Positions 1 to 32,979 of a DNA stretch of 32,979 nucleotides are shown here, piece after piece. Numbering within the stretch: position 1 is the first letter of the stretch; every line of letters starts with the position of its first letter. The DNA comes from Gammaproteobacteria bacterium. Lineage in GTDB: Bacteria > Pseudomonadota > Gammaproteobacteria > Chromatiales > Chromatiaceae. The stretch is from NCBI GenBank assembly GCA_024510845.1, contig JANEMA010000019.1, forward strand, positions 1-32,979, given 5' to 3'. The position numbers and the translations under genes are program-made. A model generated the notes under the pieces. The model ran no database searches. It was not told where the DNA came from and saw only the letters and a list, made by a program, of their open reading frames with translations.

Positions 1-582
1 ACCCCGTGCCGACGTTTTTCCCGTCCCGCCACCGCCACCCAGGCGCGGCCAGGCGGCTCGCAGATAAATGACCATGGACCACAAGGTCAGCACCACCGCG
101 ATGTACAATAATACCTTGCCGATCAGATAGGTCGGCATGCCCCACAGATCGTCACGGTAGATCAGCAGGGTAATGGCCAGCATCTGCACGGCGGTCTTGA
201 ATTTGCCCAACTCTGAGACGGCCACCTGGGCACGTTCGCCGATTTCCGCCATCCATTCGCGCAACGCCGAGATGGTGATCTCGCGGCCAATGATGACCAT
301 CACCGGCAGCACCAGCCACAGACGCGGGTCGGCCTGCAACACTACCACCAGCGCGGTGGCAACCATCAGCTTGTCAGCCACCGGATCGAGAAAGGCGCCC
401 AGCGACGAGGTCAGATGCATGCGCCGCGCCAGGTAGCCGTCCAGCCAATCAGTGAGTGCGGCAGCAACGAATATCCAAGTGGCGACCGCTCCTGCCCAAG
501 GGGGTGGCAGGTAGTACGCCAGCACAAACACCGGAATCAACGCGATACGTCCCAACGTCAACAGATTGGGCAGGCTGTTCAT
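1..582 (-). CDS. pgsA: CDP-diacylglycerol--glycerol-3-phosphate 3-phosphatidyltransferase (3' end outside window)
   Basis: This integral membrane enzyme makes phosphatidylglycerophosphate, the committed step to phosphatidylglycerol and cardiolipin. The reading frame is open from an ATG at 582 to the window edge (194 codons, no stop), slightly longer than the usual 180-190 residues, so only the last few codons are probably missing. The CDP-alcohol phosphatidyltransferase signature is clear: DWLDGYLAR at about residues 45-53, then G-x3-D-x3-D in GAFLDPVADK. Several hydrophobic segments fit the family, beginning MNSLPNLLTLGRI. The start overlaps the uvrC stop (ATGA), so it is translationally coupled to uvrC. 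The uvrC-pgsA pair is a common gammaproteobacterial arrangement. The extreme C-terminus, glycine-rich and then basic, cannot be judged. Confidence 0.93.
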   Translation of the reverse strand, partial: MNSLPNLLTLGRIALIPVFVLAYYLPPPWAGAVATWIFVAAALTDWLDGYLARRMHLTSSLGAFLDPVADKLMVATALVVVLQADPRLWLVLPVMVIIGREITISALREWMAEIGERAQVAVSELGKFKTAVQMLAITLLIYRDDLWGMPTYLIGKVLLYIAVVLTLWSMVIYLRAAWPRLGGGGGTGKTSARG

Positions 583-2396
583 TCTTCCCCGTGAAAGGTG
601 ATATAGATGGCATTCGCCAGCTTCTTGCTGATACTCCCGACGCGCGCGATGTCTTCGACACCAGCACGCGCCAGCCCCTGCAGCCCACCAAAATGCTTCA
701 GCAGGCGCTGGCGGCGTTTGGCACCGATGCCCGGTATGTCTTCCAGCAGCGAGCGGCGCTTCGCCTTCGCCCTGCGCTGACGGTGGCCGGTGATGGCGAA
801 GCGGTGTGCCTCGTCACGGATCTGCTGCACCAAATGCAGTGCCGGAGAGCTGGCCGGCAGTATAAGAGCCCGTTGTTCGCCCAACAAGAACAGGGTCTCC
901 ATACCGGGCTTGCGATCCGCTCCCTTGGCCACGCCCAGGATCAGCAGGTCGTCGATGCCCATCTCGCTCAATACTTCGGCGACCGCCGCCAGCTGACCCT
1001 TACCACCATCGATCAGCAACAGGTCGGGCATTTTCCCCTCACCGTTCTGAATGCGCGCATACCGCCGTTGGATCACCTGACGCAGGGCGGCGTAGTCGTC
1101 CCCCGGCGTGATGCCCCAAATGTTGAAACAGCGGTAGTCTCTGGAAGACGGCACACCATCCTGGAACACCACGCACGACGCCACGGTCTGATCGCCCCGA
1201 GTGTGACTGATGTCGAAACATTCCATACGGTGTGGAGGACTCTCCAGATCCAACGCCTGTTGCAGTGCCTCCAGCCGCTGCTCAGCCGCGCTGCGGCTGG
1301 CCAGCCGCGCCTGCACGGCCATCTGTGCATTGGTACGCGCCATCTGTAACCAGCGCGCCCGCTCGCCGCGAGGTCGGGCGATGATGCGCACCCGGCATCC
1401 CGCCTGTCCGCTCAGCGCCTGTTCCAGCAACTCGCGATCTGGCGGCAGGCTGCTCACCAGAATCTCGGCGGGCACAGCCCGCTCCGGATAATACTGGGAG
1501 ATGAAGGCCGAGACCAATTCCGCCTCGTCGGTATCCTCGCTGTTCCGTGGATACAGGATCTTATTGCCCAGATTGCACCCCTGGCGAACCAGAAACAACT
1601 GGATGCAGGCCACCCCACCCCGGCTAGCCGTGGCAACGATATCGAGATCACCACGCTCACCAGCGACGTACTGGCGTTCCTGTACGCTGCGCAGGGCAGC
1701 GATCTGATCACGTAATTTGGCCGCTTCCTCGAATTCCAGGGCCTCGGACGCCGCCTCCATGCGCGCTACCCAGCAGTCGATGACATCCGAGGCCTTGCCT
1801 TCCAGGAACAGCACTGTGTCCTGCACGTCACGGGCATAGCGCTCGGGGCTCACAAAGCCGACACAGGGTGCAGTGCAACGTTCGATCTGGTATTGCAGGC
1901 AAGGTCGTGAACGGTTGGCGAACTGGCTGTTCTCGCACTGGCGCACAGGAAACAGCTTCTGCAGCAGCTTCAGCGTCTCTCGCACTGCCCCAGCACTGGG
2001 ATAGAGGCCGAAGTAACGCCCTCCTCCAGTGCGTGCTCCCCGGTGAAAGGCCAATCTCGGGAACTCATCGTCCGACAGATGAATATAGGGATAGCTCTTG
2101 TCATCACGCAGAAGGATGTTATAGCGCGGCTGGTATTCCTTGATCAGGTGATTTTCCAGGATCAGCGCTTCGGCCTCGGTATGCGTCACCGTGATCTGAA
2201 TATCGCGGATCTGCGAAACCATCATCGCGATACGCCGACTGGCCGCACGCGTGAAATAACTGGCGACCCGTTTCGCCAGGTCACGAGCCTTGCCCACGTA
2301 CAGCACCCTGCCTCCGGTGCCGATCATGCGATACACCCCGGGACGGTGTGTCAGGGTCGCCAGGAAGGCCTTGTGGTCGAAGATATCCTCAACCAT
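579..2396 (-). CDS. uvrC: Excinuclease ABC subunit C
   Basis: UvrC makes the dual incisions on either side of a lesion in nucleotide excision repair, acting with UvrA and UvrB. From the ATG at 2396 the protein has 605 residues, normal for the family. The N-terminal GIY-YIG nuclease is visible (PGVYRMIG then GRVLYVGKARDL). A UVR motif (EFEEAAKLRDQIAAL) lies near residue 210. The RNase H-like C-terminal nuclease follows (MECFDISHTRG, LLLIDGGKGQL). A helix-hairpin-helix DNA-binding end closes it (DIPGIGAKRRQRLLKHFGG). The start MVEDIFDHKAFLATL was preferred to one six codons upstream because family alignments begin there; it overlaps the end of the glycosylase gene by 8 bases. The downstream pgsA start overlaps its stop. 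Confidence 0.97.
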   Translation of the reverse strand: MVEDIFDHKAFLATLTHRPGVYRMIGTGGRVLYVGKARDLAKRVASYFTRAASRRIAMMVSQIRDIQITVTHTEAEALILENHLIKEYQPRYNILLRDDKSYPYIHLSDDEFPRLAFHRGARTGGGRYFGLYPSAGAVRETLKLLQKLFPVRQCENSQFANRSRPCLQYQIERCTAPCVGFVSPERYARDVQDTVLFLEGKASDVIDCWVARMEAASEALEFEEAAKLRDQIAALRSVQERQYVAGERGDLDIVATASRGGVACIQLFLVRQGCNLGNKILYPRNSEDTDEAELVSAFISQYYPERAVPAEILVSSLPPDRELLEQALSGQAGCRVRIIARPRGERARWLQMARTNAQMAVQARLASRSAAEQRLEALQQALDLESPPHRMECFDISHTRGDQTVASCVVFQDGVPSSRDYRCFNIWGITPGDDYAALRQVIQRRYARIQNGEGKMPDLLLIDGGKGQLAAVAEVLSEMGIDDLLILGVAKGADRKPGMETLFLLGEQRALILPASSPALHLVQQIRDEAHRFAITGHRQRRAKAKRRSLLEDIPGIGAKRRQRLLKHFGGLQGLARAGVEDIARVGSISKKLANAIYITFHGEE

Positions 2397-3039
2397 CGAG
2401 CAAGGCGCGGGCACGGGCGAACACCACGTCGAACATCGCCTCGGTCAGGCGCCGGGTCTGGGTGTTGTAGCGGCTGCAATGATAGGAATCGAGCAATACC
2501 CGGTCGCCGGGCAGTGCATGTTCTGCCCCGTGTGCGAACACGCACTCCTTCTGCCGCAGGCCGTAGGCAGCAACGACCGAATTGTGGGCAATCGCGCCCA
2601 GCACCAACACCACACCACCCTCCGGGAGCCCTTCGAGTTCGATGGCCAGAAAGTCGCGACAGGCGTTGATCTCGGCGCCCACAGGCTTGTTCTGGGGCGG
2701 CAGGCACTTGACCGCGTTGGTGATACGGCAGTCGGTCAGCTCCAGACCATCGTCTGCTGCAAGGGACTCGGGGCGGCTGGCGAATCCATGCCGGTGCAAC
2801 GTCTGATAGAGCAGAATGCCGGCATGGTCCCCGGTAAAGGGCCGCCCGCTGGCATTGGCACCGTGCAGACCCGGCGCCAACCCCACCACCAGCAGACGTG
2901 CTGCCGCATCGCCAAAGGGTGGCACGGGCCGCGCGTGGTAGGCCGGGTACTGCGCCTTGACCTCATCCAGAAAGGTCGCCAGCCGGGAGCAACGTCGGCA
3001 CTCAGTATCGAACATTGGACTTTCAGATGGTTGGATCAA
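2389..3039 (-). CDS. Uracil-DNA glycosylase, family 5 (UDGb-type)
   Basis: This base-excision-repair enzyme removes uracil (family 5 enzymes also remove hypoxanthine and other deaminated bases) from DNA. About 216 residues. Family signatures: VVGLAPGLHGANASGRPFTGD near residue 50 (motif 1, without the Asp/Glu/Asn water-activating residue typical of other families) and DSYHCSRYNTQT near residue 185, corresponding to the H-x-S-x2-N motif. Cysteines at CRRC near the N-terminus, NAVKC and NACRD fit the four-cysteine [4Fe-4S] cluster of families 4 and 5. The first start is TTG at 3039 with a weak AAGG before it; an ATG at 3015 is an alternative. It is the promoter-proximal gene of a glycosylase-uvrC-pgsA operon, a plausible repair unit. 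Confidence 0.88.
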   Translation of the reverse strand: MIQPSESPMFDTECRRCSRLATFLDEVKAQYPAYHARPVPPFGDAAARLLVVGLAPGLHGANASGRPFTGDHAGILLYQTLHRHGFASRPESLAADDGLELTDCRITNAVKCLPPQNKPVGAEINACRDFLAIELEGLPEGGVVLVLGAIAHNSVVAAYGLRQKECVFAHGAEHALPGDRVLLDSYHCSRYNTQTRRLTEAMFDVVFARARALLDG

Positions 3040-4002
3040 TGGCCTTGTGACGGATGGCCAGGTGCATGAATTTCACATCATTACCTACATCGAGCTTCTC
3101 GTACAGGCAGCGCTTGGTTGCCCTGCCCCTTGACCACTATTCGGCATGACCTGCATCTCGCACGGCAACAGTGGACTCAACGGCAATTCCCCGGCCGGAC
3201 TGGCCATCTTTCCGAGAGCCAGCTTCTGGGCAACCGTGTGAATCGCCTTGAACTGCTCCTCGGCATCTGCCGGAACGAAACCGCGCACAGTCGCCGACCA
3301 GCAACAGACAGATCATGATTTACCAACCAGAGCAACTGGAATCACCGTTCATCCCGTTTATCACCGGGAATGGTAGCACGCCGCCGATCCGGCTCCCGGC
3401 ATATCGATCCCCGCCGGGGAGGCACCTGCCGTTTGCCGGCAACAAGACCGAGGCCCGTCGGGCCCGGCGTCTCCATCTCTTCACAGCAGCGCAGCAGGCA
3501 CCCTTAGGTGGCCTGCAAGTCCAATATGCTCTGGTCAATATGCCCGTACAGCGCAATCAGCACGAGCCAGCCACAGCTGAGACTCACACGAAATGCCATG
3601 GAAAAATGGGGCAGGCCGATACCCCGATTGCCGACATAGTGCGACCAACACATCACAAAACCCGGACCCCAGGCATCGCATCCATCGACAAAACGTGCCT
3701 GCCGGGAGGCCACACGCACCACACACGGACGAAAGGCCTGCCCTTGGAACCTCTCGATACCCCAGATCAGGCATCGGGCAACGTCCGCTGCCATGCCGGA
3801 TCGACACTGATAATCAAAACGGACACTTTGCATGTGCTGCAAAACCGGACGGTTCTGTCTGTTGTTAACATACAATGACAGTGTGTCAAGAACGCTTGTT
3901 TTACCGCGGATTTCCGGTATATTTCCGGCCTCTGCTGTCTGCTCCCGGCTTATCCGGGAGCCCCTTGCACGGGTGGGCCACGCCCTGATGGACAGACGAT
4001 TC
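3040..4002. other. Stretch without a recognisable gene; possible frameshifted remnant at 3051-3330
   Basis: No open frame here resembles a known family. On the minus strand between about 3330 and 3051, protein-like segments alternate between frames: one frame gives a piece containing AEEQFKAIHTVAQKLALGK, another ends with VKFMHLAIRHKAIDPTI just before the glycosylase gene. This may be a decayed gene broken by frameshifts. Between 3504 and 3830 a minus-strand frame has a hydrophobic tail (SLSCGWLVLIALYG) of unknown meaning. Frames on the plus strand look like noise. The tRNA promoter described separately lies at its right end. Confidence 0.35.
3896..3923 (+). promoter_or_regulatory. Putative sigma70 promoter of tRNA-Ser
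   Basis: TTGTTT at 3896-3901 and TATATT at 3918-3923, separated by 16 bases, form a good sigma70-like promoter about 80 bases upstream of the tRNA. The leader contains an 8-bp hairpin, GCTCCCGG (3941-3948) pairing with CCGGGAGC (3954-3961), possibly a processing signal. Confidence 0.45.
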
Positions 4003-4092
4003 GGAGAGGTGGCAGAGCGGTTGAATGCAACGGTCTTGAAAACCGTCGGGGGTTGACGCCCTCCGTGGGTTCGAATCCCACCCTCTCCGCCA
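4003..4092 (+). tRNA. serT-like: tRNA-Ser (anticodon UGA)
   Basis: The 90-nt sequence folds as a class II tRNA. The acceptor arms GGAGAGG (4003-4009) and CCTCTCC (4082-4088) pair, followed by discriminator G and an encoded CCA. The anticodon stem ACGGT/ACCGT encloses loop CTTGAAA with anticodon TGA at 4037-4039, which reads UCA and related serine codons. A long variable arm (CGGGGGTTGACGCCCTCCG) and a GGTTCGAATCC T-arm confirm serine identity. It stands alone between an unassigned region and a nuclease remnant. Confidence 0.97.
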
Positions 4093-4167
4093 TATTTCCA
4101 TAAGTATTTCAATATCTTAAATTCATGTTCTGCCTGCTCATCCTTAGGATGATACCCGGCGAACAGG

Positions 4168-4473
4168 GTGCCGCCGCTGATGATTCTGCTCGGCACCCTC
4201 GTCGTCGCCATGTTGATCACCCCGCTGTGGCAGACTGCGAACGCCGCTGCTCTCACGGGATCAGGTCGTCCGCATCACAGACAGCGACACACCGACTCTG
4301 CTCACCGATGACCATACCCGACACCGTATCCGGCTGGCAGACATCGATACCCCGGAAAAACGCCAGCCTTGGGGGGAAACGCGCCAAGCAGGTGCTGGAT
4401 CGAACACATCTACCCTGGTGACCGCGACATCAATATGGAACGAACACAGCGGATTGCGGATACGCGGCAATGA
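4168..4473 (+). pseudogene. Frameshifted remnant of a secreted staphylococcal-nuclease (SNase/thermonuclease) homologue
   Basis: Pieces of one SNase-type protein occur in successive frames. At 4168-4250 a signal-peptide-like segment reads MILLGTLVVAMLITPLW followed by QTANAAA. From 4259 another frame reads DQVVRITDSDT, then RHRIRLADIDTPEKRQPWG, matching the SNase core in which Arg and Asp residues bind calcium and phosphate. After a G-run near 4375 the similarity moves to a third frame (GKRAKQVLD). After an apparent deletion, HIYPGDRDIN appears in yet another frame and ends at the TGA at 4471. At least three frame disruptions and missing internal sequence make a functional product very unlikely. 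It lies about 75 bases beyond the tRNA gene. Confidence 0.72.
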
Positions 4474-4583
4474 ACGGCGCACAAGCGGTTCCTTGATCCT
4501 GATCATCCGGATAGCAACCCGGCCGGGAGAGGAGTAGAGCTCCGGAACAGACGCAGGATCGGCGAAGGAGCCCCAGACTCATA

Positions 4584-5846
4584 TCACAACCGGGCAGCCT
4601 GACACTCACCCTCGCTCACATTCACCCGCGACAGCAGGATCGCACCACACAGGAACAGTACGGAAACGGCAAGTATACCGACGCGTGAGCTACCGGTGAC
4701 CACTGCCATCCCCCCCACCAGAAGTGGGCCCAGCACTACCGCAAATTTTCCCAGCATGTTGTACAGGCCGAAGAAGCGGCCGGACTGTCCCGCCGGAATC
4801 AGACGCGCGAACAGGGCCCGGCTGAGTGACTGGATACCGCCGAGCACCATGCCGATGACCACTGCCAAAACGTAGAACTCGGTTGCGGTCTGCATGCGCC
4901 AGGCCCAGAACACCACCAGTATGAAGACCAGTATCGCCAACTCGATGGTACGGCGATTCCCCCAGCGTTCAGCCAGCTGGCCAAAGGCAATAGCCGAGGG
5001 AAAACCGACGAACTGAGTCAGCAACAGCGCCCTGAGCAGATCGCCGGAATCCAGACCGATGGCCAGACCATAGTCCACCGCCATGCGTGCCACGGTATCC
5101 ACACCGTCGATATAGAACCAGTAGGCGATGAGGAAAGTGAAGGCATTCGGCAAGGCACGCAGCTCACGCCAGGTGCGGTGCAGTTCCGACCACGCCACGC
5201 GGGCGGTGACGGTGGTCGCCGGGACATCGTCACGCACCCACAGCAAGACAGGCAAGGTGAAGGTCGCCCACCACAGCCCCACCAGCAGAAAGACCCAGCG
5301 GACCGCTTCGGTTGCATTTTCCAGACCGAAGCGATCGGGCGAGAGCACCATGGCCACATTCACCGCGAGCAACAGGCCACCTCCCAGATAACCCAGGGCA
5401 TAGCCCAACGCGGAGACTCGCTCCAGGTCTCGGCGACCCACCACCTCGGGCAGCAGTGCGTCATAGACGATATTGGCACCAGAAAAACCCACCAGCCCCA
5501 AGCCATAGAGCAATAGGGCCAGTGACCACTGGCCCTGCGCGACCAGAAACAGGCCACTGCTCGTCAGCACCCCCACGCCGGCGAATACGGCGAGCAGGCG
5601 GCGTTTGCGCCCAGCTGCGTCTGACAAGAGTCCGATCAGGGGCGCAGCGAAGACCATCAGCAATGCGGAGAGCGAGCTCACCATACCCAGCCAGAAGGTA
5701 CTCTCGGTGACACCCAGATTCTGCGCCCAGTACTGCTTGAAGAACACCGGGAAGAAACCCACCATCACACTGGTGGCGAATACCGAATTGGCCCAGTCAT
5801 AGAAGACCCAGCTCCAGACGGCTCGACTACCCTGTCCCTGATCCAT
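4584..5846 (-). CDS. MFS transporter, UMF1/Atg22-like family
   Basis: Predicted inner-membrane permease of 420 residues with about 12 hydrophobic segments. It opens with SRAVWSWVFYDWANSVFATS, and the W-x-FYDWANSx-F pattern is typical of the UMF1 (unknown major facilitator 1, Atg22-like) family. An MFS loop motif, LIGLLSDAAGRKRR, follows the second helix and a second one (FGQLAERWGNRR) lies in the C-terminal half, as expected for a duplicated MFS fold. The substrate is unknown; family relatives have been linked to amino-acid efflux in yeast vacuoles, which does not transfer automatically. It starts 3 bases after the ABC permease stop, so it is the last gene of a three-gene operon with an ABC exporter. 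Confidence 0.85.
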   Translation of the reverse strand: MDQGQGSRAVWSWVFYDWANSVFATSVMVGFFPVFFKQYWAQNLGVTESTFWLGMVSSLSALLMVFAAPLIGLLSDAAGRKRRLLAVFAGVGVLTSSGLFLVAQGQWSLALLLYGLGLVGFSGANIVYDALLPEVVGRRDLERVSALGYALGYLGGGLLLAVNVAMVLSPDRFGLENATEAVRWVFLLVGLWWATFTLPVLLWVRDDVPATTVTARVAWSELHRTWRELRALPNAFTFLIAYWFYIDGVDTVARMAVDYGLAIGLDSGDLLRALLLTQFVGFPSAIAFGQLAERWGNRRTIELAILVFILVVFWAWRMQTATEFYVLAVVIGMVLGGIQSLSRALFARLIPAGQSGRFFGLYNMLGKFAVVLGPLLVGGMAVVTGSSRVGILAVSVLFLCGAILLSRVNVSEGECQAARL

Positions 5847-5849
5847 GAC

Positions 5850-6614
5850 TCAGCTCTTGATACCGACGCCCTTCTTCAGCAAATACAACGCAACGAAGAA
5901 GAGGAAGATGATGAAGCCCAGAATGATATGTACCGCGAGGCCGACCGGGATATCGGAGACCCCCAGCAAGCCATAGCGGAAGGCGTTGATCATGTACAAC
6001 ACAGGGTTGGCCAGCGACACCTTTTGCCAGAACTCGGGCAACATGGCGATCGAGTAGAAGACCCCCCCCAGATAGGTCAGGGGCGTGAGCACGAAGGTCG
6101 GGATGATGACGATATCGTCGAAGCTGTTGGCGAATACCGCGTTGATGAAGCCCGCCAGAGAGAACAGAATCGATGTGAGCACGAACACTGTCAGGGTGAT
6201 GCCGATACTGTACACCTGGAAGTCGGAGAAGATCATCGACACCAGCGTCACCAGCAGACCGACCACCACACCACGCGCCACACCACCGGCGACATAGCCC
6301 CAGAGCACTACCCAGGGCGGGACAGGCGCGATCAGCAATTCCTCGACATTACGCTGGAACTTGGCCTGATAGAAACTGGATACCACGTTGGCGTAGCTGT
6401 TGGAAATCACCGCCATGAGGATCAGCCCGGGCACGATGAAGTCCACATAACGCAGACCCTCAATCTCGCCCAGTGAGGAACCGATCAAGGTGCCGAAGAT
6501 GATGAAGTACAGCGCGGTGGTGATCGCCGGCGGCAGCGCAGTCTGCACCCAGATGCGCGAGAAACGCAGCACTTCCTTGATGACAATGGTCGAAAAGGCT
6601 GTCCAGTACCTCAT
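5850..6614 (-). CDS. ABC-2 type transporter permease (YadH-like)
   Basis: Membrane subunit of an ABC exporter, 254 residues with about six hydrophobic segments, the size of YadH/NodJ-type ABC-2 permeases. An early segment reads MRYWTAFSTIVIKEVLRFSRIW, followed by a helix with LPPAITTALYFIIFGTLIG. The conserved central region PGLILMAVISNSYANVVSSFYQAKFQRNVEELLIAP matches the ABC-2 signature area, and PLTYLGGVFYSIAMLP lies near residue 180. The start overlaps the ATPase stop (ATGA), showing a dedicated ATPase/permease pair. The substrate of YadGH-type systems is not established. The protein appears complete. Confidence 0.9.
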   Translation of the reverse strand: MRYWTAFSTIVIKEVLRFSRIWVQTALPPAITTALYFIIFGTLIGSSLGEIEGLRYVDFIVPGLILMAVISNSYANVVSSFYQAKFQRNVEELLIAPVPPWVVLWGYVAGGVARGVVVGLLVTLVSMIFSDFQVYSIGITLTVFVLTSILFSLAGFINAVFANSFDDIVIIPTFVLTPLTYLGGVFYSIAMLPEFWQKVSLANPVLYMINAFRYGLLGVSDIPVGLAVHIILGFIIFLFFVALYLLKKGVGIKS

Positions 6615-7537
6615 GCCGAACGTTCCCGGTGATTCTGCACCATGTCGAGGAACAGCTGCTCCAGCCGGTTCTGCTTGTTGCGCATGCTCAGTACCTGTAT
6701 ACCGGCAGCCAAGAGGCCCTCGAACAGGCCGTTGAGGTCACGACCGGCGGTGACCTCGGCCTCGAGCATGCAGGCATCCAGGCGCTTGAGCCGGTAACCG
6801 GGAATCTCGGGCAGGGCCTCGACCGGTTCGACCACATCGATGATCAGATCCTGCTGGTGCAGTCGGCGCAGCATCTTGCTCATCTCCGTGCGCTCGGCGA
6901 TCTGTCCGTCGTTGATGATGGCAATGTTGCGGCAGAGGTTCTCGGCCTCCTCCAGATAATGGGTAGTGAGGATGATAGTGGTGCCATCGGCATTGACAGC
7001 GCGCAAGAACTCCCACATCGACAGACGGATCTCGATATCCACTCCCGCGGTGGGCTCGTCGAGGATCAGCAGGCGGGGCCGGTGCACCAGCGCGCGCGCG
7101 ATCATCAGCCGCCGCTTCATGCCACCCGATAGCGAGCGCGCCTGCTCCTCGCGCTTGTCCCACAACTCGAGCTGGCGAAGGCAATGCTCGGCCTGCCGGC
7201 GTGCCTCGACGCGAGGCAGACCATAATAGCCTGCCTGATTGATCAGGATCTCGCCCACCGGCTCGAAGGGATTGAAATTGAATTCCTGTGGCACATAGCC
7301 AATGCAGGACTTCACTGCCTCGGGCGCCAGATCCTGATCGTAACCGAGCACCTCCACACTGCCCTCGCTCTTGTTCACCAGCGAACAGATGACGCCGATG
7401 GTCGTGGACTTTCCCGCACCATTGGGACCGAGCAGAGCGAAAAAATCGCCCTCCCCCACATCAAGGTCGATACCGCGCAGGGCCTGCACGCCCCCGGCAT
7501 AAGTCTTTTTCAGATTGCGGATACGCAGCGCTTTCAT
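6611..7537 (-). CDS. ABC transporter ATP-binding protein (YadG-like)
   Basis: ATPase subunit of the exporter, about 308 residues from the ATG at 7537. Walker A is GPNGAGKST near residue 38, the signature is LSGGMKRR near 138, Walker B is LLILDEPTAGVD, and the switch histidine lies in ILTTHYLEEAE. The C-terminal 90 residues form the extra domain usual in YadG/CcmA-type ATPases. An upstream GTG at 7594 would add 19 residues, but family members begin at the MKALRIRNLKKTYAGG segment. No strong ribosome site is seen before that ATG, so the start is slightly uncertain. First gene of the ATPase-permease-MFS operon. Confidence 0.9.
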   Translation of the reverse strand: MKALRIRNLKKTYAGGVQALRGIDLDVGEGDFFALLGPNGAGKSTTIGVICSLVNKSEGSVEVLGYDQDLAPEAVKSCIGYVPQEFNFNPFEPVGEILINQAGYYGLPRVEARRQAEHCLRQLELWDKREEQARSLSGGMKRRLMIARALVHRPRLLILDEPTAGVDIEIRLSMWEFLRAVNADGTTIILTTHYLEEAENLCRNIAIINDGQIAERTEMSKMLRRLHQQDLIIDVVEPVEALPEIPGYRLKRLDACMLEAEVTAGRDLNGLFEGLLAAGIQVLSMRNKQNRLEQLFLDMVQNHRERSA

Positions 7538-7910
7538 GGAAAATCGGCTCGACTGAATGGGGCGTACAATACATTCTCCCCATGCAATTATCACCTGCTC
7601 ATCGTCATGGAAGCCTTTACCGGTGGCAGCAACCCGCTCGGCACGGTGACCCGGGTCTTTCTCGATGCCACGGACGGCCCCTGGTGGCCATGCTGCTGAT
7701 CGGCTCAGCGCTGTACTTCCTGATTTTCACTGCAACTCGGCAAAAAAACCCATGATGGATTTTTTGGCAACGACACCTCAATTCGTCGCGGACTTCGTGC
7801 TGCCGGCCGAAACAGAAAGCACACCACCACCGGAACCAGGGTATTCAATCTCACCAGCAACCCGGCTTCGCTGCTGTTCTTCGTGCTCGGGGGCCATCTC
7901 GCTCGAACGG
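7538..7910. other. Gap with possible fragments of decayed plus-strand membrane-protein genes
   Basis: No intact gene is seen. On the plus strand, MEAFTGGSNPLGTVTRVFLD starts at 7609 and hits a stop near 7700, but one frame over it continues as PLVAMLLIGSALYFLIFTA, a plausible membrane helix, suggesting a frameshifted remnant. Further on, a plus frame around 7840-7895 contains FNLTSNPASLLFFVLGGHLA, which weakly recalls the first helix of SbtA-like (DUF897) transporters. Both assignments are tentative. The promoter of the ABC operon must also lie at the left of this gap. Confidence 0.25.
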
Positions 7911-8546
7911 CTACTCGCCAACTGGCCGGTCCGCTCGGCGGCGCAATACGCAATAGCGAAAAGGCTGCACAACACCACCCGGCGTACGATGCAACTCGCG
8001 TTCGCTGTGCAGCAATTCGAAGAGATCAGCGAAAACGCCGGCCAGGGTATCGGCATCATAGCGACACACGGGCAGACCACTGCAACGCTCGGCGCCATCC
8101 TCGGCAAAGCTGGCAATGATCAGGTGCCCACCGGGGCGTAGTGCTCGCGCCACCGTCTGCACATAGGCCGAGCGCCCGACCTCCCCGACGAGAAAATGGA
8201 ACACGGCACGATCGTGCCAGACATCGAAGCTGGCCATCGGCAATGCCACACCCGTGACACTACCCAGCACCCAGTGTACGTGCTCGGCCTGCTCACCCAA
8301 CTGATGCTGCGCCCGAGCCCGGGCGGCCGATGACAGATCCAGCCACCAGAGATCACGGTAACCACGCCGCAGCAGTTCACCCAGCAGCGGCGAGATTCCT
8401 GCTCCAGCATCGATCATTCGCGCCGAACAGCCCTGCCCGAAACGCTCGATCAACGCCAGAGAACGCTCCGGGAACCGCTGAAACCAGCTCAGATCCTCGT
8501 CCGTTCTGACCGTGTAGATCCGATCCCAGTACCCACCTTCCGACAT
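7911..8546 (-). CDS. Class I SAM-dependent methyltransferase
   Basis: Predicted cytoplasmic methyltransferase of about 211 residues. The N-terminal YWDRIYTVRTDEDLSWFQ is typical of a small-molecule or EFM4/METTL10-like branch of class I methyltransferases. Motif I is MIDAGAGISPL near residue 45. Acidic motif II (LWWLDLSSAA) follows, then FDVWHDRAVFHFL (motif IV region) and ARALRPGGHLIIASF (motif VI). The substrate is unknown. The start at 8546 was chosen because GGGAA lies 7 bases upstream and relatives begin MSx-YW; a start at 8615 would add 23 residues without visible homology. It is transcribed divergently from the rhodanese gene, about 115 bases away. Confidence 0.8.
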   Translation of the reverse strand: MSEGGYWDRIYTVRTDEDLSWFQRFPERSLALIERFGQGCSARMIDAGAGISPLLGELLRRGYRDLWWLDLSSAARARAQHQLGEQAEHVHWVLGSVTGVALPMASFDVWHDRAVFHFLVGEVGRSAYVQTVARALRPGGHLIIASFAEDGAERCSGLPVCRYDADTLAGVFADLFELLHSERELHRTPGGVVQPFRYCVLRRRADRPVGE

Positions 8547-8660
8547 CACCGTTCCCGATATCTGTGCCCTCTTACCGGGTATAGCCTCCACAAACCGAAA
8601 ACGCAAGGTGGGCAACTAGTAGAATACGCTGCCACCCCTCCTGTTCGAAGATCACACGAG

Positions 8661-9149
8661 ATGAAACGCAAGACCTACAAAGACCTGGTAGCCGAGATCA
8701 CGCCACACATCGAGGAATGCTTTCCCTGGGACGTCGAGGAACGCATGGAGCAGGATGACGACCTGTTGTTCCTGGATGTACGCGAAACCCACGAGTACGA
8801 CACCATGCACATCGATGGCTCACTGAATGTGCCACGCGGCATCATCGAGACCGCCGTGGAATGGGATCACGAGGAGACAGAACCGAAACTGGTCAAGGCA
8901 CGCAACCGCCAGGTGGTCGTGGTCTGCCGCTCGGGCAGTCGCAGCGTCTTCGTCACCTGGACACTGATGCAGATAGGCTACAAGTACGTCACTTCGCTCA
9001 AGACCGGCCTGCGCGGCTGGAACGAGTACGACCTGCCCCTGGTAGACCTGGAGGGCAATCGCATCGATCCCGAGACAGGCGACCGCTACTTCGCCAACAA
9101 ACTGCTCGACTACCAGCACAAGCCGGTGGACTGGATCGAGCCCGAATAG
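8661..9149 (+). CDS. Rhodanese-like domain protein
   Basis: Single-domain rhodanese (sulfurtransferase or sulfane-sulfur carrier) of 162 residues without a signal peptide, so cytoplasmic. The domain spans about residues 34-125: LLFLDVRETHEYDTMHIDG is the conserved CH2A region, and the active-site loop is CRSGSRS with the catalytic cysteine at about residue 89. The C-terminal 40 residues (DPETGDRYFANKLLDYQHKP) are a small extension. In sulfur-metabolising bacteria such proteins move persulfide sulfur, but no sulfur-oxidation gene lies nearby, so the partner is unknown. It faces the minus-strand genes at 9195 tail to tail with a 45-base gap. Confidence 0.88.
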   Translation: MKRKTYKDLVAEITPHIEECFPWDVEERMEQDDDLLFLDVRETHEYDTMHIDGSLNVPRGIIETAVEWDHEETEPKLVKARNRQVVVVCRSGSRSVFVTWTLMQIGYKYVTSLKTGLRGWNEYDLPLVDLEGNRIDPETGDRYFANKLLDYQHKPVDWIEPE

Positions 9150-9194
9150 AGCCGTAGCCCAAATCCCACCCAAGAGTAAAGACAAAAGCGAGCC

Positions 9195-9584
9195 TCAATC
9201 CCCGCCGGCATTCGTCTCCATCAGCTGCCCGATCGCAGCACGCACCTTCGCTTCGGTGACCGGAAATTCGATGGCCACATCCACCGGGTGCAAGGCACGA
9301 AAGCACGCGAAGCGCTCGGCATGCTCGGACAGATGGAATACCAGCAGCTTCACCGATGGCAGCTTCTGCAAGCTGGCCATCAGGGTCTCGAGGTTGGAGC
9401 TGCGGTCACGAAAATCGGACTGGGCGTTGTACTCGGCGACGATCAGATCGGGCACGGTCTTCTCGAGGTAGCCGCGCGCCTTGCGCTGCGAGTTGACCAC
9501 GTCCACCGTAAAGCCCAGCGACTGGTACAGCGGGACCAGGTTGGGATAGCCACCCAGCTCGACGATGGCCAGCAGACGCTCCAT
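9195..9584 (-). CDS. Small protein of unknown function, possibly receiver-like
   Basis: A 129-residue cytoplasmic protein that I do not recognise. Its layout (MERLLAIVELGGYPNLVPLYQSLGFTVDVVNS, then PDLIVAEYN near residue 45, VKLLVFHLSEHAERF near 80, and a final helix) follows the alternating beta/alpha pattern of a response-regulator receiver domain, and D46 of PDLIVAEYN is at about the place of a receiver's central strand. The usual acidic pocket is not obvious, so a degenerate receiver is inference only. Its ATG overlaps the oxygenase TGA by one base, so the two are translationally coupled and probably function together. Confidence 0.65.
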   Translation of the reverse strand: MERLLAIVELGGYPNLVPLYQSLGFTVDVVNSQRKARGYLEKTVPDLIVAEYNAQSDFRDRSSNLETLMASLQKLPSVKLLVFHLSEHAERFACFRALHPVDVAIEFPVTEAKVRAAIGQLMETNAGGD

Positions 9585-10207
9585 CAACGAAACAGCACCC
9601 AGGTGGTGGCGATGTACTTGACGCCCTCGCGCAGTACCTCGGAGCGGTGCTCGTGGGTCCAGAAGGGTGGGAAGAGCACCATCTTGCCCTGCTCGGGACG
9701 TACGCTGACATCCTGGTACAGGAACTGGGTGCACCCGCCCGCACCCTCGGGCACGTCGTTCAGGTACCACAGGGCCACCAGTTGGCGATCGGCGAACTGG
9801 TGGCTGCCGCCGTCGATGTGCCAGTGATAGTACTCGCCCGGCAGGTAACGCTGGATCTGGTAGCCCATGTCCTTGAAGGGCCCCTTGAAAAACGGAAAGG
9901 CCTCGCGAAACTCCTTCATCGCCGCCGCCATGCAGCGAAAGAACAGCTGATCCACGTCGCGCCACTCGGGCTTGTTGCTCACCACCAGGTCCATGGTACG
10001 CTTGACACTGGTATCCAGACCCTGGGTCTGGCCGATGCGGCCCGGGTTCTGCTGCTCGGGATGTGCCTCGAATCGCCGGATCATCTCCTCGCACCAGTCC
10101 ACCGGCAGGGTGTTCGGCCGCTCGTGGATGAAGGTACACGGCCTGACCTCGCGAAAGGTCGCCGGCGGAGTGAGGGTGCGCTCGATCGGAAAGGGCTTGC
10201 TGCTCAT
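9584..10207 (-). CDS. 2OG-Fe(II) oxygenase (prolyl-4-hydroxylase-like)
   Basis: Predicted Fe(II)/2-oxoglutarate-dependent dioxygenase, 207 residues. The facial triad is visible: H130-x-D132 in YYHWHIDGG and a distal histidine in FWTHEHRSE (H185 or H187). The 2-oxoglutarate-binding basic residue follows in LREGVKY. The double-stranded beta-helix core is framed by YQIQRYLPGEYYHWH and KMVLFPPFWTHEHR, as in the P4Hc family. The substrate is unknown; bacterial relatives hydroxylate proline or other side chains in proteins or peptides. The start at 10207 has GGAG 7 bases upstream; an upstream start would only add unrelated sequence. It is coupled to the 129-residue gene downstream. Confidence 0.85.
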   Translation of the reverse strand: MSSKPFPIERTLTPPATFREVRPCTFIHERPNTLPVDWCEEMIRRFEAHPEQQNPGRIGQTQGLDTSVKRTMDLVVSNKPEWRDVDQLFFRCMAAAMKEFREAFPFFKGPFKDMGYQIQRYLPGEYYHWHIDGGSHQFADRQLVALWYLNDVPEGAGGCTQFLYQDVSVRPEQGKMVLFPPFWTHEHRSEVLREGVKYIATTWVLFR

Positions 10208-10257
10208 GGCGGGCTCCAGTGATTGCGCCGACCATATTATAACGTGCCAGGGGGCAA

Positions 10258-10938
10258 TCAGTCGTTGCGTGGCGGTCGCCCGATCTGGTCCGGCGAGATC
10301 ACCGTCTCGCGCAGACCGGACACACCAGATCCCGACCGCTCGGTGACGAACAGACGGTGACCATTGATGATGGCCGAGACGTCGTCCGACTGGCCCTTCC
10401 AGTCGTGCCACAAGACCGTGATCAGGTGCGCGATCACCAACAGGGTTACGGCAACGGCGAACACGCGATGTACATCGGGCAGATAGACGCCCCCAAACAG
10501 GGGACGCTGGTCATACAGGGCGCCAGTGACGAGCAACACCCCGAGCAGCAGATACAAGAGCAGATACAACGGCTTCCACAGGGGATTGTGCGCATACCAG
10601 CGGGGCAGTGGCGCACGTCCCAGGCTCAGGTAGAAACGCAGGGTCTGCGCCACCGCGTGCCACTCATTATCACCCGGCATCCATTGCGAACCGCGCTCCA
10701 CCGGCCGGCCGGAGAACAGCAACCAGATCCGCAATGCCATGCCGGGCACCAGCAGCGCCGCAGCGAGGTAATGCCAATCCACCGCAACGATCTCGACCGA
10801 AGGCGCGTGGCGCATCAGCCAGCCGGTGACCATCAGCACCAGCGCAGCGCTCCCCACCACCAGGTGGCTCAGCCGCAGCCAGCCACTCCAGACCGCTACC
10901 CGCCGGATGTTCGTCGTGTCCTGGATCGTCTGTTTCAT
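10258..10938 (-). CDS. Cytochrome b561-type membrane cytochrome
   Basis: A 226-residue inner-membrane protein of the prokaryotic b561/HupC-like family that binds haem b between helices and passes electrons between quinones and a partner. Candidate haem ligands are the histidines in RLSHLVVGSAAL (helix 1), DWHYLAAALL (helix 2), VHRVFAVAVTLLVIAHLITVLWHDW (helix 4). About four transmembrane helices are separated by a longer soluble loop (PGDNEWHAVAQTLRF). The hydrophilic C-terminal 45 residues are predicted cytoplasmic. No obvious redox partner gene is adjacent: upstream is mobB, downstream the oxygenase. Given the nearby nasA relic and quinone genes, its partner may have been lost or may be encoded elsewhere. 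Confidence 0.85.
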   Translation of the reverse strand: MKQTIQDTTNIRRVAVWSGWLRLSHLVVGSAALVLMVTGWLMRHAPSVEIVAVDWHYLAAALLVPGMALRIWLLFSGRPVERGSQWMPGDNEWHAVAQTLRFYLSLGRAPLPRWYAHNPLWKPLYLLLYLLLGVLLVTGALYDQRPLFGGVYLPDVHRVFAVAVTLLVIAHLITVLWHDWKGQSDDVSAIINGHRLFVTERSGSGVSGLRETVISPDQIGRPPRND

Positions 10939-11006
10939 GGGACGAATGATACGCGGACGGCCGGCTGCGCGCCCTGTCGCAGATCAGGGAACGGCCCACT
11001 CGCCTT

Positions 11007-11537
11007 TCAGGCCAGCAGCCCCAGCACGAAATTGCGTACCGCCTCGGTGTCGTTCAACGGCAGCACGGGCAGCGGCAGGTCGAGTGTGGTGTCGGCGGCC
11101 ACGGCGATGACATGGGAATCATCCGGAGCCAGCGGTCGATTGCCACAGGCAGCGCGATACACCTCGATGCGTGCATGCGCCAGATGGTGGTAACCCTCAA
11201 GCAACACCAGATCGATGCACCCGACGTCGAGGCGGTCGAGCAGTTCGGGCAGCGGCGGCAGTGTTTCTCCATCGCCCTCGCCAACCCAGAAGCTGCGGTA
11301 CGGCGAGGCGAGCATGATCTGGTCGGCCCCGGCCTCGCGCAGGCGGTGGCTGTCCTTGCCGGGGCGGTCGAGCTCGATGTCGTGATGCGAATGCTTGATC
11401 ACTGCCACGCGCACCCCGGCGGCGCGCAGGGCCGGGATCAGGCGTTCGAGCAGGGTGGTCTTGCCGGTGCCCGAGCGCGCCGCCAGGCCCAGTACCGGCA
11501 CCGGGAAATCGCCGAACTGCAGCCGAGGATCAACCAC
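11007..11537 (-). CDS. mobB: Molybdopterin-guanine dinucleotide biosynthesis adaptor protein MobB
   Basis: GTP-binding protein that assists MobA in converting molybdopterin to the guanine dinucleotide cofactor of enzymes such as nitrate reductases. About 176 residues from GTG 11537. Walker A is GLAARSGTGKTTLLERL near residue 15. The conserved IKHSHHDIELDRPGKDSHRLREAGA follows, then LVLLEGYHH, which are MobB hallmarks. The frame extends further upstream, but that part is only the shadow of the nasA remnant; the GTG overlaps the remnant's TGA by 8 bases, a relic of coupling to the lost nitrate reductase gene. It may still serve other molybdoenzymes. Confidence 0.9.
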   Translation of the reverse strand: MVDPRLQFGDFPVPVLGLAARSGTGKTTLLERLIPALRAAGVRVAVIKHSHHDIELDRPGKDSHRLREAGADQIMLASPYRSFWVGEGDGETLPPLPELLDRLDVGCIDLVLLEGYHHLAHARIEVYRAACGNRPLAPDDSHVIAVAADTTLDLPLPVLPLNDTEAVRNFVLGLLA

Positions 11538-11931
11538 TGCCCTGCACCATCTCGGCGAACAGGCGCACCAGCCAGTCGCGTTCGGACAGCTGGAAATCGG
11601 GGCCGATAAAGATGCAGGCCTCGAGTCGCTCGCCGTCGAACAGCGCGGCACGGCAGGTGGAAACGGCGGTGTTGAACAGCTCGGCCCGGGCGACCTGCCC
11701 GCCCGTGTCATCGATCAGCATGCGCCGCGCGCACGCGGCCCAGTCCTGCGGGGCCTCCTCGCCGGCCAGTTCGTAGTGCCACCGCCCCTCGCGGCGCACC
11801 CGGTTGCTGTCGGGCAAGGTCACCGCCGGATTGGTGCCCATGATCCAGATCGCACGAATGCGCCCCTCGTCGAGCGCACGGAACATGTCCACCACCTTCA
11901 GGCGGGGACGGCGGGCGGCCGGGGCCATAAT
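11530..11931 (-). pseudogene. nasA: Internally deleted remnant of assimilatory nitrate reductase, fused in frame to menA
   Basis: The last 130 or so codons of the menA reading frame are not MenA. They read APAARRPRLKVVDMF then RALDEGRIRAIWIMGTNPAV and TLPDSNRVRR, the pattern of a mid-protein segment of NasA-type molybdopterin nitrate reductases (AVDLF..V..G.I.ALWIMATNPAVSLPD). The similarity then jumps to a C-terminal NasA-like segment, GRWHYELAGEEAP followed by LFDGERLEACIFIGP and LSERDWLVRLFAE, ending at 11530. Several hundred residues before and between are missing. Neighbouring mobB, whose product supports such enzymes, fits this reading. Recognition is from family patterns by eye. Confidence 0.75.
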
Positions 11932-12885
11932 GACAGTCGAAGATCGAGTCGATTTTGGGGACTGGGATATCCCAAAATCTTTCACGGAATCGAAGACTCG
12001 CTTGCATGCGGGAATGCCCGGCCACAGACTCACCGCAATACTCACTCCCAACCAGAACTGGAAACGCGCCGTGCGTACGAGCACCGGGTTCAATGCCTGT
12101 CCATCGGGGGCATGCCAAAAGTCGTGTGCCAGGCGCCATGCCCGGGGCAGCAGGAGCATGGGCAGCAGCCAGGCCGGCCAGGCGAGCAAGCCCGGCAACA
12201 GGGCGAAGGGCGCCAGTATCATCACGGCATACGCCCGATGGCTGCCGGGCGCCAGCAACAGGATCGCCAGGGTGCGACGACCAGCGCGCGCATCACCATG
12301 GCGATCGCGAAAATTGTTGACCAGCAGTACCGTGGCGGCCGGCAGTCCCAGGACGGCACCACCCAGCAGGGCCTGGGGGCTCCAGTACCCGGTCTGCAGA
12401 TAATGACTGCCGGCCACCGCCACCACCCCGAAGAAAAGGAACACGAACAGCTCGCCCACTGGCAGGGAAGACAAGGGCCACGGCCCGCCGGAATAGGCCG
12501 CCCCGGCGGCCAGGGAGACGAGGCCCAGCACCACGATCGGCCAGCCGCCGACCCAGGCCAGGAACAGACCGGTGACCAGCGCCAGCGCGAAGGCCAGGAC
12601 CGCAGCGCGCGATACCACCTGCGGACTCAACCAGCCCTGTGCGGTCGCGCGCACCGGCCCCAGGCGCTCCGGGGTATCGGTGCCGCGCAGGAAATCGGCC
12701 ACGTCGTTGTGCAGATTGGTGCCGATCTGGATCAGCAGGGCCGCCAGCAGGGTGGCGAGAAAGACCCCGGCATGCACCCGCCCTGTCTCGGCGAATGCCT
12801 GGGCCGTTCCCAGCAGGACCGGGCTGACGGAGAGCCCGAGCGTGCGGGGCCGAATGGCCGCCAGCCAGGCAGTGAGCGGCGACAT
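11530..12885 (-). CDS. menA: 1,4-dihydroxy-2-naphthoate polyprenyltransferase with chimeric C-terminal tail
   Basis: MenA attaches the polyprenyl chain to DHNA, giving demethylmenaquinone in the membrane. The first roughly 290 residues are a normal UbiA-superfamily prenyltransferase: SPLTAWLAAIRPRTLGLSVSPVLLG at the start, the first Asp-rich motif in QIGTNLHNDVADF, and the second in LLVNNFRDRHGDARAGRRT near residue 190, with eight or nine hydrophobic helices ending at FQFWLGVSIAVSLWP. The frame then continues, without a stop, through an inverted-repeat spacer and a nasA remnant to 451 residues. Start 12885 lies one base after the menB stop. The enzymatic part looks intact; whether the 150-residue tail is tolerated or trimmed is unknown. 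Confidence 0.9.
   Translation of the reverse strand: MSPLTAWLAAIRPRTLGLSVSPVLLGTAQAFAETGRVHAGVFLATLLAALLIQIGTNLHNDVADFLRGTDTPERLGPVRATAQGWLSPQVVSRAAVLAFALALVTGLFLAWVGGWPIVVLGLVSLAAGAAYSGGPWPLSSLPVGELFVFLFFGVVAVAGSHYLQTGYWSPQALLGGAVLGLPAATVLLVNNFRDRHGDARAGRRTLAILLLAPGSHRAYAVMILAPFALLPGLLAWPAWLLPMLLLPRAWRLAHDFWHAPDGQALNPVLVRTARFQFWLGVSIAVSLWPGIPACKRVFDSVKDFGISQSPKSTRSSTVIMAPAARRPRLKVVDMFRALDEGRIRAIWIMGTNPAVTLPDSNRVRREGRWHYELAGEEAPQDWAACARRMLIDDTGGQVARAELFNTAVSTCRAALFDGERLEACIFIGPDFQLSERDWLVRLFAEMVQGSG
11945..12000. repeat. Imperfect inverted repeat at the menA/nasA junction
   Basis: Inner arms ATTTTGGG (11952-11959) and CCCAAAAT (11971-11978) are perfect and enclose 11 bases; outer pieces CGAGTC (11945-11950) and GACTCG (11995-12000) also pair. 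The structure lies just after the last MenA helix. It could be an original menA terminator or a small mobile-element relic at the deletion junction. Confidence 0.5.
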
Positions 12886-12886
12886 C

Positions 12887-13711
12887 TCAGGGGCGACGCG
12901 GAAACTTGCGGAAATCGGGCGGGCGCTTCTCGAGGAAGGCGTCACGCCCTTCCTGGCCCTCGGCCGTCATGTAGAACAGGGCGGTGGCATTGCCCGCCAG
13001 TTCCTGGACACCCGCCAGGCCATCGGTATCCGCATTGAACCCGGCCTTCAACAGGCGCAGGGCGGTGGGCGAGTAACTGAGCATCTGCCGGCACCAGTCC
13101 AGGGTCTCCTCCTCGAGCCGCTCCAGGGGCACCACGGCGTTCACCAGCCCCATGGCCAGGGCCTCCTGTGCGTCGTACCGGCGGCAGAGGAACCAGATCT
13201 CCTTGGCCTTCTTCAGGCCCACGGTACGCGCAAGGATGCCCGCACCCAGGCCGGCGTCGAAGGAACCCACCCGCGGGCCGGTCTGCCCGAAGCGGGCGTT
13301 GTCGGCGGCGATGGTGAGATCACACACCAGGTGCAGTACATGCCCACCACCGATGGCATAGCCGGCAACCATCGCCACCACCGGCTTGGGCAGGCGGCGG
13401 ATCTGCATCTGCAGGTCGAGCACATTGAGGTGGTGCACCCCCTGCTCGTCCTTGTATCCACCGTCGTCGCCACGCACCTTCTGATCGCCGCCCGAGCAGA
13501 AAGCCTTGTCGCCGGCGCCGGTGAGCACGATGACGCCCATGTCCGGATCGTGATGCGCATGGGCGAAGGCATCCATGAGCTCGCTCACCGTGCGTGGCCG
13601 GAAGGCATTGCGCACCTCCGGCCGGTTGATGGTGATGCGGGCAATGCCTTCTTCGTGATGATCGTAGAGGATGTCCTGGTAGACCCGGTCGGGCACGGCT
13701 TGCCAATTCAT
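12887..13711 (-). CDS. menB: 1,4-dihydroxy-2-naphthoyl-CoA synthase
   Basis: MenB, a crotonase-superfamily enzyme, closes the second ring of the naphthoquinone from o-succinylbenzoyl-CoA. 274 residues, normal length. Recognised by [17 protein letters not shown], the oxyanion-hole segment [36 protein letters not shown], and [18 protein letters not shown], whose Asp is conserved in MenB. The carboxy end [12 protein letters not shown] is also MenB-typical (KKPDF.KFPR). A TATAAT box lies 36 bases upstream of the ATG, so menB and menA may have their own promoter separate from menD. Confidence 0.97.
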
Positions 13712-13746
13712 GAAGGGGCACTCTCTGGCGGGGGACGGGGCAGAAA

Positions 13747-13752
13747 ATTATA
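13747..13752 (-). promoter_or_regulatory. Putative -10 element of the menB-menA promoter
   Basis: A perfect TATAAT reads on the minus strand, placing the transcription start near 13740 and giving a leader of about 29 bases before menB. No good -35 hexamer is found at the expected spacing, so an activator may be needed or the element may be fortuitous. Confidence 0.4.
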
Positions 13753-13866
13753 TCTGTTCCACTGGCCGGCGTTTCCTCGCAATTTTCCTTCGATGCGATC
13801 GACTGCATCACCGCCTGACGGCGCCATCGGCAATCACCCGTCCTGGATGATCAGTCAAGTAGCGTC

Positions 13867-14030
13867 ATGGCCAGTCTCGTCGTCGGAAACCTGGGCCCAT
13901 GTATCGTCGATGCGCTCAAGCAACGGGTAACGCGGCATGGCGGTAATACCGAAGCCGAACACTGGGCGTTGCTGGAAGCAGCCCTGTTGCGCCTCAGGGG
14001 CAAGCGCCTTGCCGAGGCGCTCGCTTCCCA
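13867..14030 (+). pseudogene. Truncated FitA-type ribbon-helix-helix antitoxin
   Basis: The plus-strand frame from 13867 begins MASLVVGNLGPCIVDALKQR, then TRHGGNTEAEHWALLEAALL and GKRLAEALAS, which matches the N-terminal ribbon-helix-helix DNA-binding half of FitA/VapB-like antitoxins (MASL.VRNL....ALK.RA..HGRS.EAEHR..LE.AL). Substitutions at normally conserved positions (G for R in VVGNL, G for R in HGGN, W for R in EHWA) and loss of the C-terminal toxin-binding part after about residue 53, where repeat sequence begins, suggest a dead gene. No PIN-domain toxin gene follows. Confidence 0.6.
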
Positions 14031-14188
14031 TTCAACTCCTCCCCCGCTTGCGGGGAAAGCTGGAAGGGGACAAACCACAAAGAAATCGAAGAACACAAAG
14101 ATCTCAGGCTGCCTCAAACCGAACCATCTCCACTTGCCGGGCCGAACCGTTCCGAATCGAATGTTCGCGGCGGAGACGCTGCTCCTAC
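14031..14188. repeat. Mosaic of dispersed-repeat-like sequences between menB and menD
   Basis: Three repeat-like pieces sit side by side. CCCCGC (14042-14047) and GCGGGG (14050-14055) form a tight hairpin inside a C-run/G-run element of a type scattered in many proteobacterial genomes. CCACAAAGAAATCGAAGAAC lies near 14076. At 14164-14188 the minus strand reads GTAGGAGCAGCG followed by TCTCCGCCGCGAA, resembling the GTAGGAGCGGCTT...AGCCGCGA family of REP-like sequences. The menD stop codon TAG falls inside the last element. Confidence 0.5.
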
Positions 14189-15834
14189 CCGCAGGAGGCT
14201 CGTCCATCGTTTCCCGGGAGCAGCACTTCCACCACCTGGAAACCGCCCCGATCGAAGGCTGACTCCAGCGCCGGACCCAGTTCTCCGACGGACTCCACCC
14301 GCTGGAAACCCACGCCGAAGAGGCCGGGCAGCGCGGTCAGGTCGATGGCCTGGGGGGTGCGCCAGCAGGTCTCGAATGCCGGCAGGTGGCGCTGGGGCAG
14401 GCTGTCGAAGATGCCGCCGCCACCGTTCTGCAGTACTACCACCATGGCGTCCAGCCCGGCGGTACTGGCCAGTGCCCCCAGGTCGTGCTGGAAGGTGAGA
14501 TCACCCATCAGGGCCAGGCGTCGGCCTTCTTCGTTCCAGAGCCGGGCCATGCCGATGTAGGTGGAGAGGTTGCCGTCGATGCCGCTCAGCCCCCGGTTGC
14601 CGTGGATGGCGATATGGCGTGTACCCTGCCCCGACCAGGCGTCCAGCCAGCGCACGGCCAGGGAGTTGCCGCTGAACAGCAGGCTGCCGTCGGGCAGCGT
14701 CGCCATCACCTGCCGCACCAGCTGCCCCTCGACCGGCAACTCCCCTGCCTCCTTCTCCGCGTGGTGCCAGCGATCCAGCCACTCGGGTTCTGCCCGGTCG
14801 GGGTACCGTCGGCACAGTGCCTCGGCAAGCGCCTGCGCATCCACGGGCAGCGTCTCCACCCCCAATCCCAGGGGGTCGATGCGACGTCCGCGGTGATCGA
14901 CCACCCAGTGGTGTTCCACGCCCCACTGCTCCAGCGCCTGGCGCAGAGCGGCGGCGAGCGGCAGGTTGCCGAACTGGAGGATCCAGTGGGGCCGGAGTGG
15001 CTCCACCTGCTCCGGCAATGCCAGGAAGCGGGGATAGGCGGTGATCCGGTTGGGGCAGGGGCTTCTGGTGAAGCGCAGCCCGGAGAGGGGATCGGCCAGC
15101 AGAGGTACGCCCAGTGCCTCGGCCAGGTTCGGCACGGGATCGAGGGGAATACCCGCCTCCCCGCACAGGATCAGGCCGGGACCGGCGGAAAGGCACTCCA
15201 GCAGCCTGGAGAGCAGGGCCGGCGTGGGGCACAGCGAAGGCAACGCCGGGGGCCGCACCTCGCCCGCCTCGGGCCGCGGCAGTTCGCCGGCGGGGACCAG
15301 GGGCTCGCGGAAGGGCAGGTTCAGATGCACCGGCCCCGGCCGGGGCCACTGGCACTCCAGCACCAGCTGGCGGCCCAGCGCGCGCAGTCGCCGCCGCTGG
15401 CCTTCCTTCTCCGCTGCCTCGGAAAGCACCTGGAAGACCCTGACGCGACTACCGAACAGCCCCACCTGGTCGGTGGTCTGGTTGGCCCCGCAGCGTTGCA
15501 GCTCCCAGGGGCGATCGGCACTGAGCAACACCAGGGGGATGCTGCTTTCGTCGGCCTCCATCACCGCGGGCAGCCAGTTGCCGGGCGCACTACCGGAGGT
15601 GGCCACCAGCGCCACCGGACGTCCGCAAGCCCGCGCCATGCCCAGCGCGGTGAAGGCAGCACAGCGCTCGTCCAGGATCACGGTGTACTGCAGCCTCGGG
15701 TGGAGAACGGCGGCCAGCACCAGGGGCGTGCTGCGCGAGCCAGGCGAGATCACCACCTGCTCCAGGCCAGCGCCGGCCAGCCCATCCAGCAGGGCCAGCG
15801 CCCATTCGAGATTGACCCGCCCGAGATCGCTCAT
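14185..15834 (-). CDS. menD: SEPHCHC synthase, ThDP-dependent
   Basis: MenD condenses isochorismate with 2-oxoglutarate to give SEPHCHC, the first committed step of menaquinone synthesis, using thiamine diphosphate and Mg2+. 549 residues, normal length. Visible landmarks: N-terminal VNLEWALALLDGLAGAGLEQVVISPGSRSTPL; the glutamate of the cofactor site in VILDERCAAFTALGMA; GPVHLNLPFREPL; and the ThDP-binding half with RGLSGIDGNLSTYIGMA, then LMGDLTFQHDLGAL and a following NGGGGIFDSLPQ. The last residues, GNDGRASCG, are unusual and the stop lies inside a dispersed repeat, so the original terminus may have been replaced. The start overlaps the menF stop (ATGA). Confidence 0.95.
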   Translation of the reverse strand: MSDLGRVNLEWALALLDGLAGAGLEQVVISPGSRSTPLVLAAVLHPRLQYTVILDERCAAFTALGMARACGRPVALVATSGSAPGNWLPAVMEADESSIPLVLLSADRPWELQRCGANQTTDQVGLFGSRVRVFQVLSEAAEKEGQRRRLRALGRQLVLECQWPRPGPVHLNLPFREPLVPAGELPRPEAGEVRPPALPSLCPTPALLSRLLECLSAGPGLILCGEAGIPLDPVPNLAEALGVPLLADPLSGLRFTRSPCPNRITAYPRFLALPEQVEPLRPHWILQFGNLPLAAALRQALEQWGVEHHWVVDHRGRRIDPLGLGVETLPVDAQALAEALCRRYPDRAEPEWLDRWHHAEKEAGELPVEGQLVRQVMATLPDGSLLFSGNSLAVRWLDAWSGQGTRHIAIHGNRGLSGIDGNLSTYIGMARLWNEEGRRLALMGDLTFQHDLGALASTAGLDAMVVVLQNGGGGIFDSLPQRHLPAFETCWRTPQAIDLTALPGLFGVGFQRVESVGELGPALESAFDRGGFQVVEVLLPGNDGRASCG

Positions 15835-17210
15835 GACAGCAGGCGGTCGCGCAGGGTGCGCAATTTCAGCTCGGTCTCGGCCAGCTCGTTGGCGGGGCGC
15901 GAGATCCGGGTGATGCCCGCACCGGCATGCAGCATCAGTTGTGTGCCACGCAGCAGGCCGGAACGCAACACCACTGCCAGTTCGGCACGGTCACCATCTC
16001 CGACCCAACCGAAACCGCCGGTGTACCACCCCCTCGCGTGCCGTTCGTGCGCGCGTATCCACGCCATGGCCGCCTGCCGTGGCACCCCACCCACCGCCGG
16101 TGTGGGATGCAAGGCCTCGAGCAGGTCATGGACATCGGCCTCGGGGGACAGGCGCCCACGTACCGGCGTGGCAAGGTGCGCCAGGCCCGGAAGGCTCAGG
16201 GTCGTGGGTTGCGCCTCGGCCTCGACCGTATCGCACCAGCGACCGAGCGCGGCACACACCGCCTCCACCACCGGGCGGTGCTCGTGGTGCCGCATGCCCT
16301 CGCCCTCGGGCCATCCATCCGCAGGCAGGGTCCCGGCGATCGCATCGCTGCAGACCTCCCCACCCGCCATGGACAGCAGGCGCTCCGGAGTGGCCGCCAG
16401 CAACGTGGCCTGCCCCAGGCGCACCCCCAGGATGGTACAGCCCGAGAAATCACCGGCCAGCCGGTCGAGCAGCGTGGCGCTGTCGGGCACGCCATCGAAG
16501 CGCAGCCGCTGGGTGCGCGAAAGCACCACCTTGTGCAGGAACGAGTCATCGCGGATGGCCGCCACGGCCTCGGCCACATCGCGCGACCATGCCGCGCCGG
16601 AAGGCTCCTCCCGCATCTCGAGCAGACGCGGTGCCGCAGTGGCCGCTCCATCGCTGGTCTCGAGCAGGCGCAGGAGCAACCTCATCCAGCGATCGATCAC
16701 CCGGGCCGGCGCTTCGCGGCGCGCGCAATCCTGGCTGAAGGTGAGACTGCAACAGCCGCGACGCCACTCCAGCAGCAAGGAAGGCACGATCCACAGCAGA
16801 TTGGGAAAAGACTCCCAGGGGCCTTCGCCGGGATCGACGGGGTCGAAAGCGAAACCCAGGAAGGCGCGCGCCTGGCACCTGGCCTGGCCCTGTTCGATGT
16901 GGATCCAGCCGGCCTCTCGTTCTGCCACACATTGCCGCAGACGGGTGAAACGGCCGTCTCCCCGTTTGCTCAGGCGCAGGGCCTCACCCAGCCCCAGCAG
17001 ACGGTGATCGTCGGCCGGGCGCTCCCAGAAGCACCAGGGTTGCAACGCCTCTCCAGGCACCGGCAGGGGATCGAGCGGTATCTCGAAGGTGATCGACAGC
17101 AGGCCCCGCGTGGAGACGAGCAGCGGCGAGGCCAGCCGGCGCAGTTCCAGGCCGAGACGGCCAAACCATACCGGTGTCGCGGAACGGGATCTGGCGGATG
17201 ATCGCGGCAT
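15831..17210 (-). CDS. menF: Isochorismate synthase
   Basis: Converts chorismate to isochorismate for menaquinone. 459 residues. The chorismate-binding domain covers the C-terminal 260 residues: DSFLHKVVLSRTQRL, with the catalytic-site lysine, then ATPERLLSMAGGEVCSDAIAGT, HEHRPVVEAV, LLEALHPTPAVGGVPR (the GG.P segment) and ETELKLRTLRDRLL. The weakly conserved N-terminal half is typical of MenF/EntC proteins. MenF rather than EntC is chosen because menD follows immediately and no siderophore gene is near. TGAGGC forms a ribosome site just before the ATG, and the gap to the nos-side gene is only 3 bases, which suggests cotranscription with the nos genes. Confidence 0.93.
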   Translation of the reverse strand: MPRSSARSRSATPVWFGRLGLELRRLASPLLVSTRGLLSITFEIPLDPLPVPGEALQPWCFWERPADDHRLLGLGEALRLSKRGDGRFTRLRQCVAEREAGWIHIEQGQARCQARAFLGFAFDPVDPGEGPWESFPNLLWIVPSLLLEWRRGCCSLTFSQDCARREAPARVIDRWMRLLLRLLETSDGAATAAPRLLEMREEPSGAAWSRDVAEAVAAIRDDSFLHKVVLSRTQRLRFDGVPDSATLLDRLAGDFSGCTILGVRLGQATLLAATPERLLSMAGGEVCSDAIAGTLPADGWPEGEGMRHHEHRPVVEAVCAALGRWCDTVEAEAQPTTLSLPGLAHLATPVRGRLSPEADVHDLLEALHPTPAVGGVPRQAAMAWIRAHERHARGWYTGGFGWVGDGDRAELAVVLRSGLLRGTQLMLHAGAGITRISRPANELAETELKLRTLRDRLLS

Positions 17211-17213
17211 GCC

Positions 17214-17681
17214 TCAGGATCTTGTGGTATCGAAACGATAGGGAACCTCGATGATACGCCCCGGAAGGTGCAGCAACACCCTCGCCTCCCAGCGCATGCG
17301 CTGACGGATGCACACCGAGAGCGAGGCCTCACCCTCGAACTGTCCCTCTCCCAAGGGGACCAGCCGGGGCCGGTTGTAGAGCATGCGCATATCGACCCCG
17401 GAGAAATCGACCTCGACCCGTTCTGCCGACACGCCTCGCAACCGGACGCGCAGGCGCAGGCGCTGTGCGACGGGGATCGGCCGGGGCAGGATCTCGGATA
17501 CCAGCTCGCCTCCACCCGGCAGCTCGCGCCGGCAGGCGCCCTGCTGGATATCGCAGGCATCCAGCGCCAGCACCACCCGTTCGGGCTCGGCCCGACAGCA
17601 CCATCCGTACCCGCCGATCACGACCAGCCCCAACAGGGCGAGGACCGCCAACCAGCGGCGATCGAAGCCCCGGCGCACCAT
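17214..17681 (-). CDS. Membrane-anchored periplasmic protein of unknown function at the nos-men junction
   Basis: A 155-residue protein with one N-terminal transmembrane segment (WLAVLALLGLVVIGGYGW) and a predicted periplasmic beta-rich domain. I do not know a named family. Features are two cysteines after the anchor (CC), a further pair around ALDACDIQQGAC, a central block VEVDFSGVDMRMLYNRPRL, and VCIRQRMRWEARVLLHLPG near the end. From memory it resembles small proteins encoded beside Sco-like copper chaperones and, loosely, FixH/YtkA-like domains; this is inference. Its ATG overlaps the nosY TGA by one base and menF follows after 3 bases, so it belongs to this operon. A role in copper delivery or NosZ maturation is a reasonable guess. 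Confidence 0.75.
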   Translation of the reverse strand: MVRRGFDRRWLAVLALLGLVVIGGYGWCCRAEPERVVLALDACDIQQGACRRELPGGGELVSEILPRPIPVAQRLRLRVRLRGVSAERVEVDFSGVDMRMLYNRPRLVPLGEGQFEGEASLSVCIRQRMRWEARVLLHLPGRIIEVPYRFDTTRS

Positions 17682-18508
17682 CAGGGCAGATCGCCCCGGC
17701 GAAACAGGCGATACCCCAGCCAGGCGAACAGGCTGCCCAGAGCGACCGGATAGGCAACCGCCCAGGCCAGATAGCCCTGTTCACCGACATGGTCGAGGAT
17801 CACGTAGGCGGCCGGCCCCAGCATCACCAGCTGCGGGTCGAACAGCAGCATGGCCCCGATACGAAACACCTGCAGGGGGTTGGCCAGCGCGATGGCGATC
17901 ACCGCCTCCGCTGGCATGCCCTCGCGGATCAGCACCGCCAGCAGGATCAGATCCAGGAACAGCAACAGCAGCAACCAGACCAGGAAGGCCGCGCCGGTGG
18001 CGATATCCGATGAACGGGCCAGGGTGGAGACGAACATGCCGATGCCCAGGAAACACCACGCGAGTGCGATCAGGAAAAGGGTATAGAACCCCACCTGCCC
18101 CCAGGGGATATCCACGCCCTTCAACATGGCCCAGACCACGGCACCCGCCAGGGCGAGCAGCACGGGCAGGAACACCACCAGGAAACGCCCCAGCAGCTTG
18201 CCCCAGAACCAGCTCGCCAGGCTGACCGGCAGGGACAGCATGTACTCGAAGATGCCGGCCTCGCGATCACCCGCCACCGAGCGCACCGTGGTGATGAGCA
18301 CGAACAGGGGCAGTACCGCCATGGTGATCTGCAGATAGGTCACCAGCAGGCGCGAAAGGCCGGTGAAGCCCATGACGCGGGATTCGGTGAGCCCCGAGAT
18401 GAACATCGCCACCACCAGCCCACCGAAGATCAGGCTGTAGATCAGGAACCAGCGCGAACGCAGGGACTCGCTGATGTCGGCACGCGCGGTACGCAGAAGA
18501 TGCTTCAT
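17681..18508 (-). CDS. nosY: Nitrous oxide reductase maturation ABC permease NosY
   Basis: Inner-membrane permease that with ATPase NosF and periplasmic NosD forms the complex needed to build the copper-sulfide centre of NosZ. 275 residues with about six hydrophobic segments. The N-terminal ARADISESLRSRWFLIYSLIFGGLV is the NosY/ABC-2 type start. SVAGDREAGIFEYMLSLPVSLASWFWGKLLGR is the conserved coupling region of this family. The start overlaps the nosL stop (ATGA) and the stop overlaps the next gene by one base. Gene order nosF-nosL-nosY differs from the nosF-nosY-nosL order of Pseudomonas. Confidence 0.93.
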   Translation of the reverse strand: MKHLLRTARADISESLRSRWFLIYSLIFGGLVVAMFISGLTESRVMGFTGLSRLLVTYLQITMAVLPLFVLITTVRSVAGDREAGIFEYMLSLPVSLASWFWGKLLGRFLVVFLPVLLALAGAVVWAMLKGVDIPWGQVGFYTLFLIALAWCFLGIGMFVSTLARSSDIATGAAFLVWLLLLLFLDLILLAVLIREGMPAEAVIAIALANPLQVFRIGAMLLFDPQLVMLGPAAYVILDHVGEQGYLAWAVAYPVALGSLFAWLGYRLFRRGDLP

Positions 18509-19008
18509 GAGCCCCCTCCGGTGCCAGACGCGGGAGACTCCCCGCCGCGGTGCACGTGAAAGGTCGCTTCGACCTCATCGAGGTGACGTACCGCGTCCGC
18601 GAAATCGAGCGCACCGGCCTCGGGCTCCGGCGTGGCCCCCAGTCCGTACCCCATGGGCGTGACCTTGCCCGGCACATACCAGGCCTTGCGCGCCTCCAGC
18701 CAGTGCCCGTTGCGGTAGTCGTTCACCCAGATCTCCACGCCGGGATCGTCGAGCCGCGCACGTTCCCTGAGCCAGATCACCGCGCAGCCGATGTCGTCGA
18801 ACTTGTACACACGGCTGCGGCCCTGTTCTTCCAGGCGGACCTGTGCCGCATAGTGCGGCTCGCTGATAGCCATGGCGCAGCGTGCGCAGACTTCGCGATC
18901 CCAGTGCACGTCCACCGGGCCGCTGTCCTTCTCGCCCGAGCAACCGGACAACAGCCAGGACAGGGACAGCAACCAGGCAATGGCAAGGATCCGTCGCTCA
19001 GGCCACAT
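18505..19008 (-). CDS. nosL: Nitrous oxide reductase accessory lipoprotein NosL
   Basis: Periplasmic Cu(I)-binding lipoprotein that supplies copper for NosZ assembly. 167 residues from ATG 19008. The signal peptide ends in a lipobox, WLLSGCS. Immediately after it come DREVCARCAMAISEPHYAAQV, the characteristic NosL metal segment with C-x2-C-x-M, and KFDDIGCAVIWL, conserved in the family. The YVPGKVTPMGYGLGA segment is also NosL-typical. The start overlaps the nosF end by 11 bases. It appears complete; the C-terminal glycine/serine tail is low complexity. Confidence 0.93.
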   Translation of the reverse strand: MWPERRILAIAWLLSLSWLLSGCSGEKDSGPVDVHWDREVCARCAMAISEPHYAAQVRLEEQGRSRVYKFDDIGCAVIWLRERARLDDPGVEIWVNDYRNGHWLEARKAWYVPGKVTPMGYGLGATPEPEAGALDFADAVRHLDEVEATFHVHRGGESPASGTGGGS

Positions 19009-19864
19009 GGTGTTCCGCCTCCTCGAGGTGAATGCCCTGCAGCAGGGCGGCATAGCGCGAAAGGGTGCCGAGAAAGCGCAGGCGATCCGCACCGGCCACC
19101 CGGCCCTCCCAGGAAAGCCCCTCGTCACGCGGGGCGAATCCCCAGCCACGGATGGCAGCGGCAAAGGCATCGCTGGGACGCGCCAGTTCGATCCGCGCGC
19201 GCAGCAGCGAGGTCATGGCCACGTCGTCGGCCACGTGATCGTCCAGCACGACCTGTCCCTGGTCCATCTCGACCACCCGGTTCACCAGGGTGGCCACCTC
19301 GTCCAGGCGATGGCTGGAGATGATCATCGCCGCCTGTGCCTTGCGTTCGGCCAGCAGGTGAAAGAAGTTGTGGCGCGCTTCGGGGTCCAGGTTGGCGGCC
19401 GGTTCGTCCAGTACCAGCAGGTCGCAATCACGTCCCAGGGCGATCGCGATCAGCAGCTTCTGTTTCATGCCGCCGGAGAGACGATCGAAGGGACGATGCC
19501 GGATCGCGCGTGCATCCAGCCCCAGGCGTTCCGCCACCCCGTACATGCGTTCGGGGTCACTGTCGCACACGCCGGCGGAAAAACCGATCAACTGCCCCAC
19601 CGGCATCTTCAGCGGCGGCGAGATCTGCGGCACGAAGCCGACTCGCCGCAGCACCTCGGTGCGGTGATCACGCGGTGACAGGCCGCCGATGGCCACCTTG
19701 CCTTCGCACCGGTACTCGCCCAGCACGCAGCGGATCAGGGTGGTCTTGCCCGCTCCGTTGGAACCGACGAAGGCGACACGATCACCCCGGGTGATGCGCA
19801 GGTCGATCCCCTTGAGCACCCGCTGGCGACGGAAACGCTTGCTGACTCCTCGCAACTCGATCAT
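18998..19864 (-). CDS. nosF: Nitrous oxide reductase maturation ABC ATPase NosF
   Basis: Cytoplasmic ATPase that powers NosDFY. 288 residues from ATG 19864. It begins MIELRGVSKRFRRQRVLKGI. Walker A is GSNGAGKTT near residue 36, the signature is LSGGMKQKLLIA, Walker B is LLVLDEPAANLD, and the switch histidine lies in ISSHRLDEVA. The length and C-terminal 80 residues fit NosF. The start overlaps the nosH stop (ATGA). Confidence 0.93.
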   Translation of the reverse strand: MIELRGVSKRFRRQRVLKGIDLRITRGDRVAFVGSNGAGKTTLIRCVLGEYRCEGKVAIGGLSPRDHRTEVLRRVGFVPQISPPLKMPVGQLIGFSAGVCDSDPERMYGVAERLGLDARAIRHRPFDRLSGGMKQKLLIAIALGRDCDLLVLDEPAANLDPEARHNFFHLLAERKAQAAMIISSHRLDEVATLVNRVVEMDQGQVVLDDHVADDVAMTSLLRARIELARPSDAFAAAIRGWGFAPRDEGLSWEGRVAGADRLRFLGTLSRYAALLQGIHLEEAEHHVA

Positions 19865-20868
19865 TGGCAGGTGCGGCTCCCGGATTCGTTCACAAGCAGG
19901 TCTCCCAGTCCCTTGTACTGGATACTCAGCGCGCCGGTCGGGCAGACATCGACGCAACGCAGGCAGCGCGTGCAATCGGCACCGATGTCCACGTCCATGG
20001 CGGCCGCCCGTCCCTTGATCACCGTATCCAGTACATGCGGCACCAGGCACACCTTGCGACATTCACCTTCGTGAAAGCAGTTGGGCAGGCTGTAATGCAC
20101 CGTGAAGGGCGACATGGCGCCAACGATGCCATAGGTCAGACCGATGGGGCAGGCATAACGGCACCAGGCGCGCCGCGAGAAGAAGATCTCGAACAGCAGC
20201 AGCAGGGCCACCCAGATCAGCGCAACACCGGGGCCATAGATCAGGGCCCGACTGAGGATGCCGGTGGGAGAAAGCGTTTCATAGACCGTGTAACCGGTTG
20301 CCAGGGCCAGTGCGGCGAACAACAGCCACAGCCAGGTCCGGGCGCGCCGGTCGAACTGGATGTCCCAGGCCAGGCCGCGGGCACGCAGCTCGAGATGCAG
20401 CATCTCCGTCCACTCGGCCAGCAGGTGATAGGGACAGACCCAGGAGCAGAAGCTACGCCCGCCCATCAGCCACCACATGATGAACACCGTGGTGGTGCCG
20501 ATGAGCAGGTTGATGACCACGTGCTTGAAAGCAAACATCACCTGCAGGGCGGAATTGAGATCGGCAAGGTGAAAACCGGCAAAACGCGAGGCGGTGAGCG
20601 CCCCTTCCAGCAGCTGGATATCGAAGTAGTACGACAGCACGAACAACAGATTGACCGAGATGAGAACGGCCCAGCGCAGGCGACGCTTCTTCTCCGGCGG
20701 CGGATGCTCGGCCTTGTGCGCCAGCTCGGCGCGAAGGGCGGCGATCCGCTCCTTGTCGCCGGCCTTCTGGCGATGCAGTTCACGCACATCGACCGGCATG
20801 TCCTTCTTGTCGACACGCCTGGGGGCGCCACCGAACAATACCCGCAACGACTCGATGACACGGCTCAT
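19861..20868 (-). CDS. nosH: NapH/NosH-like membrane iron-sulfur quinol dehydrogenase component
   Basis: Membrane protein thought, as in Wolinella-type clade II clusters, to oxidise menaquinol together with NosG and pass electrons toward periplasmic cytochromes. 335 residues. After a charged N-terminal stretch of about 65 residues, four or five hydrophobic segments follow, with two CxxxCP motifs at the membrane face (GRSFCSWVCP and AWCRYACP). A C-terminal ferredoxin part contains CTRCLRCVDVCPTGAL, with further cysteines in NCFHEGECRKVC. These features define NapH/NosH and related polyferredoxins. It is coupled by ATGA overlaps to nosG before it and nosF after it. The name NosH rests on context. 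Confidence 0.9.
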   Translation of the reverse strand: MSRVIESLRVLFGGAPRRVDKKDMPVDVRELHRQKAGDKERIAALRAELAHKAEHPPPEKKRRLRWAVLISVNLLFVLSYYFDIQLLEGALTASRFAGFHLADLNSALQVMFAFKHVVINLLIGTTTVFIMWWLMGGRSFCSWVCPYHLLAEWTEMLHLELRARGLAWDIQFDRRARTWLWLLFAALALATGYTVYETLSPTGILSRALIYGPGVALIWVALLLLFEIFFSRRAWCRYACPIGLTYGIVGAMSPFTVHYSLPNCFHEGECRKVCLVPHVLDTVIKGRAAAMDVDIGADCTRCLRCVDVCPTGALSIQYKGLGDLLVNESGSRTCQ

Positions 20869-21719
20869 GCTCGCATCCCCCGACTGCTCCGCCGGCTCTC
20901 CTCGCTGTCGATGACAATCACCGACGGCTCGGCCGGACAGATCATTTCACATACCCCGCAACCGACGCAGCCATCGAGAATCACCGGTTGCATGCGCTTC
21001 ACCCCGTCACCTCCCTCCAGCGTTCTCAACCCGATGGCATGGCGCGGGGGACATTCACCGGGCTGACGCTGCGCGACCCGACCCAGGCTCTCGCGGCGCT
21101 TCTCGTCCTCGCGGGCGCATTCCGCAATACCGATCTCGACGGGGCACTGGCGCACGCAGAGATCGCACAGCTCGAGGTCGTAAGGGTGCTCCGCGACGGG
21201 CTGGGGATGCCACCGGTCGATCTCGGCATAGCGCAACCGTCCCTTGAAATCCGGGCCCCGGGCCGTCCCCTCGACCCCCTTTCCCTGCACCGCCAGGCAA
21301 CGCGCCGGCGCCACCACCCTGGCGACCCCCATGTCCACCTGGGAAGGAAAGGCAATCTCGTGAATCAGGGCGCCAGTCGGACAGGCGAGCACGCATTGCA
21401 GGCCATCGCAGGAGAAATCGCAGGCCTGGTCACGGGCCTGGATGTGCGGCACGCCAACCCCGAAACCATCGTCCAGGTCGGAAAGCTCGATCGCCTCCAC
21501 GGGACAGACCTGCACGCATTGGCCGCACTTGATGCAGGCCGCAAGGAAGTCGTCTTCACACAAGGCACCCGGTGGCCGCAGACGCTGTTCCAGGCGCCCC
21601 GAGGTCACCGGCAGATAACCCAGCAAGGAGGCACCGGCGACACCAGCCGTCAACGCAAGGGAAGCGAGGAAACGACGGCGTGCACGCTGCGCGGGGGCAA
21701 GACGGGCTTTCTTGCTCAT
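20865..21719 (-). CDS. nosG: NapG/NosG-like periplasmic ferredoxin
   Basis: Periplasmic protein with four [4Fe-4S] binding sites, the expected partner of NosH in menaquinol oxidation. 284 residues. A twin-arginine-like signal RARRRFLASLALTAGVAGA suggests Tat export of the folded protein. Cluster motifs are CIKCGQCVQVCPVEAI near residue 62, the CDGLQCVLACPTGAL region near 108, CDLCVRQCPVEIGI near 187, and CVGCGVCEMICPAEPSV near 250. This fourfold pattern is that of NapG/NosG/MauM-type ferredoxins. It starts 4 bases after the nosD stop. Confidence 0.92.
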   Translation of the reverse strand: MSKKARLAPAQRARRRFLASLALTAGVAGASLLGYLPVTSGRLEQRLRPPGALCEDDFLAACIKCGQCVQVCPVEAIELSDLDDGFGVGVPHIQARDQACDFSCDGLQCVLACPTGALIHEIAFPSQVDMGVARVVAPARCLAVQGKGVEGTARGPDFKGRLRYAEIDRWHPQPVAEHPYDLELCDLCVRQCPVEIGIAECAREDEKRRESLGRVAQRQPGECPPRHAIGLRTLEGGDGVKRMQPVILDGCVGCGVCEMICPAEPSVIVIDSEESRRSSRGMRA

Positions 21720-21723
21720 GGCC

Positions 21724-23025
21724 CTATTCCTCCAGGCTCTGTTTCAGCAACTCGAAGGCATCCAGGGTCTTGGGCTCATCCTTCACCTCGACCTTGGCCA
21801 GCGTATGGAGATAGGGGCGCTCGTCACGCACCAGCAGTTTCGGCTCCGAGAAGGGCGCCAGGCGTTCGAGAAAATCGAGCACCTCGAGCAAGGGAGAGCC
21901 CTTGAAGAACTGCGCATAAGGACGGTCCTGCCACAGGCGATCGGCATAGGCATAGAGCTCGTATGGCGTGTCTCCCACGCCATCCTGGTTGCGGTCGAAG
22001 CCGACATGGTCGCTCCAGTAGTTTCCCTCCCATTGGTTTCGCCTGGCCGAACCGCCACCGCCGACGGCCACCTGGGTGAGATTGTCGACGAACTGGTTGC
22101 CCCGGAAGATGTTGCCTTTCCAGTCGTTGAGAAAACGCACGCCGATCCCGTTGTAGGCAATCAGGTTGCCCGAGAAACGGTTGGTGGTGTCCGGCTGGAA
22201 GGGGGAGACATCGACATACAGACCACTGGCGCAATAGAGGATCTCGTTGTTCTCGATGGTGAGATCCGATGTCTCCTTGAAGCCGATCCCGACGCCTGTC
22301 GGCCCGACGGCGTGGGCGATATGGTTGTTGCGCAACACCACCGAATCGCTGTACATGAGGAAGATCCCCATGGCGTTGTTCACGTAGTGGTTGTCCTCTA
22401 CCAGGTTGTAGCGCGAGTACATGAAGTGCAGGGAATAGCGGCTGTTGGATCCCCGATTGCGGGCGATCACGTTGTTGGCCGAGTACCAGACCACCATATC
22501 CCGCACATTGTCGGTGACGTTGTCCGTGATCTTGTTGTTGAAACTGTACCAGAGGCGCACGGAATCGCCTCGCTGCCCCAGGGAAAACTCCGTCTTGGAG
22601 CTGATGCGATTGCGACGCACGATATTGTTGTTCGATTGCTGAAGGTCGATACCGAACAGGCAGTCGTCGATGACGTTGTCCTTGATGACGTCGTAGTTGC
22701 CGCGTACCTGGACGCCAGCATCGATGTCGTTGGCCGATTCGCCAGAGTGGGTCAGGTGCAGGCTCTTGAGCGTGGCACCATCGGTATCCAGCACCACCAC
22801 CGAGCCCTTGCCACCCCCGTCGATGGTGACCTTGCCCTGGCCGTCGATCACCATGGGCCTGTCCACCACCACCGGCCCGGCATAGACACCCGGCGGAGGC
22901 ACCAGGGTCCCGCCTTCCGGGGTCTGATCGACCAGCTCCTGAAAAGCGGGCAAGGCGCCCGCCACCGCCGCTCCCTGAAGCAGCAACGCCATGCATGCCT
23001 GCCAAATCAGGCACGCCGACTTCAC
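21724..23025 (-). CDS. nosD: Nitrous oxide reductase maturation protein NosD
   Basis: Periplasmic right-handed beta-helix protein that with NosFY delivers sulfur or copper-sulfide components to NosZ. From GTG 23025 the protein has 433 residues, the usual length, and starts with a Sec signal (ACLIWQACMALLLQGAAVAGA). Repeated beta-helix rungs occur throughout: NDIDAGVQVRGNYDVIKDNVI, NNIVRRNRIS, NKITDNVTDN, NVIARNRGSN, YNLVEDNHYVNNAMGIF, VVLRNNHIAHA. The segment YWSDHVGFDRNQDGVGDTPYELYAYADRLWQ is a NosD signature. The GTG overlaps the nosB TGA (GTGA), so upstream in-frame ATGs inside nosB were rejected. Confidence 0.95.
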   Translation of the reverse strand: MKSACLIWQACMALLLQGAAVAGALPAFQELVDQTPEGGTLVPPPGVYAGPVVVDRPMVIDGQGKVTIDGGGKGSVVVLDTDGATLKSLHLTHSGESANDIDAGVQVRGNYDVIKDNVIDDCLFGIDLQQSNNNIVRRNRISSKTEFSLGQRGDSVRLWYSFNNKITDNVTDNVRDMVVWYSANNVIARNRGSNSRYSLHFMYSRYNLVEDNHYVNNAMGIFLMYSDSVVLRNNHIAHAVGPTGVGIGFKETSDLTIENNEILYCASGLYVDVSPFQPDTTNRFSGNLIAYNGIGVRFLNDWKGNIFRGNQFVDNLTQVAVGGGGSARRNQWEGNYWSDHVGFDRNQDGVGDTPYELYAYADRLWQDRPYAQFFKGSPLLEVLDFLERLAPFSEPKLLVRDERPYLHTLAKVEVKDEPKTLDAFELLKQSLEE

Positions 23026-24269
23026 TCGCCCTCTCCCTCCCAGAATGCCTTGCGGCGGATCAGGGCGGCCACGGCCAGCAATGCCGAACTGACGAGCATC
23101 AGGAAAAACCCCCAATAGGGATAGGAATGGGTGGTGAACTGCGCCACCTTGCCCTGCCCGAAGACGGTGGGCATGAAGGGCTTTACGGTAAAGGCCCCCA
23201 TGGCGTTGAGGCGATGGCCATACCACCACAGCCAGGCCGAATACTCGATGATGAAGAACAGCGGCAGTGCCATCGGGACGATGATCAGCAACCAGTACAC
23301 CAGGCCTCCGGTCTTGCGCGCCCCCCATACCAGGCACACCATCGCCGCGAGGATGGCCCAGAACACGGCATGCGCCACCGAGATCATGGTGCTGGCCATG
23401 GGGACGATCTCGGCAGGGTTGTTGAAATAGCGCCCCAGGCTCTTTTCGTAGTGCCAGCGCAGGACCTGCGCACCGCTTCCGTTCCAGGCCTCGCGCTCCC
23501 CCTCGGGCCGGCGCGCCTGATCGCGTCCAAAGGTACCGCGCAGCAGCGCGATATTGGCTTGCTTGGGATCGGCGGAGGCCATGTCATCATTCGCATCGAC
23601 TTCGACACCCAGGCCTTCGTCGGTGACCAGCTCGCTGCCCAGTTCCGCCAGACGCTTGGTCATCTCGTCTTCCGAGGAGCGAAATTTCTCGACCGACACC
23701 GCGTCCTCTGAAACGGCTCCCTTCAGCTTCTCCAGGACGCCCTGCTCCTTGTCCTCACCCCGTTGGGTATCCTGGTCCATGGACTTGACCAGCGCCTCGA
23801 CATGGCCGGCCGGCTGGTAACTCAAGCCACCTTCGCCATACCAGTAGAGGTACATCCAGATGGCGATCACCGCGAAACCGGCCGACATGATGGCCATGCG
23901 CAGTTTCGGCCGGGTACAGGCAAAACCGGCCAGCATCACTCCCAGCAAGGAAAGCAGAAAGGGAGAGAAGGCCTTCTCGATGACCCCACCCGCAGCGATG
24001 GGGTACATCCCCACGTAGTGGTTGATGGTGTCCATCTCGTGTACGCAATCGAGCGCTTCTTCCTCGGTGATCTCGCGCTTGGCGACCTTCTTGCAGCCGT
24101 TGAACACGCCGTTCATGTGGAAGTGAATGCGCACACCATCGGGGAAGGACTCGGCCGGATAGTTCGGCGCCGTCAACGACACCCACCAGATGGGGGAGAA
24201 ATAGATGACTCCCAGCAATACCAGGCTGGCGAGCATGAGCAGATTGGATATCAGGATACGCCTGGACAT
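23022..24269 (-). CDS. nosB: Clade II nos-cluster membrane protein NosB
   Basis: Integral membrane protein that accompanies clade II nosZ genes; its exact function is unknown. 415 residues from ATG 24269, preceded by GGTGA. The N-terminal helix is followed by FSPIWWVSLTAPNYP, the family hallmark, and a conserved periplasmic stretch ending DTINHYVGMYPIAAGG. Two helices lie at about 110-160, then a soluble stretch of roughly 130 residues rich in acidic residues (KSMDQDTQRGEDKEQGVL, SSEDEMTKRLAELGSELV), and then about four helices near the C-terminus with YWLLIIVPMALPLFFIIEYSAWLWWYGHRL. It follows the second dihaem cytochrome after about 155 bases and overlaps nosD. Confidence 0.85.
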   Translation of the reverse strand: MSRRILISNLLMLASLVLLGVIYFSPIWWVSLTAPNYPAESFPDGVRIHFHMNGVFNGCKKVAKREITEEEALDCVHEMDTINHYVGMYPIAAGGVIEKAFSPFLLSLLGVMLAGFACTRPKLRMAIMSAGFAVIAIWMYLYWYGEGGLSYQPAGHVEALVKSMDQDTQRGEDKEQGVLEKLKGAVSEDAVSVEKFRSSEDEMTKRLAELGSELVTDEGLGVEVDANDDMASADPKQANIALLRGTFGRDQARRPEGEREAWNGSGAQVLRWHYEKSLGRYFNNPAEIVPMASTMISVAHAVFWAILAAMVCLVWGARKTGGLVYWLLIIVPMALPLFFIIEYSAWLWWYGHRLNAMGAFTVKPFMPTVFGQGKVAQFTTHSYPYWGFFLMLVSSALLAVAALIRRKAFWEGEGE

Positions 24270-24343
24270 GTCGTCACCACTCGATGTGCATCGGACCGGA
24301 GCTGCCATCTCACCCAACGATGCGTGCGGTTTTTGTCGCCCCC

Positions 24344-24413
24344 AAAAAGCGAACGAAGCGATGAGACGCTTCTTTCACCATGGCTGCACAGGGGCGCCGC
24401 CGTATCGCGCCCC
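24344..24413 (-). terminator. Possible attenuator hairpins between a cytochrome gene and nosB
   Basis: Two stems lie in the gap. GGGGCGC (24391-24397) pairs with GCGCCCC (24407-24413). GAAGCG (24355-24360) pairs with CGCTTC (24367-24372), and on the minus strand this stem is followed by a short T-run (24348-24344). The second resembles a weak intrinsic terminator and could lower nosB expression relative to the cytochrome. Confidence 0.35.
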
Positions 24414-24424
24414 GAGCATGCAGC

Positions 24425-25138
24425 TCAATCGTAGTCCGGGTTGGTCCAGTCCGGCGACGGCGCCAGGTCTTCCTTGGGCACCCGGATCCAGGACACGTAA
24501 TTGATCACCTTCTTCATCTGGTCGTTGGTAAAGGTCTTGATCTGCTTGACCATGTCGGGGTTGGCGTTGCGTCGCTTTCCGTCGCGGATCCACTGGAACT
24601 GGCGCACCATGTAGAGGTAATGCTGTCCCTGGATCCTGGGATAGAACTTCTCGGCATTGCCCTCGCCGTGCTCGCCATGGCACTTGACGCAATTGTCCTT
24701 GAACAGCTGCTCCCCCTCTTTCCATTCCGGCGTTCCCGGCTTCCAGGACCCCTTGCCATTGTCCGGGTTCATCGGCAGCCTGGAGATGTAGGCAGTTACA
24801 TCGGCCATCGCCTGCGGGCCACCGATGGACTCGGGCTTGGCAAAGGGATACATGGTGGGGTTGTCGCGGTTGCCCTCGCGAATGTCCGCGAGCTGCTTGA
24901 CCAGCACCGACTGGTGTTGTCCGGCAATCTGCGGGAAGGTGCCGTCCCTGGAGCCCCAGCCTTCGGTCAGGTGGCAGGCCGAGCACACCTCGAACACCTC
25001 GATCCCGTTCTCGTGGTCGGGCTTGAGCCTGAGCGCCTCGTCGCGCTCGCCGGCATGCTCCAGCCAGGCGAAGGCCTGACTGCTGAGCAGCAGGGTGGCC
25101 GCAACGCCGGCCATGGAAGTCACGATTCGAATTTTCAT
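24425..25138 (-). CDS. Dihaem cytochrome c (c4-like), nos-associated
   Basis: Periplasmic electron carrier of 237 residues with a Sec signal (IVTSMAGVAATLLLSSQAFA). There are two class I haem-binding motifs, CSACH at residues 52-56 and CVKCH at 150-154, each starting a cytochrome c domain. Methionine ligands are probably in DNPTMYPFAK and in the NPDM region. The two-domain layout resembles c4/NosC-type cytochromes. Between NosGH and NosZ it is a likely electron donor to the CuA site. An FNR/DNR-type promoter lies 72 or more bases upstream, so it leads the downstream nosBDGHFLY operon. Confidence 0.92.
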   Translation of the reverse strand: MKIRIVTSMAGVAATLLLSSQAFAWLEHAGERDEALRLKPDHENGIEVFEVCSACHLTEGWGSRDGTFPQIAGQHQSVLVKQLADIREGNRDNPTMYPFAKPESIGGPQAMADVTAYISRLPMNPDNGKGSWKPGTPEWKEGEQLFKDNCVKCHGEHGEGNAEKFYPRIQGQHYLYMVRQFQWIRDGKRRNANPDMVKQIKTFTNDQMKKVINYVSWIRVPKEDLAPSPDWTNPDYD

Positions 25139-25216
25139 AGATGGAACCCTCCAGAATCACCCGGAAAAGCAGCACCAGGCAGGTCAGATTTCACCGGGTT
25201 TAACAACACGACAAGA

Positions 25217-25258
25217 ATGCTAGCACCACCCTACCGGGCATCCCTTGACTTTGCTCAA
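25217..25258 (-). promoter_or_regulatory. FNR/DNR-type class II promoter before the second dihaem cytochrome
   Basis: TTGACTTTGCTCAA at 25245-25258 matches the TTGA-N6-TCAA core of FNR/DNR/NnrR boxes. On the minus strand TAGCAT lies at 25222-25217, exactly where a -10 element belongs if the box is centred at -41.5, predicting a start near 25210 and a leader of about 72 bases. Confidence 0.6.
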
Positions 25259-25275
25259 GTGCCAATCCCACGCCT

Positions 25276-25959
25276 TCAATCGTCCTGCCAGGACAGCCAT
25301 GCCAGGATGTCGGCAATGTCCTGGTCACTGTATTCGCGGAACAGCTCCGCATCTTCGGGATCGTCGTGCAGGCGCTCTCCCTTGCGGATGTTCTCGATCT
25401 GGCGCAGCAGGTAATCGCTGTGCTGGCCCGTGAGCATGGGCACGTGTTCTTCCCAGTCCCCCTCGCCATGGCGCCCGTGGCAACTGCCGCATTCCTTGCG
25501 ATACAACCTGCCTCCGCGCTCGGGGTCACCGGGATAATGGGAAACATTGAGTACCTTCTTGCTCTCCTCCAGACGCGCCAGGGCATCGAAGGCAGCCCCC
25601 GGTTCCAGCGGACTCATGTGCCGGGGAAGCTGGATGCTTGCCAGATAGGCAGTAATGGTGCGCACATCCTCCGGCGGGAGTTCGTGATCATTGGCATAGG
25701 GGATCATCGGTATGTTGATCCGCTTGCGCTCCTTGAACAGCTGGATCTCGCGCGCCAGGTAGGCGGGGGCCAGCCCCGCAAGGCGCGGGTATTCGCCATC
25801 ACGGGTCCCCTGGGCATGGATCCCGTGGCATCCGGCACAGACTTCCATGATCTCCTCGGCATCGTCCGGATCGAAATCCGGAATCCGATGCTCTCCGGCA
25901 TTGGCCATGCCGGATACCAGGACAAGGAAAATCGACACGAAGCGCATGAACTGGCTCAT
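25276..25959 (-). CDS. Dihaem cytochrome c (c4-like), nos-associated
   Basis: Second two-domain periplasmic cytochrome, 227 residues, with a Sec signal (MRFVSIFLVLVSGMANA). Haem motifs are CAGCH at residues 41-45 and CGSCH at 157-161; methionine ligand candidates include NIPMIPYAND and EHVPMLTG. It shares the domain plan of the 237-residue cytochrome but is clearly diverged, so this is an old duplication or two different carriers. An alternative start at the fifth codon (MRFV) would give a more usual signal peptide. It lies 79 bases after the monohaem gene and is probably read from the nosZ promoter. Confidence 0.9.
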   Translation of the reverse strand: MSQFMRFVSIFLVLVSGMANAGEHRIPDFDPDDAEEIMEVCAGCHGIHAQGTRDGEYPRLAGLAPAYLAREIQLFKERKRINIPMIPYANDHELPPEDVRTITAYLASIQLPRHMSPLEPGAAFDALARLEESKKVLNVSHYPGDPERGGRLYRKECGSCHGRHGEGDWEEHVPMLTGQHSDYLLRQIENIRKGERLHDDPEDAELFREYSDQDIADILAWLSWQDD

Positions 25960-26038
25960 GGTCTACTGCACGAAAAGAAGAGGGACGACACTGCGACAAC
26001 CGTGCGCAACGTGCGTGGTACTGCCACCGCCCGCGAGT

Positions 26039-26377
26039 TCAGGGCGTCATCTGCGAGATGTAATCGGCGAGTGCGGCCAGGTCCTCATCACTGAAACGCG
26101 GCTTGCCATCCGGGGTGACCAGCACCCCCTTCATTGCCAGTGACTGACCATTGACCCGCGCGCCACTCATGATGTCCTTGATCTGTTGCAGGATGTATTC
26201 GCGGTTCTGTCCGGCGATCTTCGGGTAGAGCGGCATCAGGGTGGTCTTGCCGTCCTTTCCGTGACAGGCCGCGCAGGTCATGTAGAGCTTCTTCGCATCT
26301 GCAGCCCGGGCGCTGGTGGCGAGCACCGCGACGAACAGGCTCGACACTGCGGCAAGGCGGATTGCTTTGATGAACAT
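26039..26377 (-). CDS. Monohaem class I cytochrome c, nos-associated
   Basis: Small periplasmic cytochrome of 112 residues with a Sec signal ending ATSARA. One haem motif, CAACH at residues 35-39, and a probable Met ligand in QSLAMKGVLV. The fold is that of c552/c553 carriers (GKDGKTTLMPLYPKIAGQNREYILQQIKD, DEDLAALADYISQM). The start at 26377 has GGAG ten bases upstream; an upstream in-frame start would lack a signal peptide. It follows nosZ after about 100 bases that contain a strong hairpin and is a candidate direct donor to NosZ. Confidence 0.92.
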   Translation of the reverse strand: MFIKAIRLAAVSSLFVAVLATSARAADAKKLYMTCAACHGKDGKTTLMPLYPKIAGQNREYILQQIKDIMSGARVNGQSLAMKGVLVTPDGKPRFSDEDLAALADYISQMTP

Positions 26378-26399
26378 GGATTGAATCTCCGGCTGCGGA

Positions 26400-26466
26400 G
26401 GGAGGCACAACCTCCCCCGGATCAGGGATGAGACCCCCGGGACCGGCGAGACGGCCGGTCCCGGGG
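26400..26466 (-). other. Strong hairpins downstream of nosZ (mRNA stabilising or attenuating)
   Basis: CCCCGGGACCGGC (26435-26447) and GCCGGTCCCGGGG (26454-26466) form a perfect 13-bp stem with a 6-base loop. A second, shorter stem is GGGAGG (26400-26405) with CCTCCC (26411-26416). There is no T-run after either on the minus strand, so they are more likely to stabilise the nosZ message or reduce read-through than to end transcription outright. Confidence 0.55.
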
Positions 26467-26480
26467 CGACGCACATCAGA

Positions 26481-28793
26481 TCACTTGATCTTCTTCGCGC
26501 CGTGTTCCTCGAGATAGGTCTTGGCCCTCAAACCGAGGTCCGCGGCCTTGACCTGATACTGCCACCACTGGTTGGCCCAGAGCATTGCATTGTTCCAGTC
26601 CTTCTTGGCGGCAGCCGCCTCGGCCTTGGCACGGGCATCCTTGGCGAAGCCAAGCTGGTCAGTGGCGTCTTCCACCAGCGCAACTACGGTCGGGAAGTCC
26701 TTGTAGTTGTGGCTGGTGATGAAGCCGACCACCTGGTTGATGACCTCCTGGGTCTCCAGGTTGGTCCTGACCTGCTTCTTGTAGTCCGCCTCGGTATAGG
26801 TCGTGCCGGCCTTCAGACCCACGGTCTTGGCCTTGTACCCCTTGGGCTGCACCAGCAGGTAACCCTGCATCTCCAGGTGGAGGGCCGAGCAGAACTCGGT
26901 GCAGTAGTAGGGATACACCCCGGGCTTGTCGGCCACGAAGCTGGCCGTCGCGGTCTTGCCGGGCTCCAGCGAGAGCTGCACGTTGTAGCCGAACATGGCG
27001 AAGCCGTGTACCTCGTCCTCTGCACGCTCGAGGTTGGTCAAGTGGATATGCACTTCGTCACCCTCGGTGACCTCGATGATCTCGGGCGTGATGTGCGAAC
27101 GAATGGTGGTGCCATAGACGTGCACAGTGCACTTGCCGTTGGCGTCACAGGTACGCTCCACCTTCTCGCGACCGGCACGGGTCTTCCACGGCGAACGCTT
27201 GTCCTCGCGGCTGTTCCATCCCGACTTGTAGCGGATCGCCGGCTTCAGCTTGTCGGCCTTGATGGCTACCACGTAGTGCGGCTCGCCCAGGGGCAGCGGC
27301 ATATCGTAGAGCAGCTGCATTTTCTTGCCGCCGATATCGATCAGCTGGTGGTTCTGCGGATGCAGCGGCCCCACCGGGTTGAAGCGGTCGATCGACAGCT
27401 TGTTCAGTGCCACCAGGTACTTGCCATCGGGCTTGACGCTGTCGCCCTCCATGGTCATGAGGTGACCCACGTTGTAGTGGATGGGCAGCTGATCCAGCAC
27501 CTTTCCCTCGCAGTAGTCCCACTTGGTGATCATGGAGTCCACGTAGATCGAGGTGTAGGCCACGCAGGGCTTGGAATCGAACTGCGTATGCAGCGGACCC
27601 AGGCCCACGTTCACCGACTTGTGCAACACGTCCTTGATGGCGATGATGGGGATGCCGTAGGAATCCTTGCCCTCGAACTTCCTGTTCTCGATGGCGTTCT
27701 GGACCTTCTTCCAGTCGTACACCCAGGTATGGCTGTCGAGCTTTCCGGAAATGACGATCTTGTCTCCAGTCGGCACCACATCGACACCGTGCGGGCTCTT
27801 CGGCTCGGGAACCAGATACAGCAGGCCGTTGGCCACGGCCTCCTTGATCCCGATCAGAGTCATGCCATTGACCTTCTTGCCGATCTTGCCGGCCTTCACC
27901 AGCTCCTCGGCCTTCTTCCAGTTGGTCAGGTGCAGAAAGTCGGTGTCCTTGGAAGAGCACCCGGCCTCGAAGGGGGGACGTCCCCGCTCGATACCGCCCA
28001 CGTAACGCTCGGAGCAGAAGGAGTTGGTGAAGCCCCAGCCGTAGGACGGTCCCTTGCCGGCATCCGACAGATCCTGGCTATAGGGCGGAAACTCGAAGGT
28101 GAACGACTGCCCGGGCTTGATGCGCCCTTCCCTGCGATCGAACTTCCAGTAGGTGAGACCACCCCGGTACTTTTCGTTGAACTCCTCGAGCGGAACGAAA
28201 CCACTGCCCTTGTAAGGGGCGGCATACTGGGTGGCATCCATCACGTACTCGGTGTTTGGCGTGACGAAGGCACCACCGTGCTCCGACCGGAACAGCGGGT
28301 TGACCACGATCTGCTTGGTCTCGAAGTCGTGCAGGTCGATCACCGCGACACGCGGATTGGCCTTGTCGTTGATGAACAGATACTGGCCGTCGTATTCACC
28401 CTTGGTCTCGGAGATGGCGGGATGGTGAGTATCCCCGTAGACGATGTCCTTGCCATTGATCCGGCCTTGCGCCAGTACGGCCTTGGACTCGTCATCGAAA
28501 CCGTAGCCCTGCCACGGCTCGGGAGTGAACACGCCGATGTACTTGAGAATGCGCATGGACGGAATGCCATACACGATCACCTGTCCGCTCTGGCCACCCG
28601 AACTGAAGGCCAGGTACTCGTCGCGTCCACCCGAAGGGGTGTAGGTCTTGGACGCCGCCAGGATGTCCTTCTCGGTCAGGCCACGCCGCTTCATGACGTC
28701 CTTCAACGTCTCCTGAGACCAGGCCTGGCCTCCGGCGAAGACCCCCATCGCAAGGGCTACGAGGGCGGCAAGCGTCTGCTTGCGTACTTTCAT
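26481..28793 (-). CDS. nosZ: Nitrous oxide reductase, clade II (Sec-dependent)
   Basis: Periplasmic enzyme that reduces N2O to N2 using the CuZ and CuA copper centres. 770 residues. The signal peptide (KVRKQTLAALVALAMGVFAGGQAWS) has no twin arginine, which marks clade II. CuZ ligand regions include GDTHHPAISE (His123, His124), SEHGG (His172), SPHGVDV and LGPLHTQFD. The CuA site is a C-terminal cupredoxin domain with EDEVHGFAMF and CTEFCSALHLEM (Cys631, Cys635, His639, Met642). About 110 residues continue after the CuA loop as a lysine/alanine-rich, predicted helical tail without any CxxCH, unlike the haem-bearing tail of Wolinella. GAGGAG precedes the start. An FNR/DNR-type box lies 153 bases upstream. 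Confidence 0.98.
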   Translation of the reverse strand: MKVRKQTLAALVALAMGVFAGGQAWSQETLKDVMKRRGLTEKDILAASKTYTPSGGRDEYLAFSSGGQSGQVIVYGIPSMRILKYIGVFTPEPWQGYGFDDESKAVLAQGRINGKDIVYGDTHHPAISETKGEYDGQYLFINDKANPRVAVIDLHDFETKQIVVNPLFRSEHGGAFVTPNTEYVMDATQYAAPYKGSGFVPLEEFNEKYRGGLTYWKFDRREGRIKPGQSFTFEFPPYSQDLSDAGKGPSYGWGFTNSFCSERYVGGIERGRPPFEAGCSSKDTDFLHLTNWKKAEELVKAGKIGKKVNGMTLIGIKEAVANGLLYLVPEPKSPHGVDVVPTGDKIVISGKLDSHTWVYDWKKVQNAIENRKFEGKDSYGIPIIAIKDVLHKSVNVGLGPLHTQFDSKPCVAYTSIYVDSMITKWDYCEGKVLDQLPIHYNVGHLMTMEGDSVKPDGKYLVALNKLSIDRFNPVGPLHPQNHQLIDIGGKKMQLLYDMPLPLGEPHYVVAIKADKLKPAIRYKSGWNSREDKRSPWKTRAGREKVERTCDANGKCTVHVYGTTIRSHITPEIIEVTEGDEVHIHLTNLERAEDEVHGFAMFGYNVQLSLEPGKTATASFVADKPGVYPYYCTEFCSALHLEMQGYLLVQPKGYKAKTVGLKAGTTYTEADYKKQVRTNLETQEVINQVVGFITSHNYKDFPTVVALVEDATDQLGFAKDARAKAEAAAAKKDWNNAMLWANQWWQYQVKAADLGLRAKTYLEEHGAKKIK

Positions 28794-28945
28794 GGGTTGC
28801 TCTCCTCAAGATTCCAAAGTGATGCCGAACCGCCAGAACAACGGCACGTGCCCACCGTTCTGTGGTTCAATCCGCACGGTCTGCCCGGACCCTGCGACCG
28901 TTGCAGCAGCACGAAACAGTGTGTGGTATTTGCCCTGCCCGTCAC

Positions 28946-28959
28946 TTGACATTTGTCAA
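28946..28959. promoter_or_regulatory. Perfect FNR/DNR/NnrR-type palindrome between nosZ and menC
   Basis: TTGACATTTGTCAA is a perfect inverted repeat matching the TTGAY-N4-RTCAA consensus of CRP/FNR-family regulators that respond to oxygen or nitric oxide. Centred at -41.5 for nosZ it predicts a transcript start near 28911 with a leader of about 118 bases; the expected -10 (CACACT) is poor, as in activator-dependent promoters. For menC the centre is only about 38 bases before the ATG, so class II activation would start the transcript at or just inside the coding region. Confidence 0.75.
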
Positions 28960-28989
28960 ACCTGATAAAGATGTCTCGCGCATAAAAAA

Positions 28990-30033
28990 ATGTCGCCTTC
29001 TTCTCGCCTCCGGCTTCGCCTGCACCTCTATCGCCTGGCCCTGCGCAACCCCTGGCCAGCCGCACATGCAATGCCGGGAGAACGACGTGGCTGGCTGCTG
29101 GAGCTGAAGCAGGGCGAGGATTGCGGATGGGGCGAATGCGCTCCCCTGCCGGCCGCCGGCACCGAGGATCCCGATGCCGCCGGACAGGCATTGGACGCAC
29201 TGCCACGCGAAAGCGATGCCGCGACACTGACGCGATGGGCAGACCGCCTGCTCACCGCGCAACCCACCGTGGCCTGCGCGCTGCACACCGCACTGCTCGA
29301 CCTGCAATGCCGGCAACAGCGACTGCCCATGCGCAAACGACTGCATGTGGAGGCGGGCGACCAGGTTCCGGTCAATGGCGTGGCCGGCGCACTCTCGGAG
29401 GCTGCGTTGCAACAGGTCCTCGACGCAGGTCACCGGCAGATCAAGTGCAAGCTTGGGCTGACCGCCTGGCAACAGGAAGCCCGCTTGCTCGAACGCCTCT
29501 GCTCATCCCTGCCGGGTGATGTGCTGTTGCGACTGGATGCCAACCGCGCCTGGTCCGCGGACGAGGCGCGACAGTTCCTGCATGCGATCGAGGGCCTGCC
29601 GGTCGAGTCACTGGAAGAGCCGTTGCGTGCCCCCCACCCCGAACGGCTCGCGGAACTGCAGGCCGGGACCTGCATCGAACTGGCCCTCGACGAATCCCTG
29701 CGTCTGCCCGAAGGGCCCCGGCTGTTGAGCGCCGCCCCGGTACGGCGTCTGATACTCAAGCCGATGGTGCACGGCGGTCCCGTAAAGACCCTGGCACTGG
29801 CGCGCCAGGCACAGGCCCGGGGCCTGCGGGTGGTGATAAGCTCCACCCTGGAATCCAGCATCGGCCTGCATGCGGCTGCCCAACTGGCCGCGGCACTCGG
29901 CCCGACCGATCCCGATCTGGCTCACGGTCTGGCCACCGCCGACTGGCTGGCCACGGACCTTGCGCCACCCCCTCGCCTGCAGGACGGTCGGCTCTGGCTC
30001 GATCCACGACCCGGCCTGGGAGTCACACCATGA
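28990..30033 (+). CDS. menC: o-Succinylbenzoate synthase
   Basis: MenC dehydrates SHCHC to o-succinylbenzoate. 347 residues, enolase superfamily. The N-terminal cap domain opens LRLHLYRLALRNPWPAAH and GECAPLP. In the barrel the catalytic lysines are in IKCKLG (near residue 155), the Mg2+ ligands are in RLDANRAW, EEPLRAP and LALDESLR, and the second catalytic Lys is in RLILKPMVHGG. All expected active-site residues are present. It diverges from nosZ and overlaps the thioesterase gene by the ATGA motif, forming a two-gene operon. The start is close to the FNR-type box. Confidence 0.94.
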   Translation: MSPSSRLRLRLHLYRLALRNPWPAAHAMPGERRGWLLELKQGEDCGWGECAPLPAAGTEDPDAAGQALDALPRESDAATLTRWADRLLTAQPTVACALHTALLDLQCRQQRLPMRKRLHVEAGDQVPVNGVAGALSEAALQQVLDAGHRQIKCKLGLTAWQQEARLLERLCSSLPGDVLLRLDANRAWSADEARQFLHAIEGLPVESLEEPLRAPHPERLAELQAGTCIELALDESLRLPEGPRLLSAAPVRRLILKPMVHGGPVKTLALARQAQARGLRVVISSTLESSIGLHAAAQLAAALGPTDPDLAHGLATADWLATDLAPPPRLQDGRLWLDPRPGLGVTP

Positions 30034-30443
30034 GTCATCGCCTCCACCGGTTTCGCGTCCCTTTCGACCAGCTCGACCCCGGCGGCATCCTGTTCTACGG
30101 TCACCTCTTCACACACGCCCATCATGCCTTCGAGACCCTGCTGCGCGAGATCGGCTGGGGGCTGGTGGAGCTGCTCGCCGAGGAACGCTATCGCCTGCCG
30201 GTGGTCCACGCCGAAGCCGACTACCACGCCCCCCTGCAACTCGACGCGCAGATCGACGTGGTGGTGGCCGTGCGCCACATCGGCGAACGCAGCTTTACCC
30301 TGGGGTATCGCTTTCTGCATGAAGAGGTACTCTGCGCCACCGTCGGCACGGCGCACGTACTCGTGGACGCCGGCAATAGCCGCCCCGCACCCTTGCCCGA
30401 GGCACTGCGACAGGCCCTGTCGCGCTATTGCGAGAGCAACTGA
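30030..30443 (+). CDS. menI: 1,4-dihydroxy-2-naphthoyl-CoA hydrolase (4HBT hotdog thioesterase)
   Basis: Hotdog-fold thioesterase of 137 residues, expected to release DHNA from DHNA-CoA between MenB and MenA. The 4HBT signature is visible: FRVPFDQLDPGGILFYGHLFTHAHHAFE, with the conserved Asp and the helix after it, and later VVVAVRHIGERSFTLGYRF. The menaquinone assignment rests on coupling to menC; other 4HBT enzymes look similar. Its last 19 bases overlap the 3' end of convergent menE. Confidence 0.8.
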   Translation: MSHRLHRFRVPFDQLDPGGILFYGHLFTHAHHAFETLLREIGWGLVELLAEERYRLPVVHAEADYHAPLQLDAQIDVVVAVRHIGERSFTLGYRFLHEEVLCATVGTAHVLVDAGNSRPAPLPEALRQALSRYCESN

Positions 30444-31708
30444 ACGTCCTCGCGCAGGCGGTGGCGCAACAGCTTGCCCAGGGCATTGCGAGGCAAGCAT
30501 TCGATAGCCAGGCAGGCCGACGGTCGGTGCACACCGGCAAGATGCTCGCGCGCCCAGTCCATCAGGACTGCGGGCGGGATCTCACCCCGGTAGCAGGCCA
30601 CCAGGCGTTCCCCCCACTCGCTGTCGGGCACGCCGACCACCGCAACCTCATCCACGCCAGGACAGGACTGCAACACACGCTCCACGGTAGCCGGGTGCAC
30701 CTTCTCGCCACCGCTGATGATGACCTCGTCGGCACGCCCCAGCACCCACAGGCGTCCCGCGGGGTCGATGCGCCCCAGGTCGCCGGTGGTATACCAACCC
30801 TCGTCGTCGAGCAGCTGGCGTACCCCCTCCGCTGCGATCACCCGTTGCGCGATGCTCGGTCCGCGCAGGCGAATGCGCCCATCCTCGGCGATGGCGACCT
30901 GCACGTGCGACAAGGGCTGCCCGGCCAGCCCGGGAGACCATTCGGCGGGGGGCGGATGACAGGTGGCCACCTGCGAGGCCGCCTCGGTGAGACCGTAGCT
31001 GGGGCAGACCGGCCAGCCGCGCGCCAGGGCCTCGTGGACCAGCGATGCCTCGGCGGGCGCGCCCCCGAGCAACACCACGCGCAAGGCCGGTGGCGGCACG
31101 AAGGCGGGATCTTCCCGCAGCAGCCGGTACAACTGGGTGGGCACCAGTGACAGGTGCGTGATGTCGCCCCGCGCCAGACGCGCAAACAGTACCGACGGGG
31201 CAAAGCGCGCCTGCACCACCACCCGCGCACCGGCCAGTCCACAGCGCACCACCACCGCCACCGCCGCCACATGATGCAAGGGCAGGCACAGCAACCAGGC
31301 GTCGCCTTGCTGCAGGCCCAGCAGGTGGTTCGAGGCCTCGGCCGCCGCCTCCAGGCGCGGACGGTCCAGCTCGACCAACCTTGGCTCACCGCGGGTCCCG
31401 CTGGTGGCGATCAGCAGCCGGAAACCGGCCACGGACGACACCAGCGATGCCGACACCGGCCGCGTACCGTCCTCCAGCAGCAGGCTGCCGGCGGCCGCGG
31501 TCCGCAGCAGGCGTTCCCGACGCGACGACGGCAGACGGGGATCGAGCGGCAGACAGGTCCAGCCCTCTGCCATGGCATGCAGCAGCAGCGACAACTTGCG
31601 CAGCGTGTCCTGCCCCGCATCGGCCAGCACCCGGGGGCGCACCGGTTGCAGCCCCCGCCACGCCAGGGGATCGACAGGTTCCCCCTGATACTCGATCTGC
31701 GGTCTCAT
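30425..31708 (-). CDS. menE: o-Succinylbenzoate--CoA ligase
   Basis: MenE activates o-succinylbenzoate as its CoA thioester through an adenylate. 427 residues from ATG 31708, preceded by a purine-rich GAGGGGGTGA. Acyl-adenylating motifs: LLIATSGTRGEPRLVELDR (P-loop-like A3), PSYGLTEAASQ (A5), EGWYTTGDLGRID (A7), and the catalytic lysine region LPRNALGKLLRHRLRE (A10). Its length is slightly short of the average MenE but all motifs are present. It converges on menI. Upstream lies the degraded restriction-modification remnant. Confidence 0.93.
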   Translation of the reverse strand: MRPQIEYQGEPVDPLAWRGLQPVRPRVLADAGQDTLRKLSLLLHAMAEGWTCLPLDPRLPSSRRERLLRTAAAGSLLLEDGTRPVSASLVSSVAGFRLLIATSGTRGEPRLVELDRPRLEAAAEASNHLLGLQQGDAWLLCLPLHHVAAVAVVVRCGLAGARVVVQARFAPSVLFARLARGDITHLSLVPTQLYRLLREDPAFVPPPALRVVLLGGAPAEASLVHEALARGWPVCPSYGLTEAASQVATCHPPPAEWSPGLAGQPLSHVQVAIAEDGRIRLRGPSIAQRVIAAEGVRQLLDDEGWYTTGDLGRIDPAGRLWVLGRADEVIISGGEKVHPATVERVLQSCPGVDEVAVVGVPDSEWGERLVACYRGEIPPAVLMDWAREHLAGVHRPSACLAIECLPRNALGKLLRHRLREDVQLLSQ

Positions 31709-31709
31709 T

Positions 31710-32813
31710 TCACCCCCTCGCAGGAGATTCGTAGTGCCCGCCATCCGCACTCGTGACCTCGGGCTCGCTCAGGCCCAGGGCCCCTTCGGCGCTGGGAGTG
31801 ACAGTCACGCTGACCACACCCTCGTCCTTGTCCGGCGCCTCCAGGATCACCTGTTTCAGTCGAATGGGCGAATCACCCCGGTTGGCCTCGTCGATGATCT
31901 CCTGAAAGCGGTCATGAGCCACCATGTTGAGGCGGTCCACCGCGCTCACGCCGGTACGCTTGCCATAGGGCAAACGCAGGCCACGCCCGATGGACTGCTC
32001 GATCAGAGTGCGGGCCAGCGGGTAATCCACCACCACGTTCTTGAACGACACCGGCCCGCGACTGCTTTCCACAAAGGGCGTGGCGGTGAGTTCCAGGCCA
32101 AACAACGGCCTGAGTTCATTGATGGCGCGCACCCCCGCGCTGGCGCGGTAGCGGTGCGACTCGTCCATCAGCAATACCAGATCGGGCAGCTCCGCCAGGT
32201 CATTGAAATAACTGTCCCCCAGGTATTCAGAGAGCCGGCAATGACAATGACCCTTTTCTCCGTCATTCATCCCCCCCAAACAGCGCCGTCTGACCGGGGC
32301 TGATTTTTTCTTGCGGGTCTTTTTCCCGGGCGCTGCCTGTGGTGGCTCGGGCTCCAGCATGGGCAGATTCTGCACGTTGAGGCTGTAGTCATCGTGGCCC
32401 CACTCGCAGCGCGACAGCACCACCCTGGGGATCTTCTTGAGAGTCAGGTTCGGCCAGCGCCCGGCGGCCCTGGCGGCGCTGATGCCGCGGAAAGCGCTGC
32501 ACAGCACCAGCAGGCTGCGGCCCTCGCCCACCTCCTCGGACAGCGCCTGCAACTGGACCACCGACAGGTTTTGCGTGGTCACACAGATGAAATCGGTCTC
32601 GGTGGAATGGCCGTGCTGCCACCAGACGGTTTCCGACGGTGCGTAGGTGAAGCCCTCCAGCTTGCACAGCACTTAGGCCAGCATGGCGGCGTTGTATTCC
32701 TGGTTGATGACCCAGTTACCCCACTTGTCCTTCTCCAGCAGCGAGGGCGCCAGGCGGTAATAGCGGAACCCGCCACCGCCTTTCCAGCCCACCGCCTTGG
32801 TTTGGATCATCAT
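31710..32813 (-). pseudogene. Fused and deleted remnant of a type III-like restriction-modification system (Mod/Res)
   Basis: The first part matches the C-terminal half of Mod-type adenine methyltransferases: AVGWKGGGGFRYYRLAPSLL, then KDKWGNWVINQEYNAAMLA, an in-frame TAA at 32675-32673, then LCKLEGFTYAPSETVWWQHG, STETDFICVTTQNLS and VVLSRCEWGHDDYS. After a lysine-rich junction it continues as a helicase (Res): LPDLVLLMDESHRYRA with a DESH box and LFGLELTATPF, then jumps over missing sequence to LIEQSIGRGLRLPYGKRTG and AVDRLNMVAHDRFQEIIDEA. The 5' half of Mod, the Mod-Res boundary, the middle of Res and its nuclease end are missing, so the system is dead. Confidence 0.85.
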
Positions 32814-32859
32814 CAGGATTCTGGTGAATTTCAACAGCCTGCTGGAGCCCAGCCTACTG

Positions 32860-32979
32860 TCAGAAATTCCGCTGCCAGTTGGCGGCCAGCCACCAGGTGG
32901 GCTTGGAACTGTGGGTCGTGACGTTGACCATCAGCGAGCCGGTGCCCTGACCCAGGGTGCCCCGCATACCCACCCCGCC
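32860..32979 (-). CDS. C-terminal fragment of a probable outer-membrane beta-barrel protein (5' part outside window)
   Basis: An open frame enters from the window edge and stops at 32860, giving 39 residues. They alternate in the way of beta-strands (GVGMRGTLGQGTGSLMVNVTT, then PTWWLAANWQRNF) and end in phenylalanine, as do many outer-membrane barrels recognised by BamA, including autotransporters. The family cannot be named from so little. It lies about 45 bases upstream of the restriction-modification remnant on the same strand. Confidence 0.45.
   Translation of the reverse strand, partial: GGVGMRGTLGQGTGSLMVNVTTHSSKPTWWLAANWQRNF

Follow-up and report, generated by a model that had tools for sequence, protein, structure and literature searches.

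In the DNR regulon described by Rodionov et al. (2005, PMC1274295), a motif resembling the FNR box, CTTGATnnnnATCAAG, is located upstream of nirS, norB and nosZ, and the same paper, the text of which makes no mention of menaquinone, lists TTGACnnnnGTCAA as the motif of HcpR. For Nitrosophilus labii, CRP/FNR-type sites of the form TTGA-N6-TCAA have been proposed before clade II nosZ and before nosB, while menaquinone synthesis was unresponsive to N2O (PMC11539149). NosC1 and NosC2 of Wolinella succinogenes are predicted to pass electrons from menaquinol to NosZ (PMC11102522), and it is the nos cluster of this organism (Simon 2004; Hein 2017, cited in PMC11102522) that the locus described here resembles in its combination of nosZ with genes of the NosB, D, G, H, C1, C2, F, Y and L types. 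Control of nos genes by FNR/DNR-type regulators is already known; the new part is the fusion of nos with men genes for menaquinone synthesis. A search of the open literature, incomplete in its coverage, yielded no paper that joins nosZ, menC and menaquinone biosynthesis.

The stretch of DNA that was analyzed (the window) comprises 32,979 nucleotides of contig JANEMA010000019.1 from a gammaproteobacterium of the family Chromatiaceae (assembly GCA_024510845.1, here G000). Its minus strand carries a clade II nos cluster, recognizable by the gene for a Sec-type nitrous-oxide reductase, nosZ (26481–28793; TIGR04246, 856 bits, cut-off 625), and by genes of the NosG/NosH type along with those for NosD, NosF, NosY and NosL. 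On the same strand, nosZ is followed by three cytochrome c genes in conserved order (PF00034; 26039–26476, nosC1-like 25276–25959 and nosC2-like 24425–25138), a nosB-like gene assigned by position only (23022–24308), nosD (21724–23025; PF05048), nosG (20865–21719) and nosH (19861–20868; both by NapG/NapH-type models), nosF (18998–19864; ABC models), nosL (18505–19008; PF05573), nosY (17681–18508; ABC models) and orf155 (17214–17681), a gene for a 155-residue product to which no function was assigned. The run then continues into menF (15831–17210; TIGR00543), menD (14185–15834; TIGR00173), menB (12887–13711; TIGR01929) and menA (11980–12885, the conserved part of a longer frame; TIGR00751), all of which score above the cut-offs of their models. 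Between nosD and menD, successive genes either overlap or leave no more than a few bases free, and a gap of 473 bp separates menD from menB. Matches to intrinsic terminators between nosZ and menD were fewer than in shuffled sequences and are hence uninformative. Divergently from nosZ, the plus strand encodes o-succinylbenzoate synthase, menC (28990–30033; TIGR01927, 169.6 bits, cut-off 130.55), and, adjoining it in a position kept in relatives, a hotdog thioesterase (30030–30443; PF13279) that is possibly MenI, its substrate being deduced. Convergent with menC is a menE-like gene for o-succinylbenzoate-CoA ligase (30425–31750, minus strand; TIGR01923, 272.5 bits, below the cut-off of 330). A menG/ubiE gene resides elsewhere in the genome, and no menH was seen among the genes of this superlocus. 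To our knowledge, the nos cluster of W. succinogenes contains no men genes. Men genes within the nos run likewise set the window apart from N. labii (PMC11539149).

The complete frame that contains menA (11530–12885) has a length of 451 amino acids, of which only about the first 302 match MenA. The remainder matches pieces of an 890-residue molybdopterin-type reductase whose gene is intact in G003, where it is situated between menA and mobB, and an internal deletion therefore seems to have fused menA to reductase remnants.

The full nos-men order is present in seven genomes (G000, G003, G056, G057, G058, G060 and G064), and the contigs of G062 and G063 (L062/L063-type) stop short of menF. Elsewhere in the family, the men genes form a run of their own, menF-D-B-A-C-menI with menE convergent, which is found beside nos in L187 without being fused to it, so that the nos-men fusion looks derived. 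These separate runs are in keeping with the idea that only nosZ is controlled from the sites described below and that the men neighborhood is historical, with menF to menA having their own promoter and no regulatory link to nos. In agreement with this idea, a perfect FNR-type box before menF is absent from those runs, except in L187, where it is about 590–670 bp upstream. In G057, moreover, about 3.8 kb of opposite-strand genes (GGDEF/EAL and solute-binding-protein genes) intervene between orf155 and menF, and menF is not preceded by an FNR-type box, from which it follows that nos-men co-transcription is broken in this genome. Co-occurrence of clade II nosZ and menC among 34 genomes of the family does not exceed expectation (12 with both, 11 with menC only, 5 with nosZ only, 6 with neither), which not only fits a purely historical neighborhood but also indicates that N2O reduction needs no menaquinone in general. 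However, menF starts only 3 bp after orf155 in the window and closely after it, with short gaps, in five further genomes, and the arrangement has been retained across a NosZ clade despite MenF and MenD protein identities down to about 45–50%. On balance, we regard the absence of any regulatory link as unlikely.

The 196-bp intergenic region between the start codons of nosZ (ATG at 28793, minus strand) and menC (ATG at 28990, plus strand) holds the sequence TTGACATTTGTCAA at 28946–28959 (centre 28952.5), which reads TTGACAAATGTCAA on the nosZ strand and matches the consensus TTGAYnnnnRTCAA (TTGAT/C-N4-A/GTCAA) exactly. The probability of finding any such match by chance in 196 bp of this composition is 0.0014, and TTGACATTTGTCAA is the sole instance of TTGACnnnnGTCAA without mismatch in the window, with two in the whole 1.87-Mb genome. 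A scan for NosZ provided 80 loci and searches with menC three more; 13 of them have menC divergent from nosZ and belong to one NosZ clade (support 0.99), whose member L043 is without menC. All 13 contain an exact box, centred at −157 to −162 from the nosZ ATG. An FNR/DNR-type box between the two divergent genes, as proposed in an earlier note made from the sequence of the window, is thus present and conserved. Its description as perfectly symmetrical applies to 12 of 14 positions, namely the fully complementary six-base arms TTGACA and TGTCAA, and does not apply to the central TT (28952–28953); asymmetric versions such as TTGATTTATGTCAA occur in relatives. The palindrome is predicted to be a genuine oxygen/NO-type switch that serves as the operator of the N2O-reductase promoter, P1.

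In class II FNR promoters of Escherichia coli, the box is centred at −41.5. When the box centre is set to this position, the −10-like hexamer CACACT (28918–28923 in the window, minus strand) falls at exactly −12 to −7 in all 13 loci, and the predicted start of P1 is at about 28911. An offset profile that covered 46 non-redundant nosZ loci without menC in addition to the 13 nosZ-menC loci led to the same result: at the class II offset, A at −11 together with T at −7 is seen in 76% of the 46, compared with only 13% and 15% when the offset is shifted by one base in either direction (z 5.2 over offsets). An exact box, usually at −75 to −170 from the ATG, is likewise a feature of most nosZ loci that lack menC. 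The class II geometry that had been considered feasible for nosZ is therefore corroborated, the comparative evidence for such a promoter with a start near 28911 is strong, and the box evidently belongs to nosZ. A CRP/FNR-type site before clade II nosZ is shared with N. labii, but in that organism the predicted start is overlapped by the sites near nosZ, whereas the box in the window is at class II distance (PMC11539149).

A second promoter of this type, P2, is predicted before nosC2 (25217–25258, minus strand). It consists of the box TTGAGCAAAGTCAA (25258–25245), which has one mismatch to TTGAYnnnnRTCAA, and the −10 hexamer TAGCAT (25222–25217), with a predicted start at about 25210. A box upstream of nosC2 and a TAnnAT hexamer in the same class II register were present in 9/9 nos-men loci examined. 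FNR-type sites are therefore at least two, not one, and nosC2 to menA may be driven by P2 plus read-through from nosZ. The proposal that a single site ties quinone synthesis to N2O respiration accordingly does not strictly hold as far as the single site is concerned, while the tie itself retains its plausibility, chiefly through the location of menF, menD, menB and menA downstream of nos on the same strand, a route that the earlier note had not considered.

The box, the −10 register, their conservation and the gene order are established by comparison of sequences. On this basis, we consider it probable that a class II promoter P1 leads into nosZ and P2 into nosC2 and the genes beyond it, that the men genes of the run are raised together with nos, and that menC is not activated. 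A dimer of Fnr and/or a Dnr-like protein would bind the box at −41.5 and contact RNA polymerase, and under anoxia and/or in the presence of NO, nosZ would be transcribed from about 28911; P2, which has the same build, would drive nosC2 onwards from about 25210. As menF-menD and then menB-menA come after nosY-orf155, with gaps that are minimal or absent as far as menD, P1 and P2 probably raise menaquinone synthesis along with N2O reductase and the NosGH electron-transfer module. We infer regulator binding, the transcription start, co-transcription through menA and the use of menaquinol by NosGH, and a reductase and the carrier that supplies it with electrons would then probably be switched on together. 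The joint loss of nos, menF and menD in G006 (see below) and the predicted role of NosC1/NosC2 in Wolinella favor this reading; the 473-bp gap before menB, the interruption in G057, the lack of nosZ-menC co-occurrence in the family and the unresponsive menaquinone synthesis of N. labii (PMC11539149) speak against it.

The situation is different on the menC side. The register with A at −11 and T at −7 is encountered in 8% of the 13 loci towards menC versus 100% towards nosZ. As the earlier note had pointed out, the box is very near the menC start codon, which in the window is 30 nt past its end, but this distance is unconserved and amounts to only about 7–8 nt in L033/L034. Class II activation of menC is therefore unsupported, since there is no register in this direction and the ATG is about 7 nt past the box in some relatives. 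Class I activation was considered as well, and both modes were rejected in view of the geometry and the offset profile. The switch is apparently not built to activate menC.

An operator common to both genes, activating each of them and giving rise to a leaderless menC message starting at about 28994, would nevertheless be in line with two observations. First, the half-site facing menC is TTGAC, never TTGAT, in 13/13 loci, while the opposite half varies (TTGAT in 8, TTGAC in 5) and nosZ loci that lack menC have either G (24) or A (35) at the equivalent base; second, the menC ATG is 49–52 nt from the box start in L036–L038, L041 and L042 and thus near a class II start. However, the 13 loci are related and fall into one NosZ clade, so that the constancy of TTGAC does not amount to 13 separate cases, and although the invariant half favors some constraint from the menC side, an asymmetric preference of the regulator would fit equally well. 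Furthermore, a conserved −10 towards menC is missing, the class II start in the window would be 4 nt into the menC gene, and in L033/L034 it would also be inside the gene (34–35 nt past the box). Where menC does not adjoin nosZ, no perfect box is present within 500 bp upstream of it. The notion of a two-way activator, raised in the earlier note, is not supported by these findings and appears very improbable to us. Two further candidates were rejected: a sigma-70 promoter for menC that uses TTGACA of the box as its −35 element has no conserved −10 at a distance of 15–19 nt, and a box ancestral to the men genes is at odds with the lack of any perfect box in the 500 bp before the menC genes not adjacent to nosZ.

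For the bound regulator, repression of menC or no effect on it is possible. Repression or a roadblock of menC during activation of nosZ would be favored by the location of the box between any upstream menC start and the ATG, and in L033/L034 the box spans about −9 to −22 before the ATG. On the other hand, repression would cut menC just as menF, menD, menB and menA rise, and no menC promoter is recognizable that could be compared with the box for overlap, which makes this arrangement doubtful in our eyes. With P1 and P2 as the activated promoters, menC-menI would probably be transcribed from a weak or constitutive start of their own, the bound regulator being neutral or negative there. A five-codon frame (ATG TCT CGC GCA TAA, 28971–28985) is present between the box and menC, and in L033/L034 menC apparently begins at the ATG that corresponds to that of this frame.

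As for the regulator, the genome of the window encodes only two proteins with an HTH_Crp_2 domain, Fnr and a Dnr-like protein. Fnr (L001; NF008365, 291.9 bits, cut-off 228) has the N-terminal cysteine motif CANCSLATLC, and Fnr-type relatives with 59–94% identity exist in all seven other genomes searched. The gene for the Dnr-like protein is next to norC and a cytochrome d1 gene. The protein matched no curated Dnr model; its matches reach 90% identity in G003 and 52–54% in G056/G057, the best ones in loci from G058, G060 and G064 only 24–32%, and no Dnr-like protein was found in G006. As Fnr-type proteins occur in all seven and clear Dnr-like proteins only in some, Fnr is the likelier common regulator. 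HcpR was rejected as a candidate because neither of the two HTH_Crp_2 proteins, the only ones in the genome, matched an HcpR model in a search not specific to HcpR. Throughout the genome, TTGAYnnnnRTCAA is matched exactly at nine sites; if one mismatch is allowed, the number of sites is 151, versus 40 for the reversed control pattern. Apart from the box at nosZ, exact boxes precede norC, a nirS-type (cytochrome d1) gene (two boxes), ccoN beside fnr and a gene for a NapD-domain protein; two are inside coding sequences (ilvH-type and response-regulator genes) and one further site is without an assigned gene. Such boxes at nosZ, norC, the nirS-type gene and nap recall the DNR regulon (PMC1274295), from which the window differs in that its box is the TTGACnnnnGTCAA version and the run downstream includes men genes.

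The fate of the superlocus can be followed in the genus of the window, in which presence of nosZ and menC agrees in seven genomes (both present in G000, G001, G003, G004 and G005, both absent in G002 and G007). The eighth, the closed 2.6-Mb genome G006, keeps the box, menC, menI, menE, menB and menA, yet of nosZ only about 131 codons are left; next come an IS3-like transposase and menB. The transposase frame (L123, 14801–15709) marks the edge of the deletion, and no MenD-level match exists elsewhere in this genome. One deletion beside an insertion sequence has taken nearly all nos genes together with menF and menD. Tentatively, and with less confidence than we place in the promoters themselves, we envisage that in a small lineage menaquinone synthesis has become fused with the N2O-reductase operon under two FNR/DNR-type promoters, forming one module for the enzyme and the quinone of its electron supply that could be lost whole as in G006. 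The hosts may otherwise run on ubiquinone. A finding that counts against the main reading is that the cultured relative Thiolapillus brandeum, a strain not known to carry the superlocus, has Q-8 as its major quinone when grown on nitrate (PMC4136832). If true, it would be new that quinone supply is switched on with one particular terminal reductase via gene order. The superlocus would explain a possible one-step loss of both N2O reduction and menaquinone synthesis, and it offers a testable case in which an electron carrier is matched to an enzyme that consumes N2O, the hosts being sulfur-oxidizing bacteria of which some are related to vent-snail symbionts.

A second, 16-bp palindrome resembling TGTGTGAAATCACACA was noticed near nosZ promoters (L033–L042 and others, e.g., L071). 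With up to three mismatches, it is present in 37 of 80 nosZ upstream regions, compared with 0.15 expected from shuffled sequences, and 44 such sites occur in the 905 kb of these nosZ loci. Relative to the predicted start, the palindromes are centred near −82.5, −71.5 and −60.5, at −18.5, or at about +0.5 to +9.5; at 28920–28937 of the window the palindrome is not kept, having been lost in the window's own sub-clade. Copies precede the genes for PCu(A)C copper chaperones in L244 and L259, L249 is a locus with a further copy, and tandem pairs 21–22 bp apart are located upstream of genes for TonB-dependent receptors (L252 and L263), which suggests a copper-related operator. In a wider check of 30 PCu(A)C loci, the palindrome was found in three only, so that the copper link is borne out only partly. 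In two genomes of the window's genus, G004 (C220) and G001 (C332), a PCu(A)C copper-chaperone gene replaces menC as the divergent neighbor of nosZ.
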